Below, one piece after another: positions 1-64,000 of a DNA stretch of 64,000 nt (its first letter is position 1; every line of letters begins with the position of its first letter). This stretch comes from Geomonas sp. RF6 (lineage in GTDB: Bacteria > Desulfobacterota > Desulfuromonadia > Geobacterales > Geobacteraceae): contig NZ_CP087999.1 of NCBI RefSeq assembly GCF_021044625.1, positions 513,001 to 577,000 on the forward strand. The letters are read 5' to 3'. The position numbers and the translations under genes are program-made. The notes beneath the pieces were generated by a model, which had not been told where the DNA came from, did no database searches, and was given only the letters and a program-made list of their open reading frames with translations.

Positions 1-1174
1 CGCGCGGCTCGCGGGGAGGACGGGCAAACTCGGTGTCCTTTGTCGGAGCCGGGACGGTGTAGTCGAATCCGTCGATCTTGCGACGCGCCAGCTTCGACCC
101 CAGGACCCTCTCTATGCTGCGCACCATCGGCTCGTCTTCGGCCGTCACCATGGTGAAGGCGTCGCCGGTCTTGGCGGCGCGCCCCGTCCTCCCTATGCGG
201 TGGGTGTACGCCTCCGGGGTGTCCGGGATGTCGTAGTTGATGACATGGGAGATAAGGGAGACGTCGATGCCGCGGGCGGCAATGTCTGTCGCGACCATTA
301 TCTGGTAGGTGCCGTCCCGGAAACCGTCGAGCGCCGCCTGACGCCTGTTCTGGGAGAGGTTCCCCTGCAGGGAGGTGGCCTTGTACCCCGATTTTTCCAG
401 CTGCTCGCCGATCCTCTTCGCGCGGTACTTCGTCTTGGTGAAGATGAGGACGCTTTCGGTGTCGGTATGGCGCAAAAGCTCGAAAAGGAGCGGCGTCTTC
501 AGGTGCTGCGGAACGGGGTAAAGTGCGTGGGTCACGGTCATGGCGGGGGCGATGCGGCTCACCTGCACTGTCGTCGGCTTCACCAGTATCTCGTGGGCGA
601 GACGCTTGATGTCATCCGGCATCGTCGCCGAGAAAAGAAGGTTCTGCCGCGAGGTCGGGAGCACCCTCAGGATCTTGCGCACGTCGGGGAGAAAGCCCAT
701 GTCGAACATCTGGTCGGCCTCGTCGAGGACCAGCATCTCCACCTTGGAAAGGTTCACCGTGCCTTGGCTTATGTGGTCCAGAAGACGTCCCGGGCAGGCT
801 ACGACGATCTCGGGACCTTCCTTCAGGCGCTTGATCTGTGTATTGATATTGACGCCGCCGTAGACGGTAATGCTCTTCAGGCGGGTATGCTTTCCCATGG
901 CGTTGAGGGCGTCGTTTATCTGTTCCGCGAGTTCGCGCGTCGGGGCGACAACCAGGGCGCGCAGCACCCCCCTTTCTCCCTGCATGAGGCGGTGCAGCAT
1001 CGGAAGACCGAATGCCGCCGTTTTGCCGGTTCCGGTCTGGGCGAGTCCCATCACATCCTGTCCTGCCATCACCGTCGGTATTGCCTGCAGCTGAATCGGC
1101 GTCGGGGCGACGTAACCGAGCTCCTCGACTCCGGTTTGAATCTGGGGGTGCAAATTGAAGCTTTTGAAATCCAC
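1..1174 (-). CDS. rhlE: DEAD-box ATP-dependent RNA helicase, RhlE-like (3' end outside window)
   Basis: ATP-dependent RNA helicase that remodels RNA duplexes in the cytoplasm, typically in ribosome assembly or mRNA turnover. About 391 codons are visible and the C-terminus runs off the window. The Q-motif region (PTPIQ, about residues 24-28), Walker A AQTGTGKT (45-52), the DEAD box near residue 151, SAT near 183 and HRIGRTGR near 325 are all present, so both RecA-like lobes are complete. What follows is a basic, proline-rich tail as in RhlE. I chose the GTG at 1174 because AAGGAG sits five bases before it and the Q-motif follows at once. The gene is divergent from the baeSR pair. Its leader holds a terminator-like hairpin, listed separately, which suggests attenuation. 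The helicase family is certain; the RhlE subgroup is likely. Confidence 0.93.
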   Translation of the reverse strand, partial: MDFKSFNLHPQIQTGVEELGYVAPTPIQLQAIPTVMAGQDVMGLAQTGTGKTAAFGLPMLHRLMQGERGVLRALVVAPTRELAEQINDALNAMGKHTRLKSITVYGGVNINTQIKRLKEGPEIVVACPGRLLDHISQGTVNLSKVEMLVLDEADQMFDMGFLPDVRKILRVLPTSRQNLLFSATMPDDIKRLAHEILVKPTTVQVSRIAPAMTVTHALYPVPQHLKTPLLFELLRHTDTESVLIFTKTKYRAKRIGEQLEKSGYKATSLQGNLSQNRRQAALDGFRDGTYQIMVATDIAARGIDVSLISHVINYDIPDTPEAYTHRIGRTGRAAKTGDAFTMVTAEDEPMVRSIERVLGSKLARRKIDGFDYTVPAPTKDTEFARPPREPR

Positions 1175-1203
1175 TGATACTCCTTAGGTTCTGTTTTTCC
1201 TAC

Positions 1204-1229
1204 AAAAAAACCCCAGCAGGCTGATTGGC
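1204..1229 (-). terminator. terminator-like hairpin in the rhlE leader
   Basis: On the minus strand ACCCCAG pairs with CTGGGGT and is followed at once by a run of seven T. It ends about 30 bases before the GTG start of rhlE, and no gene lies upstream on that strand. It therefore looks like a leader terminator or attenuator rather than an end-of-gene terminator. Confidence 0.65.
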
Positions 1230-1259
1230 CCCTGGGGTCCACAACGATACAGCTGCTGA

Positions 1260-1289
1260 ACTTTAACACATATGGGAGAAAAGGTGCAA
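1260..1289 (-). promoter_or_regulatory. possible sigma-70 promoter for rhlE
   Basis: Reading the minus strand there is TTGCAC, an 18-base spacer and TAAAGT. This would start a leader of about 75 bases containing the hairpin at 1204-1229. It is a by-eye match of moderate quality. Confidence 0.4.
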
Positions 1290-1365
1290 CCTTTGCCGCC
1301 CGAAGTTGCATATACAGTGGAATCGGATGATCCGGTCCGCCGCTACTGCTGTTGAGCCGCAGGAT

Positions 1366-1397
1366 GGGACAGGCACTTTTGATAGAGTGCCTGTCCC
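1366..1397. repeat. perfect 12-bp inverted repeat (REP-like palindrome)
   Basis: GGGACAGGCACT and its exact complement flank an eight-base loop between the divergent rhlE and baeS genes. There is no T-run on either side, so it is not an obvious terminator. Palindromes of this GGGACAGGCACT type remind me of REP sequences mobilised by IS200-like (RAYT) transposases, but no such gene is in this window. Confidence 0.6.
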
Positions 1398-1550
1398 CTT
1401 TCCTGTGAAAATGGAAGAATTAAGGAAATGTCGGAGAGTATGGAAGATGGCGTGGCGTGTTTTATATAGCTGTGCTAAATAATGGCTGATCCGGCAACTC
1501 CGGAAGGAAATAGCGTCACAATAAAAGGTGCATCTTATCAGGGAGCGCCC

Positions 1551-3008
1551 ATGAAGATCATGATCAAATACCGGCTTTTCCTCGCCATCCTCGCCGCCAC
1601 GACTGCGGTGGTGGTGTCGATGTATCTCATCATGCAGTGGAGCTTCAGTCAGGGCTTTCTCTCCTACATCAACAAGGTGGAGGCCGAGCGCCTCGACAAA
1701 CTCGCCGAGCTTCTGGAAGACAGCTTCCAGAAGCAGGGAAACTGGTCAACGCTCGAGCGTGATCCGGGCGCGTGGCAGTTGCTCCTCACCGAGAGCCTGC
1801 GCCGGGACGGGGGGGACCAGGAGTCGGAGAGGGACCGCCGCCGCCCCCCCGAGGACGGGAAGCCCGCGCCTCCGTCACGCCACGCATCCCGCATGGGGAA
1901 CCGCTTCGAGGCGCGGGTCCTCCTCCTCGACGCGCAACGGCACAAGGTTGCCGGGGCGCCGGCTCCAACGCAGCCTGCAGGAGAACAGCCGACCTACCGG
2001 GCGATCACCTCGGCAGGGAAGGCGGTAGGCTACATCGGGGTCCTCCCGCGAAAGCACCTCACCGACACGCGGCAGCTGCGCTTCCTCAAGGAGCAGAAGG
2101 TCGCCATGGGGATGATCGCGGGAGTCATGTTCCTGGTGAGTGCGGCTATCTCGCTCCCCCTGGCGAACAACCTCGTGCGCCCCATCAAGGACCTTGCCCT
2201 CTCCATCCACGCCCTGGCATCCGGACGGTTCGACACCAGGGTTGCGGTCTCCAGCGCCGATGAGCTCGGCCAGCTCGGGAAGGATTTCAACGCGCTCGCG
2301 CTCTCTCTGGAAAAAAACGAGCAGGCGCGCCGCCAATGGGTCGCGGACATCTCACACGAGCTGCGCACCCCCCTTTCCGTCCTGCGGGGAGAGATCGAGG
2401 CGATCCAAGACGGCGTGCGGGAAGCGACGCCGGAGAGCATCCGTTCCCTGCACATGGAGGTCATGCACTTAAGCCGCCTCGTCGACGATCTCTATCAACT
2501 CTCCCTTTTCGACGTCGGCGCCCTCACCTATCGCAAGAGGGATCTGGATCTGGCCGAGGTGCTCCGGCACGCAGTCGAGTCGTTCCGGGGGGAATTCGAG
2601 CAGAAGAAGATCGACCTCGACGCGCAATTGTCCGCCGCTTCCCGCTTCCCTGTCTATGCCGACGAGCAGCGCCTGCTCCAGCTCTTCGACAACCTGCTGG
2701 ACAACGCGCTAAAATACACTGACCCCGGCGGAGTCCTTGCCGTGCGAATGACCCGGCAGGAGGGACGGGCGGTGATCGACTTCCAGGACAGCGCGCCGGG
2801 AGTGGAGCCCTCCGAGCTCGGCCGGCTCTTTGACCGCCTCTTCAGGGTGGAAAGCTCGCGCAACCGCGCGCTTGGTGGAGCCGGTCTCGGGCTCTCCATC
2901 TGCAAAAACATCGTGGAGGCGCATGAGGGGACGATAGAAGCGCATGCCGCGCCGCAGGGGGGAGTATGGATCAAGGTGGAACTTCCGATGACAGGAGGCC
3001 GCGCATGA
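1551..3008 (+). CDS. baeS: envelope-stress sensor histidine kinase, BaeS-like
   Basis: Inner-membrane sensor kinase that should autophosphorylate and pass phosphate to the adjacent BaeR-like regulator. It has 485 residues: TM1 about 7-27, a periplasmic sensor of about 155 residues with a proline/arginine-rich stretch, TM2 about 186-206, HAMP, a HisKA H-box SHELRTPL with phospho-acceptor His269, an N-box NLLDNALKY near 380 and a G2 box GGAGLGLSI near 441. All catalytic boxes look intact. I chose ATG 1551 because GGGAG lies five bases upstream and the signal-anchor starts directly. An in-frame ATG at 1482 has no ribosome site. The stop overlaps the baeR start by four bases (ATGA), so the pair is translationally coupled. 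The Bae assignment rests mainly on the regulator. Confidence 0.88.
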   Translation: MKIMIKYRLFLAILAATTAVVVSMYLIMQWSFSQGFLSYINKVEAERLDKLAELLEDSFQKQGNWSTLERDPGAWQLLLTESLRRDGGDQESERDRRRPPEDGKPAPPSRHASRMGNRFEARVLLLDAQRHKVAGAPAPTQPAGEQPTYRAITSAGKAVGYIGVLPRKHLTDTRQLRFLKEQKVAMGMIAGVMFLVSAAISLPLANNLVRPIKDLALSIHALASGRFDTRVAVSSADELGQLGKDFNALALSLEKNEQARRQWVADISHELRTPLSVLRGEIEAIQDGVREATPESIRSLHMEVMHLSRLVDDLYQLSLFDVGALTYRKRDLDLAEVLRHAVESFRGEFEQKKIDLDAQLSAASRFPVYADEQRLLQLFDNLLDNALKYTDPGGVLAVRMTRQEGRAVIDFQDSAPGVEPSELGRLFDRLFRVESSRNRALGGAGLGLSICKNIVEAHEGTIEAHAAPQGGVWIKVELPMTGGRA

Positions 3009-3676
3009 GCGGGAAGATTCTCATAGTAGAGGACGAAGAGAAACTTGCAGCACTTCTGAGGGATTACCTGAAGCAGGCGGGGTTCGAGTCGCAGTGGATA
3101 GGGGATGGTCTGCAGGTAGTGCCGCACGTAAAGGGAGAGATGCCGGATCTCATGCTCCTCGACCTGATGCTCCCCGGCCGCAACGGCCTCGACATCTGCA
3201 AGGAGATCCGCACCTTTTCCAACCTGCCGATAATCATGATAACGGCCAGGGTGGAAGAGATCGACCGGCTCCTCGGGCTGGAGCTTGGCGCCGACGACTA
3301 CATCTGCAAGCCCTTCAGCCCCCGCGAGGTCGTGGCCCGCGTCAAGACGGTGCTGCGCAGAGCAACAGAGCAGCCGCCGGTTGCGGCAAAGGAGCTCATG
3401 CTCGATCCGGACCGGTACCGCGCGGTGCTGCACGGCCAGGAGCTCGACCTGACCGCGGTGGAATTCAAGCTGCTCCACTTTCTCTATTCCAATCCGGGGC
3501 GCATCTACTCACGCACGCAGCTAATGGACAGGATCTACTCGGACCAGCGGATAGTGAGCGACCGCACCATCGACAGCCACATCAAGAAGCTGCGGAAAAA
3601 AATTGCGCAGGCGGCGCCCGACGAGGAGCTTATTCACTCTATATATGGGGTGGGATATAAGTACGAGGTGGAATAG
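3005..3676 (+). CDS. baeR: response regulator, OmpR family, BaeR-like
   Basis: DNA-binding response regulator, 223 residues. Receiver domain with acidic pocket E9/D10, phospho-acceptor Asp53 in LLLDLMLPG and Lys102, then a winged-helix Trans_reg_C domain. The stretch EIDRLLGLELGADDYICKP and the effector-domain phrase SDRTIDSHIKKLRKK match E. coli BaeR as I remember it, much more than other OmpR members. The start ATG 3005 overlaps the kinase stop and has AGGAGG seven to eight bases upstream; an upstream in-frame start at 2966 would lie deep inside the kinase gene. Known BaeR proteins switch on efflux and envelope-stress genes; the targets here are unknown. Palindromic repeats begin right after the stop. 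Confidence 0.9.
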   Translation: MSGKILIVEDEEKLAALLRDYLKQAGFESQWIGDGLQVVPHVKGEMPDLMLLDLMLPGRNGLDICKEIRTFSNLPIIMITARVEEIDRLLGLELGADDYICKPFSPREVVARVKTVLRRATEQPPVAAKELMLDPDRYRAVLHGQELDLTAVEFKLLHFLYSNPGRIYSRTQLMDRIYSDQRIVSDRTIDSHIKKLRKKIAQAAPDEELIHSIYGVGYKYEVE

Positions 3677-3678
3677 GC

Positions 3679-3990
3679 AAAAGCTTTGTCCGCAGATTAC
3701 GCAGATTTCGCAGATTACTTTCTAGGAGAGGGAACTTTCGCAGGAGAAAATTGAGTTCGGTGGAAAGGGCTCTTTTCGTAAATTTTGCTTATAATCTGCG
3801 CGAGCCTGCGTATTCGAGGTGGAACAAAAAAGGAAAAAGGGTTTGTCCGCAGATTACGCAGATTTCGCAGATTTCATTCCTGAAAGAGGAACTTACGCAG
3901 GAGAGAGTTGAGCTCAGTGGAAGAGCCCTTTTGTCATAGATTTTGTTTTTAATCTGCGTCAATCTGCGTAATCTGCGGACAAAAGCCTTC
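3679..3990. repeat. CGCAGATT palindromic element, locus 1 (tandemly duplicated)
   Basis: Fills the space between the convergent ends of baeR and the gene at 3995. Outward arms reading TTGTCCGCAGATTACGCAG occur at about 3684 and 3842, and an inverted arm (AATCTGCGTAATCTGCGG) at about 3961-3980. The interior (GGAACTT, then CGCAGGAGA, then TTGAG, then GTGGAA, then GCCCTTTT) occurs twice, so the locus is two copies of a unit of roughly 155 bases. The copies differ by substitutions. No coding potential is seen. Confidence 0.8.
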
Positions 3991-3994
3991 AGGT

Positions 3995-4303
3995 TTATAG
4001 AAGCTGCACTTCACTCACCCGCACGACAAGCACATCCTGCCGGAAGGCGCGGCAGAGGTGTTCGCGGTAGGCCTGCCACCAGGCGCGATCGAGGACATCG
4101 GTCATTACCTCGTAAATCACGATATCGTCCTGCACCGTTGAGTCTTCCGTTTCCTTCCACAGCCCCCGAGCCGGCGAGCGCACGTAGGTGGTGATCCCGC
4201 CGAAACGATCGGTAAGCTCGTCTCTCACCGTTACAAAATCCTTCTGGGTGAACTCCTTCCCGTTGTTGTCATAAAGGGGAAGAAGGATCTGAATGAGATG
4301 CAC
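3995..4303 (-). CDS. small conserved-looking hypothetical protein
   Basis: 102 residues, acidic, no signal peptide or membrane segment, so probably cytoplasmic. It starts VHLIQILLPLYDNNG and continues with a compact alpha/beta pattern: a strand, KDFVTVRDELTDRFGG, then aromatic-rich WWQAYREHLCRAFRQ and a C-terminal strand VLVVRVSEVQLL. I do not recognise the family with certainty; it recalls small ferredoxin-fold proteins with no assigned role. I chose GTG 4303 because AAGGAG stands five bases upstream. An in-frame start at 4321 lies upstream of that ribosome site. The gene is convergent with baeR across a repeat locus and stands alone, with no partner to suggest a function. Confidence 0.72.
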   Translation of the reverse strand: MHLIQILLPLYDNNGKEFTQKDFVTVRDELTDRFGGITTYVRSPARGLWKETEDSTVQDDIVIYEVMTDVLDRAWWQAYREHLCRAFRQDVLVVRVSEVQLL

Positions 4304-4443
4304 GCTAGCTCCTTCTTTCACTTACTTTCTAAAGGGAGTGCCCGGTACCGCCTGACTGCGTCCCTGCGGTGTGCGGCGCAGCCGCCACGACTTCGACAGC
4401 CGCGCCGCTCATATCCCCGGGCATCGTCCCCCTTTTGCCTGTA

Positions 4444-4920
4444 TCACGTGCTTCCGGCGATCTTCAGTTTGGCAATACTGGCGCGGGCGCTCCCTCCGCT
4501 CATGTCAGGGACGATCTTTAATTCGAGCGCCACCACCCCCGAAAGGTCGACGGTGTACTCCTCGACCTCTTCCGTGCTGTTGGGCAGGCTGAAGTTGTAC
4601 TGCTGCCGCACGATGTCGTGATAGGTACTGTTGTCGGCGGACCAGCGCAGCAAAAACTCCTGGGTCCGCTCCCGCTCATCCTCGCGAAAGGCGAGAAGGA
4701 TGCGGGTCATACGCAGCGGCCGCTCGAATAGAAGCCGGACCGTCTGCTCCCCCGGCTCTGCAGCCCGCCACCCGGTCCCTCCGTCACGCAGCGCCCCTTC
4801 CAGGCGATGTGACGGAGACTCCGAGGTAAGTTCTGCCTGGGCGAGCATCTCCAGGTCGAGCCAACCCTCTCCTGTCGGCAGCACACCCTGTATCTCCGGC
4901 GCAATGATCGTTTTACGCAT
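4444..4920 (-). CDS. hypothetical protein, possible discoidin-like beta-sandwich
   Basis: 158 residues without signal peptide. A short N-terminal part is followed by a glycine-rich linker (GGTGWRAAEPGEQ) and a region rich in alternating hydrophobics: VRLLFERPLRMTRILLAF, FLLRWSADNSTYHDIVRQQ, YTVDLSGVVALELKIVPD. This arrangement resembles the F5/8-type C (discoidin) fold, in which such proteins bind sugars or other ligands, but no diagnostic residues allow me to assert that. I chose ATG 4920 because GAGGAG lies six bases before it; an in-frame open stretch continues upstream to 5139 but has no plausible ribosome site and overlaps the terminator of the next gene. It stands alone between two unrelated genes. 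Confidence 0.68.
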   Translation of the reverse strand: MRKTIIAPEIQGVLPTGEGWLDLEMLAQAELTSESPSHRLEGALRDGGTGWRAAEPGEQTVRLLFERPLRMTRILLAFREDERERTQEFLLRWSADNSTYHDIVRQQYNFSLPNSTEEVEEYTVDLSGVVALELKIVPDMSGGSARASIAKLKIAGST

Positions 4921-5032
4921 GCAGATCTCCTCTGAGCGAGTTTTTTTACTCGAATAACGATACAGAAAGAATGTGGAATTACAAACGGCGAGGGAGATGG
5001 CGGCTGACGGAAAGGTGGAAGAGGAAAGTGAA

Positions 5033-5060
5033 AGAGACGTCCCCTGAAGGACGTCTCTCT
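5033..5060 (-). terminator. terminator after the triheme cytochrome gene
   Basis: On the minus strand AGAGACGTCC, a six-base loop and GGACGTCTCT form a 10-bp stem followed by a weakly T-rich tail. It lies about 55 bases past the cytochrome stop at 5115. Confidence 0.65.
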
Positions 5061-5114
5061 TTCTTCTCGCTATTTGTGCGGCCCGGGTTCGGCAGCCCGG
5101 GAGGGTCGACAGCG

Positions 5115-5771
5115 CTACTTGTTGTGGCAGGTCAGACACAGGGCGCTTCCCCTGTCGCTCATCACCAGGTGCCCCTTCTCCTTGTTGAAGGGGTCATGGC
5201 AGGTAAGGCACCCTACCTTCCCGTTGACGAGAATCATCTTCGACCTGCCGAAAATCGGCTTGTAGTCCTCGGCACGTGCTGCGTACATTGCGTAATCCAT
5301 CCCGATGGGGTGATCCGCACTGTTATCCCGAAGCCCCTTGTGTACCCGCTTCATGGGGTCGTTCTTCAGGTTGATGGTGATGTTGCTGGCGCCGGAGCCG
5401 TCATGGCACCCCAGGCAGTCGATGCTTAAGGGATCGACGCCGATGCGGTTCGACAGCTCCTTCGCGCTCGGGCTCTCCTCGTCGAAGGAGAAGAGAGAAG
5501 CTTCCTGCACGTTGCTGTACATCTCCTCGACCGCGCTGAGCTCCGTGGTCACCTTCCCGCTCTGCACCTCGGCGATCTTTTGCATGTAACGCTGACGGAA
5601 GGAAACCTTGTCCATCTGCAGCGTGAACGCGCACGTTTCGCCGCTCTTGGACATGCCGTAAGGGAGCTGGAAAGCCTTCAATTCCACCGCTCCGGAGAGA
5701 AGGCTGAAGGCGAGGCCTCCCACCATCATAGCGCGTACCGAACTCCTTGATCTCTTCCTGGCGACACGCAT
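5115..5771 (-). CDS. triheme c-type cytochrome, exported
   Basis: 218 residues with a basic N-terminus and hydrophobic stretch (about 12-30) acting as signal peptide, then three CxxCH sites: CLGCH 119-123, CLTCH 188-192 and CLTCH 212-216. It should be a periplasmic or surface electron carrier. The phrases CxxCHDGS, DHPIG and the ending SALCLTCHNK closely match the tetraheme proteins at 22430, 54120 and 63195, so it is a divergent relative. At the place of their first heme it has only CAF near residue 47, so one heme seems to be missing. ATG 5771 has a strong AAGGAGG seven bases upstream. The gene is monocistronic with its own terminator and is divergent from the OmpA-type gene. Confidence 0.88.
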   Translation of the reverse strand: MRVARKRSRSSVRAMMVGGLAFSLLSGAVELKAFQLPYGMSKSGETCAFTLQMDKVSFRQRYMQKIAEVQSGKVTTELSAVEEMYSNVQEASLFSFDEESPSAKELSNRIGVDPLSIDCLGCHDGSGASNITINLKNDPMKRVHKGLRDNSADHPIGMDYAMYAARAEDYKPIFGRSKMILVNGKVGCLTCHDPFNKEKGHLVMSDRGSALCLTCHNK

Positions 5772-6288
5772 ATAGCACCTCCTTGCAATGGATTCTGGCT
5801 ATACCATTACAAGGCCGGTACCGATTCTTCAGGGCCGTCTATATACGCTGGAAGATGCTGTTTACCCGACTCTTTTTCCTCTGCGAGAAAATGCTTTTGA
5901 TATCCTTTCTCAGAATTTGCTGTTCATTAGCTGCACAAAAAAAGGCGACCTATTTTTCCCCACGGCCCCCTTCCAACGGAAATCGGTATCAACGCAGCGC
6001 ACCCTGTTCCTGTTTCTCCGGCCGGACCGCGATTTGGCGGGACCTGTGCAGAACTTGCACAAAAAGTGGCGACCTATTTTCCGATTTTGTGAATATGGGC
6101 ATCTCCGGCTGTGGACTTCCGAGGGAGAATCATCCTCATTACACAATTTTTGGGTGTGCTTTCTTGCTAATCTTGATTCTGGTAAGGATACTATTAGCAC
6201 CATGTCATATTCATCTTGACAATGGTTGTCGTATCAGATAGACAAGAAAAGCCTAAAAGGTTTTTACTGGAACGGCAAGGGGAGTTTA
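5772..6288. other. intergenic region with an imperfect direct repeat
   Basis: No convincing gene. It holds two copies of a roughly 28-base motif, TGCACAAAAA then GGCGACCTATTTT then CC, at 5932-5960 and 6054-6081, 122 bases apart. They sit in the shared upstream region of the divergent triheme cytochrome and OmpA-type genes and could be regulator sites. A sigma-70-like promoter lies at 6216-6244. Confidence 0.6.
6216..6244 (+). promoter_or_regulatory. possible sigma-70 promoter for the OmpA-type gene
   Basis: TTGACA, a 17-base spacer and TAGACA. Transcription would begin near 6250, about 40 bases before the GTG start at 6289. This argues against the upstream in-frame ATG at 6226. Confidence 0.45.
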
Positions 6289-8220
6289 GTGAGAAGGCGC
6301 ATCTCTTTCGGCTTCATTCTAATAACGCTGTTAAGCTCTGCTTATCAAGCGCGCGGAGAAGATCTACCGACGTCTCTCTCTCTGATTCTCTCTACTGGGG
6401 GTTACACTCTCAGTTCCCAGGACAATCTAAAAAGCGGCATCGGCTATGACATCCGGCTCGGATATGACATCATAGGCCGGGGCATCAGTGACAGTATCGG
6501 CATCGAAGGTGGTGTGTCGTACATCCCCACCAAATCCTCCAAAGACGATTCCACTGTCGACGCATTCCTTGTCAGAGGGGATGCGATCTACAGCTTTTTC
6601 CCCCGCAAGAGAATAGTCCCCTTTCTCAGCGTCGGCGGCGGCGCGCTCATCACCAGCGGCTCTGCGGATTCGACGACCACCCCCCTCTTCGCCTACGGCG
6701 CCGGGATGAAGTACTTCCTCAAGGAGTACCTGGCGCTGCGTCTGGACCTGCGCCACAACCTTCTCTACGATCAGGGGCTAAAGAGCGACTTCCAGTACAC
6801 CGCCGGGGTCAGCATGAGCCTCTTCCGCGACAAGAAGCTAAAGCGCCTCCCGGTGGTCGATTCCGACGGTGACGGTGTACCCGACGATACCGATCGCTGC
6901 CCGGCCACCCCGAAGGGGGTGAAGGTGGACAAGAACGGCTGTCCGTCCGATGCCGACGGCGACGGCGTTGCCGATTCCCTCGACAAGTGCCCGGACACTC
7001 CGAAAGGGGTGGCAGTCGACAAGAAGGGGTGCCCGCTCGAACAGCTCCCCCCCGTCCCCCCGGCGATTCAACAGGAGCGCGAGCGGCAAAGGGAGATCGA
7101 AGAGCAGAAGCGCCTCGAGAAGCAGAAGGAGCTCGAGGAACAGAAACGTCTCGAGAAGCAGCGCGAGCTCCAGGAGCTCACCCCTGCGCCGGAGCCGAAG
7201 CCCGAAGTGAAGCCGGAGCCGAAACCGGAGGTCGCGCCGGAAGGAAAGCCTCAGGCGAAGCCGGAAGGGACGCCGGCAACAAACGGCGCTCCTGCCAAGC
7301 CCGCAACAAACGGAGCACCTGTCCCCCCTGCAACGAACGGGGCCAAGGCCGCCCCGGCAACGAACGGTGCGCAGCCCCAGCCGAAGCAGGCGCAGAAGGC
7401 ACCGCAGACGGCGCCCCCGAAGAAGGAGCAGGAGCCGCGCGTCGCCGCCCCTGCAGTCCCGGCCGCACCTGCGGTCCCTGCTGTGCCTGCGGCTCCTGCG
7501 GCAACGGCGAAGCCGGTCGTCCCTTATCCCTCTTTCGTACAGGGCGCGCCGAGTTCAGCGAAGGTTCCGAGGCCGGCGCTCAGAAAGCCGCTGAGGCCCC
7601 CTGCAGCGCCCGTCGTGCCTGCGCCGCAGCCCGAGCCGGAGAAGCATTCGAAACTGCTGAAGGAAATGCGCCACGAATTGACGGTGCCGACCGAAAGCGA
7701 GCGTGCCAAGGAGCTCCTCGTCCAGGCTCCCGCTCCGCGGCCGCAGCCGGCGCCGCAGGTGAAATCGTCGGAAATCGCATCCGAGCCCACCCTCTCCACG
7801 CTGAAGAAGGCTCGGAAGGTGACGAGCCAGGACAAGTGCCCCGACACCCCCCTTGAAGAACTCGTCCAGAGGGAACATGCGGACATGACCGCTACGGTGC
7901 TTTTCAAGACCGATAGCGCCGAGGTTTCGCCGCGCTTCCTGCCGCGCTTGCAGGAAATCGCCGAATTCGCCCGCGCGCACCGCGACCTGCCGGTGTACAT
8001 CGAGGGGCATGCCGACAATCACGGGAGCCCCGGATACAACCTGCAGCTATCCCTGCGCAGGGTCAAGGCGATCAAGGAGATTCTGGTGAGCCGGTTCAAG
8101 CTCCAGGCGGCAAAGATGGTGCTGGTCGGCAAAGGGTGCACCATTCCTGTCGACGACAACAGAAAAGACAATGGCAGGGCGAAGAACAGGCGAGTCATCA
8201 TCGAGATGAAACAGCAGTAG
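6289..8220 (+). CDS. OmpA-family outer-membrane protein with TSP3 calcium repeats
   Basis: 643 residues. Signal peptide (RRRISFGFILITLLSSAYQARG), then a probable eight-stranded beta-barrel to about residue 188 with amphipathic strands such as YDIRLGYDI and PFLSVGGGALI. Two thrombospondin type-3 calcium motifs follow (DSDGDGVPDDTDRCP near 190, DADGDGVADSLDKCP near 222). A long charged and Pro/Ala/Lys linker with ATNGA repeats spans about 245-525. The OmpA C-terminal peptidoglycan-binding domain (FKTDSAEV, then NGRAKNRRV) ends the protein. The role should be to tie the outer membrane to the cell wall. I chose GTG 6289 because GGGGAG precedes it by four bases and it opens directly into the signal peptide. 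The linker is unusually long for the family and the ATNGA units are near-perfect repeats, a likely site of length variation. Confidence 0.9.
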   Translation: MRRRISFGFILITLLSSAYQARGEDLPTSLSLILSTGGYTLSSQDNLKSGIGYDIRLGYDIIGRGISDSIGIEGGVSYIPTKSSKDDSTVDAFLVRGDAIYSFFPRKRIVPFLSVGGGALITSGSADSTTTPLFAYGAGMKYFLKEYLALRLDLRHNLLYDQGLKSDFQYTAGVSMSLFRDKKLKRLPVVDSDGDGVPDDTDRCPATPKGVKVDKNGCPSDADGDGVADSLDKCPDTPKGVAVDKKGCPLEQLPPVPPAIQQERERQREIEEQKRLEKQKELEEQKRLEKQRELQELTPAPEPKPEVKPEPKPEVAPEGKPQAKPEGTPATNGAPAKPATNGAPVPPATNGAKAAPATNGAQPQPKQAQKAPQTAPPKKEQEPRVAAPAVPAAPAVPAVPAAPAATAKPVVPYPSFVQGAPSSAKVPRPALRKPLRPPAAPVVPAPQPEPEKHSKLLKEMRHELTVPTESERAKELLVQAPAPRPQPAPQVKSSEIASEPTLSTLKKARKVTSQDKCPDTPLEELVQREHADMTATVLFKTDSAEVSPRFLPRLQEIAEFARAHRDLPVYIEGHADNHGSPGYNLQLSLRRVKAIKEILVSRFKLQAAKMVLVGKGCTIPVDDNRKDNGRAKNRRVIIEMKQQ

Positions 8221-8280
8221 TATCCATTCCGCAGAAACTATCGGTCAATGCCGCATTTCTGAATACAATAAGTCTTTCAA

Positions 8281-8381
8281 AAAGGTACGGAATAGGGTAA
8301 AACCGTACCTTGCCTCAGCCCAGACAGAGTCGTTCCATAGACAGCGCCGTGGGCTGCCAAATCTCTCTGAGGAGTCTGTAC
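8281..8381 (+). promoter_or_regulatory. structured leader of the two-domain NrfJ-like gene
   Basis: AAGGTACGG pairs with CCGTACCTT (8281-8311) and CAGCCCA with TGGGCTG farther on. CCTCAG within the leader could also pair with CTGAGG, which is part of the ribosome site before ATG 8382. Alternative pairings like these are compatible with translational control, but no known riboswitch was recognised. Confidence 0.35.
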
Positions 8382-9152
8382 ATGGAAAGAAAGAACACTT
8401 TGTTGACCGCAGGGCTGACGCTTGCAATCGCAGTCGGATCCCTTAGCGGATGCGCCACTGCCCCCACCAAGGCAGCAGCTCCCTCCCAGCCTGCTCCCGC
8501 AGCAAAGCAGGAGGCAAATGCACCGAAGCAGGCAGCGGCAAGCGCAGGGCCTGTGCTGGCCGGTAAGGTAGTCGAGACGATGGACGGCGGCGGGTATACC
8601 TACGTGCTGCTCGAGAAGGACGGGAAGCAGGGATGGTCCGCGATCCCGCAGACGAGTGTCAAGGTCGGCGACAACGTCGTCCTCATCCCCGGTATCGACA
8701 TGGGGAACTTCAGAAGCAACGCGCTGAAGCGCAACTTCGAGAACATCCACTTCTCCGCCGGCATTCAGGACGGCGCAGGCAAGGCAGAGGCAAAGCCGGC
8801 CGCACCGGCAGGCGCAGCAGCACCGGCTGAAGGCGCAGCAGCGCTCCCGCCGGGGCATCCGCCGCTTCCGAAAGGGAACGGGGCGAAGGCACCGGCACCG
8901 GCTGCCGCGGCACCTGCCGCAGCACCTGAGACGATCAGCGGGAAGGTCGTGGAAGCGATGAATGCCGGCGGCTACACCTACCTCAACCTGGAGAAAGGCG
9001 GGAAGAAGACCTGGGTGGCCATTCCGCAGGAAGATGTGGCAGTCGACTCCCAGGTGTCGGTGGAGTCCGGTTCGGTTATGCCCTCCTTCTCCAGCAAGAG
9101 CCTGAAGCGCACCTTCGAAAACATCATCTTCTCCCCGGGGCTTGTGAAGTAA
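8382..9152 (+). CDS. lipoprotein with two NrfJ-like domains
   Basis: 256 residues. A type II signal peptide ends in lipobox LSGC, so the mature protein is lipid-anchored. Two copies of a domain of about 70 residues follow (about 60-128 and 186-256), each with GKVVEtMnaGGYTYvxLEk, then W.AIPq, then a closing phrase lkRtFEnIxFS. They are joined by an Ala/Pro-rich linker. The pattern is that of NrfJ-related proteins, small periplasmic OB-fold-like proteins often found near multiheme cytochromes; the biochemical role is not established. I chose ATG 8382 because GAGGAG lies seven bases upstream. It is followed by a good terminator. A three-domain relative is encoded at 29410. Confidence 0.82.
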   Translation: MERKNTLLTAGLTLAIAVGSLSGCATAPTKAAAPSQPAPAAKQEANAPKQAAASAGPVLAGKVVETMDGGGYTYVLLEKDGKQGWSAIPQTSVKVGDNVVLIPGIDMGNFRSNALKRNFENIHFSAGIQDGAGKAEAKPAAPAGAAAPAEGAAALPPGHPPLPKGNGAKAPAPAAAAPAAAPETISGKVVEAMNAGGYTYLNLEKGGKKTWVAIPQEDVAVDSQVSVESGSVMPSFSSKSLKRTFENIIFSPGLVK

Positions 9153-9180
9153 GTTCCGCGGAAAAGAGCGAAAGCAAGAA

Positions 9181-9215
9181 AGGCAGGGGACCAGCTCCCC
9201 TGCCTTTTTTCGTTT
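9181..9215 (+). terminator. rho-independent terminator after the NrfJ-like gene
   Basis: AGGCAGGGGA, a five-base loop and TCCCCTGCCT form a 10-bp stem followed by a run of T. It lies just downstream of the stop at 9152. Confidence 0.9.
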
Positions 9216-9492
9216 AAAGCCTTGTTGTCCGCAGATTACGCAGATTCTCGCAGATTAGAATCCTGATCATCAAAGGACTGGGATTGAAGGCAGGGTACGA
9301 ATCCGCCATCCCAGATTACAAAAATCTGCCGCCCCGCCTTTCTTCGTTTAAAGCCTTGTTGTCCGCAGATTACGCAGATTCTCGCAGATTAGAATCCTGA
9401 TCATCAAAGGAGTGGGTTTGAAGGCAGGGTACGAATCCGCAATTCCAGGTTTGCAGAAATCTGCGTAAATCTGCGTAATCTGCGGACAAAGC
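9211..9492. repeat. CGCAGATT palindromic element, locus 2 (tandem 134-base copies)
   Basis: Two nearly identical copies, starting at 9211 and 9345, each begin CGTTTAAAGCCTTGTTG and run TCCGCAGATTACGCAGATTC into AGAATCCTGATCATCAAAGG. The period is 134 bases. The second copy ends in the inverted arm AATCTGCGTAATCTGCGGAC at about 9465-9487. It lies between two converging genes and their terminators. The interior differs completely from locus 1 although the arms match. Confidence 0.85.
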
Positions 9493-9510
9493 TTCTCGCC
9501 TTTCGACACA

Positions 9511-9541
9511 AAAAAAGCCCGCCGGGAAGGCGGGCTTTTTC
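9511..9541. terminator. bidirectional terminator
   Basis: GCCCGCC and GGCGGGC form a stem with a short loop, flanked by A and T runs on both sides. It lies just past the minus-strand stop at 9563. Confidence 0.88.
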
Positions 9542-9562
9542 ATTTGGTCTAACTGCTTCTAC

Positions 9563-10789
9563 TTAGTTCAGCACAGTTACCGGTCCGTCCTCTACGGTGA
9601 CGGTCGCTCCGGTGAGAGTTACGGAGGAGAGATCCACTACCTTCACATTGGAGACTACCATGGAGCTCGCCGGTACATTCGCCGTCTTCGGCACTTCGAG
9701 GTAGATCGTACCGAACTGGCCGTTGCCGAACTGCGTGGGGGCGTAGAGGCCAAGGGTGACGACCTCCGACTTCACGTACCCGAGGAGCGCCGCATCACTG
9801 CTGGATGCCAGCACGCCGCTCTTGAAGAGAGCCGCGCTGCTCAGGTCGCCGTTTGCCACGCCGAGCCCGGTCAGTGCTACGTCTGCCTGGAGACCGGCGA
9901 TGACGGCACCGGTGACGCCGGAGACATTGAGATAGTAGCTCACCAGCTTGTTGCTGGAGGAAACACCGGTCACCGGGGCGAGATTCGCCTTCGCCGCAGT
10001 GTCGGAAGCGAGAACGGTGCTCGTGTTCGGTCCTGCAAGAAGGTCGTTTACAGCGGTGACGAGATCAGCCTTCACGCCGTAGGAGGAGATGGTCGCGGCG
10101 GCCGAGCCGGAGCTCAGGGTGACGGCGCTGCTGAGCGTGGCAAGGGAGTTCTGCAGGTCTGCCGAAGTCGGAGTCGAAGTGGCGGCGTTCGCCACATACT
10201 GGGAAACGAGGGCAAGAACCTCTGTGTACTTCTGCTGCGCCGGAGTCGCGGCTTTCAGTGCAGTGGCTTCGAAGGCGACCGGTTTGGTGCTGATGATGTT
10301 GTCCACCTGGAAAACGCTCGCCACGTCAGTGTTCGCCGCGGCGATGGCGCCAACGGAGAGCTTGCCGTCGACGGTAGCCTTGCGTACCGCAAGATCGGTA
10401 AGGGGGGTGACCACAACGGTGGTCGCAGTGGCAGCAGACGGCACCGCTGCTTTCAGCGGAGCGTCGGCGGGGACCGTAACGGTCGCGTTGGTGGCCTCGT
10501 CGGTGTAGGTACCGAACGCCTCCACAAGGATCGCCCCGGTGTAGGGGGTGCCCAGGTCGGTGGAGTACACGCCGCCGGCCTTGACCGTGTCTTCCTTCAG
10601 GAGAGTCTTCGTGCCGTCCTGTGCGACGCCGTAGATCCGCACGGTGCTGCCGCTGGTGAATATGCCTTTGGACACGACGCCGCTGACCACGGTGTTTTCA
10701 ACCTTGGAACCGCCGCCACCACCGCAGGCACCGAGCATGCCGACCACGGCACCGAAAAGAAGTACCTGCAGCCCTTTCTTAAGAGTCAT
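9563..10789 (-). CDS. putative surface lipoprotein, low-complexity beta-rich
   Basis: 408 residues. The signal peptide LQVLLFGAVVGMLGAC ends in a lipobox with a glycine run after the cysteine. The N-terminal part looks like a carboxypeptidase-regulatory or Ig-like beta domain (VVSGVVSKGIFTSGSTVRIYG), followed by a long Ala/Thr/Ser-rich region with predicted helices (VTPLTDLAVRKATVDG, AQQKYTEVLALVSQY) and a beta-rich C-terminus. I do not recognise a catalytic family. The start is uncertain: ATG 10789 and an in-frame ATG at 10816 each have a GAGGTTA-type site eight to nine bases upstream; 10789 gives the more typical lipoprotein signal. It is the last gene of a probable operon with the cohesin/dockerin proteins and ends at a bidirectional terminator. 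Confidence 0.75.
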   Translation of the reverse strand: MTLKKGLQVLLFGAVVGMLGACGGGGGSKVENTVVSGVVSKGIFTSGSTVRIYGVAQDGTKTLLKEDTVKAGGVYSTDLGTPYTGAILVEAFGTYTDEATNATVTVPADAPLKAAVPSAATATTVVVTPLTDLAVRKATVDGKLSVGAIAAANTDVASVFQVDNIISTKPVAFEATALKAATPAQQKYTEVLALVSQYVANAATSTPTSADLQNSLATLSSAVTLSSGSAAATISSYGVKADLVTAVNDLLAGPNTSTVLASDTAAKANLAPVTGVSSSNKLVSYYLNVSGVTGAVIAGLQADVALTGLGVANGDLSSAALFKSGVLASSSDAALLGYVKSEVVTLGLYAPTQFGNGQFGTIYLEVPKTANVPASSMVVSNVKVVDLSSVTLTGATVTVEDGPVTVLN

Positions 10790-10879
10790 CTTTCTAACCT
10801 CGCTTGTTTGAGACATGGATCGTAACCTCGCTCGTTGATGTGGATACCCTATGCTACCTTCCAGTGACTACAGCGGCAG

Positions 10880-10920
10880 CCCAGGGGGCTCCGCCAGCCG
10901 AAGCTGATGGAGCCCCCTGG
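10880..10920 (-). promoter_or_regulatory. 12-bp stem-loop between two operon genes
   Basis: CCAGGGGGCTCC and GGAGCCCCCTGG form a strong hairpin with a 16-base loop that itself can pair. There is no T-run, so it is more likely an mRNA-stabilising or processing hairpin after the 10928-14350 gene than a terminator. Confidence 0.55.
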
Positions 10921-10927
10921 CAGAGTC

Positions 10928-13900
10928 CTACTTGTAGTTACCTACCGCATAGTTCAGCAGCACGATGACATCGCTGATGTCGATGCTGCCGTCCGGTGCA
11001 GGCTTGCTGCCAACGTACGGTGCCAGGTCGAGTACGCTGTCCGCGTCGGTCTTGGTGTCGGCGCCGATGGTGATGCGAAGCGCCTTCAGGACGTCCTGGA
11101 TGGTGTACTTCTGGTAACGGATGTTGCGCGTCATGGAAGTGGTGTTGCCGGTAGCATCGGTGACCGTTGCGGTGACCGCATAGGCCTTCTCATCGGCAAA
11201 GGAGATCGTTTGCTTAAATATTCCGTCTGCGTCGAGTGCAAGTGCCGGGTTGACGGTCACGCCGTCGACCGCGAGCTTCACGCTGAACTCCACATTGCTG
11301 TAGGCGGAGTTGTCGAACTTGGCCAGACCCTGCACCTGGTAGTCCGCGAACCTGGTGACGATGTCCTTGGACGGATCGGTGATGGAAAGGGTCGGAGCCT
11401 TGTCGACGTACAGTACCGATCTCTTCACGGAAGAGGCGGTGTTCCCGGCGAGGTCGGTGGCATCGACCTGGATCGTGTTGAGACCGGCAAGGAGAGGACC
11501 GACGGAGAGAGTGAAGACGTTGCCGTTCATGGAGGCCGCATTGGCCGCGGCGCCGTTCAGGGAGACCTTTACTGTGCCTTCGGTCACCTCACCGGTAACG
11601 GTGACGAAAGTGACGTTGGTGATGGCACCTTCCGTCGGGGTGACCTTGTCGATGACCGGTGCCGTGGTGTCGAGGTTGATGGTACGGGCAACGGTCGTGC
11701 TGTTTCCAGCGACGTCAGTGGCAACGATAGTGATCGTGTTGGCCCCGGCGACCAGCGTCACAGAGGTGGTGAAGTTCCCGTTGGTTTCCGGGACGACCGG
11801 AGTGGCCTCGCCGCCGTTCAGGCTAATGGTGAGCGCGGAGAGGCCGCTCTCCGCGTCGGTGACGTTGCCGGAGATGTTCTGAACCGCATCAGCGGTGTAA
11901 GTATTGTTTTCCAGCATGGAGGGGAGCAGAACCGGTGCGGTGAGATCAACGACAACGGTTGCGCTGGAGAATGCGGAGACGTTTCCTGCCGCGTCCTTCA
12001 CCCAGGCGTACAGCGTCTTGGAGCCGGCTGCCGCAACGGTGTAGGAGGCCGGGGCTGTGGTGCTCCAGCCAGAGGTTGGTGCTGTTGCGCTCTCGGTGAT
12101 GAGGTAGCCGGCGACGCCGGAACCGGTGCTGTCGCTCGCCACGAAGGCCACCGGAATGGTCAGCGTCTTCACGAAGGAAGGAGCGGTGAAGGTGGTGACA
12201 GTCGGAGCGATCGTGTCGATGGAAACGGTTGCCGACTTGGAGGCGGAAACGTTACCCGCCGCGTCCTTCGCCCAGGCGTAGAGGGTGAAGTTCCCGTCCC
12301 CGCTCACGGTGAAGGTGGTCGGAGCAGTCGCGTTCCACCCGGTCGCGCCTGCCAGCGGAGCCACGTCGGACTCGGTGATCAGGTATCCGGTCACGCCGCC
12401 GAGGTCGGAGGCGGTGATGCTTACGTTGACGGTGCGGGTGGTGCTTGCTGCCGCGGTGAAGGCGGAGACCACCGGAGCGGTGCCGTCGGTGAAGGTAAGG
12501 GAGATAGTCCTGGCAACGGAGACGTTCCCCACCGCGTCCTTGGCCCACGCGTAGAGCGTCTTGGTGCCGAAGCCGCTGACGGTGAAGCTGGCGGGAACGG
12601 AAGCGCTCCACCCGGTGGCGGATGCTGCCGGAGCGGTGGAGGACTCGGTCACCAGGTACCCGGTGACGCCGATGTTGTCTGTGGCGGTGATGGCGATGCC
12701 GGTGGCGGTCAGGGTAACGGAGTCGGCCGTTGCGGTGAAGGCGGTGACGACCGGGAGCTCCGTGTCGGGCAGAGTGATGACGATGGTCGCGCTCTTCACT
12801 GCGGAGACGTTCCCTGCGGCGTCCTTCGCCCAGGCGTACAGGGTCTTGCTCCCCCCGGTGCTGACGGTGTAGCTGGCGGGCACGGTGCTGCTCCAGCCGG
12901 AGGCGGATGCAGAGGGCTTCGTGGAGCTCTCGGTGATCAGGTAACCGGTGACGCCGCCTGCGGCATCGTCGGTGGCGGTGAAGGAGGTCACGGCGACGGC
13001 GAGGGTGGTGCCGGTAGCCGGGATAGTGAAGGCGGACACGGTCGGGGCGGTGGTATCGACGATGTTCAAATTCACGCTTCTCGAGGTGGAGACGTTCCCG
13101 GCGGCATCCTTGGCCCAGGCGTACAGGGTCTTGGAACCGTAAGTGGTGAAGATATAGGAGGTGATGGAGGTTTTCCACCCGGCGTCGGTTGCGCTCGGAG
13201 CGGTGGCGCTCTCGGTGACGAGGTAGCCGGTTACGCCCTTGTTGTCGGTAGCAATGAGGCTGGTGATGGCAGCGGACATGGTGCTGGAGACCGCGGAGGC
13301 GTTGAAGGACGTCATGACCGGCACTTCGGTATCGGGGAGGTTGATGACAACCGCCGCGGTCTTGGCTGTCGAGACATGGCCGAGAGCATCTTTTGCCCAC
13401 GCGTAGAGCGTTGTAACGCCGATACCGCTGGCGGTGAAGCTAGTGGGTGCGGCTGTCGTCCAGCCGGAAGCGGTCGCCGACGGCGCGGTGGCGCTTTCGG
13501 TGATCAGGTAGCCGGTGACGCCGATGTTGTCGGTTGCGGTGAGTGCCGTGACGGGCACAACCAGCGTGGTGACCGGGCTCGTTACCGTGAAGGTCTGCAC
13601 CGCAGGCGCTGCGGTGTCGACAGTGGTGAGCCCCGACCTGCTGGCGAGATTGCCTGCCGCGTCCTTGACCCATAGATACAAGGTCTTAGCGCCGTCGCTC
13701 GTGAAGGAATAGCTCGTCGGAGCGGTCCCTGCCCAGCCGGTGTCCGTAAGGCTCGGGGTGGAGGTGGACTCGGTCAGGAGCCAGCCGGTTACGCCGACGT
13801 TGTCACTGGTGGTGGTGCTGACGGCGATGGTGCGGGTGTCGGATGTGCTGGGGATGACGAAGCCGCTGATGGTCGGAACCGTGGTGTCGGGAAGGGTGAT

Positions 13901-14350
13901 GGTACTCCCGGTACCGGAGATGGAGACATCGTTGCCATCCGGGTCTGAGGCGGAGGGTACGTTCAGGATGACGGGGGTGCCGGTAGCGGTGGAGGAGATG
14001 GCAAAGGTGACGTTGGCGACGACGCCGTCGCCGATCGAAGTGGTGTTGAGGGCGTACACCCCGACGACGTAGCGCGCGGAATTCACCTGGACCGGGTTCA
14101 CCGTCTTGCTGGCGGCGGTCCCGGCCGGGCCCAAGGTCGCGCCTGTCGGCGTCAACACCGCAGGGTCGTAGTCGAGCTGCACCTCGCACGCCCCGATGTT
14201 TGCTCCGTTCGTTGTGAGGGTCACCGGGATGGTGACCGATTGCCCCTGCACTCCGCTCACGTTCCCCAGACTGAGCGTGGGGCCCGCAGCGAAGGCGGAC
14301 GCTGCTGACAGCAGCAGCATGATGGCCACGAATAAACTCTTCAACCGCAT
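10928..14350 (-). CDS. exported cohesin-like, multi-Ig-repeat protein with dockerin-like tail
   Basis: 1140 residues. Signal peptide ends ASAFAA. Residues about 22-155 look like a cohesin domain (VQGQSVTIPVTLTTNG, CEVQLDYDPAVL, VANVTFAIS). About seven repeats of roughly 95 residues follow, each with D..aPtv..F, ATDNxGVTGYLiTES and TLYAWAKDAAGNVS, then three other Ig-like units. The last 60 residues (IQDVLKALRI, then DGSIDISDVIVLLNYAVG) resemble a dockerin. Cohesins and dockerins bind each other in cellulosomes, but the fold also occurs in other surface assemblies. ATG 14350 has AAGGAGG upstream. It sits between a dockerin-repeat gene (65-base gap) and a lipoprotein gene, so a surface scaffold is a reasonable inference. 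The repeats are similar at DNA level too, which may let copy number vary. Confidence 0.83.
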   Translation of the reverse strand: MRLKSLFVAIMLLLSAASAFAAGPTLSLGNVSGVQGQSVTIPVTLTTNGANIGACEVQLDYDPAVLTPTGATLGPAGTAASKTVNPVQVNSARYVVGVYALNTTSIGDGVVANVTFAISSTATGTPVILNVPSASDPDGNDVSISGTGSTITLPDTTVPTISGFVIPSTSDTRTIAVSTTTSDNVGVTGWLLTESTSTPSLTDTGWAGTAPTSYSFTSDGAKTLYLWVKDAAGNLASRSGLTTVDTAAPAVQTFTVTSPVTTLVVPVTALTATDNIGVTGYLITESATAPSATASGWTTAAPTSFTASGIGVTTLYAWAKDALGHVSTAKTAAVVINLPDTEVPVMTSFNASAVSSTMSAAITSLIATDNKGVTGYLVTESATAPSATDAGWKTSITSYIFTTYGSKTLYAWAKDAAGNVSTSRSVNLNIVDTTAPTVSAFTIPATGTTLAVAVTSFTATDDAAGGVTGYLITESSTKPSASASGWSSTVPASYTVSTGGSKTLYAWAKDAAGNVSAVKSATIVITLPDTELPVVTAFTATADSVTLTATGIAITATDNIGVTGYLVTESSTAPAASATGWSASVPASFTVSGFGTKTLYAWAKDAVGNVSVARTISLTFTDGTAPVVSAFTAAASTTRTVNVSITASDLGGVTGYLITESDVAPLAGATGWNATAPTTFTVSGDGNFTLYAWAKDAAGNVSASKSATVSIDTIAPTVTTFTAPSFVKTLTIPVAFVASDSTGSGVAGYLITESATAPTSGWSTTAPASYTVAAAGSKTLYAWVKDAAGNVSAFSSATVVVDLTAPVLLPSMLENNTYTADAVQNISGNVTDAESGLSALTISLNGGEATPVVPETNGNFTTSVTLVAGANTITIVATDVAGNSTTVARTINLDTTAPVIDKVTPTEGAITNVTFVTVTGEVTEGTVKVSLNGAAANAASMNGNVFTLSVGPLLAGLNTIQVDATDLAGNTASSVKRSVLYVDKAPTLSITDPSKDIVTRFADYQVQGLAKFDNSAYSNVEFSVKLAVDGVTVNPALALDADGIFKQTISFADEKAYAVTATVTDATGNTTSMTRNIRYQKYTIQDVLKALRITIGADTKTDADSVLDLAPYVGSKPAPDGSIDISDVIVLLNYAVGNYK

Positions 14351-14415
14351 ACTTCCTCCTTACAAAGATTTTCAGATACTGAAACTGAACCGTCAGCCGA
14401 GATGCGGCTATTACT

Positions 14416-17172
14416 TCAAGGCGTGAGATACGCGCTGATTACCTTCTGCAGTTCGGAGATGCTCACCTTGCTGTCCCCGCTGATGTCGACGCATACGGTC
14501 GTGGCTTTCGCCATGAGGTACATGCTGATTGCCGACTGGAGCTCCGAGATGGAGACCTTGCCGTCGAAGTTGCAGTCGCCCGCCTTTCCGGAGACTACGA
14601 CGTTGCGGATGGCGGTAGTTTCCATGCCGGACGCGTCCTTCGCGGTGACAACGACACGGTTCACACCTGCGACGACCGGGATGACCTGGCTGAAGCTCCC
14701 CGCGGTCACCGCAGGGGTGTAGGTCGTAGTTCCGGCGCTGATGGTTACCGTTGTATCGGAAGTTGTCGAGACTGTGCCGGAAATGGTGACAGAGTTGGAC
14801 GGGTTCGTGCTGTCCTCAACCGGTGCGGTGATCTGCAGCTCCGGGCCGCCCGAGAGGAGAGTCACGGAGCGCTTCACGCTGGTCGTGTTGTTGGAGGCGT
14901 CGGTGGCGACCACCACGAGGGTGTTCATCCCGGAGGCAAGGCTCACGTCGGTAGTGAAGGTGCCGCCGGTCACGGTGGCGGTCTGCGACGTCCCGTTCAC
15001 GATCACCTGGACAGTGCTGCCGCTGGCGACGGTGCCGGTCACGGTGACGGTAGTGGCGCCGGTAGCCGCGTTGTCAGCAGGTGCGGTAACCGTCAGGGCG
15101 GGGGCCGATGCATTGTAGGTTATCGTCCTCGTGATGGTGCTCTGCAGCCCGCTGCTGTCGGCAAGGAGGGTGACGGTGTTGGAGCCGGCGGTCAGGCGAA
15201 GCGCGTAGTCGAAGAAGCCGTCGCTCCCGACGGTAACGGCGGTCCCGTTGATCTTCAGCGTGGCGGTGCTGTAGGGGACGGTGACGAAGCCGGTCAGGTT
15301 CAGGATGCCGTTCTTGCTGACGGAGCTCGTCGGCAGCGCGGAGAGGGCGATCGTCGGCGGCGTCGTGTCGATCACCACGCTCTTCGATACCGACGTGGTG
15401 AGCCCGTTGTAACCCTTCGCCCAGGCGTACAGCGTCTTCGTCCCGGCGGAGGTGAAGGTATAGGCGGCAGGGGGTGCGCTGTTCCAGGTGGTCGGGGCAG
15501 AGCTCGTCTCGGTAAGGGCATAGACGACGCCGTTAGGCTCCGTCGCGGCGATGGTGACGGAAACGGTCAGGCTCTTAGAGGCGGTCGGCACCGTAAAGGT
15601 GGTGATGGCCGGCTTGCCGCTGGAAAGGACCGCGTTGATGTTGGTGATGGTGCCGGTGGCGTCGAGAGCGATTGCATCCGCCTCGGCCAGCGTCGCCTTC
15701 TTGTTGTAATACTGCTTCCCGTACTTTCCTACGGAGTCGAACTGGACGCGGTAGTTGCCGGAAGCAACGCCGCCGATCTTGTAGGTACCGTCGGACGCGG
15801 TCTTCACCCCGCTGTAGCCGGAGGGGAACATGCCACTTGCGTCGTAGAGCCAGACCCAGATGTCGGGGATCCCGTTGCCGCTTCCGTCGGTGACGGTCCC
15901 GGTCAGGGTGATTTTGTTAAGCACCGTGTCGTCCAGGGGATTTGGGAAGCCACCCGAGACATTGAAGTAGTTCCCCCCCGCGTACCACTGGTCGATGTAC
16001 CCTGCGGCGCCGCTGAAGAGGATCTTGTAGTTGCCGGCCGGAACGATCGGGAAGGTGAAGGAGCCGTCCGATGTGGAGTATACGGGCGCCACGTTGGACA
16101 CGGGGGTGCCGGTCGTGGTGTAGAGGGTCGCCTTCACACCGGAGAACGCTCCGCTGGTGTTCAACACTTTACCGGTCACGGTCCCCCAGTCACCGATGAC
16201 GGCGTTCACGTTCTGGGTGATGACACCGCTTGCGATGGTGAGAAGGTTTGCCTCGGCGGAGAGGAGCTTGTTGTTGTAGAAGACGCGGAATGCGGGGGGC
16301 TTGCTGAAGGCGATCTTGTAGCTGCCGGCGGCGAGACCGCCGTAGAGGTAGCTGCCGTCGGCACCGGTGGTGGCGACGTTTTGCTGCACATTGCCGAGGG
16401 TGTCGTAGACGTAGACCGAGGCACCTTCCACAGCGGCACCGTTCACGTCCGTCACCTTCCCGGAGAAGTTGACCCCCAGCATGAAGGAGGAGCCGCGCGT
16501 CTCGGCGGAGTTCTTGTTGCTGTCCAGCGCAAAGACGGACCAGTCGTACTGCACCCCCGGGGTGAGGGTAGCACCGGTGCCTGCGGTGCCGTCGAAGTTG
16601 AACGTCTTGGCGGTGCTGGTGTAGGCGAAGGTGTTCGATTTCCAGGCCATGTCCATCCCGGTGACGGAAAGCGCGTACCAGGAAGGCGTAGTCGAAGGAG
16701 CGGTCCAGCTGAAGATGGGGCTGGAGGTGCCGACGATCGCCCCGCTTGGCGAGCCCTGCACCGCGAAGGAGTCGACAACGCCGCTGACGGTGAGGGGCAG
16801 TTCCTCGCTCGGGACGGCCGGATCGAGGTAGGCGATGTACACAGTGTAGGCATCCCCCACAGTGGGGCGGCCGGTAAGATCGAGGGTGCCGACGAAGTTG
16901 ACGAGGCTGTCATCTAGGTCAAGGGAGGCCGGACCGCTGAGCCCGGGGCCGTCGATGGCGACCGACTTGATGAGCGCAGTGGAGTCGGGGACGACGACGC
17001 TGATGGAGTACCCTTCGGTGCTACCCTTTTTCCAGTGGTTGGTGGTAAGGGTGCCGGTAGCGGCTTCGGCGGACGAAAAAGCTGCGCAGACCGCGGCAAC
17101 CACCAGGAGTGTGGCAAATGCCACATTGTGAGCGATTTTTTTCAGGACGGGAAACCAGAGATACTTCCGCAT
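14416..17172 (-). CDS. exported protein with carboxypeptidase-regulatory-like repeats and a dockerin-type C-terminus
   Basis: 918 residues. The signal peptide ends SSAEAA. After a beta-rich N-terminal region come at least three units of the type FSGKVTDVNGAAVEGASVYV, then GSYLYGGLAAGSYKIAF, the carboxypeptidase regulatory-like (transthyretin-type) fold. A TLYAWAKGYNG repeat related to those of the next gene follows, then Ig-like units. The C-terminus has two calcium-loop helices, DCNFDGKVSISELQSAI and DISGDSKVSISELQKVI, a duplicated dockerin motif. The partner cohesin could be the N-terminal domain of the downstream protein (65-base gap). I chose ATG 17172 because GGAGG stands five to six bases upstream; an in-frame start at 17229 has none. 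A sigma-70-type promoter at 17544-17572 would give a leader of about 365 bases. Confidence 0.85.
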   Translation of the reverse strand: MRKYLWFPVLKKIAHNVAFATLLVVAAVCAAFSSAEAATGTLTTNHWKKGSTEGYSISVVVPDSTALIKSVAIDGPGLSGPASLDLDDSLVNFVGTLDLTGRPTVGDAYTVYIAYLDPAVPSEELPLTVSGVVDSFAVQGSPSGAIVGTSSPIFSWTAPSTTPSWYALSVTGMDMAWKSNTFAYTSTAKTFNFDGTAGTGATLTPGVQYDWSVFALDSNKNSAETRGSSFMLGVNFSGKVTDVNGAAVEGASVYVYDTLGNVQQNVATTGADGSYLYGGLAAGSYKIAFSKPPAFRVFYNNKLLSAEANLLTIASGVITQNVNAVIGDWGTVTGKVLNTSGAFSGVKATLYTTTGTPVSNVAPVYSTSDGSFTFPIVPAGNYKILFSGAAGYIDQWYAGGNYFNVSGGFPNPLDDTVLNKITLTGTVTDGSGNGIPDIWVWLYDASGMFPSGYSGVKTASDGTYKIGGVASGNYRVQFDSVGKYGKQYYNKKATLAEADAIALDATGTITNINAVLSSGKPAITTFTVPTASKSLTVSVTIAATEPNGVVYALTETSSAPTTWNSAPPAAYTFTSAGTKTLYAWAKGYNGLTTSVSKSVVIDTTPPTIALSALPTSSVSKNGILNLTGFVTVPYSTATLKINGTAVTVGSDGFFDYALRLTAGSNTVTLLADSSGLQSTITRTITYNASAPALTVTAPADNAATGATTVTVTGTVASGSTVQVIVNGTSQTATVTGGTFTTDVSLASGMNTLVVVATDASNNTTSVKRSVTLLSGGPELQITAPVEDSTNPSNSVTISGTVSTTSDTTVTISAGTTTYTPAVTAGSFSQVIPVVAGVNRVVVTAKDASGMETTAIRNVVVSGKAGDCNFDGKVSISELQSAISMYLMAKATTVCVDISGDSKVSISELQKVISAYLTP

Positions 17173-18184
17173 TACGCCTCCTTTATAGTGCACGTGCGAG
17201 CCGCGGCCACGGCGACACAATGCAGCCATGACACAACAAGAGGCAGCAGTCGCACCTCTAGACCAGCAGCAGTTGCATTACAACGTGACAGTAGTCGCCA
17301 CTTCCAACTGACAGGACAGTAACAACTTCAACTTCGTTAGATTTTGTTTGAGAAAAGCGCATCATAATGCTGCGCAGTAATGGATACTTATGGGAGGAAG
17401 GACGTGCTTATTGCATATCAAATTCCCCTCCAGACATTTACATAAGAATGCTTGTCATGCCAAAAAAGACTTCATGCAGTACCTGAAATTGTTACTGCCA
17501 GATTCATAAAAAAAGGCGCAACACAGCGTAAAACAAGGGCTTTAAAATACAGCCGGGCACCTTCTTTGTCAAGCTGACTTTTCCTCCGAAAAAAGAAAAA
17601 CGCGGCCAATTTTCAGTCATAGAATTAGCTACATTTAATACAATTCCTGTACTGTCACACCTTTTTTCAGCACACACAGAGTGTTTGCGAATTGTGACAG
17701 TGATGCCTGTGCCAAGGCATCAGGATAGACCAAGACCGAAGCGAGGCCGCGTTTTAAATCAGCATGGAAGGAGAGAGATGCGGCAGAAGCTTCCATGCAG
17801 AGCATGACAGTGCAAAAAATGAGAGATAGCAGCAAATTACATGAAAGGAGAACGGCAGTGAAAGAGAAATGCATTACATTGAAGGAGGTAGGATTCACTC
17901 GATGCGCCCTCGGTCGATGGACCGTCTGCACTTCAGCTGCCGGTGATGGAAGCTTGTAACGGTGAACGCCCATCAAAGAGCAAGTTGCACGCCAAAGGGT
18001 GTAGATGCGGCAGCACCATCTTTTTTTCTGCGACAAAAAAGGGGGACTGCCCTCCGGCAAAAGACGGTACGGCCGGAGATGCCGCGAGCCTCACGGCGCG
18101 AGGGAGAGGAGTGAAGCCGCGCACGGCGCGGCCCCGCGGAGAGAGAGGTGCAACGAAGGGGGAAAATCGAGGTGCAGGCGGAGG
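17173..18184. other. structured intergenic region
   Basis: No gene here convinces me. It contains the likely promoter and long leader of the dockerin operon, three copies of GTGACAGT (17285-17292; 17651-17658 inverted; 17694-17701), a hairpin TGATGCC/GGCATCA (17701-17722), a 9-bp inverted repeat GCATGGAAG/CTTCCATGC (17762-17798), and several GC-rich hairpins between 18040 and 18150, for example CTCCGGC/GCCGGAG. A 33-codon frame from GTG 17858 has a good GGAG site but resembles nothing I know. A non-coding RNA is possible. Confidence 0.5.
17544..17572 (-). promoter_or_regulatory. sigma-70-type promoter for the dockerin/cohesin operon
   Basis: On the minus strand there is a perfect TTGACA, a 17-base spacer and TATTTT. 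It is the best promoter match upstream of 17172 and implies a leader of about 365 bases. Confidence 0.55.
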
Positions 18185-18529
18185 TTATTCCTCCTCCCCC
18201 CCGCCCCCACCCCGGGCCGCCTCCCGTGCTCTGCGCCGGGCTTCCTTCCGGGCGGAGACGGGGCGCGACGGCGCGGTTTCTCCGTTATTTGACTGAACGG
18301 AGACCTCGGCATCCCGTCCTTTAGCGGCATCGTCCACGACAGGTTCCGGCACGGGGGTGGAATCGACCACCACAGGAGCCGCCGCAGGAGGAGAAGCTTT
18401 CGCAGTGGACGATTCACCAGAGTACTCGACGATGATGACATCATCGGTCTCTTCTATGGTTCCCTGTCCTGCGGAAACGACAGAAGCGGAGAGAAGAAGG
18501 ATGGCTAGAAGTGGCAGTAAGAGACGCAT
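18185..18529 (-). CDS. small exported protein, TIEE family (paralog 1)
   Basis: 114 residues. A signal peptide (MRLLLPLLAILLLSASVVSAG) is followed by GTIEETDDVIIVEYSGE, a Pro/Ala/Val linker and a strongly basic tail (KEARRRAREAARGG) ending in acidic residues. The phrase TIEETD..I.VEY.G is shared with the protein at 19062, and both end in an Arg-rich helix, so the two genes are paralogs. I do not recognise the family. A short beta-hairpin plus basic tail could bind an anionic surface polymer or a heme protein, but this is speculation. I chose ATG 18529 because GGGGG precedes it by five bases; an in-frame GTG at 18535 would leave no spacing. It lies downstream of cytochrome unit A. Confidence 0.7.
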   Translation of the reverse strand: MRLLLPLLAILLLSASVVSAGQGTIEETDDVIIVEYSGESSTAKASPPAAAPVVVDSTPVPEPVVDDAAKGRDAEVSVQSNNGETAPSRPVSARKEARRRAREAARGGGGGEEE

Positions 18530-19061
18530 GGGCACCCCCAGTAGGTCGAAATGGCCATACCATTAACATCCTGATGAGGCGAATGCAACAGTGAAAGCAC
18601 GGAGGCGGGTGCGGCAATAGGAGCGGAGAGGGTTTTGTGGGTTTAAGCAGGGAACCTGCAGTGCAGTTTCACAAAGCGCTGGAGGAGACCTCGCGTCCGC
18701 ACCTTTGCGAAGGCTTATCCTAGATGCGGGGGGAGCTTGGGTACATTGCCACAAGCACTGCAGAAGCCCTAACGTTCCCCCCTTTGCGAAGGGGGGGCAG
18801 GGGGGATTTGATCTTCAAGTCTCCTCCAGAACCGCAGCCCGTCTAAATAGTACATCTCGGAACCGCAGTGCTACGGCAGCTAAAGATCAACGACATAGGC
18901 CCCACCTCTTTTTTAGAAATTGCTTGAGACCCACAGCAGTTGCGCGCTTTGCAGGACGGTGCCGGCCAAGGCAAATCCCCCCTGTCCCCCCTTCGCAAAG
19001 GGGGGGACGTAAGAGGGAGCTATTCGGAACTATTCGGATTTACTCGGAGCTACTCGCGGAA
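18530..19061. other. intergenic region holding a CCCCCCTTTGCGAAGG element (copy A)
   Basis: Apart from the repeat element at 18738-19008 I see no gene, promoter or RNA with support. A short degenerate run of GGA[AG]CTA[TC]TC-type repeats (about 19018-19070) enters the end of the 19062 gene. Confidence 0.5.
18738..19008. repeat. dispersed palindromic element, copy A
   Basis: The left arm TGGGTACATTGCCACAAG, then CACTGCAGAAGCCCTAACG, then TTCCCCCCTTTGCGAAGGGG, then GGGGGATTT; the right arm is the inverted AAATCCCCCCTGTCCCCCCT, then TCGCAAAGGGGGG. The interior shares CGCAGTGCT.CGGCAGC-type stretches with copy B at 30409. It looks like a MITE-like or REP-like non-coding unit. Confidence 0.75.
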
Positions 19062-19394
19062 CTACTCGGCGTTTGAACTCGCCTGGGTCCTGCGCCGGGC
19101 GCGCTCCAACCTTTCCTGGCGCCTGGCGGCACGCCGCGCCTCCTCGTCGGATTGTCCCGACACGACCTCGCTGCGCCTCTCCTCGCTCGGCGTCGCTGCG
19201 GAGACGACGCCCGGGGCCGGGGCGAGGGCGCTCGCGGTAAGGTCCCTCCCCTTCAGGATCGGGGCGTTGTCGCTGGCGTCACCGTAGTATTCAACCACAA
19301 TGGCGGTGTCCGTTTCCTCGATGGTGCCGTGCCCCGCATGTGCCACCTGCACGGTGGCCAGAACCAGAAGACATCCTGCGACTGCTTTTCTCAT
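19062..19394 (-). CDS. small exported protein, TIEE family (paralog 2)
   Basis: 110 residues. Signal peptide MRKAVAGCLLVLATVQVAHA, then GHGTIEETDTAIVVEYYGD, a linker with ILKGRDLTASALAPAPG, and a highly basic C-terminal helix (EEARRAARRQERLERARRR). It is clearly related to the protein at 18185. ATG 19394 has GAGGAG upstream. It follows the unit A cytochrome after a strong terminator, so it is probably transcribed on its own. The last codons run into a degenerate repeat. No known family recognised; the basic tail suggests contact with nucleic acid, lipid A or an acidic protein. Function unknown. Confidence 0.75.
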   Translation of the reverse strand: MRKAVAGCLLVLATVQVAHAGHGTIEETDTAIVVEYYGDASDNAPILKGRDLTASALAPAPGVVSAATPSEERRSEVVSGQSDEEARRAARRQERLERARRRTQASSNAE

Positions 19395-19442
19395 TTTGAG
19401 CTCCTCTCCCGCACCCTTATCGACTGCAGCCGAACTTCCTTG

Positions 19443-19472
19443 AAAAAAACCCCGCCTCTTTCGAGGCGGGGC
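19443..19472 (-). terminator. terminator of cytochrome unit A
   Basis: On the minus strand CCCCGCCTC, loop GAAA and GAGGCGGGG are followed by seven T. The same hairpin, nearly base for base, closes units B (50185) and C (58052). Confidence 0.93.
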
Positions 19473-19512
19473 AGGTCCTGCATTTCATACATTCATTGCA
19501 GCATGCTTGTGA

Positions 19513-22359
19513 CTACGGACGCTCCGGCTTCCCAAGGGAGGTGTTCCACTTGCCGGTGGTGCGATCCCAGGCGTTGATGAAGAGCATACCCTCGGAGGTG
19601 TTGGTCATGATGGTGCCGAGGGTGGACTTGGTGCCGTTGTCCAGGGTGTATGCTGCGGTGTCGGCGGTGAACTTGCCGGTGACGTCGACCACGGTGCCGC
19701 TGACGGAGCCGGTGGCGGAGGTTGCAGTCTTGGCGTTGGTCACGACCGAGCTGTTGATCACACCATCGTCAAGGAAGTCGATGCTGTCGTACACCAGGCG
19801 GCGGGTGTAGGAGCGAGCATGAACGTACGCTGCGGGCTCGCGGCTCAGCAGGTTGAGGTTGAATGCTGCGCCTTCCAGCTTCAGTGCTGCCGGTGCGTCG
19901 AGTGCGCCACCGCGGGTCCAGTCGGTCACAGCCTGCATTGCGCCGTTCTTCTTCGGCAGGTTCTCGTCGTAGAAGTACGGGTACGCGTCGGGGTTGTAGG
20001 AGATCTTGTAGTTCTTCAGCAGGAAGTACTTGGCAAGATCAAGGCTGTCGATGAATGCCTCTTTGTTCGGGTCGAGGAAGGCGGCTGCGAAGTTGCTACC
20101 GTCGGCAGCGATTGCCACCGGACCGTTGTGGCTGCCTTCGGAGGTGTGGCAGTTGATGCACACGGTCTTGTATGCGTCGCCGTTTGCGTCTTCGCCGATG
20201 AGGAGGCTGTGCCCTTTGGCTGCGTTGCGGTTGTAGCCCATGTGGCAGGCTACGCAGGGACCGCCCGCGGTGAGCGGGGAGGTAGCGGTGATGCCGTGGT
20301 CATTCACGATGGACATGGTGCCGAGCTTGCGGTGCGTGGAGGTCACGCCGCCGGCGATGCCGTCCGGGGTGGATGCGTTGTCGGCAGTCAGGGACTTGCC
20401 GTAGGTGCTGGTGCCGAATGCTGCGCTTGCCGAGGTGAAGGCGGTGAAGCCGGCTTTGACGTACATGACGCCTGCTGCTGCCATGTAGTGGGAGTTCTGG
20501 AAGCTGCTGTTGTTCATGCTGAGGCCGTTTGCCTGAGCGGTTACCAGTGCGGAACCGGAGAGGCGTGCGGAGTGGCAGGAAACGCAGAGGTTGGAGTCGC
20601 CCACATCCGGGAACTTAGCGGTGATGCGTGCCTTCACGGTCTTGCTGGTGACCTTGTCGACGGTGCTGATGTTGTAGAAGGTCTGGACGCCGACGCTTCT
20701 GCTGTAGCTGGTCTGGTTGGCGAAAACAACCGGGGTGATTGCTGCGGTGCGGCGGATGCCGGTGGTGCTGCCGTTGACTGCGGTCGGGTCGGTGGTGTGG
20801 CACCCTGCGCAGGTCAGCGGGGAGTTGAAGAGGGCGCTGTCCGTGCCGTCAACCCTGTTGGCGTTGCTGAAGTTGGAGCCGAAGAACTGTGCGAAGCCTG
20901 CTGCGGTGTGGCAACGTACGCAGTCGGTGCTCGGGATGTTTTTCTGGAAGTCGCCGGCAACCCCGGAACCTCTCCAGTCGTGCCCTTTTGCGCCAACGGT
21001 CGGAGTCCATGCCAGACCGTTTCTCTTGCCGTGGTCGGACTCGGCCCAAGCGGAGAGGATGTCGCTGTTGGTGGTGAAGGTCTCGACGTTTGCTGCGCCG
21101 ATGCCGTGCGGATCAAGGTTGAAGTGGCAGTTGTTGCAGGCGTTCACGCCCTGACCTTTCGGGCCGACGTAGGCGGCGGAGATGTTCTTGAAGGTCGCGG
21201 TGGAGATGTTGGAGAAGTGGGTTACGCCGTCAAACTGCTTGGAGTAGTTGCCGTTGTGGCAGCCAAGGCAAGCCTTGCCCGCTTCCGGGAGGGTGTTGAC
21301 GTGCATGGTGGTGCCCGGAACGTGGCAGGAAGAGCAGAGCGGGCCGTGGCTGTTGTTGGCGTGGCCGGAAACCTTGTACTCTTCCACCAGTGCATTGTTC
21401 CTGTTGTTGTGGCAGGAAACGCACACGCTGGAGCCGTAGACGCCCGGGGCGTACACGGTGATTGCCGGGGTCTGGACGGTGGAGGATGCAGTTCCGTTGG
21501 AGGCGGTCACTTTCACCACGTAGGAACCTGCAGCGGTGGCCTTGAACTTCGCCTTGTTGCCGGAGTACTGGCGGAAGGTCACGTTCGCGAGGGGGTCGAG
21601 GGTGTAGGTGACGCTGGAGCCGTTTGCGGTGGTCTTGGAGAAGTCGAGGGTAACTTCGGACCCGACGGCGGTTGCCACGGTGCTGGCAAGTACGCGAGCC
21701 TGGACTGCGTCAACCAGTGCGAAGCTGGCAGTCACTTCCTGACCTGTAGCGACAACATCGGCAAACTTAATCTGCCCTGCCAGACCGGTCTTGCTGGCGC
21801 CGGCGATGGTGCTGACAGTGTAGTCCGCGTTGGGAGCAGCGAAAACGCGGATGGTAGAGCCCGGCTTGATGCTGCTAAGCCCGGTGCGGCTGAAGGGGCC
21901 GTAGGGAACGCCGTTAGCCATGCGCTGAACGTAGACGCTGCCGCCCCCTGCAACCGGCTGCTTCACGGAGATGCTGGTGGTCGCAGCGGTGTAGTACACC
22001 ACCATCGTGTGGTTCTTGCCGTTGTTGTTGATGGTGTAGTCGCCGGCTGCGTTACCTTTGTTGACGCCGTCGATGACAACGGAGGACACCACATAAGAGC
22101 CCGGTGTCGGCGCAACGGTGAGGGTCTGGGAAGCAACTGCATTGGAAACGAGGTTGCCGTTAACGTCGTAGACGTCGTCGGCTACCTTGAAGTATGCAGT
22201 CTTGGCAGCTTCCGTCGCTGCCTTTGCGACAGAGGCATTGTCGCTTGTTCTGGTGATTGTCCCTGCCCCGCTGCCGATCTTTGCCGTCACAGTCCATGCA
22301 CTGGCGAAGGTGGGTAGTGAGAGCATGAGGGCGAATGCAAACCCTGCTTTTCTCAACAT
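19513..22359 (-). CDS. secreted 9-heme c-type cytochrome (unit A)
   Basis: 948 residues. The signal peptide (MLRKAGFAFALMLSLPTFASA) leads into a beta-rich N-terminal half with an AWTVTAKIGSGAGTITRTS segment and Ig/PKD-like units. Nine CxxCH sites follow: CVSCH, CSSCH, CLGCH, CNNCH, CVRCH, CAGCH, CVSCH, CVACH and CINCH. The last seven make a module that recurs in the unit B and C proteins, with landmarks HFSNISTA, CVRCHTAAGF and FPDVGDSNLCVSCHSAR. After the hemes is a non-heme C-terminal region with TDWTRGG, REPAAYVHARSYTRRL and YDSIDFLDDG. It should be an extracellular or periplasmic electron carrier. ATG 22359 has AAAGGAGAA upstream; the in-frame start at 22395 does not. It lies 70 bases after the tetraheme gene, forming an operon with it. 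Confidence 0.93.
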   Translation of the reverse strand: MLRKAGFAFALMLSLPTFASAWTVTAKIGSGAGTITRTSDNASVAKAATEAAKTAYFKVADDVYDVNGNLVSNAVASQTLTVAPTPGSYVVSSVVIDGVNKGNAAGDYTINNNGKNHTMVVYYTAATTSISVKQPVAGGGSVYVQRMANGVPYGPFSRTGLSSIKPGSTIRVFAAPNADYTVSTIAGASKTGLAGQIKFADVVATGQEVTASFALVDAVQARVLASTVATAVGSEVTLDFSKTTANGSSVTYTLDPLANVTFRQYSGNKAKFKATAAGSYVVKVTASNGTASSTVQTPAITVYAPGVYGSSVCVSCHNNRNNALVEEYKVSGHANNSHGPLCSSCHVPGTTMHVNTLPEAGKACLGCHNGNYSKQFDGVTHFSNISTATFKNISAAYVGPKGQGVNACNNCHFNLDPHGIGAANVETFTTNSDILSAWAESDHGKRNGLAWTPTVGAKGHDWRGSGVAGDFQKNIPSTDCVRCHTAAGFAQFFGSNFSNANRVDGTDSALFNSPLTCAGCHTTDPTAVNGSTTGIRRTAAITPVVFANQTSYSRSVGVQTFYNISTVDKVTSKTVKARITAKFPDVGDSNLCVSCHSARLSGSALVTAQANGLSMNNSSFQNSHYMAAAGVMYVKAGFTAFTSASAAFGTSTYGKSLTADNASTPDGIAGGVTSTHRKLGTMSIVNDHGITATSPLTAGGPCVACHMGYNRNAAKGHSLLIGEDANGDAYKTVCINCHTSEGSHNGPVAIAADGSNFAAAFLDPNKEAFIDSLDLAKYFLLKNYKISYNPDAYPYFYDENLPKKNGAMQAVTDWTRGGALDAPAALKLEGAAFNLNLLSREPAAYVHARSYTRRLVYDSIDFLDDGVINSSVVTNAKTATSATGSVSGTVVDVTGKFTADTAAYTLDNGTKSTLGTIMTNTSEGMLFINAWDRTTGKWNTSLGKPERP

Positions 22360-22429
22360 GAAGAATTCTCCTTTGTAAAGTTTAAGTCGATTCAAGATCC
22401 GCTACTTTCTCACATCGAGCCGGACCGGC

Positions 22430-23209
22430 TTACTTGATGTGGCAGGAGAGGCAGAGAGCGGAACCGGTGTTGGAAGCGAGGAGCAGGTAGTTCGTTGCGC
22501 CCACTGCATCCTGGTTTTTCTTGTTGTGCACGTCGTGGCAGGTAGCGCAGGTCATGATCGGCTTGCCACCCTGGCTTGCGGAAACCCAGAGACGGTCCGC
22601 GATGGTGAGGTTGCTGCCTGCGTACTTGGCGCTCTTGGTGCGGATCCACTCGTCCTTGCCGTCGGTGTGGGAGCCGAGAGTCGGGTCGCCGGTTGCGGGG
22701 CCTTTGGCAACGCCGCCGTCAGCGTCGTCATAGATGAAGCCGATCGGGTGGTCGTTGGAGAGGTTGCCGTTCTGGCCGACTGCCGGAGTGGAGAAGAGGT
22801 TGTCGTCCTGCTGAAGCTTCTTGCCGCCGTTGAAAGCGTAGTGGGTATCAACAGCAACGGAACCGTCGTGGCAGCTCATGCAGAGCTTGGACGGACCTTC
22901 CATCATGGTGGTCGGGTCGATGTTGGCGTCGATGGTTGCGGAAGCGTACGGGGTGAAGGTCTGGGTGGTCACGGTGTGGGACCAGAGCGGGAGGTAGTCG
23001 TTACCTTCGGTGATAGCGTGGTGCGGGGTGTGGCAGTATGCACACACACGGCCCTGCTGTGCCTCGGGATCGCTGCCACCGAGAGCGCCGTACTGGGTCA
23101 TGTCGTGGATGGAGCCGGGGATACCGGACCTCGGGGCGGTGCCTGCAAAGGCCACGGTCCCAGCAAGTGCAACAATGCTTAATGCGGACAACACGGTTTT
23201 CTTGTTCAT
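22430..23209 (-). CDS. tetraheme c-type cytochrome (unit A)
   Basis: 259 residues. Signal peptide ends VAFAG. Four CxxCH sites: CAYCH 56-60, CMSCH 110-114, CATCH 221-225 and CLSCH 253-257, the last at the very C-terminus. Extra conserved histidines (TPHH 61-64, IHD 34-36, DVH after CATCH) could be distal ligands, giving bis-His hemes. It is one of three close paralogs; about 190 bases around the first two hemes differ from unit B at only about four positions. A GGAG site precedes ATG 23209 and a sigma-54 element lies at 23384. It probably works with the 9-heme protein encoded directly downstream. I do not recognise a named Geobacter cytochrome. Confidence 0.93.
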   Translation of the reverse strand: MNKKTVLSALSIVALAGTVAFAGTAPRSGIPGSIHDMTQYGALGGSDPEAQQGRVCAYCHTPHHAITEGNDYLPLWSHTVTTQTFTPYASATIDANIDPTTMMEGPSKLCMSCHDGSVAVDTHYAFNGGKKLQQDDNLFSTPAVGQNGNLSNDHPIGFIYDDADGGVAKGPATGDPTLGSHTDGKDEWIRTKSAKYAGSNLTIADRLWVSASQGGKPIMTCATCHDVHNKKNQDAVGATNYLLLASNTGSALCLSCHIK

Positions 23210-23265
23210 TACTTACTCTCCTTTTGGGTTGAATGACTACAGCCTGGACTGCTACTGCATACTTA

Positions 23266-23287
23266 GAGCGTCACCTGTTGACGCTAC
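23266..23287 (-). promoter_or_regulatory. hairpin in the leader of unit A
   Basis: AGCGTCA, a five-base loop and TGACGCT form a perfect 7-bp stem in the predicted leader, about 57 bases before the tetraheme start. There is no T-run. Confidence 0.5.
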
Positions 23288-23383
23288 CTCGTCGCTCCTT
23301 TCCGCGTCCCTCCTAAGGTCCGCATCACATGATATTGGTGGTCAGGTTCCACAGAGCGTGTCGCGCTTTACGTTTATCTATAT

Positions 23384-23399
23384 AGCAACGGCAATGCCA
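23384..23399 (-). promoter_or_regulatory. sigma-54 (-24/-12) promoter of cytochrome unit A
   Basis: On the minus strand TGGCAT, five bases and TTGCT. GG and GC are ten bases apart, as required for RpoN. Transcription would start near 23372, giving a leader of about 160 bases. A GTGACAGT motif lies 33 bases farther upstream. Confidence 0.75.
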
Positions 23400-23887
23400 C
23401 ACTCTGGAAAAAGAGAGATTTCAGGAGGCGAGTGACAGTATCAGCAGGTTCAAGTGCGCGTAGTGCAAAGAAAAAAGAAATGTGAGGTGGGAAGCAAATG
23501 GATACTCACGGAAAGAAATGGGAGCTAAAACAAGAACGAGAAGAGAATGCGAGCGGAAGAGTCAGCGGTGATTTTCCGAAGTATGGCTTTGATAGGCGGA
23601 ATAACAGAGCCGATAAGATTACATACAGAATACCGATAGTATTACAAGCAGATTACGGTTTTGTCAGAAAAGAAAAAGAGTAAGAAACGGTGGGTGCGCG
23701 GCTAGTAAAATGGAGACAAAGAGAGTCGCGGCGCTGCATGGGATTGTAGATAAAAAGGAAGGTACAGCTTTGAGAAGTATGGTGTCGATCCGTATGGCGT
23801 CACCGGTGATCGCAGCGTCCCCTCCCTTTCAAGGGGAGGGTCAGGGTGGGGATGGGGTTAGGTCTCGGACATTAAGGAGGCGGGCGC
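23400..23887. other. intergenic region upstream of unit A
   Basis: Between the sigma-54 element and the end of the kinase gene. It holds GTGACAGT at 23432-23439 and a copy of a dispersed repeat (CCCTCCCTTTCAAGGGGAGG, then GTCAGGGTGGGGATGGGGTT) at 23819-23860, the same sequence that closes the tandem array at 42581. Short open frames at 23498-23683 and 23710-23922 lack support. Confidence 0.5.
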
Positions 23888-25330
23888 CTAGGCCGCGCCC
23901 TGCGGTGGGGGCGGGAAAGTGAGTGTGACGGTCGTCCCGAGATCAGGCCCGCTCTCCAGCGAGATACTCCCGTCGTGCAGATCCATGATCGCCTTCGCAA
24001 TCGGAAGCCCCAGGCCGGTGCCGTGCGGGTCCATGTGCCGCGTCCCGTAGATCCGGTAGAAGCGGTCGAAGATCTTCTGCATTTCGCCGAGGGCGATACC
24101 GCACCCCGTATCGCTGAAGGAAATCTCCCCCCCGAGCGGCTCGCGCTGCACGATGGTGATCTCCACCTTTCCTCCCGGCTTGTTGTACGTCACTGCGTTC
24201 GATGTCACCGCAGCGGCGGCCTTGCGCAGAAGTGAGGGATCGACCATGAAGGTCGCATCCCCGTTGCAAACGATCGAAACCTCCTTCTCCTCTGCCAGCG
24301 GCGAATAGTAATCGAGAATCTTCTCCATCTCCTCCCGCACCTGCACGACGCTCCGCGACACGGAGAACTTCCTCATATCGGCATTTGCGAGAAAGAAGAT
24401 ATTGTCCCCAAGGCGGCTGAGGCGGGCGTTCTCCTCCAGGGAAGAGATGATCACCTCCTGCAGTTCCTCGACGGTGCGGGCACGTGAAAGCGCTACCTCC
24501 GCCTCGCCGCGGAGAATGGTAAGGGGGGTGCGCATCTTGTGGGTGAGATTGGTGGCGCTGTTGTACAGGCGGGTGAAGGAATCGTGCAGGCGATCCATCA
24601 TCAGGTTCAGCGCCTCGGCGAGTTGCTGGAGCTCGCGGGGCCAGTTATCGCCGTGCAGGTGCTCTTCGAGACCGGCGACGGTAATCCCCCGCACCATCGT
24701 GGTGATTTCACGGATAGGCCGGGTGCCCCGCCGCGCAATGAGGAGGCTCCCTCCCGCACAGAGCACGAACCCGTGTGCCAGAGCGAGCATGATCTTGCGG
24801 CGGTATTCCACGAGGATCTGCTCCACGTTGCTCACATCGAGCGCCGCCTGGAGGACCCCCTGCTCCCCAACGTTCTTGCCGAGCGGCATCCAGGCCATTG
24901 TGCTGACCAGGAGCCTGCCGTCGCGGGTGCGATGCTTGTGGTCGGGGCTCCTGCCGTCCCGGACCGGGAGGGGGTAGAGGTTGCGGGGGAGGATCTCCTC
25001 CATGCGGGGACTCTCCACCAGGAGGCGGCCGTCCATGTCGAAGAGGCGGACGTAATGCTTCACGTACTCCGCCCCCGAGTGCTCCTTTACCACTTCGTCC
25101 TTAAGTGTCGGGACCTCGCTCCCCAGTTCCACGAGTTCGCGGCGGATGGTGTCCACAAGGTCGTGAAGATAGAGGGAGTTCTGCTGGCGCAGCTGAAAGG
25201 CGAGCCCCTGGTACAAAAGGACCGAAATGAGGGTGAGTATACCGAAGGAGAAGGCGGTATTGAACAGCGTAAGCCACAGGGTCAGGGACCACGGGCGCGG
25301 CTGGTCCTTTTCAGCGCTCTTCAAGGACAT
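23888..25330 (-). CDS. sensor histidine kinase, CusS-like, with altered H-box (unit A)
   Basis: 480 residues. TM1 about 20-42, a periplasmic region of about 130 residues, TM2 near 180-200, a HAMP-like linker, then HisKA and HATPase domains. The H-box reads THKMRTPL with His264; the residue after the histidine is lysine (265), where nearly all HisKA kinases have Glu or Asp. The N-box (TSNAVTYNKPGG), G1 (DTGCGI) and G2 (GTGLGLPI) look usable. In HisKA proteins that acidic residue assists phosphotransfer and is part of the phosphatase motif, so activity may be biased. The gene overlaps the regulator by 20 bases and precedes unit A. A paralog with a normal H-box precedes unit B. The signal is unknown; CusS relatives often sense metals. 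Confidence 0.88.
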   Translation of the reverse strand: MSLKSAEKDQPRPWSLTLWLTLFNTAFSFGILTLISVLLYQGLAFQLRQQNSLYLHDLVDTIRRELVELGSEVPTLKDEVVKEHSGAEYVKHYVRLFDMDGRLLVESPRMEEILPRNLYPLPVRDGRSPDHKHRTRDGRLLVSTMAWMPLGKNVGEQGVLQAALDVSNVEQILVEYRRKIMLALAHGFVLCAGGSLLIARRGTRPIREITTMVRGITVAGLEEHLHGDNWPRELQQLAEALNLMMDRLHDSFTRLYNSATNLTHKMRTPLTILRGEAEVALSRARTVEELQEVIISSLEENARLSRLGDNIFFLANADMRKFSVSRSVVQVREEMEKILDYYSPLAEEKEVSIVCNGDATFMVDPSLLRKAAAAVTSNAVTYNKPGGKVEITIVQREPLGGEISFSDTGCGIALGEMQKIFDRFYRIYGTRHMDPHGTGLGLPIAKAIMDLHDGSISLESGPDLGTTVTLTFPPPPQGAA

Positions 25331-25982
25331 AGCCTACGCCACGCACGGTGTGGATCAGCTTCTTGTCGAACGGGTCGTCGACCTTGATGCGCAGCCGGCG
25401 CATGTGCACGTCCACCACGTTGGTGTCGCTTTCGAAGTCGATGTCCCAGATGCGCTCGGCGATGCGGGTGCGGGAAAGGACCTCGCCGGAGCGCCGCGCG
25501 AGGAGAGAGAGGAGAGCAAATTCCTTCGGGGTGAGGTCGACGCGCTTCCCCCCTCGCGTGATGCGGTGGGCGGGAAAATCAATCTCCAGGTCGGCCACCC
25601 GCAGCACGTCGGAGGTGCGCACCGGGCCGCGCCGCAGCACCGTGTGGATCCTGGCGAGAAGCTCGGAGAAGGCGAAAGGCTTGGTGAGGTAGTCGTCCGC
25701 CCCCATCTTCAGCCCCTTCACCCTGTCTTCAACGGCGTCCAGTGCGGTGAGGATGAGAATGGGAGTTTCGTTACCTTGGTCGCGCAGCCTCTTCAGCACT
25801 TCCCAGCCGTCAATCCCCGGGAGCATGATGTCGAGAATGACGAGGTCGTACTCGCGGTTCATGGCGAGGTTGAACCCGTCGCGCCCATTCTCCACGGAGT
25901 CGACGGTGAAGGTCTCTTCGGTGAGACCGCGGGTTATGAACGCCGCCGTCTTTTTCTCGTCTTCGATGACTAGTATGTGCAT
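25311..25982 (-). CDS. OmpR-family response regulator (unit A)
   Basis: 223 residues. Receiver domain with E7/D8, phospho-acceptor Asp51 (VILDIMLPG), Thr79 and Lys101, then a winged helix ending HTVRGVGYVLEER. It belongs to the CusR/CopR-like subgroup. It is a clear paralog of the unit B regulator at 57175: both share PFAFSEL.ARI.T.LRRG, VLRVADLE and RIAERIWD.DF.SD. The gene starts at ATG 25982, first of a two-gene operon with the overlapping kinase. The downstream cytochromes seem to have a sigma-54 promoter, which OmpR-type regulators do not normally activate, so the regulator may act on another promoter or indirectly. Confidence 0.92.
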   Translation of the reverse strand: MHILVIEDEKKTAAFITRGLTEETFTVDSVENGRDGFNLAMNREYDLVILDIMLPGIDGWEVLKRLRDQGNETPILILTALDAVEDRVKGLKMGADDYLTKPFAFSELLARIHTVLRRGPVRTSDVLRVADLEIDFPAHRITRGGKRVDLTPKEFALLSLLARRSGEVLSRTRIAERIWDIDFESDTNVVDVHMRRLRIKVDDPFDKKLIHTVRGVGYVLEER

Positions 25983-26064
25983 GACTTCGAACGTGCCTCG
26001 TGCTGCCTGCTCTGCTGCCGAGAGGAAGCGGCTGCGGTCCGCTGGCTTCCCTCCTGGTCCGTAT

Positions 26065-27075
26065 CTACTGCGGCGTTACCGTGTAGGTCGACTCCACCCC
26101 GTCAATGACAATCGTCGTCACGGAACTTCCGGTGGAGGGCGCTATGTCGTCGAGAAGAATCTCCGTCTCGGCGCTCGTGAAGGTCCAGGGAACCGGATCC
26201 TCACCCGGGAAAAAGCTGGTGGTGCCGTCGAAGGAGAAGTAGCCGGAGCCGTCCTTGACGTACACCATGTAGGTGCCGGGCTTCAAGGTGACCGTGGCGG
26301 GGGTGAAGACATCCGCGTTGGCCAACCCCGTTGCCGAAACTGCGAACTTCTTCACGTTGGCGGTCTTGGTGGTAAAGGCGACAGTCTTGTCGCCGACCGT
26401 CACGTTGGTGGTCACAGTCGCCCCGAGAGTTGCGGAGGCTGTATTGCGCACGAGGATCGTCTCGTTGTTCTTCATCGATCCGGCGACCTTGCTGTAGGAG
26501 GTCAGGCTGTTAACCGCGTACTCGCTGCTGGAGTCGCCGGATACGCTGACGTTTGCGGCCGTGCCGGAGGTAAGCTGGACCGTGACGGGATTGGAGGTCT
26601 GCGTGGTGGAAGGCTGCACGCCGCTTATGTTGGTGAAGGCGAAGGATGAAACTGTCGCGGTGTACACGGTGCTGACAAAATCGGCGCTGACCGAGCCGAT
26701 GGTGAGCTTGGTGGTGACGCTCTGCCCGAGGGTAGTCGATGCGATATGGCGGACCTTCACGGAGGCGCCGTTGGAGACCGTCCCTGCCGTGCTGGTCCAG
26801 GTCGCGCCGTTGTCGGTGGAGTACTCGCTGCCGGTGGCGCCGGAAACGCTGATCGCGGCGGTGGTGGCGGTGGTGGTACTAGTCATGGCGACGGTGATGG
26901 TGTCGGAGACGGCGGTGGCGCCGGGCGCGACACCGTTTTTCGCAGCGATGGTGAAGGCCGTTACCGCAGCATCCCCTGAAGAGGTCGTATTAGCGGCCGG
27001 GAACCAGTCAACGCCACATCCGCCCAAGGTGAGTCCGAGTATGAGTATGAGAAGTAAAGCAGAAAGCTTTCGCAT
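26065..27075 (-). CDS. lipoprotein with duplicated beta-sandwich domains
   Basis: 336 residues. The signal peptide ends in lipobox LGGC. Two related units of about 90 residues follow, each with PGATAVSDTITVAMTS- or PSTTQTSNPVTVQLTS-type openings, SVSG..GSEYS and a closing vrhiAStTLGqsVTT, typical of bacterial extracellular Ig-like domains. A C-terminal region (TLKPGTYMVYVKDGSGYFSF) looks like another beta domain. ATG 27075 has GGAGGGG upstream. It should be a cell-surface lipoprotein; no enzymatic motif is visible. It is 82 bases upstream of the unit A regulator on the same strand, so it may be cotranscribed with the two-component genes, but the gap leaves room for a promoter. Confidence 0.75.
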   Translation of the reverse strand: MRKLSALLLILILGLTLGGCGVDWFPAANTTSSGDAAVTAFTIAAKNGVAPGATAVSDTITVAMTSTTTATTAAISVSGATGSEYSTDNGATWTSTAGTVSNGASVKVRHIASTTLGQSVTTKLTIGSVSADFVSTVYTATVSSFAFTNISGVQPSTTQTSNPVTVQLTSGTAANVSVSGDSSSEYAVNSLTSYSKVAGSMKNNETILVRNTASATLGATVTTNVTVGDKTVAFTTKTANVKKFAVSATGLANADVFTPATVTLKPGTYMVYVKDGSGYFSFDGTTSFFPGEDPVPWTFTSAETEILLDDIAPSTGSSVTTIVIDGVESTYTVTPQ

Positions 27076-27205
27076 GCGCCCCTCCAGGTGAATCCGGTCT
27101 CATTATTAACCGGCGCCAGACATTATAACTTTAGCCGCCGGAAATTGTCTAGGCATATTGCTTGACATTTCCATTTTATATGTTCCACGAAAGCGGCCTT
27201 AGGAA

Positions 27206-27362
27206 GGCGTTTTTTGTCCGCAGATTACGCAGATTTGCGCAGATTTTTTAGAACCTCAAGAAAGTAAACAATCCGCGGTATCCGGGGCCTCGCTGCATCC
27301 CCGTATCGAGTGATCGGGATTTAAATCTGCGTTAATCTGCGTAATCTGCGGATAAAGCTTTT
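27206..27362. repeat. CGCAGATT palindromic element, locus 3
   Basis: A left arm TTTTTTGTCCGCAGATTACG, then CAGATTTGCGCAGATT, is matched by an inverted right arm AATCTGCGTTAATCTGCGTA, then ATCTGCGGATAAAGC, about 100 bases on. It is a single copy here. The interior is different again from loci 1 and 2. Confidence 0.8.
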
Positions 27363-27369
27363 CGGGCCG

Positions 27370-29049
27370 CTAGAGGAGGTTCAGCGAGATCTTGCGGATG
27401 GTGTTGTTGCTGCTGTCGGCCAGGTAGAGGGCGCCCCCGATCCAGACGAGGCCACGCGGGGCGTAGAAGCGCGCGACCGTGCCGTTGCCGTCGGTGGAGC
27501 CGTGCGACCCCGGGAAGCCCGCTATGGTGTTCACCTCTGCGGTGGCGATGGAGATCCTGCGGATGGTGTTGTTGTTGGTGTCCGCGACGTAGACATAGGT
27601 GCCGTCGCTGGCCATGCCGTCCGGGTAGTAGAAGCTTGCAGAGGTCCCCACACCGTCCCCCGAGCCGTGCACTACCGGCGAACCGGCAAGTGTCGAAACT
27701 TCCCCGCTGGAGATGATGATCCTGCGGATCATGTTGTTGGCGGTGTCGGCCACATACAGCGTCCCGTCGTTGACGGTGATGCCGTACGGAACGTAGAAGC
27801 TCGCGGCAGAGCCGAAGCCGTCGCTGGAGCCCCGCGACCCGGCGAACCCGGCGAGGGTGGTGACCTTTCCGGTGGAGATGACGACCTTGCGGATGGTGTT
27901 GTTGCTGGTGTCCGTGACGTAGAGGTTGACGCCGTCGGTGGCGACACCCCGGGGGGTGTAGAAGCGGGCGGCCGAGCCGGTGCCGTCGGCTGAGCCGCGA
28001 CTCCCGGGGGCGCCGGCAAGGGTGGCGACCTCCCCGGTGCTGATGACCACCCTGCGGATGGTGTTGTTCGAGCTGTCGGCGACGTACAGGTTTCTGCCGT
28101 CGCAGGCGATGCCGCGCGGGGAGTTGAAGCGAGCGGCGCTCCCGATCCCGTCGGCGGTCCCGGTCTGCCCGGCGACGCCTGCGAGGGTGGTAACCTCCCT
28201 AGTGGCAAGGCTGATCTTCCGGATAGTGTTGTTCCCGGTGTCGGCTATGTACAGGCTGGTACCGTCACTGGCAACGCCGCTGGAGAGGTTGAATCCGGCC
28301 AGAGAGCCGACGGCGTCCGCCGACCCCTTCCCTCCGGCGGTTCCCGCCACGGTGCTGACTGCATTCTGGGCGGTCGACGGAAGGCTTTGGGTCGTTGCGG
28401 TTATCTGTGTGGACTGCACCGACTCCGTATCGACGGAGACGCTGTATGCATAGGTGGTGGACGGCGCGAGGTTTGTGTCGGTAAAGCTTGCTGTCGAGCC
28501 GACCGGCACGGAAACGCTCCCGACGTACAGGTTGTTGCGGTACACCTTGTAAGTCAGGCTGGTACCTGCGGTTCCTGCTGCGGCCGTCCAGGTGATGGTG
28601 ACGGAGCTCGACGTGGTCTGGGTCACGTTCAGCGCGGTCGGAGGGGGGATCTCCCCCGCGTCGAGCGAGAGGGTCGTCGCCGTGACCGGGAGCGACTTCA
28701 CGGTGTCCACGCCGAGGCTGGAGGTGGCGGCGACGTGATACTCGTAGGAGGTTGAAGGGGTGAGGGTGGTATCGGCAAAGACGGTCGCCGCCGGGGCAGT
28801 ACCCTGTCGCGAGGTGCTGCCGACTTCCACTCCGTCGCGGAAAATCTTGTAGGCAAAGACGTCACCGGACGACGGGGTCCAGGAGAGGATGGCGGAGGTC
28901 GAGGTGACCTGCACGACCTTCAGGTTGGAAGGTGCCGTGATTGCACTGTTGGAGGCGGTTACTGTGGAGGTGGTGATATTACCGCAGCTACTGACAAAAA
29001 CGGCGATGCACAGGGAAAGGGCCAGCGACAACAAAGAAGTCTTCCGCAC
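27370..29049 (-). CDS. NHL-repeat beta-propeller lipoprotein with two FnIII domains
   Basis: 559 residues. The signal peptide ends in lipobox VSSC. Two fibronectin type III domains (about 38-130 and 135-222; SAILSWTPSSGDVFAYKIFRDG and SVTITWTAAA, then YKVYRNNLYVG) precede six NHL-type repeats of about 55 residues, each containing GSADG.GSAARF, sPrGiA.DG.NLYVAD..NNTIRrv. Six blades make a complete propeller. It is therefore anchored to a membrane and probably surface exposed, acting in protein or glycan binding; NHL propellers are usually binding modules, not enzymes. The repeats are close in sequence, pointing to recent duplication. It stands alone on the minus strand, bounded by a repeat element on one side and a divergent NrfJ-like gene on the other. 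Confidence 0.88.
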   Translation of the reverse strand: MRKTSLLSLALSLCIAVFVSSCGNITTSTVTASNSAITAPSNLKVVQVTSTSAILSWTPSSGDVFAYKIFRDGVEVGSTSRQGTAPAATVFADTTLTPSTSYEYHVAATSSLGVDTVKSLPVTATTLSLDAGEIPPPTALNVTQTTSSSVTITWTAAAGTAGTSLTYKVYRNNLYVGSVSVPVGSTASFTDTNLAPSTTYAYSVSVDTESVQSTQITATTQSLPSTAQNAVSTVAGTAGGKGSADAVGSLAGFNLSSGVASDGTSLYIADTGNNTIRKISLATREVTTLAGVAGQTGTADGIGSAARFNSPRGIACDGRNLYVADSSNNTIRRVVISTGEVATLAGAPGSRGSADGTGSAARFYTPRGVATDGVNLYVTDTSNNTIRKVVISTGKVTTLAGFAGSRGSSDGFGSAASFYVPYGITVNDGTLYVADTANNMIRRIIISSGEVSTLAGSPVVHGSGDGVGTSASFYYPDGMASDGTYVYVADTNNNTIRRISIATAEVNTIAGFPGSHGSTDGNGTVARFYAPRGLVWIGGALYLADSSNNTIRKISLNLL

Positions 29050-29274
29050 TATCTACTCCATACCTCCCGATCTGAAACCGGGATGACATTGCATATCACG
29101 CACCTGACAGAGAAGGAGACAGCACAGGCGCTTCAATTGACTCTGTCTTATAATGCATTTTGAAAGTGAATACAATTGAATTATCTGATTTTGCATGATT
29201 TTCTCCTTGTCACCGTCCCGGTAGAGAGTATCGCAAGGAAAGGGAAGAGGAAAGGCGCGCGACAGTGAATATGC
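29050..29274. other. intergenic region between divergent lipoprotein genes
   Basis: AT-rich, with nothing clear apart from the promoter at its right edge. No gene seen. Confidence 0.4.
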
Positions 29275-29303
29275 TTGAACTTTGCAATCATCTTCTCTAT
29301 ATT
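29275..29303 (+). promoter_or_regulatory. sigma-70 promoter for the three-domain NrfJ-like gene
   Basis: TTGAAC, a 17-base spacer and TATATT. The leader of about 100 bases contains GTTCACG/CGTGAAC inverted repeats. Confidence 0.65.
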
Positions 29304-29409
29304 AACCAGCTGCATTCGCGGCCCTTTTTCCGCCTGTTCACGCACCTCCGCCCACTGGACACCGTGAACCGCGACTGAAGCGGTAGACCACACATAAGGA
29401 GTAGGAATC

Positions 29410-30354
29410 ATGCGCAAGTTGACTGTAGCAGCCCTCTTTACTGCAACGATCGCCACCACCGCCTGCCAGAACGCCGGCACAGCATCGGCTGTCGCCAAAG
29501 ATGCTGCCCAGGGGAACGCGGGTTCCTCCTCCACCGCGGCACCTTCCCTGGCGGGGACCGTCTCCGAGGTGCTGGACGGGGGGCAGTACACCTATCTGAA
29601 GCTCGAATCGAACGGCACGGCAAGGTGGGCGGCGATTCCGAAGACGACGGTGAAGGTCGGGCAGCAGGTCGAGCTGCGAAACGGCATGGAGATGAAGAAG
29701 TTTGAGAGCAAGGCGCTGAACAGGACCTTCGACTCCCTCGTCTTCAGCGACGGGCTGAAAGGTGAGACGAGCGCAGCCGCAGCGATGGCTGCGGGGCACG
29801 GCAAATCGTTTGCCGCCGACACCGGGCTCACGGAAGCGGTAAGCGGCAAGGTCGTGGAGACGATGAACAGCGGCGGCTACACCTACTGCTCGGTGGAGAC
29901 CGCGGCGGGAACAAAATGGGTCGCCGTTCCGGAGGCGAAGGTAGAGAAGGGGCAGACGGTGAGCTTCCTCCCGGGGAACGTCCTCAAGGACTTCAACAGC
30001 CGCCTCCTCAACCGCACCTTCGACACCATCGTCTTCTCCAACGGGCTTGCCGACGCCGCGGCGGCAACGACTGCATCCGCCCCTGCAGCTGCCCCGCATG
30101 ACGCGGCCGGCAAAGAGGAATTCGCCCTCGTCGGTGTCTCCGGGAAGGTCGTCGAGACGACCGATGTCGGCGGCTTCAGCTATGTAGCGGTGGAGAAGGA
30201 CGGAAAGAAACTCTGGGTCGCGGTGCCGACCACGAAGCTCACCGTCGGGCAGGAGGTGAAGTTCCTCCCCGGCGAGATCAAGCGGAACCTCCCGAGCAAA
30301 AAGATGAAGCGCACCTTCGAGGAGATCCAGTTTTCGCGGGGCCTCGCCCAGTAG
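29410..30354 (+). CDS. lipoprotein with three NrfJ-like domains
   Basis: 314 residues. The signal peptide ends in TTAC, a plausible lipobox. Three domains of about 75 residues start near 48, 145 and 244, each with the signature vsgkVvEtmdsGgYtYl.ve, then W.AiP.t.v.vGq.V, then kkfeSk.lnRTFd.IvFs. This is the same family as the two-domain protein at 8382, with one more repeat; typical NrfJ-related proteins have one. The AAGGAG site precedes ATG 29410 by eight bases. It is divergent from the NHL lipoprotein gene. The expected location is the periplasm or outer membrane. The function of the family is not established; association with cytochromes is a context inference. Confidence 0.84.
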   Translation: MRKLTVAALFTATIATTACQNAGTASAVAKDAAQGNAGSSSTAAPSLAGTVSEVLDGGQYTYLKLESNGTARWAAIPKTTVKVGQQVELRNGMEMKKFESKALNRTFDSLVFSDGLKGETSAAAAMAAGHGKSFAADTGLTEAVSGKVVETMNSGGYTYCSVETAAGTKWVAVPEAKVEKGQTVSFLPGNVLKDFNSRLLNRTFDTIVFSNGLADAAAATTASAPAAAPHDAAGKEEFALVGVSGKVVETTDVGGFSYVAVEKDGKKLWVAVPTTKLTVGQEVKFLPGEIKRNLPSKKMKRTFEEIQFSRGLAQ

Positions 30355-30952
30355 GAGCGCTGCCGGCACCTTTTCCTTGGTTCTTCTGGGAATTCCCGGG
30401 GGGGGGCGTGGGTACATTGCCACGAAGCACTGCAGAAGCCCTAACGTTCCCCCCTTTGCGAAGGGGGGACAGGGGGGATTTAGCTTTCGTTGGCAGTAGA
30501 GCCGGAAACGTTTCGAACAGTAAGCCGTTCATTGTGAAACTGAAGGTGCTGCGGTCCTATCGACCTCAATCCCCGCTGTGCTTCGGCAGCAAAGAGATCA
30601 GCAGAGGGCCACTCATTTTCGTCGTGATGTGGAGATCAAGACGTTGCCGGGCGCGAAGATGAGGCCACAGCAGTTGCTCGGCAGCTTGCTTTATGACCGT
30701 CTTCAACTGGTCAGGGATGACAAGGCCAAAGGCAAATCCCCCCTGTCCCCCCTTCGCAAAGGGGGGAACGAAATGGCCTGGCCTCCTTTCTGGAGGGCCG
30801 ATAGATACCGGTTCCCCGGAATTCTCGGATGAGCCTTCGCAAAGGGGGGACGCGAGGCCTCATGCGGCCCTTCATTGGAACATACTACGGCTTCCCCGGA
30901 ATTCTCGGGTGAGCCTTTTCTCCTTTACACCTATGATTGGTTCCACGAGCGC
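30355..30952. other. intergenic region with a CCCCCCTTTGCGAAGG element (copy B)
   Basis: Mostly the repeat element at 30409-30768, followed by two direct copies of CCCCGGAATTCTCGG[AG]TGAGCC (30817 and 30895). Another fragment, TTCGCAAAGGGGGGAC, is at about 30836. No gene supported. The glycan island starts just after it. Confidence 0.55.
30409..30768. repeat. dispersed palindromic element, copy B
   Basis: The left arm repeats copy A (18738) almost base for base over about 75 bases, starting TGGGTACATTGCCACGAAGC and running through CACTGCAGAAGCCCTAACG. The inverted right arm AAATCCCCCCTGTCCCCCCT is at about 30735-30768. The interior is about 90 bases longer than in copy A and partly alignable. 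Confidence 0.75.
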
Positions 30953-32701
30953 ATGGCTTTACTCGAAAACAGACGACTGCACATCGCTTTGATCCTCCTG
31001 GTGGGGGTCGCCGCCTATTGCATGACCTTCGACGTCCCCTTCGTCTTCGACGACGAGTCATCGATCGTGCACAATGACGTCATCAGGAACCTGTGGACCT
31101 TCCTCTCCGGCGAGGGGTACGGCTACTCCCCCCGCCGCTTTCTCGGATATCTCACCATCGCCGTCAATTACTGGGCCGGCGGCCTCCAGGTCGCCGGCTA
31201 CCACGTGGTGAACCTGGTCATCCACCTCGCCTGCGCCATCCTCGTGTACTTCCTGGGGAAGAGCACCTTCCGCACCCCGCGGATGGCGGACACCTCCCTT
31301 TCCGAGCGCGCCGGGCCGGTCTCCCTTTTTGCAGCCCTTCTCTTCGTAGCGCACCCGGTTCAGACCCAGGCGGTCACCTACGTCATTCAGCGCCTCGCCT
31401 CCCTGGCGACCTTCTTTTACCTTCTTTCCCTCCTCCTGTACGTCGTTGCATCGCTGAGGGAGAGGAAAGGGGCGGCCGGGCGCGCTCCGCTTTACCTCGG
31501 GTCCCTTCTTGCCGCGGTCCTCGCCATGAAGACGAAGGAGATAGCCTTCACCCTCCCCTTCGCGATCGTTCTGTACGAAATCCTCTTCTTCGGCCCGCCG
31601 CGGCGGGAGAGGCTCCGCTGGCTCCTCCCCTTCGCCCTCACCCTGCCGATCATTCCCCTCTCGCTCGTCCACTTCGGGCCGGTGGACCCGGCAGTTCTGG
31701 ACGGGACGGAGCGGATCAGCGCGGACCTCGGCACCCCGCGCCATCATTACCTTTTCACCCAGTTCCGGGTCATCGCGACCTACCTCAGGCTTCTTTTCCT
31801 GCCGGTCCGGCAGAACCTCGACTACGACTACCCGCTCTTCACCTCCTTCCTGGAGCCGCAGGTCGCCCTCTCCTTCCTCCTCCTCGCCGCGATCCTTTGT
31901 GCTGCTTTCTGGCTCATCGCCCGGGCACGCCGCAGCGGCGACAGCTCCCTCCTGGTGGTGAGCTTCGGGACTATCTGGTTCTTCCTCGCCCTCTCGGTGG
32001 AGTCGAGCGTCATCCCCATCAAGGACGTCATCTTCGAGCACCGCCTCTACCTGCCAAGCGTCGGCGCCTTCCTCGCGCTGGCAACAGGCGGGGCACTGCT
32101 GGCGCGGCGCCTGCCGAGGGGGGTTGCGACCGCGGCCGCCGGCTGCATCGTTCTCCTTCTGGCCGGCAGCACCTTCGCCAGAAACCAGGTGTGGCGCGAC
32201 GAGGTGACCCTCACGCGCGACATCGCCGAGAAGTCTCCGGAGAAGGCCAGGGTGCACGCAAACCTCGCCGCGGCGCTTCTCAAGAAAGGTGAGCTCGATG
32301 AGGCGCTCAGGGAGGCGGAGCTCTCTGCGAGGCTGAACCCAGCCAAGGTCGAGCCGCACAACATACTGGGGATGCTGTACGGCCGCGCGGGAGCGTACGA
32401 CAGGGCGATTGCCGAGCTCTCCACCGCCGTCTCCATCGACCCGAAGTTCCCCCCTGCACGGGAGAACCTGGGGGACGCCTATCGCGGCAAGGGGATGTAT
32501 CCCCAGGCGATAGAGCATTACCAGGCAGCACTGAAGCTGCAGCCGCTGAGCGCGGAGCTGTACAACAAGCGCGGCACCGCCTACGGCGAGATGGGAGACA
32601 TGGCAAACGCCGCCGCCTCCTTCGCCGAGGCGCTGCGCCTCGACCCGGCAAACGCCGTCTACCGCGCAAATGCCAGAGCAGCATCCGGCGGTTCCCCCTG
32701 A
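30953..32701 (+). CDS. TMTC/PMT-like polytopic membrane protein with C-terminal TPR repeats
   Basis: 582 residues. An N-terminal polytopic region of roughly 400 residues begins with a TM at 9-26 and an acidic loop motif FVFDDESSIV (Asp33-Asp34), as in GT-C glycosyltransferases of the PMT/TMTC type. It continues with AHPVQTQAVTYVIQRLASLATF and MKTKEIAFTLPFAI. The final 170 residues are about four TPRs (EPHNILGMLYGRAGAYDRAI and similar). Such enzymes move a sugar from a polyprenyl-phosphate donor to a protein or glycan on the outer face. A paralog of the same design is at 45895. I chose ATG 30953 because it begins the first TM; an in-frame start at 30875 lies in repeat sequence. No strong ribosome site is visible. 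It is the first gene of the glycan island. Confidence 0.8.
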   Translation: MALLENRRLHIALILLVGVAAYCMTFDVPFVFDDESSIVHNDVIRNLWTFLSGEGYGYSPRRFLGYLTIAVNYWAGGLQVAGYHVVNLVIHLACAILVYFLGKSTFRTPRMADTSLSERAGPVSLFAALLFVAHPVQTQAVTYVIQRLASLATFFYLLSLLLYVVASLRERKGAAGRAPLYLGSLLAAVLAMKTKEIAFTLPFAIVLYEILFFGPPRRERLRWLLPFALTLPIIPLSLVHFGPVDPAVLDGTERISADLGTPRHHYLFTQFRVIATYLRLLFLPVRQNLDYDYPLFTSFLEPQVALSFLLLAAILCAAFWLIARARRSGDSSLLVVSFGTIWFFLALSVESSVIPIKDVIFEHRLYLPSVGAFLALATGGALLARRLPRGVATAAAGCIVLLLAGSTFARNQVWRDEVTLTRDIAEKSPEKARVHANLAAALLKKGELDEALREAELSARLNPAKVEPHNILGMLYGRAGAYDRAIAELSTAVSIDPKFPPARENLGDAYRGKGMYPQAIEHYQAALKLQPLSAELYNKRGTAYGEMGDMANAAASFAEALRLDPANAVYRANARAASGGSP

Positions 32702-32780
32702 TGCAACGACGGAGCCGCTCGGGATTTGCGAAGAGCGCCGGGGAGAGCCGCGGGTTCTCGGCCGCCTGGCGGGAAGTCCG

Positions 32781-34115
32781 ATGAAGGCGTCCCTTGCCTG
32801 TCTTCTGCCGGCATCGGTGCGCAGCTACCTGGAGGGGCGGCACTATCTGAAGAAAGCGATCAGCAGCACAGGGTGGCACATCTCCGACAGCGTGCTGCGC
32901 ATGGGGGTCGGACTCCTCGTCAATATCTGGGTCACCCGTTATCTCGGCCCCGAACGCTTCGGCGTCCTGAGTTACGCCACCGCCTTCGTCTCTCTCGTCT
33001 CCTCCATCGGGCTCCTCGGCCTGGACGGAGTCGCGGTCCGCAACCTCGTCCGCAACCCCGCAGAGAGCGACACGATCCTCGGCAGCACCTTCCTCTTGAA
33101 AGCCGTCGGCGCCCTCTGCGCCTTCGCCGCCACCGTCGCCTCCATACTGGTGCTGAGACCGGGAGACCCCGCTTCCCTCGCCCTCGTCGCCATCATCTCC
33201 ATCGGCACCCTCTTCCAGGCCTTCGGCACGGTCTCCTTCCACTTCCAGGCGGAGGTGCGCTCGAAGTACCCTGCCCTGGCACGAAGCGGCGCGTTCCTCG
33301 CGGTATCCGCCGCGAAGGTCGTCCTCATCCTTGTCGGCGCGCCGCTGGTCGCATTTGCCTGGGCGGCGTCCGCGGAGATCGTCCTCGGCTCAGTGGCGCT
33401 CGTTGCTGCCTACCGGTGCTGCGGCGGGCGCATGACGTCGTGGCGGGCATCGCTGCCGATGGTGCGCGAACTGCTGCACGACAGCTGGCCACTCCTTCTG
33501 AGCGACCTCTCCATGCTTATGTACCTGCGCATGGACAAGCTGATACTCGGGGAGCTGAAGGGGAACACCGAGCTCGGCATTTACTCCGTCGCCGCGCTCC
33601 TGGCGGAAGGACTTTACTTTATCCCTACCGCGGTCTATACTTCCGCGTTCCCGCGCATCGTGGAATCCCGCGCCGCGGGGGAAGCGGCTTTCCAGGAGTG
33701 CCTGCAGCGCTTTTACAACCTGATGGCGCTCCTCGGCTACGGCATCGCCATCCCCGTCACCCTGGTGGCATGGTGGCTGGTCCCCCTCCTCTTCGGCGCC
33801 TCCTACCAGGGGGCCGCCCTTATGCTCGTGGGGCTTGCCTGGGGGGGTATCTTCATCAACCTCATGATGGCACGCAGTCAGTATCTCACCGCCATGAACT
33901 GGACAAGGCTCCACTTCATCACCGACTTTCTCGGTGCGGCAGTGAACATCCTTTTGAACTTCATCCTCATCCCGCGTTACGGGGGGATGGGGGCCGTCGC
34001 CGCCTCCGGGATCGCCTACTGGTTCGTGGCGCATGGCTCCTGCTTCCTCTTCCCCCCCCTGCGCAGGACCGGAACCATGATGACGAGGTCCCTCCTCTAT
34101 CCCCGGGTCTGGTAG
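32781..34115 (+). CDS. polysaccharide flippase, Wzx/PST type
   Basis: 444 residues with about 12-14 hydrophobic segments and the polysaccharide-exporter pattern (WHISDSVLRMGVGLLVNIWVTRYLGPERFG, then LSYATAFVSLVSSIGLLGLDGVAVRN). It should flip an undecaprenyl-linked oligosaccharide across the inner membrane. ATG 32781 begins the basic N-terminus shortly before TM1; open frame to 32670 overlaps the previous gene and is less likely. It follows the TMTC-like gene closely and is in line with sugar-modifying genes. No Wzy polymerase or Wza/Wzc export pair is recognisable in this window, so the assembled glycan may be transferred as a short unit. Confidence 0.85.
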   Translation: MKASLACLLPASVRSYLEGRHYLKKAISSTGWHISDSVLRMGVGLLVNIWVTRYLGPERFGVLSYATAFVSLVSSIGLLGLDGVAVRNLVRNPAESDTILGSTFLLKAVGALCAFAATVASILVLRPGDPASLALVAIISIGTLFQAFGTVSFHFQAEVRSKYPALARSGAFLAVSAAKVVLILVGAPLVAFAWAASAEIVLGSVALVAAYRCCGGRMTSWRASLPMVRELLHDSWPLLLSDLSMLMYLRMDKLILGELKGNTELGIYSVAALLAEGLYFIPTAVYTSAFPRIVESRAAGEAAFQECLQRFYNLMALLGYGIAIPVTLVAWWLVPLLFGASYQGAALMLVGLAWGGIFINLMMARSQYLTAMNWTRLHFITDFLGAAVNILLNFILIPRYGGMGAVAASGIAYWFVAHGSCFLFPPLRRTGTMMTRSLLYPRVW

Positions 34116-34137
34116 CGCCCAGTATCGAAGGAAACAC

Positions 34138-35358
34138 ATGGAATCATGCCTGATCTGCAGCACTGAAATCTCCCCGTTCATCGATTTTGGCAAGATGCCC
34201 CTCGGCAACGGCTTTCTCCTCCCCGAACAATACGAACAGGAGTATTTCTTTTCCATGCGCGTCGGCTTCTGCCCCGTCTGCGGCATGGTGCAGCTCCTCG
34301 AGCAGCCGGACCGGGAGCGGATGTTTCACGACAACTACGCCTTCTTCTCCGGCACCTCACGCTACATGGCGGTCCATTTCCGGGAGTTTGCGGAGGGGGT
34401 CATGGAGCGCTACCTCGCGGAGCCGGACCCCTTCGTGGTGGAAATGGGGAGCAACGACGGGATCATGCTGCAAAACTTCGCCGCCGCCGGGATGAGGCAC
34501 CTCGGGGTGGAGCCTTCCGGAAACGTGGCGCAGGTCGCGCGGGAGAAGGGGATAAACACCGTCACCGAGTTCTTCGGGGCCGACCTTGCCCGCCGCATCG
34601 TCGCAGAAAACGGCCAGGCGGACGCCTTCCTCGCCGCGAACGTCATGTGCCACATCCCGTACCTGCACACCATCGTCGAGGGGATCGACCTCCTCCTGAA
34701 GCCCTCCGGGGTCGTCATCTTCGAGGACCCTTACCTCGGGGACGTGGTGGAGAAGACCTCCTACGACCAGATCTACGACGAGCATACCTTCCTCTTCTGC
34801 ACAGCCTCGGTCAGCTACCTCTTCGCCCGCTACGGCTTCGAAGTCATCGACGTGGAGCCGCAGGTTACCCACGGCGGCTCCATGCGCTACGTGCTCTGCC
34901 GCAAGGGGATGCGACCGGTCTCCCCCGCCGTCCCCCGCCAGCTCGAGAAGGAGCGCGCCATGGGGCTGCACCTGCCGGAGACGTACGACAGGTTCCGCAA
35001 AAAGTGCGAGGAGTCGCGCGACCGCCTCATCTCCCTCCTGCGGGAACTAAAGGCCCAGGGGAAACGGGTGGTGGGATATGGCGCCACCTCGAAGAGCACC
35101 ACCATCACCAACTACTGCGGCATCACCCCCGACCTGGTGGAGTTTGTGAGCGATACGACGCCCATCAAGCAGGGGAAATTCAGTCCCGGCGCTCACATCC
35201 CGGTGCGCCCCTATGAGGAGTTCGTCTCCAGCTATCCCGACTACGCCCTCCTCTTTGCCTGGAACCACGCCCGCGAGATCATGGAGAAGGAAGAGGCCTT
35301 CCGTGCCTCCGGGGGGAAGTGGATCGTCTATGTCCCCGAGGTGGGGGTGCTGGAATAG
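34138..35358 (+). CDS. SAM-dependent sugar C-methyltransferase
   Basis: 406 residues with the three-part architecture of NDP-hexose C-methyltransferases (TylC3/NovU type): an N-terminal zinc-binding region with C4, C7, C45 and C48, a central SAM-binding domain with VVEMGSNDG (about 100-108), and a C-terminal domain with GKRVVGYGATSKSTT and the NDP-sugar-associated C-methyltransferase tail. Conserved phrases FEDPYLGDVVEKTSYDQIYDEH and TPIKQGKFSPG match the family as I know it. The reaction is addition of a methyl group to C3 of a keto-deoxy sugar. It therefore predicts a branched-chain deoxysugar in the glycan. It sits between the flippase and the radical SAM gene. Confidence 0.9.
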   Translation: MESCLICSTEISPFIDFGKMPLGNGFLLPEQYEQEYFFSMRVGFCPVCGMVQLLEQPDRERMFHDNYAFFSGTSRYMAVHFREFAEGVMERYLAEPDPFVVEMGSNDGIMLQNFAAAGMRHLGVEPSGNVAQVAREKGINTVTEFFGADLARRIVAENGQADAFLAANVMCHIPYLHTIVEGIDLLLKPSGVVIFEDPYLGDVVEKTSYDQIYDEHTFLFCTASVSYLFARYGFEVIDVEPQVTHGGSMRYVLCRKGMRPVSPAVPRQLEKERAMGLHLPETYDRFRKKCEESRDRLISLLRELKAQGKRVVGYGATSKSTTITNYCGITPDLVEFVSDTTPIKQGKFSPGAHIPVRPYEEFVSSYPDYALLFAWNHAREIMEKEEAFRASGGKWIVYVPEVGVLE

Positions 35359-35439
35359 CTCCGGGGTGGTATCGGTGCAGCGTGAGGGCGCGAGGGGAGA
35401 ACGGACCCGCAGTTTCGGCGGTTTTTCGGTATTGAGCAC

Positions 35440-36537
35440 ATGAAGCGGTACAGTTTCGACATCGACGTCACGGGCGCCTGCAACCTTCGCTGCCCCTGCT
35501 GCCCTCAGGGAAACCTGAAGGAGTACCGCCTGCCGCACGGTTTCATCGACCCGCAGCTTCTGGAGAAGATCGTGGCGAAGGCCACCTCCGAGGCCGCACT
35601 CTCCCGCATCAGCCTTTTCAGCTGGGCCGAACCGCTCCTCCACCCGGAAATCACGGAACTCGTCCGGATCGTGCGCCGAAGCGGCACGGTCTGCTACCTG
35701 AGCTCCAACCTGAACCTCCTCCCCGACCCCGACGCCCTTATGGCGGCCAACCCCGATGTGCTCCGTATCTCCGCCTCCGGCTTTACCCAGGGAACGTACG
35801 GCCGCTTTCACCGCGGCGGAGACGTGGAGCGGGTCAAGAAGCACATGGTGGAACTGGCCGAGGCGAGAAAACGCCGCGGTGCCTCCACGAGGATCTACGT
35901 CTACTACCACCGCTACCGGGGGAACCTGAAGGAGGAGCCGCTGATGCGGGACTTCGCCAGGGAGCTCGGTTTCGGCTTCCAGTCCGTGTGGGCGCTCCTC
36001 TTCCCTCTGGAGAAGATCCTCCCCCTGGCCGACGGCGGGGAGGGTTTCCCCCTCACCGAGGAGGACCGGCAGCTCATGGCGGAGCTCGCCCTCCCCGTGG
36101 AAGAGGCGCTGGCTGTTGCCGCCCGCCATTCTCAGCAGCCGTGCGCCCTGAAGGATGGCGCCCTCTCCATCGACTTCAGGGGAGACGTCCAGCTCTGCTG
36201 CGGGATCTTCGACGCCTCGCGCTTCACCATCGGCAACTATCTGGAGATGCCGCTGGCCGAGATCCAGCGCCTGCGCGCGGAGCACCCGATGTGCCGCCGC
36301 TGCATCCGCGGGGGGGGACATGTCTACCTTTGCTATGGCGCACGGGAACTTGCGGAACTGGCGGTCGCCAATGTAGCCGCCGACGATAGGAAACTCCTGG
36401 GGCTGAAGCGGGAGCTCGCGCGCCGCAGAGTCGGCGAGATGCTGCTGAAGGTTTCCGCCGTCATCCCCGAAGAGCTGAAGTGGAGGGTGCAGAGAGAGCT
36501 CGAGCGACTGTCGCAGTGGCAGGGGGGGGGACGATGA
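35440..36537 (+). CDS. radical SAM protein with SPASM-like C-terminus
   Basis: 365 residues. The 4Fe-4S/SAM motif is C14-x3-C18-x2-C21 (CNLRCPCC). The C-terminal part has CALKDG, LCCGIFDA and CRRCIRGGG clusters, as in SPASM-type auxiliary iron-sulfur domains. Members of this group modify peptides or act in carbohydrate and aminoglycoside pathways. Its neighbours are sugar enzymes, so a sugar-directed radical reaction such as dehydration, epimerisation or deoxygenation is the simplest guess; a protein substrate is also possible. The stop overlaps the next start by four bases, so it is translated together with the epimerase genes. The ribosome site before ATG 35440 is weak. Confidence 0.87.
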   Translation: MKRYSFDIDVTGACNLRCPCCPQGNLKEYRLPHGFIDPQLLEKIVAKATSEAALSRISLFSWAEPLLHPEITELVRIVRRSGTVCYLSSNLNLLPDPDALMAANPDVLRISASGFTQGTYGRFHRGGDVERVKKHMVELAEARKRRGASTRIYVYYHRYRGNLKEEPLMRDFARELGFGFQSVWALLFPLEKILPLADGGEGFPLTEEDRQLMAELALPVEEALAVAARHSQQPCALKDGALSIDFRGDVQLCCGIFDASRFTIGNYLEMPLAEIQRLRAEHPMCRRCIRGGGHVYLCYGARELAELAVANVAADDRKLLGLKRELARRRVGEMLLKVSAVIPEELKWRVQRELERLSQWQGGGR

Positions 36538-37520
36538 GGGACACCGCCACAGCCCAAGCGCTTGCCGGGAAAAAGCTCCTCATCACCGGCGCCGCCGGTT
36601 ACCTCGCCGCTGCGCTCACCGCGCTCCTGCGCGATGTGGAGTGCACCATCGTGAGGGTGCACCGCCACGGAGCCCCCCTCCCCCACCCCGGTGGAAAGGT
36701 AGCGGTCGTGGACGTAGCCGGCGACGTGCGCGACCCTCGACTCTGGGAGGGGGGGTGCCTCGAAGGGGTCTCGACCGTCTTCCACCTCGCAGCCCAGACG
36801 AGCAGCTACGCAGCGGACGCCGATCCCGTGGCTGATCATGCCGCAAACGTGCTGCCGATGCTCCACCTCCTGGAGCAGTGCCGCCACGCGGGCAGCGTCC
36901 CCGCCGTCTGCTTCTCCAGCACCGTGACGATCGCCGGCCTCCCGCAGCTCCTCCCGGTGAACGAGAGCCACCCGGACCACCCGGTCACGATGTACGACCT
37001 GCACAAGCAGATGGCGGAACAGTACCTGTCCCGCTACTCAGAGCTCGGGGCCGTGCACGGCGTGGCGCTGAGGCTCCCCAACGTCTACGGCCCGGGACCC
37101 AGGAGCAGCCGCTCCGACCGCGGGATCCTGAACCAGATGATCCGGCGGGCTCTTGCCGGGGAGCCGCTGACGGTGTACGGCGCGGGGGACCAGCTCAGGG
37201 ACTACCTCTACGTGGAGGACGTGGCGCGGGCGCTCGTTGCCGCCGCCCTGCACGCCGAGGCTCTCTCCGGCGAGCACTTCGTGATCGGCAGCGGCACGGG
37301 ATACACCATTGCGCAGGCGCTGGCGCTCGTCGCCGAACGCTGCCGAGCAAAGACCGGGACGAGCCCTGAGATACGGCACATCGATCCGCCGCAGGGGCTC
37401 TCTCCCATCGAGGCGCGCAACTTCGTGGCCGACTACGGAAGGTTTTGGGCGGCTACCGGATGGGAGCCTGCCGTACCACTTCCTGACGGAATCGACCGGA
37501 CCCTGGAGGCTTATCTATGA
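36534..37520 (+). CDS. NAD-dependent nucleotide-sugar epimerase/dehydratase 1
   Basis: 328 residues, extended short-chain dehydrogenase fold. The nucleotide motif is G19-x2-G22-x2-A25 (TGAAGYLAA); the catalytic pair is Y154xxxK158 in MYDLHKQMAEQY, preceded by SST near 125. It also has NVYGPGPRSS and YLYVEDVARAL. The substrate should be a nucleotide-activated sugar. It starts at ATG 36534, overlapping the radical SAM stop, after a G-rich stretch that may be slip-prone. It ends overlapping the next epimerase. Three such enzymes in a row, with a DegT-type aminotransferase, point to a multistep deoxy-amino or C-methyl sugar pathway. Confidence 0.88.
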   Translation: MRDTATAQALAGKKLLITGAAGYLAAALTALLRDVECTIVRVHRHGAPLPHPGGKVAVVDVAGDVRDPRLWEGGCLEGVSTVFHLAAQTSSYAADADPVADHAANVLPMLHLLEQCRHAGSVPAVCFSSTVTIAGLPQLLPVNESHPDHPVTMYDLHKQMAEQYLSRYSELGAVHGVALRLPNVYGPGPRSSRSDRGILNQMIRRALAGEPLTVYGAGDQLRDYLYVEDVARALVAAALHAEALSGEHFVIGSGTGYTIAQALALVAERCRAKTGTSPEIRHIDPPQGLSPIEARNFVADYGRFWAATGWEPAVPLPDGIDRTLEAYL

Positions 37521-38482
37521 ACATACTGATCATCGGCGGTGCCGGCTTTCTCGGTGCCAACATGGTACGGCGCTGCCTGAAGGAGCCGGGAGTGCGGGTA
37601 ACGGTGCTCGACTCCCTCGACCCCCACCTGCACGCCAGCACCAGGACCCTCTCGGAGGTATGGGACCGGATCCGCTTCGTGCGTGGCGACATCCGGGACG
37701 AGACGCTTCTCGCAGAGATCGTGCAAGGGCAGGATGTGATCTTCAACTGCGCCGCCCAGACCTCGCACCCCCTCTCCATCCAGTACCCCCTCCTCGACGC
37801 CGAGATCAACTGCCTCGGGAACCTGAAGCTCCTGGAGAGCATCCGCCTCTTGAACCGGAAGGCGCGGGTGGTGTACACCTCCAGCAGCACCGTCATCGGG
37901 AAGGCCCTGACCGAAGTCGTGGACGAGGACCACTGGGAGCGCCCGCTGGAGATCTATTCGGCGAACAAGGGTGTCGCCGAGAAGTACTACCGCATCTACC
38001 ACACGCTGCACGACCTGGACACGGTGGTGCTGCGCTTCGCCAACCTGTACGGCGCGTACGGGAAGGGGCACCCGGAGTTCGGCTTCATCAACTACTTTAT
38101 CCAGCTTGCCTGGGCCGGGGAGGAGATCAAGATCTTCGGCAGCGGCGAGCAGATGCGCAACGTCCTTTTCGCCGATGACGCGGTGGAGATCCTCTGGCGT
38201 GCGGCGCACGCCCCTGCGCTGGTGGGGGAAAGCTGGTTTGCCACAGGGGACGAACATCTCAGCGTCGCCGAAATCGCCAGAAAGATCGTGGAGATCTTCG
38301 GGCGCGGGCGGGTCACCCACGTGGAGTGGCCCGAAGAGAGGAAAAGGATAGAGATTGACCACGTCCTCTTCTCCTCGGACCGGCTGCGCTCGATGGTGGA
38401 ATGGCACCCGGGGCACACGATGGAGACGGGGCTTCACCTGGTGAAGGAGATCCTGGAGCGGCAGGAAAGGGGGAGAAGATGA
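37517..38482 (+). CDS. NAD-dependent nucleotide-sugar epimerase/dehydratase 2
   Basis: 321 residues. GxxGxxG at G7-G10-G13 in LIIGGAGFLGANM; catalytic Y147xxxK151 in IYSANKGVAEKYY; the usual STVIGK serine region near 125 and NLYGAYGKGH. It overlaps the previous and next genes by four bases each (ATGA), so the three dehydrogenases are translationally coupled. In detail it differs from the first: the acceptor loop LDSLDPHLHAST and QMRNVLFADDAVE suggest a dTDP- or GDP-sugar epimerase or reductase, but I cannot fix the substrate. Confidence 0.88.
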   Translation: MNILIIGGAGFLGANMVRRCLKEPGVRVTVLDSLDPHLHASTRTLSEVWDRIRFVRGDIRDETLLAEIVQGQDVIFNCAAQTSHPLSIQYPLLDAEINCLGNLKLLESIRLLNRKARVVYTSSSTVIGKALTEVVDEDHWERPLEIYSANKGVAEKYYRIYHTLHDLDTVVLRFANLYGAYGKGHPEFGFINYFIQLAWAGEEIKIFGSGEQMRNVLFADDAVEILWRAAHAPALVGESWFATGDEHLSVAEIARKIVEIFGRGRVTHVEWPEERKRIEIDHVLFSSDRLRSMVEWHPGHTMETGLHLVKEILERQERGRR

Positions 38483-39438
38483 AGATAGTGGTGACCGGTG
38501 CCCTCGGACACATAGGGTCCCGGCTGATACGGGAGATCCCTGCGGCGCTCCCCGGAGCGCACGTCGTCATGCTGGACGACCTTTCCACACAACGCTACTG
38601 CTCCCTCTTCGACCTTCCGGTGCAGGGGAGCTACTCCTTTCACGAGGCGGACGTCCTGACGGAGGATCTCGCCCCCCTATTCGCCGGTGCCTCCGCGGTC
38701 GTGCATCTCGCGGCGATCACCAACGCGGCCGGGAGCTTCCAGAATCCGGAGGCCGTGGAGCAGGTGAACTACCGGGGGACGGAGCGAGTGGCACGTGGGT
38801 GCATCGAGGCAGGCGTTCCGCTCATCCTCCTCTCGACCACCAGCGTGTACGGCACCCAAGCCGACGTGGTGGATGAGGACTGCACCGCTGAGGCACTCCA
38901 GCCGCAGAGCCCGTACGCAGGATCGAAGCTGCGTGCGGAGCGTCTCGTGGAGCGGCTGGGGCGCGAGGAGGGCCTCTCCTTTGTCACGCTGCGCTTCGGG
39001 ACGATCTTTGGCATCTCCCCCGGCATGCGCTTCCACACCGCCATCAACAAGTTCTGCTGGCAGGCGGTCATGGGGCAGCCGATCACCGTGTGGCGCACCG
39101 CGCTGAACCAGTACCGGCCGTACCTCGACGTGGTCGACGGGGTGGAGGCGCTCCTCTTTGTCATCAAGAAGGAGCTGTACGACCGCCGCGTCTATAACGT
39201 GGTTACGGTGAACACCTCCGTGGCCGCGATCACAGAGATCATACGCAGCTACGTCCCCGGCATCTCCATCGCCTACGTCGACACCCGCATCATGAACCAG
39301 CTCTCATACCATGTCAGCGGCCGCCGGTTCCTGGAGGCCGGTTTCTCCTGCAAGGGGGACTTGGAGCGCGGCATTCGCGACACCATAGCCCGGCTGCAGC
39401 AGGCTACTGCCGCGGCGACGCCCCAGGAGGCTGCGTGA
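38479..39438 (+). CDS. NAD-dependent nucleotide-sugar epimerase/dehydratase 3
   Basis: 319 residues. The motif VTGALGHIGSRL gives G7-G10-G13; catalytic Y146xxxK150 in SPYAGSKLRAE; STTSVYG precedes it. The dinucleotide acceptor phrase VVMLDDLSTQRYCSLF is longer than in its neighbours. It starts with overlap on the previous stop and ends overlapping the aminotransferase start. The role is the same class of NDP-sugar conversion; the presence of three paralogs suggests successive steps rather than redundancy. Confidence 0.88.
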   Translation: MKIVVTGALGHIGSRLIREIPAALPGAHVVMLDDLSTQRYCSLFDLPVQGSYSFHEADVLTEDLAPLFAGASAVVHLAAITNAAGSFQNPEAVEQVNYRGTERVARGCIEAGVPLILLSTTSVYGTQADVVDEDCTAEALQPQSPYAGSKLRAERLVERLGREEGLSFVTLRFGTIFGISPGMRFHTAINKFCWQAVMGQPITVWRTALNQYRPYLDVVDGVEALLFVIKKELYDRRVYNVVTVNTSVAAITEIIRSYVPGISIAYVDTRIMNQLSYHVSGRRFLEAGFSCKGDLERGIRDTIARLQQATAAATPQEAA

Positions 39439-40544
39439 CGAAGGGGGAGACAGTGATCCAATATGAAAACCTCCGCAAGGTGAACGAGCCGTTCTTCCCG
39501 GAGTTTCGTGCGGCCTTCGACCAGACGCTGGACAGCGGCTGGTTCGTGCTCGGCGGGGGCGTGCAGGGGTTTGAGGAGGCCTTTGCCTCCTACTGCGGGG
39601 TGCCCCACTGCGTGGGGGTCGCCTCCGGCCTCGACGCGCTCGTCCTCTCCCTGAAGGCGCTGGAGCTCCCCCCCGGGAGCGAGGTCATCGTCCCCTCCAA
39701 CACCTACATCGCCACCATCCTCGCCATCCTGCAGAGCGGTCTTTCACCGGTCCTCGTGGAGCCGGACGTCGCCACCTGCAACATCGACCCGGAGCGGATC
39801 GAGGAGGCGATCACCGACAGGACGCGCGCCATCATGGTGGTGCATCTCTACGGGAAGCTGTGCGATATGGAGCGTATCGGGGAGATAGCGAGGCGCCGCG
39901 ACCTGCGCATCGTGGAGGACTGCGCCCAGGCGCACGGCGCGAGCCTCAACGGGCGAAAGGCCGGGACCTTTGGCGACTGCGCCGCCTTCAGCTTCTACCC
40001 CACCAAGAACCTCGGCGCTTTAGGCGACGGGGGCGCGGTCGTCACCGCGAACGCGCGCTACGCCGAAAAAGTGCGGGCGCTCAGAAACTACGGGTCGTCG
40101 GTGAAGTACCACAACGACTACATCGGGATCAATTCGCGCCTCGACGAGATGCAGGCGGCCTTCCTTTCGGTGAAGCTTCCGGCTCTCGACCGCATCAACG
40201 CGCACAAAAGAGCGCTCGCCGCCCTCTACCAGGAGGGGATCAGCGAGAGGTTCGTGAAGCCGCAGGCGCAGGAAGGTTTCTTCGACGTCTTCCACATCTA
40301 CAGCATCAGGCACCCCCGGCGCGACGAGCTGAAGAGCTACCTCTCCGGGCATGGGGTCCAGACGGAGATCCACTACCCGGTCCCTCCCCACAGGCAGAAG
40401 GCACTGCAGGGGCTCTTCGACGGGGAGGAGTTTCCGATCTCGGAGGAGATCCACGCCACCACGCTCAGCCTTCCGATCTCAGCGTGCCACGACAGCGACG
40501 ACGTGTTGCGCGTCATAGACCTTGTGAACCGCTTCGAGCGCTAG
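39435..40544 (+). CDS. DegT/DnrJ/EryC1-type PLP-dependent sugar aminotransferase
   Basis: 369 residues. A type I aminotransferase fold with the PLP lysine at 191 in FYPTKNLGALGDGGA, preceded by EDCAQAHGA, and VGVASGLDALVLSLKAL for the phosphate cradle. These enzymes transaminate a keto-sugar nucleotide, giving a 3- or 4-amino sugar. Two GTG starts are possible: 39435, with AGGAGG four bases upstream and an overlap with the previous stop, and 39453, with GGGGAG close upstream. I kept 39435. It ends seven bases before the first GT2 gene. Together with the epimerases and C-methyltransferase it implies an unusual amino, C-methylated sugar. Confidence 0.9.
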   Translation: MTKGETVIQYENLRKVNEPFFPEFRAAFDQTLDSGWFVLGGGVQGFEEAFASYCGVPHCVGVASGLDALVLSLKALELPPGSEVIVPSNTYIATILAILQSGLSPVLVEPDVATCNIDPERIEEAITDRTRAIMVVHLYGKLCDMERIGEIARRRDLRIVEDCAQAHGASLNGRKAGTFGDCAAFSFYPTKNLGALGDGGAVVTANARYAEKVRALRNYGSSVKYHNDYIGINSRLDEMQAAFLSVKLPALDRINAHKRALAALYQEGISERFVKPQAQEGFFDVFHIYSIRHPRRDELKSYLSGHGVQTEIHYPVPPHRQKALQGLFDGEEFPISEEIHATTLSLPISACHDSDDVLRVIDLVNRFER

Positions 40545-40551
40545 GGCCGTC

Positions 40552-41619
40552 ATGACAGCACCCTTTTTCAGCATCGGCATCACGACTTACAACCGCCACG
40601 ACCTGCTCAGGGAAGCGCTCCTCTCCATCCTGACCCAGGACTTCGGCGACTTCGAGGTGATCGTCGGCAACGACTACCAGGCGGAGACACTGACGCTGGA
40701 GATGCTGGATATCGACGATCCCCGCGTTTGCATCATCAACCACCCGGTGAACCTGCGAGAGGTCGGCAACATGAATGCCCTCCTCAACGCGGCGACAGGG
40801 CGGTACTTCACCTGGCTCTTCGACGACGACCTCTACGAGCCTGGGTTCCTCTCCGCCGCGCATCGCGAACTGGCACGGCACACCTTCCCGGCCGCGCTCT
40901 TCCCGTCGTTCAGGCTCCTGCGCGGCACGGACAGCTTCACCCCCCAGCAGGTGACACCAAGGAGCAGTTCCGTGATGACCGGCAGGGAGTACCTCTCCCG
41001 CTTCTTCGCAGGAAAGCTGAGGATCATCTCCACCTGCGGCTTCTTCGAGACCGCCGCCGTCAGGAAAGTCGTGGGGGGGGTCGAGGAGCTGTGCCAGTCC
41101 GCCATCGGCGTGTATTGCGAGTACCTTTTCCTGGTGCGCTGCGCCCTGCTGGAGAGGATCTGTTTCATGGACGCCCCCTATGTGGTTTTTCGCACCCACA
41201 GCGAGTCGTGGAGCGAAGGGAACAGCGAGCTGCACAAGTACGAATCTTCCGCGCCGGAGTTGTTGCGCCGCTCGGCGGAGGTCCTTCGCCACCCGGCGCT
41301 GCAGGAGGACTTCGACCGGAACCTCCTCGGGGTCGCCATGATCCACCTCTCCACCTACTGCTTCAGGTCGGCGCGGGTGGAAACAGGCGGCGGGAATTTT
41401 GGAGCTCTCTCCTTTACCCGCGCCGCATCACGGGTGCTCGTCGAGGCACGCCGCAACTGGTCCGTCTACCGCAAAACGGGGGGGAGCGCACGCGCATCTG
41501 CCGCCGTGCGATTCGGCGGCATGATAACCCGCTCCCTCTACCTCACCCTCTACGGCTTTCTCTTCGACGGGTGGAGAAGGGTGAAAGAGGGAGCCCCGCA
41601 GCGCTCCGCGGCCGCATGA
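40552..41619 (+). CDS. family 2 glycosyltransferase (1)
   Basis: 355 residues, GT-A fold. It opens FFSIGITTYNRHDLLREALLS with the nucleotide-binding GNDYQ, then WLFDDDLYEPGF as the DxD metal site. The second half has no clear family and ends in a weakly hydrophobic stretch (SLYLTLYGFLFDGW). It should act on the cytoplasmic face and add one sugar to a lipid-linked acceptor. It overlaps the next GT2 gene by four bases. Sugar and linkage cannot be read from sequence. Confidence 0.86.
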   Translation: MTAPFFSIGITTYNRHDLLREALLSILTQDFGDFEVIVGNDYQAETLTLEMLDIDDPRVCIINHPVNLREVGNMNALLNAATGRYFTWLFDDDLYEPGFLSAAHRELARHTFPAALFPSFRLLRGTDSFTPQQVTPRSSSVMTGREYLSRFFAGKLRIISTCGFFETAAVRKVVGGVEELCQSAIGVYCEYLFLVRCALLERICFMDAPYVVFRTHSESWSEGNSELHKYESSAPELLRRSAEVLRHPALQEDFDRNLLGVAMIHLSTYCFRSARVETGGGNFGALSFTRAASRVLVEARRNWSVYRKTGGSARASAAVRFGGMITRSLYLTLYGFLFDGWRRVKEGAPQRSAAA

Positions 41620-42542
41620 TCGAGATCCTCCTCTCCACCTTCAACGGCGAGCGATATCTCGCGCAGCAGCTCGACTCGGTGCTGCTCCAGGAGTGCCGGG
41701 AGTGGCGCCTGACGGCGCGCGACGACGGCTCCTCAGACGGGACGGTGACGCTCCTGCAGAGGTACGCGCAGCAGTCGGGGGGGCGGATCCGCATAAGTGA
41801 CGACTCCGGCGAAAACCTGGGCGCCTGCCGCAGCTTTGCAAGGCTCCTCGAACGGTCCACTGCGCAGTACCTGATGTTCTGCGACCAGGATGACGTGTGG
41901 TTTCCCGGGAAAGTTGCACGAACCTTCGCGAAGCTGAAGGAGCTGGAGGAAAAGTACGGGAAGGAGACACCTCTTCTCGTTTTCAGCGACGCCTCCGTGG
42001 CGGACGCCGATCTGGCGCTCCTGGCGCCGTCCATGTGGGAGTACCAGCACTCCGCCCCGGAGATCGCTACGCGGATGAACCGCCTCCTCCTGATGAACCC
42101 CGCAAACGGCTGCACCATGCTCTTCAACCGCGCCCTCGCCGAGGCGGCGCTCCCGGTGCCGGCCGAGGCGCTGATGCACGACTCGTGGCTCGTCCTCGTC
42201 GCCTGTGCGCTCGGCAAGGTGGGGTATCTCCCTGAGCCGACCCTCCTGTACCGCCAGCACGGCGGGAACGAGTCGGTGACGAAGAGGTGGGGGAGTGCCT
42301 ACGTAGCGGCGCAGCTTGCCAACCTGGGCGCAGCGCGGCATTATCAGACGCTTTTGCAAAGGCAAGCGGGGGCGTTGCTCGAGAGATACCGGGGGGAGAT
42401 CGCCCCCTCCGCCGCGACCCTTCTTTCCGCCTACGCCGGCCTCGGCTCCAGGGGGATTTTGGGAAAGCGCATCGACATCCTTCGGCACCGCCTCTTTTAT
42501 GTGGGAGCGGTGAGAAACATCGGCTGGCTCCTGACCTGCTGA
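41616..42542 (+). CDS. family 2 glycosyltransferase (2), rhamnosyltransferase-like
   Basis: 308 residues. IEILLSTFNGERYLAQQLDSVLLQ and DDGSSDGTV mark the nucleotide-binding half, FCDQDDVWFPGK the metal site, and HDSWLVLVACALG plus YRQHGGNESV the acceptor side. These phrases are typical of RfbF-type rhamnosyltransferases, though the sugar is not certain. The ATG at 41616 overlaps the previous stop (ATGA). After its stop come 220 bases of tandem repeat sequence before the next gene. Confidence 0.87.
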   Translation: MIEILLSTFNGERYLAQQLDSVLLQECREWRLTARDDGSSDGTVTLLQRYAQQSGGRIRISDDSGENLGACRSFARLLERSTAQYLMFCDQDDVWFPGKVARTFAKLKELEEKYGKETPLLVFSDASVADADLALLAPSMWEYQHSAPEIATRMNRLLLMNPANGCTMLFNRALAEAALPVPAEALMHDSWLVLVACALGKVGYLPEPTLLYRQHGGNESVTKRWGSAYVAAQLANLGAARHYQTLLQRQAGALLERYRGEIAPSAATLLSAYAGLGSRGILGKRIDILRHRLFYVGAVRNIGWLLTC

Positions 42543-42580
42543 GGACGGCTCATTGACGGTACAAACCGCTGACAATTCGG

Positions 42581-42724
42581 CGCTTCACGTCCCCTCCCTT
42601 TCAAGCCGAGGGACGGCGCCTCACGTCTCCTCCCTTTCAGGCCGAGGGACGGCGCCTCACGTCTCCTCCCTTTCAGGCCGAGGGACGGCGCCTCACGTCC
42701 CCTCCCTTTCAAGGGGAGGGTCAG
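42581..42724. repeat. 36-base tandem repeat, four units
   Basis: Units begin at 42581, 42617, 42653 and 42689, each cgcctcacgt, c[tc]cctccctttca, [ag]gccgaggga, cgg. The two central units are identical; the first and last differ by a few bases. The array runs directly into a copy of the dispersed repeat also seen at 23819. It has no spacers, so it is not a CRISPR array. It interrupts the glycan operon. Confidence 0.85.
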
Positions 42725-42762
42725 GGTGGGGATGGGGTTCCTCTGACGCCCCTGGCAAGACA

Positions 42763-43956
42763 ATGAAGATACTCGTGGTCATTCCCTACTTCATGCCCGC
42801 CACCAGCTACGGCGGTCCGGTGAAGGTGGCGTACGACCTCGCGAGGTCGCTCGCCCGGCGCGGCCATCGGGTCACCGTGGCGACCACAGATGTCTTCGAC
42901 GACAAAGCTCGTGTGGCGCAGCGGACCGAGACGATGGAAGGGATCAGCGTCGTCCGTTTCCGCAACGTAAGCAACAGGCTCGCGAAGCGCTGCAACGGCT
43001 ACACCCCCTTTCTCTTCATCCCCTGGCTGTGGAAGCACGGGGGGGAGTTCGACGCGATCTACTGCCACGATTTCTTCACCATGCAGACGATCGCGGTGAG
43101 CATCTTCAGCCGGCTCTCCAAGGTCCCCTTCATCGTGCAGCCGCACGGGTGCCTGTCGCCGGTGCGCAGGGAGGCCCGGTTTTCAGCGGTGAAACGTCTC
43201 TTCACCGCCATTTTCGGCACCATCCTCACCGGCGCGCGCCACATCGTCGCGCTCACCGCAGAGGAGCGCAACGGGATCGTACTCCTCAAAAGGGATATCG
43301 CCGAGAAGATCGCCGTGGTGCCGAACGGCCTCGACCTCGCCGAGATCCAGGTGCCGGAACGGATCGACCTGCACCGCAAGTACGGACTCCCCTCCGGGAG
43401 CATCGTGATAGGTTTCATCGGGAGGCTCGCCTACATCAAGGGGATCGATATCTCCCTGGAGGTGCTCGCCTCGCTGAAAAAGACGGTGAATTTCTCCTTT
43501 CTCGTCATGGGGCCGGACGAAGGGGTACTGGATGAGCTGAAAATGGAGACCCACAGGCTGGGGATCTCCGACCGCGTCGTCTTCACCGGGATCGTGAACG
43601 GGGCCGAGAAAATGCAGGCCGTCGCATCGTGCGACCTCTGCCTTTTCACCTCCCGCGACGAGGGGCTCCCGATGACTGTGCTGGAGGTCGCGGCGCTCGG
43701 GGTGCCGCAGGTCCTTTCCGCGGAGTGCAATGTCCCCGAGGTTGCCGAGCACGGCGCAGGGTACGTCCACCCCGTCTCCGACATCGCCGCCCTCGCCCGT
43801 TGCGTCGCGGAGCTGGCAGCCGCCCCCGAGAAGCGCGCGGAGATGGGGAAGAGGGCTCGCGCGATGGTCGAAACACTTTTCAGCCTCGACTCGCAGACAG
43901 CGAGGGTGGAGGCGTTACTGGCGGGAGACCCGCGCCCGCAGCCGCGGGATTTGTGA
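42763..43956 (+). CDS. family 4 glycosyltransferase
   Basis: 397 residues, GT-B fold. The N-terminal Rossmann half opens MKILVVIPYFMPATSYGGPVKVA; the C-terminal half has IGFIGRLAYIKGID and the E-x7-E donor site RDEGLPMTVLE. It transfers a sugar from an NDP donor to the growing chain. I chose ATG 42763 because homology-like sequence starts there; the in-frame open stretch back to 42553 only translates the tandem repeat (repeated RGTAPH units). The ribosome site before it is poor (GGCAAGA), so the repeat insertion may have damaged its expression signals. Its stop overlaps or touches the next gene. Confidence 0.87.
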   Translation: MKILVVIPYFMPATSYGGPVKVAYDLARSLARRGHRVTVATTDVFDDKARVAQRTETMEGISVVRFRNVSNRLAKRCNGYTPFLFIPWLWKHGGEFDAIYCHDFFTMQTIAVSIFSRLSKVPFIVQPHGCLSPVRREARFSAVKRLFTAIFGTILTGARHIVALTAEERNGIVLLKRDIAEKIAVVPNGLDLAEIQVPERIDLHRKYGLPSGSIVIGFIGRLAYIKGIDISLEVLASLKKTVNFSFLVMGPDEGVLDELKMETHRLGISDRVVFTGIVNGAEKMQAVASCDLCLFTSRDEGLPMTVLEVAALGVPQVLSAECNVPEVAEHGAGYVHPVSDIAALARCVAELAAAPEKRAEMGKRARAMVETLFSLDSQTARVEALLAGDPRPQPRDL

Positions 43957-43970
43957 ACCGATTGGAGCAG

Positions 43971-44774
43971 ATGACTTTTTCCCCTTCCATAACTATCGTG
44001 ATGCCCTCTTTCCAGCAGGCGTCCTTCCTTGAAGAGGCAGCCCGTTCGGTCCTCGACCAGCGCGGCGTCGACGTGGAGCTCATCGCCCTCGATCCCGGCT
44101 CCACAGACGGCTCCAGGGAGATACTCCTCCGCCTCAAGGAAGAGTATGGCGACCGCCTGGTCCTCGTCTTTGCACCGGACCGCGGGCAGTCCGACGCAGT
44201 GAACAAGGGGATGGCGCTGGCGCGCGGGAGCGTGCTCGGGTGGCTGAACTCGGACGACAGGATGCGCCCCGACGCGCTGCGGACGGTGCTCCCCCTCCTC
44301 CAGGGGTGCGACCCTCGCTGGGTGTACGGAGAGGCGGGGATTATCGGCGGGCAGGGGGAAGAGGTGACGAGCTTCATCTCGCGCTACAAGAGGTGGCGTG
44401 GCAGAAGCTTCTCTAAAGCGAAGCTCCTCACCGAGAACTTCATCCCGCAGATGGCTGTTTTCTGGAACCGCGCGATGTGGGAAAGGGCCGGCGGCCTCGA
44501 GCTGGAGCGGCACCTCGACATGGACTACGACCTGTGGCTGCGTTTTGCCACCGTCGCCCCCCCTGCTGTCCTTCACGAGCCCCTCGCCGACTTCCGCGTC
44601 CACGGCGCGGCAAAGGGGAGCCGACAGACGGGCGAGCAGCTCACGGCGGCGTTGGAAACGGCCCGGAAGCACGCCGGCGGGCACGGCCCGAAGGGGGAGT
44701 GCGCGCTCCTCGTGCACCGCATCCTCAGCCTGAGGACGCGCCTTCTCTACTACTTTCTGAAACCGGGAGCCTAG
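43971..44774 (+). CDS. family 2 glycosyltransferase (3)
   Basis: 267 residues. SITIVMPSFQQASFLEEAARS, then LDPGSTDGS and GWLNSDDRMRPDA with the SDD metal motif, place it in GT2. HLDMDYDLWLRFA and PLADFRVHG are acceptor-side phrases common to the WcaA-like branch. It may start at GTG 43953, overlapping the previous stop, or at ATG 43971 with GGAG just upstream; I used the latter because the conserved part follows directly. It is followed four bases later by the next GT2 gene. Sugar specificity unknown. Confidence 0.86.
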   Translation: MTFSPSITIVMPSFQQASFLEEAARSVLDQRGVDVELIALDPGSTDGSREILLRLKEEYGDRLVLVFAPDRGQSDAVNKGMALARGSVLGWLNSDDRMRPDALRTVLPLLQGCDPRWVYGEAGIIGGQGEEVTSFISRYKRWRGRSFSKAKLLTENFIPQMAVFWNRAMWERAGGLELERHLDMDYDLWLRFATVAPPAVLHEPLADFRVHGAAKGSRQTGEQLTAALETARKHAGGHGPKGECALLVHRILSLRTRLLYYFLKPGA

Positions 44775-44778
44775 CCAG

Positions 44779-45492
44779 ATGTCCAGGATACTCGCCCTGA
44801 TACCCGCCTTCAACGAAGGCGCCCGCATCGCCGGGGTCATCGACACGGTCCGCCGCGCCGCGCCGTACTGCGACATCCTCGTGGTGGACGACGGCTCCCG
44901 CGACGACACCGCTGCGGCCGCCCGGGGCACCGGGGCCACAGTCGTCTCGCACCCGTTCAACATGGGGTACGGCGTGGCGATCCAGACAGGATACAAGTAC
45001 GCGGCGCAGCACGGATTCGAGTTTCTGGTGCAGATCGACGGGGACGGGCAGCACGACCCGAGCTACATACCGAAGCTCCTGGAACCGGTCATGGAGAGGC
45101 GCAGCAACTTCGCCCTCGGCTCGCGTTTCCTCTCTTCCGGAAGTTACGAGCCGTCGCTGGCCCGCCGCATCGGGATGGCGTGCTTTCGCAGGATCGTCTC
45201 ATTCGTCACCGGCACGAAGATCACCGACTCCACCTCGGGGTACCAGGCTTTCGATCGCGAGGTCATCAAATTCTTCACCGGCGACATCTTCCCCTGCGAC
45301 TACCCCGATGCAGACATGCTCATCACTCTGCACAGGGCGGGGTTCACCATTGCGGAGGTCCCGGTACGGATGTACGCCAACAGCGAAGGGAAGTCGATGC
45401 ACAACGGACTGAAGCCCTTTTACTACGTCTTCAAGATGTTCCTCTCCATTGCTGTGACCCTGCTGCGCAGCCGCAAGTTCTACCACCGGTGA
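44779..45492 (+). CDS. family 2 glycosyltransferase, DPM1-like (polyprenyl-phosphate sugar synthase)
   Basis: 237 residues. ILALIPAFNEGARIAGVID, VVDDGSRDDT and QIDGDGQHDPSYIP are the DPM1/Dpm-like pattern. DSTSGYQAFDREVI and ADMLITLHRAGF complete the fold. No C-terminal membrane pair is present. Such enzymes load a sugar onto polyprenyl phosphate to make the donor for GT-C enzymes working outside, which fits the two TMTC-like proteins in this island. The adjacent DUF2304-like membrane protein commonly accompanies this type of gene. It lies four bases after the previous GT2. Confidence 0.89.
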   Translation: MSRILALIPAFNEGARIAGVIDTVRRAAPYCDILVVDDGSRDDTAAAARGTGATVVSHPFNMGYGVAIQTGYKYAAQHGFEFLVQIDGDGQHDPSYIPKLLEPVMERRSNFALGSRFLSSGSYEPSLARRIGMACFRRIVSFVTGTKITDSTSGYQAFDREVIKFFTGDIFPCDYPDADMLITLHRAGFTIAEVPVRMYANSEGKSMHNGLKPFYYVFKMFLSIAVTLLRSRKFYHR

Positions 45493-45496
45493 TCAC

Positions 45497-45895
45497 ATGC
45501 CTTTAAAACAACAGGTCTTCGCCCTCATCGTCTGCATTCTCGTCTTTGCCTTCAACATCTACATGGTGCGCCAGCGCGAACTGCGCGAAGAGTATTCGGT
45601 ACTCTGGCTGGGGACTAGTCTACTCATGTTCGTGCTGGTACTGAAATACGACTGGCTTGAGTCCCTGACCGCCCTGATCGGAGCCGGCCTCCCCACCACC
45701 ACCCTCTTCATCGGCTCCATCATCTTCCTGATGTTGATCTGCGTTCAGTTCTCCCTCAAGATCTCCCGGCTCACCAACCAGCTGAAAGATCTGGCGCAGG
45801 ACAATGCCCTGATCCGCGCGGAGATCGTGAAGATCCGCGACTGCGAGGGGACAGAGAACGGTAGCACGGAAAGAATCATGCACAGGAGTAACTAA
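45497..45895 (+). CDS. DUF2304-like small membrane protein
   Basis: 132 residues. TM segments near 6-25, 34-50 and 65-92, with YMVRQRELREEYSVLW between the first two, which is the DUF2304 signature as I recall it. A charged coiled region (about 95-120, LTNQLKDLAQDNALIRAEIVK) ends the protein. The family usually sits next to DPM1-like glycosyltransferases and is thought to help them at the membrane. The start is four bases after the previous stop, and its own stop overlaps the ATG of the next gene (TAATG). Confidence 0.82.
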   Translation: MPLKQQVFALIVCILVFAFNIYMVRQRELREEYSVLWLGTSLLMFVLVLKYDWLESLTALIGAGLPTTTLFIGSIIFLMLICVQFSLKISRLTNQLKDLAQDNALIRAEIVKIRDCEGTENGSTERIMHRSN

Positions 45896-47568
45896 TGCCC
45901 ACCGGTACCAAATCCGCGACTCTCCTTCAGCGCCCCATCTTTCACATCCTCATACTGGTGGCGGTCGGATTTCTGTGCTACTCCAACACCTTCCACGTGC
46001 CGTTCCTTTTCGACGACGATACCTCCATCGTGGAAAACCCCGCGGTCCACGGTCTGCAGAACTTTCTGTCGGGGGGTTACGCCGCAGTGCCAAACCGCGT
46101 CGTCGGCTACCTCAGCCTTGCCCTCAACTACGAGATCGGCGGGACGAACGTCTTCGGCTACCATCTGTTAAACATCGCCATCCACGTGGTGAACGCGCTC
46201 CTGGTCTACGCCCTGCTACGCCTGACATTCAGGACGCCTCTCTTCAGGAGGGGTTGCGATGACACAGAAGCGGGGCCCTCTGCGAATTACCTGCCGTTTC
46301 TCGTCGCGCTTCTCTTTGTGGCTCATCCGGCGCAGACGCAGGCTGTGACCTATATCGTGCAGCGCCTTACGTCGCTCGCCACTCTCTTTTTCCTCCTCTC
46401 CATGTATCTACATGTGCGCTGGCGGCTGGCTGAACTCTCCGGGCGCGGCTTCCTTTCCGTCGGGGTACTCGGCACGTTCCTTCTTTCCCTTGTCTCCGCG
46501 GCTCTTGCCATGAAGACAAAGGAGATCGCCTTCACCCTCCCCTTCGCCGTCGTCCTCTATGAACTCGCTTTCTTCGGCGTGCCGAAGCGCGCGGTGATCC
46601 CGAAGCTCATCCCGATGATTCTTACCGCGGCGATCATTCCGGCGACGATGCTGAACCTCACCAAGCCCGCCGCCCAGATTCTCAGCGACGTCCACTCCGC
46701 CACCGCGGTGCAGACCACCCTCTCCCGCTGGGACTACCTCTGCACCGAGTTCAGCGTCATCGTCACGTACCTGCGGCTCCTCCTCTTGCCAGTGAACCAG
46801 AATCTGGACTACGACTACCCGGTCAGCCATACCCTCTTCGAGCTCCGCACCCTTCTCTCCGCGGCTATCCTGGTGGCGCTGGTGGCGCTTGGGTGCTGGC
46901 TGTGGCGGAAAGGATCGAAACCTGCGGCCAGAGACCTCCTCGCCCCCGCCTATGCCCGTCTCACTGCGTTCGGCATCTTCTGGTTCTTCCTCGCCATCTC
47001 CGTGGAATCGAGCCTCATCCCCATCGTGGACGTGATCTTCGAGCACAGGATGTACCTCCCCTCGTTCGGCTTCTTTGTGGCGGTGGTGGCTCTGGTGATG
47101 ATGTGGGTGGAGAGGAAAAAGGACGCGGCGCCTGCCGCGGCGAAAGGCGCAGCGGTGGCCATCGGGGCAGTTGCCCTTCTTTTTTCGGGGGCGACGCTGG
47201 CGAGGAACATGATCTGGCAGAATCCGGTTACGCTCTGGCAGGATGTTGAGCGGAAGAGCCCGGGGAAGGCGAGACCGCACGTGAATCTCGGGACGTACTA
47301 CGGTGAGATGGAGCGTGTGGAGGATTCCCTGAGAGAGTTCGAGATCGCGGCGAAGCTAGACCCGGTAGATCCTCACGCCCTGTCGAACCTGGTCCTTCTG
47401 TACGTCGTCACCGGCCGCACCAGCGATGCCTCAGACGCCTGCACGAAGCTCCACCAGGTAGACCCGATGATGAAAGGGGATCTGAAGCTTTACCAGATTC
47501 TCAAGATGCCGGGAAATGGAGATCCCTCCCTGCAGGCAGTGCAAGGGGTGTGCTCGGCGTTCAGGTAA
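45895..47568 (+). CDS. TMTC/PMT-like polytopic membrane protein with TPR tail (paralog)
   Basis: 557 residues. It has the same design as the protein at 30953: TM1 about 15-33, acidic loop FLFDDDTSIV (Asp40-Asp42), FVAHPAQTQAVTYIVQRLTSLAT, AMKTKEIAFTLPFAV, many TMs, and a shorter C-terminal TPR region (about two units, ARPHVNLGTYYGEMERVEDSL). It is a candidate GT-C enzyme using polyprenyl-linked sugar. The two paralogs mark the two ends of the plus-strand part of the island. It overlaps the DUF2304 gene by one base and converges with the next, minus-strand gene with eight bases of overlap at the stops. Confidence 0.82.
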   Translation: MPTGTKSATLLQRPIFHILILVAVGFLCYSNTFHVPFLFDDDTSIVENPAVHGLQNFLSGGYAAVPNRVVGYLSLALNYEIGGTNVFGYHLLNIAIHVVNALLVYALLRLTFRTPLFRRGCDDTEAGPSANYLPFLVALLFVAHPAQTQAVTYIVQRLTSLATLFFLLSMYLHVRWRLAELSGRGFLSVGVLGTFLLSLVSAALAMKTKEIAFTLPFAVVLYELAFFGVPKRAVIPKLIPMILTAAIIPATMLNLTKPAAQILSDVHSATAVQTTLSRWDYLCTEFSVIVTYLRLLLLPVNQNLDYDYPVSHTLFELRTLLSAAILVALVALGCWLWRKGSKPAARDLLAPAYARLTAFGIFWFFLAISVESSLIPIVDVIFEHRMYLPSFGFFVAVVALVMMWVERKKDAAPAAAKGAAVAIGAVALLFSGATLARNMIWQNPVTLWQDVERKSPGKARPHVNLGTYYGEMERVEDSLREFEIAAKLDPVDPHALSNLVLLYVVTGRTSDASDACTKLHQVDPMMKGDLKLYQILKMPGNGDPSLQAVQGVCSAFR

Positions 47569-48937
47569 GATTTCGCCTCTGGCGCGCAGCTGAGCCCCGC
47601 AGGTGCGACTCTACCCGTTCCTTGAGGACAGACAGGTACTCCTGGTCGAGAAGATAGCAGTATGAAGCCGCCACCGTGAAGACAGTGACCATGAGTGAGC
47701 GGTAGGTAAACCAGAAGTGTACGTACGAATGGTTAGCGACCACCACGTACCACAGGAACGGGAGGGCGGCGACAGGCAGGAGAGCCGCCACGCACTTCCG
47801 CCCCGCGTCCTGCCGAAGGTGCCGCACGAGAAAGAGGATCCCGAGAAGCAGTGCGACAGCGGGGAGCGCGCAGAGAGTCGCAACAGCGGTCCACCTCGCG
47901 TTCCCCGTGTTGTCGAGACCAAAGAGCGGGAAGAGCATCGCCACGTTGCGCACAATCGCTCCACCTCTGCTAACAGCCACACCGGCGGCATCTCCATTGA
48001 GCCTTGTTGCCACACTCTCCGCAGCCTCTGCAAATAGGCTGTGTCCCAGGATGGCGGACGAAAGACACCACTTCGCCACCCAGGTCCCCGCATATCCCAC
48101 CCCCCACACAAAAGACACCCTGCAAAAGTGCACGAATTGTCCTCTCAATGACGACGTGGAATGCGCACGCATCCGCACAAGCGTCAACACCGCCAGGGGC
48201 ATCCCCAACGTCAGCACCGGCGCCGTGAGCAGATCAAGAAACGAGGTACACGCCCCGAGCACCAGAAATGTCTCGAGGTCGAGGCGAAAAGTACCGTCAC
48301 CATCCACTCCGTAACAGACTGCTGCCATCCCGGCCATGGCAAGGTAAAAAACCGCGCAAAACTGCATCGATATCGGCACCATGACGATGCCTGCAGAAGC
48401 GAGGGCCAGCAGGAAGGCGAGTGCTGTGTGCAGGTTGAGGCGATAGCGCAGGAGTACCAGCACGGCTAATACCGACAGTGACAGCATGAGACTGTTCAAC
48501 CACCGGATTGCGCTGTAGTCGAGGAGCAAGAGAAGTGGTCTGAGAATGACCTGGTAGCCGTGCCAGTAGCGCGAGTACGATGTCAGCTCTCCACGTCCAT
48601 CCAGTGCAGCGCGAAGGCTGTCGATAGGCGACGGGTCACCATTTGGTGCGGGGACGATGCGCATGTAATTGCCGAAGGAGGCTTTCACCGGGCTCATGTC
48701 ACCCGCCGCGACGGCCTGGTTCAGCATGAGCGAGTCGGTGAAGTTGTCCGGCATCAGAGAGTACAAGCCGAAAAGGGGGCGATAAGGGTGCCCCTCCGCA
48801 GCAAGCTCGGTGAGGGAGACGGCAACATGCCTCTTCACAGGTCCTTGAGGCAGTGTGTAGGCGGCGATCATGGAAAGGGAAAATACCAGGATAAGGGAGA
48901 GGCCGATTGCCACAAGCCTGCAGATCCGCACTAGCAT
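47561..48937 (-). CDS. polytopic membrane protein of unknown family
   Basis: 458 residues with about ten hydrophobic segments after an N-terminal TM (LVRICRLVAIGLSLILVFSL). A large first external loop contains DNFTDSLMLNQAV and SRYWHGYQVILRPLLLLLDY. The general shape recalls GT-C glycosyltransferases or O-antigen polymerase-like proteins, yet I see no diagnostic DxD/DDx motif and do not assign it. ATG 48937 lies after GAGGGGGAG; an in-frame start at 48994 would overlap the upstream gene more. It overlaps the DPM1-like gene by seven bases, so the two form a minus-strand operon that converges on the island. Its task may be to use the polyprenyl sugar made by its neighbour. Confidence 0.74.
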   Translation of the reverse strand: MLVRICRLVAIGLSLILVFSLSMIAAYTLPQGPVKRHVAVSLTELAAEGHPYRPLFGLYSLMPDNFTDSLMLNQAVAAGDMSPVKASFGNYMRIVPAPNGDPSPIDSLRAALDGRGELTSYSRYWHGYQVILRPLLLLLDYSAIRWLNSLMLSLSVLAVLVLLRYRLNLHTALAFLLALASAGIVMVPISMQFCAVFYLAMAGMAAVCYGVDGDGTFRLDLETFLVLGACTSFLDLLTAPVLTLGMPLAVLTLVRMRAHSTSSLRGQFVHFCRVSFVWGVGYAGTWVAKWCLSSAILGHSLFAEAAESVATRLNGDAAGVAVSRGGAIVRNVAMLFPLFGLDNTGNARWTAVATLCALPAVALLLGILFLVRHLRQDAGRKCVAALLPVAALPFLWYVVVANHSYVHFWFTYRSLMVTVFTVAASYCYLLDQEYLSVLKERVESHLRGSAARQRRNLT

Positions 48938-50004
48938 CTCCCCCTCAATCCGGGGGACTCCAGATGCGTCCGGGCCTCCCGCTCCTGCGACCACCTGTGC
49001 AACTCAAGCTCGTAGAGCATGCGGGACTGCTTCCGGATCGAGTCCATTATTGCCCCCGCAAAAAGCGCAAGAAGGCTGCACATGCCACAGGCCATGGAAA
49101 CGATGATGGAAGGGACCTTGCGCACGAATCCGGTGGTGAGATATTCGTGGAGTGGGGAGATGAAGAGCGCAATGGCTACTGCGAGGAAGACGGCGGAGAT
49201 GATGCTGGAGAAAAGGAGGGGTCGGAAGTCCTTGAAAAGGGCCATTACCGTTTTCAGCACCCGTGTTCCGTCAGGAATTGTCTTCAGCTTCGACACGCTG
49301 CCAGCCTGGCGATCGCGGTACCGGACCGGCATCTCTGCGACCATGAATCCCTTGTCGAGCGCATGCACGGTCATCTCCGTCTCGATCTCGAACCCGCCGC
49401 ACATCACCGGGTAGGTCTGCACGAAGATCGGGGAGAAGGCACGCCCTCCCGTCATGATGTCGGTGAGGTTGGCGCGGAAGATCGTGTTGATGAGCCGCCG
49501 TACCAGCCTGTTCCCTGCCCCGTGCAGAGCTCGCTGGTTCTCTTCAAAGTAGGTGGACGAAAGGCGGTCGCCGATCACCATGTCAGCGCTCCCGTCAAGT
49601 ACCGGCCCCGCCAGTGCGACGATGTCAGCAGCCTCGTAGGTATCATCAGCATCGACCATGAGATAGACATCGGCGTCCACGTTGCGAAACATGGATCTGA
49701 CGACGAATCCCTTACCCTGCCGCCTCTCCCGAACTACGACAGCCCCCGCCAGCGCAGCAAGATCGGCGCTCCTGTCTGCGGAGTTATTGTCGAAGACATA
49801 TATTTCCGCTTCCGGGAGGAGGAGCCTGAAATCGCCCACCACCTTCGCTATCGTCTTTTCCTCGTTGTAGCAGGGAATGAGAACGGCGACTCGCGGGCGC
49901 CTTTTCGGAAGAGCAAGGTGGAGTACTCGCTTGTCATCCTCAAGTGTTTTGTGCTTTGAACTTGCTACCTCAGCACCTCTATGCATCAAAGCTTCATGAA
50001 CCAC
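48931..50004 (-). CDS. family 2 glycosyltransferase, DPM1/GtrB-like, with C-terminal TM pair
   Basis: 357 residues. VAVLIPCYNEEKTIAKVV, YVFDNNSADRS, MVDADDTYEAADI and GDRLSSTYF are typical of polyprenyl-phosphate sugar synthases. Near 255-320 come two hydrophobic segments (LLFSSIISAVFLAVAIALFI and VPSIIVSMACGMCSLLALFAGA), then a cytosolic tail. It should make an undecaprenyl-phosphate sugar, flipped for use outside. GTG 50004 has AAGGAG seven bases upstream. It is the first gene of a two-gene minus-strand operon. GtrB-type enzymes usually have a small flippase (GtrA) nearby; none is seen, so the downstream polytopic protein may use the product. Confidence 0.87.
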   Translation of the reverse strand: MVHEALMHRGAEVASSKHKTLEDDKRVLHLALPKRRPRVAVLIPCYNEEKTIAKVVGDFRLLLPEAEIYVFDNNSADRSADLAALAGAVVVRERRQGKGFVVRSMFRNVDADVYLMVDADDTYEAADIVALAGPVLDGSADMVIGDRLSSTYFEENQRALHGAGNRLVRRLINTIFRANLTDIMTGGRAFSPIFVQTYPVMCGGFEIETEMTVHALDKGFMVAEMPVRYRDRQAGSVSKLKTIPDGTRVLKTVMALFKDFRPLLFSSIISAVFLAVAIALFISPLHEYLTTGFVRKVPSIIVSMACGMCSLLALFAGAIMDSIRKQSRMLYELELHRWSQEREARTHLESPGLRGRC

Positions 50005-50246
50005 TTACAACTCCTTCTACTGACTCAAAGAGATGAAACGTAATGTAAGAAGGGAAGACTAAAGTGCGCACCTTATAGCACCTTAGTTAAATCCTTTCAA
50101 GCACTTTAATAATCACCTACTAGTCTCAGGTACAGTACATGCGTCATGACTATAAGGAACGAAATGCAGCCGTGAAGCAGGCATAAAAAAGCCCCGCTTC
50201 TTTCGAAGCGGGGCAAATACATCTTCATGTAATGCAATGGAAGTGA
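50005..50246. other. intergenic region between the glycan island and unit B
   Basis: AT-rich spacer holding the unit B terminator at 50185-50214. It may also contain the promoter of the DPM1-like gene; none is convincing by eye. No gene seen. Confidence 0.5.
50185..50214 (-). terminator. terminator of cytochrome unit B
   Basis: GCCCCGCTTC, loop GAAA, GAAGCGGGGC and a T-run on the minus strand. Closely related to those at 19443 and 58052. Confidence 0.93.
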
Positions 50247-53200
50247 TTACCTGCGGACAAACCCATCAGGCTCACCCTTGACAGGGTTGGAAGCAGCCTT
50301 GGTCAGGTAGCCCTTGAGCGTCGAGATGCTGACGTTCGGACCGACCTGGCCAGGGTAGTTGGCCGGACGAGCTGCAGAGTAGTCGGAGAACTTGATGATG
50401 TTGTTCGGATCAAGGCTGAACTCCGTCCTGTCGCCTACAGAACCTTTCTGGAGGTAGGTGATGGAGTCGGCGACAAGAGCGCGGCCGAAAGCACGGTTGT
50501 GAACGTGGGAGCCTTTCTCGGCGATGAGAAGCTTCAGGTTCATAGCTGCGCCTTCAGTCTTGTTGGCATCGCTCACGCCGGCGCCGCCGAAGGTGGTGCC
50601 GACTGTGGCGGCGAAGCTGCCGGAGAAGTACGGGTAGTTATCGGTGTAGTTGATGCCGTACTGGGACAGCTGCCACTTGTAGAAGTCGAACATGCGGTAC
50701 CAGATTTCCTTCTCCTCGTCGATGAAGGAAGCGATGGTCGGGGCAACAGCGTCAGCATTGTCCTGGTGGCAGCCGAAGCAGGTACGGGTGATGGCCTTGC
50801 CGCTCTTCAGGTTTTTCGCGCCTTCGAGGGTTGCGTTGGCAACTTCGATTGCACCGAAGGTGTGGGTGTTTTTCGGGCCGAGGTGGCAAGCTACGCACTG
50901 GCCTTTGTTGCCGGTGTTGTTGGACACGCCGAGGAGGTCATTGCTGCCGCTCGCGGAGTAGTTGTCCATGCCGAGTCTGCCGTGGCTCCAGTTGGCGTTC
51001 TTGCCAACTTTGCCAGCTGCACCGTAGGTGTTGTAACGGACGCCGGAGGTGTAGAACTGGAAGCCGCCTTTGCCGTAGAACACTGCTGCTGCTGCAAGGT
51101 AGTGCGGGTTGGTGAACTTCGTGTCTGCCACTTTGGCCAGAGACTCGCCGTTTTCACGCGAAGCGTGGCAGGGGATGCAGACGTTGGACTCGCCGACATC
51201 CGGGAAGGAAATTTTGATGGTGCTTGCGAAGTTGCCTTCCATCGGTGCGTTGTACTGGGAAACTGCCAGGACGCTGCCTTTGAAGTCGCTGCTGTTGGTG
51301 TGGCAAGCCTTGCAGGTGAGGGTTTCGTTTGCGCCCTCGGTTTTCTCTGCCCAAGCAGCAGAGTTGGTGAAGTTGCTTGCTACGAACTTGCGGAAGCCGG
51401 TGGAGGTGTGGCAGACGTTGCACTCTGCCTGGGTTGCCCACTGGCGGCCTACGAACGGAAGGCCGGTCGGTGCACCGTGGCCGGACTCAGCCCACTCTGC
51501 ATTGACTGCGGGAGTTGCGTAGTGGTACGTGGTCTTGTTGTGGCAGTCGAGGCACTCGGTGCGGCTGGTGATGAAGGATGCTGCAATAGCGGAGGTCACG
51601 TTTGCGAAGTGCTTCGTTGCAAGGGCTTCATAGTGGCAGCCGTTGCAGCCCTGGGTGGCCACGAGACCTTTTGCTGCGAGTTTCTCTACGGAAGTGGTTG
51701 CGGTAGAGGTTGCGATAGTGCCTTTTGCGGAGCCGTTGTTTACGCCGTCATCGAGGAAGTCGATGGTGTCGAGCAGGATTGCACGGGCGTATGCCGGGTT
51801 GTGTACCCAAGCGGTCGGATCAGCGTTGGTAAGGATGTGCCAGTTGTACCATGCACCTGCAGCTTTGGAGGTGACGGTCATGTCTGCCGGCTCGCCAGCA
51901 AGCTTGCCGAAGCGGCCGAAGAAGACTTTGGTGCGCTCTTCGCCGAGAGGCTTGGAGGTGTCTGCAAACAGCGGGTGAATCTTCTGCTCCATCAGGGCGG
52001 TAAGAACCTTGACGGCTGCGTTGTAGTTGGTCTGTGCGCGCTCAACATCTTCCTGACCGAAGGTGCTCGGGTGGCAGTACTGAGTCATGCAGTTGGAGAA
52101 GTCCTTGACTTCGAGGCTGTGCGGGTTGTGGCAGGTAGCGCAGGGACCCTTGTCGCTGTTGACGCTCATGCCCACCCCGGTGTGGTGCTTCGGCAGGTTC
52201 GCGTAGTTGGTTGCGTCAAACTGGTATGCACCGGTACCTGCGAAGGTCTGGCCGATGTTAGCTGCGTGCTGGTAGAAGCCGGTGGTACCGGTGGAGTAGT
52301 TGTTCTGAGCGTAGTAGCTCTTCACAATCGCTTCGGTGGTACGGCCGGAGTGGCACGGAATGCAGATGTTGGAGTTTTTGTAGCTATCGAACTGCACGTA
52401 GCTGGTGGTAGCACCGGTTGCGGTGAATTTCGCCTTGTAGCCGTCGGCGAGTTTCAGGCCACCATCCCTGATGGTGATGTCGGTGCGCAGCTCGCCTTCC
52501 GCGGTCTTGTGGCAGGTGATGCAAGCAAGGGTTGCGTTCGGCTGGCCGGACACGAGCTTAAGACGATCGTTGTACTGTGCGCTCAGGTTGGCGAACTTGA
52601 GGAAGCCGATGGTGGTGTGGCAACGGCCGCAGTTGCCGTTGTCCTGCTTGCCGTTGTTGGTGCGGGTGTTCCAGTCGTAGTGGGTGAAGGCGTTCAGGTC
52701 GTCGCTGGACACTGCGCCGTGGCCGCCTTCTGCGAACTCAGCGTTGATGGTGTTGTTGTGGCCGTGGCAGTCAGCGCACTCGAAGCCCTGGGTAACGTAC
52801 TGGGTCTTGGAGGTGCCGCCGGTAGCGGTCCCGTTGGTCACAGCGCCGCCAGCATGCGGAGCTTTCAGCACGAGGTTGGAGGAGTAGATGCCCCACTTCA
52901 TGCCCGGGGTGTGGCAAGCCTGGCAGCCAGCAGCACGCTTGATGGAGTTGCCGCTGTAGACAACGTAGGTGGAACGGGTTGCGTGGCTGTCAGCGGTAGG
53001 TGCGTGGCAGTCGGTGCAGGTGATTACATGCTTGGTAGTCGACTTGTGGGAAGAAGCGTTGTACCCAGCAGCAATGTATTGATCGCGGCCGGAATGGCAA
53101 GCGCTGCAGACGTCGCTCTGGTTGTAAGCCACCGACTGAATGTTGAACTTCAGGGTCTTCGGCTCGCTGTCCTTACCGTTGGTGGTAGCGACCACCGTTA

Positions 53201-54035
53201 CGGTCTGCTCGCCAGCGGTTTTCGGAGTGTAGACCGCGGTAGCACCGGAAGCGGTGATGGCCGTGGGCTCAGAGGAGGTGAACTTGTACGTTACCGGGCC
53301 GTTGGCGATGGAAGTTGCCTTCACGGTGATCGGGGTGCCGACGGTGCCGTTGAGGCTGTTGGTGTAGATGTTTGCCACAACGCTCGGCTCGATGGCGAAG
53401 GTCGCGGTGTAGTTAGCGTTGCCGGTAACGGTGACGTCTTGGTAGTCAGCCTCACCTGCGTAGAGGCCAGCTTTAGCCGCGACGCCTGCAACGGTGACAA
53501 CCTTGTAGTCAGCGTTCGGAGCAGCTTTGATGCGGACCTTGGAGCCGGCCTTCAGGTTGGCGATCTCTTTAACGTTGTACGCGCCGATAACTTTCGGAGT
53601 GGCATCGTTGCTGAGGGCCTGAACGGTAACAACGCCGTTCGGAACCTGGGTGACAGAAACCTTGTAGGTTACCGCGGTGTAGTACACCACCACCGTGTGG
53701 TTCTTTGCCGGAGCGCCAGCGGCGACAGGATAGGACAGAAGAACAACACCCTTCGAGTCCTTCTTAGTCACATTCTGACCATCAACGATGACGGAAGAAA
53801 CAGTGTAGCCGTCTGCCGGTGCAATGGTGATGACCTGTTCGAGGTCAGCATTGTCCACTTTGAAGTAGCCCACGATCGCAGTCCGGTCGGCAGCCGTCTT
53901 GGCCACGGTCCCGGCAGCCGAGTCGCTCACGATTGTCCCAGCCCCGCTGCCTACCTTTGCGGTGATGGTCCACGCATTGGCGAAGGCCGGCAGTGCGAGC
54001 ATGAGGGCAGAGATTAACCCTACTTTTCTCAACAT
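50247..54035 (-). CDS. secreted 16-heme c-type cytochrome with two seven-heme modules (unit B)
   Basis: 1262 residues. Signal peptide MLRKVGLISALMLALPAFANA, then about 300 residues of beta domains starting AWTITAKVGSGAGTIVSD. Fifteen CxxCH sites and one CX4CH (CMTQYCH, 52071-52091) follow. Two lead hemes (CSACH, CTDCH) precede module 1: CQACH, CADCH, CGRCH, CITCH, CIPCH, CATCH, CMTQYCH. A heme-free stretch WYNWHILTNADPTAWVHNPAYA and TIDFLDDG separates it from module 2: CNGCH, CLDCH, CNVCH, CKACH, CIPCH, CVACH, CFGCH. Matching landmarks (GF..F after heme 3, SN[IV]CIPCH at heme 5) show the modules are copies. A C-terminal non-heme region ends it. It should be a long, extracellular electron conductor. 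ATG 54035 has AAGGAG upstream, 84 bases after the tetraheme stop. Confidence 0.95.
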   Translation of the reverse strand: MLRKVGLISALMLALPAFANAWTITAKVGSGAGTIVSDSAAGTVAKTAADRTAIVGYFKVDNADLEQVITIAPADGYTVSSVIVDGQNVTKKDSKGVVLLSYPVAAGAPAKNHTVVVYYTAVTYKVSVTQVPNGVVTVQALSNDATPKVIGAYNVKEIANLKAGSKVRIKAAPNADYKVVTVAGVAAKAGLYAGEADYQDVTVTGNANYTATFAIEPSVVANIYTNSLNGTVGTPITVKATSIANGPVTYKFTSSEPTAITASGATAVYTPKTAGEQTVTVVATTNGKDSEPKTLKFNIQSVAYNQSDVCSACHSGRDQYIAAGYNASSHKSTTKHVITCTDCHAPTADSHATRSTYVVYSGNSIKRAAGCQACHTPGMKWGIYSSNLVLKAPHAGGAVTNGTATGGTSKTQYVTQGFECADCHGHNNTINAEFAEGGHGAVSSDDLNAFTHYDWNTRTNNGKQDNGNCGRCHTTIGFLKFANLSAQYNDRLKLVSGQPNATLACITCHKTAEGELRTDITIRDGGLKLADGYKAKFTATGATTSYVQFDSYKNSNICIPCHSGRTTEAIVKSYYAQNNYSTGTTGFYQHAANIGQTFAGTGAYQFDATNYANLPKHHTGVGMSVNSDKGPCATCHNPHSLEVKDFSNCMTQYCHPSTFGQEDVERAQTNYNAAVKVLTALMEQKIHPLFADTSKPLGEERTKVFFGRFGKLAGEPADMTVTSKAAGAWYNWHILTNADPTAWVHNPAYARAILLDTIDFLDDGVNNGSAKGTIATSTATTSVEKLAAKGLVATQGCNGCHYEALATKHFANVTSAIAASFITSRTECLDCHNKTTYHYATPAVNAEWAESGHGAPTGLPFVGRQWATQAECNVCHTSTGFRKFVASNFTNSAAWAEKTEGANETLTCKACHTNSSDFKGSVLAVSQYNAPMEGNFASTIKISFPDVGESNVCIPCHASRENGESLAKVADTKFTNPHYLAAAAVFYGKGGFQFYTSGVRYNTYGAAGKVGKNANWSHGRLGMDNYSASGSNDLLGVSNNTGNKGQCVACHLGPKNTHTFGAIEVANATLEGAKNLKSGKAITRTCFGCHQDNADAVAPTIASFIDEEKEIWYRMFDFYKWQLSQYGINYTDNYPYFSGSFAATVGTTFGGAGVSDANKTEGAAMNLKLLIAEKGSHVHNRAFGRALVADSITYLQKGSVGDRTEFSLDPNNIIKFSDYSAARPANYPGQVGPNVSISTLKGYLTKAASNPVKGEPDGFVRR
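52071..52091 (-). other. CX4CH heme-binding motif in unit B cytochrome
   Basis: Codons for CMTQYCH on the minus strand. CX4CH sites are known from cytochrome c3 and still bind heme. The same peptide recurs in unit C at 60136-60156. Confidence 0.75.
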
Positions 54036-54119
54036 GTATATTCTCCTTTTAGAAGTATTTTCATTGCTCATCGAGGTAACCTCGTCCTTCTGAGGGTTAC
54101 CCCTCACTCACCGGCCGTC

Positions 54120-54899
54120 TTACTTGATGTGGCAGGACAGGCAGAGAGCAGAGCCCTTGTTGGAGGCGAGAAGGAGGTAGTTGGTTGCGCCGTCCTCGTC
54201 TTTGTTCTTCTTGTTGTGGACATCGTGGCAGGTTGCGCAGGTCATGATCGGCTTGCCGCCCTGGCTTGCGGAAACCCAGAGACGGTCAGCGATGGTGATG
54301 TTGCTCTTGTCAAACTTGGCGCCTTTGCGCTTGATGTACTCGTCCTTGCCGGTGACGTGGTTGTCGACGGTAACGGTGCCATCGATGTTGCCGGTGGCGA
54401 TGCCGCCGTCAGCCTCGTCGTAGATGAACCCGATCGGGTGGTCGTTGGAGAGGTTCCCGTTCGCGCCGACTGCCGGGGTAGCGAAGAGGTTGTCGTCCTG
54501 CTGGAGCTTCTTCCCGCCGGTGAATGCGTAGTGGGTGTCAACAGCAACGGAACCGTCGTGGCAGCTCATGCAGAGCTTGGACGGACCTTCCATCATGGTG
54601 GTCGGGTCGATGTTGGCGTCGATGGTTGCGGATGCGTACGGGGTGAAGGTCTGGGTGGTCACCGTGTGGGACCAGAGCGGCAGGTAGTCGTTGCCTTCGG
54701 TGATAGCGTGGTGCGGGGTGTGGCAGTATGCACAAACGCGGCCCTGCTGCGCTTCCGGATCGTTAGCGCCGAGTGCGCCGTAGATCGTCATGTCGTGGAT
54801 GGAGCCGGGGATACCGGTGCCCGCTTTCGTACCTGCGTACGCCGCGGTCCCTGCAAGGGCAACGAAGGATACTGCTGCCAAAATAGTCTTCTTGTTCAT
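54120..54899 (-). CDS. tetraheme c-type cytochrome (unit B)
   Basis: 259 residues, the same length as the unit A protein. Signal peptide ends TAAYAG; CAYCH 56-60, CMSCH 110-114, CATCH 221-225, CLSCH 253-257. From residue 31 to about 130 it is almost identical to the unit A and C proteins, then differs in a segment (about 140-200) with TVTVDNHVTGKDEYIKRK. So the heme regions are conserved or homogenised while the loop varies. GGAGAG precedes ATG 54899. A sigma-54 element lies at 55062. It is cotranscribed with the 16-heme cytochrome. Confidence 0.94.
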   Translation of the reverse strand: MNKKTILAAVSFVALAGTAAYAGTKAGTGIPGSIHDMTIYGALGANDPEAQQGRVCAYCHTPHHAITEGNDYLPLWSHTVTTQTFTPYASATIDANIDPTTMMEGPSKLCMSCHDGSVAVDTHYAFTGGKKLQQDDNLFATPAVGANGNLSNDHPIGFIYDEADGGIATGNIDGTVTVDNHVTGKDEYIKRKGAKFDKSNITIADRLWVSASQGGKPIMTCATCHDVHNKKNKDEDGATNYLLLASNKGSALCLSCHIK

Positions 54900-55012
54900 T
54901 ACTTAGCTCTCCTTTTGATTGAATGATTGTTGCTGCTCAACCCAGTTAAGTGGTGCTGCAAAGTTGCTTCTTCTAAAACCCCTCCTTTCATGTGATCTCA
55001 AGTTTGGGCCGG

Positions 55013-55029
55013 GCCTTTTCGCCCGGCGG
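55013..55029 (-). promoter_or_regulatory. GC-rich hairpin in the leader of unit B
   Basis: GCCGGGC, a GAAAA-type loop and GCCCGGC form a strong short stem in the predicted leader. No T-run follows, so it is more likely mRNA protection than termination. The unit A leader has a different hairpin in the same place. Confidence 0.5.
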
Positions 55030-55061
55030 TGTAAGTGATAGGACTTAGACAGGCGGACTTG

Positions 55062-55077
55062 TGCAACCGAGGTGCCA
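55062..55077 (-). promoter_or_regulatory. sigma-54 (-24/-12) promoter of cytochrome unit B
   Basis: The minus strand reads TGGCACCTCGGTTGCA, a perfect match to the RpoN consensus TGGCAC-N5-TTGCA. Transcription would start near 55050, giving a leader of about 150 bases. Upstream are GTGACAGT (55103-55110) and the dyad TGAC-N6-GTCA, possible activator sites. Confidence 0.88.
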
Positions 55078-55676
55078 TTTCTGACAGCCCCCGCTCGCCA
55101 AAGTGACAGTTTCGTCATCTGACGGACACCCTGAGGGGGGTCGATTACGGAGAAACTGATATTTTTTTAGCGTTTACGGAGGAGGAGGGGCTGATGGAGA
55201 GGTGGCGAGAAAAAGTTACGAAACGATGACACTGAGGTGAAGGGGGTGTGACGCAACGCCTCCTAGTGAGGTGACGAGGGGGTGACTGGCAAATTCACTT
55301 AGCGCTAAGGCTAAATACCGCGAATTCCGACGAATTTCCAGTAAAGGAAAAAGTACATGTCCGGTTAAGGCAAAAGCGCTGTTTTGATTAAGCTAGCATG
55401 TGCGACCTCACATCTGACATCTTACCCTTGTGCATTGCTGAAGAGTGCTATAGGCATAAGATGCCGACGCCACAGCTGAATGCGCTACTGGACCCACAAC
55501 GGGCGCACGCCGGGCTGAGTTAAAGAGGAGATGCGTTTGCTTGTAAAGAGGCAGAAGCAACGGCGAGGAGCTCGTGGGAGTTTGGCGATGAGGCTACGGA
55601 CGGGGAAGGAGGTGGCTGGTGAGATGACGGAGAGGGTGAGGCGGCGGCACGGCGGCCGCCACCGGAAAGAGATTTC
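55078..55676. other. intergenic region upstream of unit B
   Basis: About 600 bases between the sigma-54 element and the kinase stop. It is expected to hold activator (enhancer-binding protein) sites; GTGACAGT and TGACAGTTTCGTCA are near 55103. An open frame at 55531-55875 on the plus strand lacks a ribosome site and lies opposite the kinase, so I do not call it. Confidence 0.45.
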
Positions 55677-57128
55677 CTATGCTACGGGGAGATGCTGCGT
55701 ATCTGCGGAGTCGGCGCTGGTACTCACATCAAAGAGGAGGGAGACGGTCGTCCCCTGCCCCGGGCGGCTCTCCACCTCGATACTTCCTTCATGCATGGAC
55801 ATGATAGCCTTCACGATTGCGAGCCCGAGCCCCGAGCCCTGCACGTCCCGGCGCTTCTCCGCGCTTCCGCGGTAGAACCGGTCAAAGATCCTCGGCAGGT
55901 GCTCCGGCTCGATGCCGCACCCGGTATCGGAGATCGCCACCTCCACTCTCCTCTCGTCCCTGTGGCGCACCGCCACCTTCACCTCTCCGCCTGCCGGAGT
56001 GTACTTGAGGGCATTGGAGATCACGTTCCCCACCGCCTTCCGGAAAAGGTCCTTGTCCAGGAAAAGGGAGGCATCGCCGGTGCTGGTAAGTGCGACCCCC
56101 TCATCGGCAGCCACCGGGAGGTAGAATTCGCAGATCCGCGCGACCTCCTCCCCGACGTTCAGAGTGCGCCGGCGCAGCAGGTGTGAAGTATTGTCGGCGC
56201 GAGCCAGGAAGAGGAGACTGTCGATCATGCACGAGAGCCTCTCATACTCCTCCATGCTGGAGCCGATCACCTTCTGGTACTCCTCAGGTGTGCGCGGGCG
56301 CATGAGCGCGATGTCGGCCTCCATCATCAGGCTGTTGATCGGAGTACGCAGTTCGTGTGCAAGATTGCCGGTGTAATGGGAGAGGGCGTCGAATGACTGT
56401 TCCAGGCGGTCCAGCATCCGGTCAAAGGCTGTAGCCAACGCCTGCAATTCCTCGGGCAATTCCCCCGCCGCAATCCGCTCCCCGAGACGGCGGGCGGTGA
56501 CGCGTTCGACGGATCCGGTGATCATGTGGAGGGGCTTTAGCGAGTAGCTCGCAATGGCCGCACCCGCAAGGGAAGTAAGGATTATCCCGAAGAAGAGTGC
56601 GGCGGGGATGACCTGACGGAGACTGTTGAGGAAGGAGGTGAGCCGGGTGACGTCTATCGCGACCTGCACCACCCGGGCTTTCCCCCCGAATCCACGGATG
56701 TCGGTGCGGATCGCCCTCATATTGTATATGTTGCCGTCAGCGACGCGCCTCTTGATAAAGGTCTGCGCCTCCGCGGCAGGCGGCGTCGGAGCCGGGAAGA
56801 GGCTGGGAGGGAGAACGCGGGTCATCCCCGGGTCCTCGAGCAGAGTCTTTCCCTGTTCGTCGAGTATCCTCACATGGTGGACCACATGGGCGCGATCCCG
56901 ATGCTCGCGCTGCATCTCCTGCCTGATGGCCTCCTCCGCCCTCGGACTGGACAGAATGTCGAGCAGGAGGTTGATCTCGTCGGCGATGTAGGCGGACTTG
57001 TTGCGCTCCAGCGTCTGAGCCGTGTAGCTGTAGAGCATGAGGCCAAGGGCCAGCAGGATGATGGCGGAGGCGATGCTGTAAAAGGCGGTAAGTCTAAAGG
57101 CGATCGGCAGGGTGCGGAGCTTGAACAT
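55677..57128 (-). CDS. sensor histidine kinase, CusS-like (unit B)
   Basis: 483 residues. TM1 about 12-33, a periplasmic region of about 120 residues with VVHHVRILDEQGKTLLEDPG, TM2 near 170-190, HAMP, HisKA with a canonical H-box AHELRTPI (His258), N-box (ISNALKYTPAGG), G1 (DTGCGI) and G2 (GSGLGLAI). It is a paralog of the kinase at 23888, which has Lys after the histidine. It lies 46 bases after its regulator and 780 bases before the unit B tetraheme gene, in the same orientation. ATG 57128 has AAGGGA upstream. The signal is unknown; CusS-type kinases often sense metals or redox state. Confidence 0.92.
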   Translation of the reverse strand: MFKLRTLPIAFRLTAFYSIASAIILLALGLMLYSYTAQTLERNKSAYIADEINLLLDILSSPRAEEAIRQEMQREHRDRAHVVHHVRILDEQGKTLLEDPGMTRVLPPSLFPAPTPPAAEAQTFIKRRVADGNIYNMRAIRTDIRGFGGKARVVQVAIDVTRLTSFLNSLRQVIPAALFFGIILTSLAGAAIASYSLKPLHMITGSVERVTARRLGERIAAGELPEELQALATAFDRMLDRLEQSFDALSHYTGNLAHELRTPINSLMMEADIALMRPRTPEEYQKVIGSSMEEYERLSCMIDSLLFLARADNTSHLLRRRTLNVGEEVARICEFYLPVAADEGVALTSTGDASLFLDKDLFRKAVGNVISNALKYTPAGGEVKVAVRHRDERRVEVAISDTGCGIEPEHLPRIFDRFYRGSAEKRRDVQGSGLGLAIVKAIMSMHEGSIEVESRPGQGTTVSLLFDVSTSADSADTQHLPVA

Positions 57129-57174
57129 ACTTTCCCTTACTTCTAAGACTTCAACAGATCACAACGCGTTTTAC

Positions 57175-57867
57175 TCAACGCTCTTCCAGGACGTAACCGA
57201 CTCCCCGGACCGTGTGCAGGAGCTTCGGCTCGAAGGGATCGTCCACCTTTGCTCTCAGGTTCCGCATATGTACGTCCACGACCTTCATGTCGCTCCCGAA
57301 GTCCATGTCCCAGATCCTTTCGGCTATGCGGCTGCGGGTGAAGACCTCGCCGGAGTGGCGCATCAGGAGGGCGAGGAGGGAGAACTCCTTCTGGGTGAGG
57401 TCGAGGCGCTTCCCTGAGCGAGTCGCCCTGAAGGCGAAGAAGTTTACCTCGAGGTCGGCGACCCGGAGAACGTCCGGCTGGATGTCATGGCCGCGGCGGA
57501 GGATCGTCTGGATGCGAGCGGTGAGTTCGGAGAAGGCAAAGGGCTTCACCATGTAGTCGTCGCCCCCGAGCTGCAGCCCCATGACCCTGTCCTGGACCGC
57601 ATCACGCGCGGTGAGAAAGAGCACCGGCGTGTGGTCGTTCGCCGCCCTCAGACGCTTCACGACCTCCCACCCGTCCACCCCCGGCAGCATGACGTCGAGG
57701 AGTATCATGTCGTACTCCATCTTCTCCGCTAAGGTGAGCGCGTCCAGGCCGTTCATGGAAACATCCGAGGTGATATTCAGCTCCGAGAGCCCCCTTTTCA
57801 GCTGCAGCGCTGTCTTTTCCTCGTCTTCTACTATCAAGATACGCACGAGATATGGTTCCTCAGTCAT
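57175..57867 (-). CDS. OmpR-family response regulator (unit B)
   Basis: 230 residues. Receiver domain with Asp58 in MILLDVMLPG and Lys108, then a winged helix ending HTVRGVGYVLEER, exactly as in the unit A regulator. The two share VLRVADLEV.F, PFAFSEL, RIAERIWD and VVDVHMR.LR.KVDDPF. Two starts are possible: ATG 57867 (poor ribosome site) or GTG 57846 (GAGGA eleven bases upstream), which would align with the unit A start. A sigma-70-type promoter (TTGACT, 17 bases, TAATAG) lies at 57904-57932. Its likely targets are surface cytochrome or envelope genes, but no operator is recognised. Confidence 0.92.
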   Translation of the reverse strand: MTEEPYLVRILIVEDEEKTALQLKRGLSELNITSDVSMNGLDALTLAEKMEYDMILLDVMLPGVDGWEVVKRLRAANDHTPVLFLTARDAVQDRVMGLQLGGDDYMVKPFAFSELTARIQTILRRGHDIQPDVLRVADLEVNFFAFRATRSGKRLDLTQKEFSLLALLMRHSGEVFTRSRIAERIWDMDFGSDMKVVDVHMRNLRAKVDDPFEPKLLHTVRGVGYVLEER

Positions 57868-57903
57868 TGGTATAGGAAAGCACCCCTTTGAGAGGGCGCT
57901 AAT

Positions 57904-57932
57904 CTATTACATTTTCTAATTTTGAAAGTCAA
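57904..57932 (-). promoter_or_regulatory. sigma-70-type promoter for the unit B regulator-kinase operon
   Basis: On the minus strand TTGACT, a 17-base spacer and TAATAG, about 35 bases before the start at 57867. Confidence 0.5.
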
Positions 57933-58051
57933 GAGATAAACTCATCCACCTGCTTCGCCGGGACAAGAAGATATAGCACAAAAAGCAGCAGCTTTGTGCC
58001 ACAAAAACAGCATGTTCTCCATTGAATAGACAGAGTGGCCGGCCACGGCAT

Positions 58052-58081
58052 AAAAAAACCCCGCCTCTTTCGAGGCGGGGC
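58052..58081 (-). terminator. terminator of cytochrome unit C
   Basis: CCCCGCCTC, loop GAAA, GAGGCGGGG and seven T on the minus strand; identical in stem, loop and tail to that of unit A (19443). Confidence 0.94.
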
Positions 58082-58110
58082 AAATGCAGCTGCAATGAAC
58101 AGATCAGGGG

Positions 58111-61100
58111 TTACGGACGCACTTTCACACGAATGACATCCGTGGTGTTCGGCGGGGCAATCTCGTTGTTGTTCGGGTGCGTGCCCGACAACCAGAGGAT
58201 ACCCTCGCTGGCGACCGGGAACTCCGTACCGGTATAGCCAGTGTTTGCATTGTTGCCGTAGAACTTCTGGGGCCACACTTTACGTGCGGTATCAAGAGCA
58301 GAGAAGTTCATCTTCAGGTCGTCCAGGAAGTCGATGGTATCGTACTGCAGCCGCTGGCTGTAGGTACGGCCATGGACATAGGCACCCGGATCGCGGGCGA
58401 GAACGTTGAGGTTGAAGCACGCTCCCATCAGCCTCATTGCCTGCTGCTTGGTGAGCTGGCCGCCACGCGTCCAGTCAGTCACCGCAGTCTTGCCAGCAGG
58501 GTCCTTCGTGAGGTCATAGAAGTACGGATGTGCAGCAGAGTTGTAGGAGATACCGTAGTTCCACAGGATCGTCTTGATCAGCTCAAGCGTATCCTGATAC
58601 GGAACTCTGGCCGGCTCGACCTTCACTGCCATGAAGTTTTCCATGTTGAGCCCTTGGGTGTGGGCGTGGCACGGGAGGCAGATCTGTTTGATGGTTTCAT
58701 CATCCAGTGCAGTCAGCTTGTGACCTGCACCGGTACGATTAGCAGGGACATCACCGGCGTAGAGGTCGACATGGTCTTTGTTGAACTCTGCAGAGGCATT
58801 CCCTTTGTGCGGCTTGTATGCCTGAATGTGGCAGTTCACGCACGGCCCTTGCTGGCTGAGGTAATCGGTGTTCTCGATCCAGAGGTTGTCGTCAGCCTCG
58901 GCAGGTGCAAGAAGGGTGGTGCCGATGATGCGGTGTGCGCTCTTCTGACCGCCGGCGATGCCGCCAGGTGTGCTGGCGTTGTCAGGGAGGAGGGTTTTGC
59001 CGTAAGTCTTGGTGCTGGCAAAGGCAGCCCCCTCGAGGTTGGACGGCGCCGGAGCAGTCAGGGTGGTGAAGTTGATGAAGCCTGCTTTCATGTACATGAT
59101 GCCCGATGCTGCCATGTAGTGGCTGTTCTGGAAGCCGAAGTTAGAAGCTGTCACGTTGGCATCGGCGGAGATTGCCGCCAGGTTGTCACCATTGACGCGG
59201 CCGGCATGGCAGGTGATGCACAGGTTGGAATCGCCGACATTCGGGAACTGTGCAGCGATTTTGCTCTTAACCGTCAGCTTGGTGCCTTTGTCGACGGTGC
59301 TTACGTTGTAGAATGCGGTAACCTGCGGAACGGCAACGCGTGCGCCGGCGGCGTCGGTGTGGCAGGCCACGCAGGACAGTACTTCGTTGGGCCCTTCAGT
59401 TGTTGCGGCCCAGGCTTTCGCATCGGTGAAGTTGCTTGCTACAAACTTCTTGTAGCCGGTAGCGGTGTGGCAAACAACGCACTCGCTCTGCTGTGCCCAG
59501 TTGCGACCATTCCAGGGGGCTGCGGTGAGTTCGCCGTGGCCGGACTCGGCATAGGCAGCATTAGCTGCCGGAGTTGCATAGTGGTACTGGGTCTTCGTGT
59601 GGCAGTCAACGCACTCGCTACGGCTAGTGATGTAGGAAGCCTTGATAGCGGAAGAGACGTTAGCGAAGTGCTTCGATACGAGCGCCTCGTAGTGGCAGCC
59701 GTTGCAGCCCTGGGTTGCCGCGAAAAGCTTCCCGTCCTGTTTCTCCTGGGAAGAGGTGGCCGCGCTGGTTGCTACGGTTGCACGTGCGGAATCGTTGTTG
59801 ACGCCATCATCAAGGAAGTCGATGGTGTCGAGCAGGATCGCACGGGCGTATGCCGGGTTATGCGCCCAGGCAGCAGGATCGGCGTTGGTGAGGATGTGCC
59901 AGTTGTACCAGGCGCCATTTGCCTTGCTCGCGGTTTCGGCATCAGCAGCCTCACCGGGTGCCTTGCCAAAGCGGCCCCAGCGCACTGCTGCACGCTCGGT
60001 GTAGATGGTATCCGTCCCGCTAGCGTTCACGAAGAGCGGGAAGAGTTTTTTCTGAACAAGGCCAGTAAGGACTTTGACTGCTGCGTTGTAGTTGGTTTTC
60101 GCACGCTCCACATTCTCGTTGCTGAAACCGGAATCGTGGCAGTACTGGGTCATGCAGCTTGCTTCGGTGACTTCGGCCTTCAGACTGTGCGCGTTGTGGC
60201 AGGTTGCGCAGGGCCCTTTCTCGGTGTTGAGGCTCATGCCAGCGCCGGTGTGATGCTTCGGCAGGTTGATGTAGTTAGCGGCGGCAAACTCGTAAGCGCC
60301 GGTACCGATGAAGGTCTGGCCGATGTTTGCTGCATGCTGGTAGAAGTTGGTCTGACCGGAGGTGTAGTTGCCGAGAGCGTAGTAGTCCTTCACGACGCTG
60401 CCGGTGGTACGACCGGAGTGGCACGGAACGCAGATGTTCGAGTTCTTGAATGCAGGGAAGGTGACTGTCTTATCTGTCTGACCAGCCTGTACGAACCTGG
60501 CGACATAGCCGTTCTTCAGGGTGACGTTACCATCAGGGATGATCATGTCGGTGCGCAGAGCACCTTCAGCAGTCTTATGACAGGTGATGCAAGCCATGAC
60601 TGCGTTGGTCTCACCAAGCTTCAGTTGCAGACGGGTAAGGCCGGTGGTCTGGTTGGCGAAGGTGAGGAAGCCGTAGGTGGTGTGGCAACGGTTGCAGTTG
60701 CTGTTGTGACGGGTACCGTAGACGCCAGGCTTGAAGTCGTTCTCGCGGGCTTTCCAATCGTAGTGGGTGAATGCGTTCATGGGATCTGCGGATACGTGAC
60801 CGTGGCCGCTCTCAGCATAATCGGCATTCATGGTGTTGTTGTGGCCATGGCAGTCAACGCAGTTCATGCCCTGTGCCATATACTGCGGTCTTGCGGTCGG
60901 GAGAAGGTTCTTAGCGTTGTCGTTTGCACCGCCGCTGGTTGCTGAAGTCTTGGCGCCGCCGCCGTGGGTGCGAGCAAGCACGCCAGTGGAGCTGTAGACA
61001 CTAAACTTCCCGCCCGGGGTGTGGCATTTCTGGCAACCGACAGTGCGCTTGACAACGGCGGAGTCTGCCGAGTATGCAGCGAATACCGCCTCGGTGGAGT

Positions 61101-63108
61101 GCGGGTTGTGGCAGCCGGTGCAGGCTTCGCCGGTCGGGCCGCCGATGCCGTCAAGGATTGCGTATTTGCCAGTGAAGTGCGTGGATTTTTCAAAAGCTGC
61201 AACGGACCAGCCGTGGTTTCCGCCTGCGTGGCAGGTATAGCAGGTCGTACGAGCGTTAGCTGCCAGCCCATGGGGATCATGGCAAGCCATGCAGGCATTT
61301 CCACCATAACGGCTGTACTTACCTGCGCCGTACGGCGAGGAGTACGCCACGTAGGTGAGGGCTCTGCCGTCCTTCACATACTGAGCGGGGGGTGTAACGT
61401 CAGCAGGAGCCATCCCCGGACGGAAGTGGCAACGATAGGCGCAGGTCTTCACAACCCCATTTTCTTTTGTTTTGTAGCTGTCGTTGGCGTTGAGATACCC
61501 GTCAGTCTGGGTGCCAAGATTGGTAACGGTCGGGCCGGAAACCGTAACGTTCATCTGCGCGGTGAACTCGGGGCCCACCTCCAGGCTGCTATTCCAGTGC
61601 TTGCTGGCAAAAAACTCAGCAGGAACTTTCCCGTGCTTCGAGCCGGAGTGGCAGTAGGTGCAGGTGTCGTTGTAGGTTTTCGCCAGGCCGTGGGAAGAAG
61701 AGGCGTTCTTGAACGAACCATCCGTTTTGAGACCGTCTGAGTGACAAGCTTTGCAGCCATACACGCCGCTCTGCGTGATGTTCTTGAAGTGGCACCTGAC
61801 ACTGCAGGTAACTACACCCCATACGCCCTTTTTGAGCTCCTCGGTTGTGTAGCTCTCGTTTGCGTTCAGGATCCCATCGATCCCGGTAACCGGATCACGG
61901 AACTCGGGGCCGTACTCGTAGTGGTTGTTCCAGTGGCGGCTGGAGGCAAATTTTGCCGACGCTGCGCCAAGTGCCGGCCACTCCTGGTGTCCGGTGTTGT
62001 TCGGGTCATGGCAGGAAGAGCAGGTCCTGTCAACAGAGTCAGCAAGCACGCTGCCCGGGTTGCGATTGCTGTGGCAGGAACTGCAAATAGAATTCTTATT
62101 CGCGGTATCGCTGAGGATGTTGAAGGTGAGGGTCTTCTCGGCCTTCCCGCCATGAGTTGTCGTTGCAACGACCTTGATCGTTTTAATACCCGCAGTGGTC
62201 GGCGTGTAATTTACCTCAACCTTGTTGGGGGCCGCGATCGGATACGGCCTGGTCTGAACAAGGCTTGGGTCGCTCAGGGTGTAGGTCACGAAGCCATCAT
62301 TCGTTGTGCTGTCAAGCGTGAGGAGAATCGGCTTTTCCTGGTTCTCCACACCGTTCAGGTTGCTTGCGGCAAAAGACAGCGTGATGTTCGGCACGAGCGC
62401 AAAGCTTGCCTTCACGACGTTCTCGGTGTTGTTTGTGGAAATGATCATGTCCCTGTAGTACCGGACCCCAGTTCCACTGATGTTTGCGCCAGTGGACTCC
62501 AGCGGAGCTTTGTCAAGGATGCTGGTCACGGTGTAGTCGGCATTGGGGGCGGCATACACCCTCACCTTGGTGCCAGCTGCCAGTCCGCTGAGGGCGACTT
62601 TGCCGTCGGTCCTTGCGCTGATAATGCCACCGACCAGTTTGTCCCCTGCGCCAAGACGCTGCACGTACACGGCCCCGCCTTTGGGAGCGGCCGCAGTACC
62701 GGCATCGGTGCCGAAGAAGTAAAGGGAGTAGGTCACAGGAGTGAAGTAAGCGACGACCGCATGATTCTTGCCGTCGGCAAGAACCGGAAAGGTCGGCGTC
62801 GTATCAGCAACCGTAACACCGTTAACGACCTTAGTCCGCATCGCGCCATCTACAACGATGGAGGAGATCGCGTACGGCTTCGCCGGCGATGCGTCGGGGG
62901 TTACGGTCACAAGGACGTTCTCGCCTGCCGCCACCTGCCTGTAGCCGATGACCGCCGATTTTGCGTCGGCGGTCCTCGTCACGATCGTGCTAGCGCCACC
63001 CGCCACGGCCCCGAGCCCGCTCGCAACCTTCGCCGTCAAGGTCCATGCGTTGGCGAATGCCGGTAGTGTGAGGACGAGGGCACACATTAACCCTACTTTT
63101 CTCAACAT
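58111..63108 (-). CDS. secreted giant c-type cytochrome, up to 23 hemes (unit C)
   Basis: 1665 residues, the largest protein in the window. Signal peptide MLRKVGLMCALVLTLPAFANA, then about 330 residues of beta domains. I count 20 CxxCH sites, two CX3CH (CSVRCH, CAYRCH) and one CX4CH (CMTQYCH). Order: a nine-site lead region (CSSCH, CSSCH, CSVRCH, CKACH, CTYCH, CAYRCH, CMACH, CYTCH, CTGCH), module 1 (CQKCH, CVDCH, CNRCH, CITCH, CVPCH, CATCH, CMTQYCH), a heme-free linker ending TIDFLDDG, and module 2 (CNGCH, CVDCH, CVVCH, CVACH, CITCH, CVNCH, CLPCH), then TDWTRGG, YVHGRTYSQRL and YDTIDFLDD. It should be extracellular. Modules 1 and 2 match those in unit B. ATG 63108 has AAGGAGAA upstream. It is 86 bases after the tetraheme stop. 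Confidence 0.95.
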   Translation of the reverse strand: MLRKVGLMCALVLTLPAFANAWTLTAKVASGLGAVAGGASTIVTRTADAKSAVIGYRQVAAGENVLVTVTPDASPAKPYAISSIVVDGAMRTKVVNGVTVADTTPTFPVLADGKNHAVVAYFTPVTYSLYFFGTDAGTAAAPKGGAVYVQRLGAGDKLVGGIISARTDGKVALSGLAAGTKVRVYAAPNADYTVTSILDKAPLESTGANISGTGVRYYRDMIISTNNTENVVKASFALVPNITLSFAASNLNGVENQEKPILLTLDSTTNDGFVTYTLSDPSLVQTRPYPIAAPNKVEVNYTPTTAGIKTIKVVATTTHGGKAEKTLTFNILSDTANKNSICSSCHSNRNPGSVLADSVDRTCSSCHDPNNTGHQEWPALGAASAKFASSRHWNNHYEYGPEFRDPVTGIDGILNANESYTTEELKKGVWGVVTCSVRCHFKNITQSGVYGCKACHSDGLKTDGSFKNASSSHGLAKTYNDTCTYCHSGSKHGKVPAEFFASKHWNSSLEVGPEFTAQMNVTVSGPTVTNLGTQTDGYLNANDSYKTKENGVVKTCAYRCHFRPGMAPADVTPPAQYVKDGRALTYVAYSSPYGAGKYSRYGGNACMACHDPHGLAANARTTCYTCHAGGNHGWSVAAFEKSTHFTGKYAILDGIGGPTGEACTGCHNPHSTEAVFAAYSADSAVVKRTVGCQKCHTPGGKFSVYSSTGVLARTHGGGAKTSATSGGANDNAKNLLPTARPQYMAQGMNCVDCHGHNNTMNADYAESGHGHVSADPMNAFTHYDWKARENDFKPGVYGTRHNSNCNRCHTTYGFLTFANQTTGLTRLQLKLGETNAVMACITCHKTAEGALRTDMIIPDGNVTLKNGYVARFVQAGQTDKTVTFPAFKNSNICVPCHSGRTTGSVVKDYYALGNYTSGQTNFYQHAANIGQTFIGTGAYEFAAANYINLPKHHTGAGMSLNTEKGPCATCHNAHSLKAEVTEASCMTQYCHDSGFSNENVERAKTNYNAAVKVLTGLVQKKLFPLFVNASGTDTIYTERAAVRWGRFGKAPGEAADAETASKANGAWYNWHILTNADPAAWAHNPAYARAILLDTIDFLDDGVNNDSARATVATSAATSSQEKQDGKLFAATQGCNGCHYEALVSKHFANVSSAIKASYITSRSECVDCHTKTQYHYATPAANAAYAESGHGELTAAPWNGRNWAQQSECVVCHTATGYKKFVASNFTDAKAWAATTEGPNEVLSCVACHTDAAGARVAVPQVTAFYNVSTVDKGTKLTVKSKIAAQFPNVGDSNLCITCHAGRVNGDNLAAISADANVTASNFGFQNSHYMAASGIMYMKAGFINFTTLTAPAPSNLEGAAFASTKTYGKTLLPDNASTPGGIAGGQKSAHRIIGTTLLAPAEADDNLWIENTDYLSQQGPCVNCHIQAYKPHKGNASAEFNKDHVDLYAGDVPANRTGAGHKLTALDDETIKQICLPCHAHTQGLNMENFMAVKVEPARVPYQDTLELIKTILWNYGISYNSAAHPYFYDLTKDPAGKTAVTDWTRGGQLTKQQAMRLMGACFNLNVLARDPGAYVHGRTYSQRLQYDTIDFLDDLKMNFSALDTARKVWPQKFYGNNANTGYTGTEFPVASEGILWLSGTHPNNNEIAPPNTTDVIRVKVRP
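60136..60156 (-). other. CX4CH heme-binding motif in unit C cytochrome
   Basis: Codons for CMTQYCH, matching position and sequence of the motif in unit B. Confidence 0.75.
61426..61443 (-). other. CX3CH motif (CAYRCH) in unit C cytochrome
   Basis: The codons give Cys-Ala-Tyr-Arg-Cys-His, one residue longer than a normal heme site. It is followed by FRPG; the related site at 61789 is followed by FKN. Both have Arg before the second cysteine, so they are copies of one another. Heme attachment is plausible but unproven. Confidence 0.65.
61789..61806 (-). other. CX3CH motif (CSVRCH) in unit C cytochrome
   Basis: The codons give Cys-Ser-Val-Arg-Cys-His. It lies in a repeated unit (LNANESYTTEELKKGVWG before it, LNANDSYKTKENG before the other) of about 120 residues, so the odd motif was duplicated with its surroundings. 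Confidence 0.65.
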
Positions 63109-63194
63109 GTATATTCTCCTTTTTTGTAAGTTTTCATTGCATTCCGCCTCCTGTAATCACCGCTTACAAGATGCGAATGATACAGGCTCCACCA

Positions 63195-63992
63195 TTACTT
63201 GATATGGCAGGAGATGCAGAGGGCGGACCCTTTGTTGGTTGCGAGCAGCAGGTAATTCGTTGCGCCGTCCTCGTCCTTGTTCTTCTTGTTGTGGACGTCG
63301 TGGCAGGTGGCGCAGGTCATGATCGGTTTGCCGCCCTGGCTGGCGCTGGCCCAGAGACGATCTTCGATAGTGATGTTGCTGCCATAAAAAGTAGATTTCT
63401 TATTACGCACCCACTCATCAACGCCGGGTTGGTGCACGGCTTTGATGTCGGGATCATTTCCTACACCACCTACACCAATCGGACCGTCAGCGATACCACC
63501 ATCGATTTTGTCGTATATGAAGCCGATCGGGTGGTCGTTGGAGAGGTTCCCTTTTGCTCCTACTGCCGGGGTCGAGAAGAGGTTGTCGTCCTGCTGGAGG
63601 GTCTTGCCGCCGGTAAAGGCGTAGTGGGTATCAACAGCAACGGAACCATCGTGGCAGCTCATGCAGAGCTTGGAGGGGCCTTCCATCATCGTCGTCGGAT
63701 CGATGTTGGCGTCGATGGTCGCGGAAGCATACGGAGTAAAAGTCTGGCTGGTCACAGTGTGGGACCAGAGCGGGAGGTAGTCGTTGCCGTCGGTGATGGC
63801 GTGGTGAGGGGTGTGGCAGTAGGCGCACACGCGGCCTTGGGTGGCCTCGGGGTCGTTGCTTCCGATTGCACCGTAGATGGTCATGTCGTGGATGGAACCC
63901 GGAACCCCGGTTCCAGCTTTCTGCCCGGCTAAAGCGAGGCTTCCCGTCAGGGCAACGAAAGTCATTGCTGCCAAGATTGTCTTCTTGTTCAT
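63195..63992 (-). CDS. tetraheme c-type cytochrome (unit C)
   Basis: 265 residues. Signal peptide ends LALAG; CAYCH at 56-60, CMSCH at 110-114, CATCH and C-terminal CISCHIK. It is close to the unit A and B proteins; the variable loop is six residues longer (DGPIGVGGVGNDPDIKAVHQ) and the motif after CATCH is DVHNKKNKDEDGATNYLL as in unit B. It starts eight bases inside the window edge, so upstream control elements and any partner regulator genes are not visible. It is cotranscribed with the giant cytochrome downstream. Confidence 0.94.
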   Translation of the reverse strand: MNKKTILAAMTFVALTGSLALAGQKAGTGVPGSIHDMTIYGAIGSNDPEATQGRVCAYCHTPHHAITDGNDYLPLWSHTVTSQTFTPYASATIDANIDPTTMMEGPSKLCMSCHDGSVAVDTHYAFTGGKTLQQDDNLFSTPAVGAKGNLSNDHPIGFIYDKIDGGIADGPIGVGGVGNDPDIKAVHQPGVDEWVRNKKSTFYGSNITIEDRLWASASQGGKPIMTCATCHDVHNKKNKDEDGATNYLLLATNKGSALCISCHIK

Positions 63993-64000
63993 TACTTAGC

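Follow-up and report, generated by a model that had tools for sequence, protein, structure and literature searches.

A putative lipid-anchored cohesin-dockerin chain encoded beside multihaem cytochromes in Geomonas sp. RF6

The cellulosome of the C. thermocellum type is built from an anchoring scaffoldin, a scaffoldin and dockerin-bearing enzymes. Cohesin and dockerin modules also occur in non-cellulosomal proteins, as Peer et al. reportedly described in 2009. In ANME archaea and their partner sulfate reducers, the accessible portions of two papers (PMC9012536, PMC10553843) describe cohesin/dockerin adhesins that are proposed for attachment, and ANME proteins that carry one dockerin and several cohesins. 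Here we describe a gene block of Geomonas sp. RF6, whose genome is one contig of 5.26 Mb. The block lies in a stretch of 64,000 nucleotides (hereafter the window), and a reading of this stretch from its letters alone (the sequence-only reading) had proposed a cohesin-like and a dockerin protein encoded side by side without cellulases.

Modules of the three proteins

A run of genes on the minus strand encodes 22430, 19513, two small proteins, 14416, 10928 and 9563 (Table 1, from whose coordinates the proteins are named). The genes of 14416 and 10928 are 65 nt apart and are neighbours in relatives too, so that the two proteins are indeed encoded side by side. We refer to 14416 as the head protein, to 10928 as the adaptor and to 9563 as the anchor lipoprotein.

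Table 1. Features of the gene block, in positions of the window
Feature	Position	Strand	Remarks
Trihaem cytochrome of the block	5115..5771	-	kept in L086, L087, L088, L089, L097
OmpA-type beta-barrel / peptidoglycan-binding protein	6226..8220	+	kept in L086, L087, L088, L089, L097
Lipoprotein-like gene	8310..9152	+	weak Slp match below cut-off; kept in L086-L091 and L097
Anchor lipoprotein, 417 aa	9563..10816	-	lipobox LGAC, then GGGGG
Cohesin-fold domain, aa 287-410 of 9563	9587..9958	-	not recognised by Pfam; predicted fold, from family member L167
Adaptor protein, 1140 aa	10928..14350	-	signal peptide, cohesin, Ig-like repeats, K-type dockerin-like tail
K-tail, adaptor aa 1082-1140	10931..11107	-	dockerin-like, first calcium loop degenerate
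Cohesin domain PF00963, adaptor aa 25-147	13910..14278	-	Pfam match
Head protein, 937 aa from 17229	14416..17229	-	ATG at 17172 is the better start and gives a signal peptide
S-tail, paired EF-hand / dockerin-like module of head protein	14419..14586	-	14416 C-terminus
Small protein, same gene run	18185..18535	-	signal-peptide-like start; relative in L089
Small protein, similar by eye to 18185	19062..19394	-
Large multihaem cytochrome, 9 CXXCH	19513..22359	-	relatives in L086, L087, L088, L091, L097
Tetrahaem cytochrome, OmcE nanowire subunit homologue	22430..23209	-	PDB 7tfs

The head protein 14416, for which the sequence-only reading had already used the better of the two starts, runs from an N-terminal domain through CarboxypepD/SdrD-B-like repeats and Ig-like repeats to an S-type dockerin-like tail (S-tail), and its relatives are present in loci L086-L091 and L097. 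Two 12-residue EF-type loops, DCNFDGKVSISE and DISGDSKVSISE, can be read directly within its last 56 aa and a model of the L090 orthologue places a helix after each loop (helices 24-34 and 54-65), which bears out the claim that the protein ends in two calcium-loop helices of dockerin type. Dockerin_1 (PF00404) scores 14.0, 16.6 or 20.6 bits on this tail, by the stretch given, against a cut-off of 22.9, and EF-hand models match it with scores below their cut-offs. A profile of S-tails finds the 14416 tail, itself one of the seeds, once in the genome; most of its PDB matches are EF-hand proteins (best E=5.5e-4), with dockerins scoring no better than E=0.27 and 0.37. Dockerin rows for the S-tail are absent among the best 50 structure matches of the L090 model, which its cohesin fills.

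The N-terminal domain of adaptor 10928, previously called cohesin-like, is a genuine PF00963 cohesin (E=4.2e-14, 53.4 bits against a cut-off of 24.1) whose best PDB sequence match is the cellulosomal cohesin 1g1k (E=1.5e-5). There is one cohesin in 10928 and two in the L095 relative. The dockerin-like region that had been seen at the other end of 10928 belongs to a family, here called K-tails, with members at the C-terminal end, or close to it, in six proteins of the genome. The window tail itself has no PF00404 match at E<=0.1; PF00404 was the best match in all eight family members tested and exceeded its cut-off in six, these eight having been picked for an intact first loop. In the model of family member L167 the K-tail has a dockerin fold (2ccl_B, rmsd 1.5 over 62 residues, Z 9.7, TM 0.83 by target). 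The HMM searches suggested by the sequence-only reading were positive for PF00963 (10928 over the cut-off) and negative for PF00404 (14416 tail below the cut-off, 10928 tail without a match). Its observation is confirmed: both tails are dockerin-like and the 10928 domain is a cohesin.

The claim that the pair lacks a glycoside hydrolase or cellulose-binding domain was upheld by Pfam, which found no glycoside hydrolase or CBM family in 14416 or 10928; a cellulosome is ruled out on this ground. We take PF09136 ‘Glucodextranase, domain B’ to be an Ig-like and not a catalytic domain. In NCBIfam the repeats of 10928 align to positions 701-889 of ‘exoglucanase CbhB’ with 50.5 bits against a cut-off of 1950, which we take as shared repeats. 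The five other K-tail proteins of the genome likewise contain no glycoside hydrolase or CBM family by Pfam; one of them carries a laminin-G/ConA-like lectin domain (L021) and another a chitobiase C-terminal domain (L018).

The lipoprotein 9563, third member of the set, had been overlooked in the sequence-only reading. Neither Pfam nor NCBIfam has a family that matches it at E<=1, and nine lipoprotein domains show neither a PF00963 match nor a common Pfam family. The L137 domain, likewise without PF00963, is one member matched by a home-made cohesin profile (9e-4). In the AlphaFold2 (AF2) model of L167, residues 121-249 lead to cohesins and residues 1-75 to dockerins by both Foldseek and VIA, with weaker unrelated rows from E=3.9e-3. 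The 14 best Foldseek rows of this model are all cohesins (2xdh, E=2.1e-4) and cohesins also lead by VIA, with Z up to 10.8 over 112-113 residues. Judged from this model of one member, which is L167 and not 9563, the predicted fold of the lipoprotein domain family is that of a cohesin. Profile comparison of the domain with cohesins agrees weakly with this identity (P=6.2e-5 over 97 columns, probability 65%; controls P 0.0052-0.24 over 7-21 columns), a nine-sequence run giving P=8.6e-5 and a probability of 32%. Malate dehydrogenases, the sole PDB matches of the lipoprotein profile (best E=0.0015 over 49 positions), were taken as chance. A simple lipobox pattern fits 68 of the 74 lipoprotein-cohesin ORFs examined among the matches listed; five of the other six have a cysteine after a signal-like stretch, by eye, and one is truncated.

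Two classes of tail and cohesin in related genomes

We searched the genomes of 147 relatives with a profile built from nine such lipoprotein domains and found the domain in 80, often in several copies each. K-tails are present in 101 of the 147, including every genome with a lipoprotein domain (80 with both, none with the lipoprotein only, 21 with the K-tail only and 46 with neither). Among the matches listed, a K-tail ORF adjoins 60 of the 74 lipoprotein-cohesin ORFs examined, at a median gap of 38 nt and with the K-tail gene upstream in 55 pairs and downstream in 5; when the nine profile seeds are set aside it adjoins 51 of 65. The tail stands at the extreme C-terminus in 57 of the 60 adjoining ORFs and at most 5 aa from it in the other three. 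The 74 ORFs come from 60 regions fetched around lipoprotein matches together with loci taken earlier. Of these regions 58 were taken down the match ranking, loci already in the set being passed over, and those of G084 and G118 were chosen because a neighbouring large ORF was known; without them 58 of 72 adjoin. The 14 ORFs that have no adjoining K-tail comprise three cut by a contig end upstream, nine with none, L165 beside an ORF that runs off its contig and L173 with an S-tail neighbour. In the Geomonas sp. RF6 genome itself, the third of three lipoprotein copies has no adjacent K-tail, and four of the six K-tail proteins have no adjacent lipoprotein. Where an ORF is of the adaptor type, with cohesin and K-tail, a lipoprotein comes next in 11 of 12 cases (L094 is the exception), and the lipoproteins that follow such ORFs have a glycine-rich stretch behind the cysteine.

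In G041 the L167 pair is in frame and both genes were read as a single chain for AF2, from 116 rows of which 23 were paired. The K-tail and lipoprotein cohesin of this chain gave a pTM of 0.82 and a mean pLDDT of 89.2, with low confidence in the linker between them; our rough pTM ceilings for the chain are ~0.50 with the cohesin alone placed and ~0.78 with both placed. This is a single pair modelled with no negative-control fusion, and AF2 may therefore favour any dockerin-cohesin contact. The distances of K-tails and lipoprotein cohesins co-vary with r=0.51 over 60 pairs from 38 genomes, and none of 2000 within-genome shuffles, which gave r of 0.35 +/- 0.04 and affect only those 13 genomes that have several pairs, reached that value. 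Co-variation and adjacency could also follow from inheritance of both genes as one unit. Taken together, these observations support a putative docking of the K-tail into the lipoprotein cohesin, as modelled for L167. Across the phylum (395 genomes) the lipoprotein domain was found at E<=1e-6 in 5 genomes, of which one does not belong to the order; K-tails were found in 11 genomes, of which four do not. Two of these four, G447 and G515, have 13 and 11 K-tails and no lipoprotein match at E<=1e-6.

The S-tail is rarer, its profile matching 20 of the 147 genomes, and the PF00963-type cohesin of the 10928 kind (window-type) was counted in 18. Both are present in 17 genomes, the cohesin only in 1, the S-tail only in 3 and neither in 126. 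Matches to the C-terminal end of the query only (from about position 79 on), a fragment in G023 and a sequence with stop codons in G140 were not counted as cohesin genomes; the three S-tail genomes lacking a counted cohesin are G095, G114 and G121, the first two resting on fragments. We examined 27 window-type cohesin ORFs (20 of 21 loci), and 18 of them are preceded on their own strand by an ORF with an S-type tail, at gaps from -244 to 823 nt. These 18 include L086, L087 and L092 with a variant tail matched only in part, the near-identical L100 and L101, and L088 (823 nt) with another cohesin gene in between. For the rest the S-type tail lies in the same protein in six and on the opposite strand in two, and one has none; contig ends truncate L102 and L092. 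G112 has 37 S-tail profile matches, some of them fragments, and nine of PF00963. In an AF2 model of the orthologous S-tail and cohesin of L090, from 41 rows of which only 3 were paired, both domains were folded and the pTM was 0.58, short of a confident docking and between ceilings reckoned by hand at ~0.51 undocked and ~0.72 docked. This indicates that AF2 does not dock every dockerin-cohesin fusion with confidence, although the chain is not a matched control for L167. From gene neighbourhood and co-occurrence we infer that the S-tail of 14416 would dock to the 10928 cohesin.

Every profile drew its seeds from genomes that were searched afterwards, and those of the S-tail came from loci fetched by cohesin matches. 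Rows left out were, in set A3, the truncated L139 and two L166 rows already inside the L166 read-through row and, in set A5, L137, L101 (near-identical to L100), L017, L025 and S matches shorter than 46 aa or not C-terminal.

The proposed chain and its alternatives

The best explanation for these data, to which we give a probability of about 0.65, is a three-protein envelope chain that leads from head 14416 through adaptor 10928 to lipid anchor 9563 by two separate cohesin-dockerin classes. The 9563 lipoprotein would sit in a membrane by its lipid, its location being predicted, and hold out a divergent cohesin. The K-tail of 10928 would plug into this cohesin, as suggested by the gene neighbourhood, by co-occurrence and co-variation and by one AlphaFold2 model from a relative, and the N-terminal cohesin of 10928 would in turn receive the S-tail of 14416, to which neighbourhood and co-occurrence point. 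The head would thereby be tethered to the envelope via plugs and not by a covalent anchor of its own. Both plugs are probably calcium-dependent, to judge from their loops.

A protein of Geomonas sp. Red32 (G046), a genome absent from both the S-tail list and the list of window-type cohesins, bears on the place of the adaptor in such a chain. In this 919-aa protein (L097) a head of the 14416 type (37% over 445 aa) is fused to an end of the 10928 type that carries a K-tail (36% over 467 aa, part of the match being Ig-like repeats common to both window proteins), and directly beside it follows a 156-aa lipoprotein with little beyond lipobox and cohesin. The natural reading is that the adaptor is an optional extension piece between head and anchor.

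The cytochromes encoded next door, on which the sequence-only reading had also remarked, have a neighbourhood conserved in part of the relatives and absent from others. Within the 12 relative loci compared (L086-L097) an OmcE-like tetrahaem gene was found in L090, and the fetched stretches of L092-L096 contain no trihaem, OmpA, Slp-like, large-cytochrome or OmcE-like gene. A general link between cassette and cytochromes was sought and not shown: 25 ORFs with at least 3 haem motifs lie in 779.5 kb around 59 loci, a raw density of 3.2 multihaem genes per 100 kb. In the window, 22430 matches 7tfs over aa 9-259 (E=2.8e-16) and has four CXXCH. That OmpA, trihaem and large multihaem neighbours are kept in part of the relatives suggests that head 14416 helps to organise an extracellular electron-transfer surface; both the surface location of the chain and this role are predicted from the genes, and a matrix role of the cohesin-dockerin pair would be a similar extrapolation.

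The sequence-only reading had suggested that the pair could build a self-assembling surface fibre or matrix. What stood of that interpretation is a non-cellulosomal cohesin and dockerin pair that belongs together; the fibre is not supported, since the single cohesin and the single tail of 10928 each keep to a separate class of partner, and in 14416 a tail is present without a cohesin. We considered a form of it in which the 10928 cohesin binds the tail of another 10928, head to tail, and 14416 caps or decorates the polymer. Twelve ORFs do combine a cohesin and a dockerin-like tail in one polypeptide, L093 encodes a 233-aa protein with little beyond cohesin and K-tail, and 17 of the 18 genomes with a window-type cohesin also carry K-tails. 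However, a window-type cohesin is lacking in 84 of the 101 genomes that have K-tails and in 65 of the 80 that have the lipoprotein, so that the K-tail is independent of it; the habitual neighbour of the K-tail is the lipoprotein cohesin, and the window-type cohesin co-occurs with the rarer S-tail. As the K-tail has its lipoprotein cohesin next door and 14416 is without a cohesin, the arrangement points to a chain that ends at a lipid anchor and not to an open polymer, and we do not favour a free fibre, which appears very unlikely. Somewhat easier to entertain, yet still unlikely, is that the tails and the cohesin-like domains serve as caps for stability or as modules for adhesion that bind nothing specifically and are grouped only as surface-protein operons. 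The L090 model, not docked with confidence at a pTM of 0.58, and the 14 of 74 lipoprotein ORFs examined (among the matches listed) that have no K-tail neighbour would fit such caps, but the same two domain types are paired repeatedly in many genomes with the tail at the extreme C-terminus, their co-variation exceeds that of within-genome shuffles and the K-tail/lipoprotein cohesin pair reaches a pTM of 0.82.

A further possibility is that the tails are an export address, which a type II-like secretin with a C-terminal cohesin could catch, the lipoprotein cohesins being later receivers. A secretin of the genome does carry PF00963, and the family is present in 124 of the 147 genomes, among the matches listed mostly in ORFs of ~800-900 aa (the Secretin domain was checked on the Geomonas sp. 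RF6 protein). By our reading of L017 the secretin operon has FtsE/FtsX-like neighbours, and the accessible part of PMC3543383 notes that the Pul system, which secretes OmpB, has cell-division genes nearby; the operon here may be that same system. Against this, PF00963 is commoner than either tail (124 genomes versus 101 for the K-tail and 20 for the S-tail), and we greatly doubt that export is what the tails are for. A wider scheme, in which dockerin tails form a general address system in Geobacterales, a cohesin-bearing secretin helps to export tailed giant proteins, lipoprotein cohesins receive them on the outer face and the chain of this block positions OmcE-type wires or partner cytochromes on the cell, is speculative and we consider it improbable. 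We prefer the anchored three-protein chain.

Comparison with known systems

From a structural point of view the proposed chain resembles the cellulosome in that two cohesin-dockerin classes would be stacked in a chain to the cell surface, as deduced from genes and models, and that the modules are homologous by sequence (10928) and, as predicted, by fold (lipoprotein family). It differs in that no glycoside hydrolase or CBM family is part of it, the adaptor has one cohesin and not many, the anchor is a lipid in place of SLH or sortase attachment, and the host is Gram-negative. Like the Archaeoglobus fulgidus cohesin 2xdh, to which the lipoprotein-cohesin model (L167) is closest by Foldseek, and the cohesin-like modules 2jh2 of C. 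perfringens, the chain belongs to cohesins and dockerins outside cellulose degradation. Unlike those modules it recurs as a cassette of two genes, one of them for a lipoprotein cohesin that escapes Pfam and whose domain is found in 80 of 147 genomes. With the adhesins of ANME and sulfate reducers, as far as the accessible parts of those papers describe them, it shares hosts credited with extracellular electron transfer; the lipoprotein anchor and the two-class chain set it apart, as do the organisms, and the sulfate-reducer paper reports expression whereas the present chain is known from genes alone. OmcE-type Geobacter nanowires (7tfs; PMC12954529, seen in part) touch on this locus through 22430, an OmcE homologue in the same gene block. 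The cohesin-dockerin proteins, in contrast, are not cytochromes and are neighbours here by gene position only.

A literature search, for which most subscription papers were out of reach, turned up nothing on cohesin-bearing lipoproteins in Geobacteraceae. Each module is of a known kind; within the reach of that search, we know of no description of the two-class chain that uses lipoprotein cohesins and recurs as a cassette. If our reading is correct, cohesin-dockerin plugs would routinely anchor proteins to the surface in Gram-negative relatives of metal reducers. Pfam misses the lipoprotein cohesin family in the members tested, which would leave an annotation gap across the order. The locus would also provide matched plug-and-socket pairs and perhaps a way to study how cells hold their extracellular cytochrome surfaces. 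Dockerin annotations in an iron-reducer metatranscriptome, Geobacter included, were read as a sign of cellulose degradation in the portion of PMC6199725 open to us; an envelope-anchoring chain would give these annotations an alternative reading. In relation to the systems above, the chain is best read as a non-cellulosomal variant of cohesin-dockerin scaffolding.

Dockerin-like tails and their variants in related genomes

The genome of the uncultured Geobacteraceae LJ_bin-4045 (G112) holds a large non-cellulosomal dockerin repertoire, with 37 matches to the S-tail, the dockerin-like C-terminal tail type of the 14416 head protein (some of these matches are fragments), and nine matches to the Cohesin family PF00963. 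The K-tail, which is the type found on the 10928 adaptor, occurs 13 times in G447 and 11 times in G515, two genomes from other families of the same phylum; neither gave a match at E<=1e-6 to our profile of the lipoprotein cohesin, the C-terminal domain of the 9563 family.

A third dockerin-like tail type, marked by a long loop insertion, was recognized by eye in three stretches from relatives (L086, L087 and L092), where it is carried on an extra cohesin protein of 246-257 aa and, in L086 and L087, also on the head protein. The one extra cohesin protein examined with PF00404 (Dockerin_1), that of L086, scored over the cut-off at 24.9 bits. In four further stretches (L100 to L103) a small cohesin protein comes directly after a large one whose tail is a variant of the S type, and in all of these except L102 the gene pair is flanked on both sides by genes that look flagellar by eye.

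Cohesin-like domains elsewhere in the genome

PF00963 was present in 124 of the 147 relatives searched, and most of the matches listed lie in ORFs of about 800-900 aa. In Geomonas sp. RF6 itself it is found in a secretin. Two other proteins of this genome were picked up in their N-terminal part by an iterated home-made profile; the longer one reached 23.4 bits against PF00963, below the cut-off. Their C-terminal stretches were read by eye.

Features in the window and elsewhere in the Geomonas sp. RF6 genome
Feature	Stretch	Position	Strand	Description
507-aa protein	L017	7010-8533		weak cohesin-like N-terminal part; EF/dockerin-like stretch near C-terminus
465-aa protein	L025	8634-10031		as for 507-aa protein
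Secretin	L017	13854-16445 (genome ~341.9-344.4 kb)		C-terminal PF00963 cohesin; type II-like secretion operon
Cytochrome unit 1	window	19513-23209	-	large cytochrome, 9 haem motifs; OmcE-like tetrahaem
Cytochrome unit 2	window	50247-54899	-	large cytochrome, 15 haem motifs; OmcE-like tetrahaem
Cytochrome unit 3	window	58111-63992	-	large cytochrome, 20 haem motifs; OmcE-like tetrahaem

Repeated cytochrome units

The window also contains three copies of a two-gene unit in which a large multihaem cytochrome adjoins an OmcE-like tetrahaem cytochrome. The three tetrahaem proteins share 77-84% identity, and each of them matches the OmcE nanowire subunit (PDB 7tfs).
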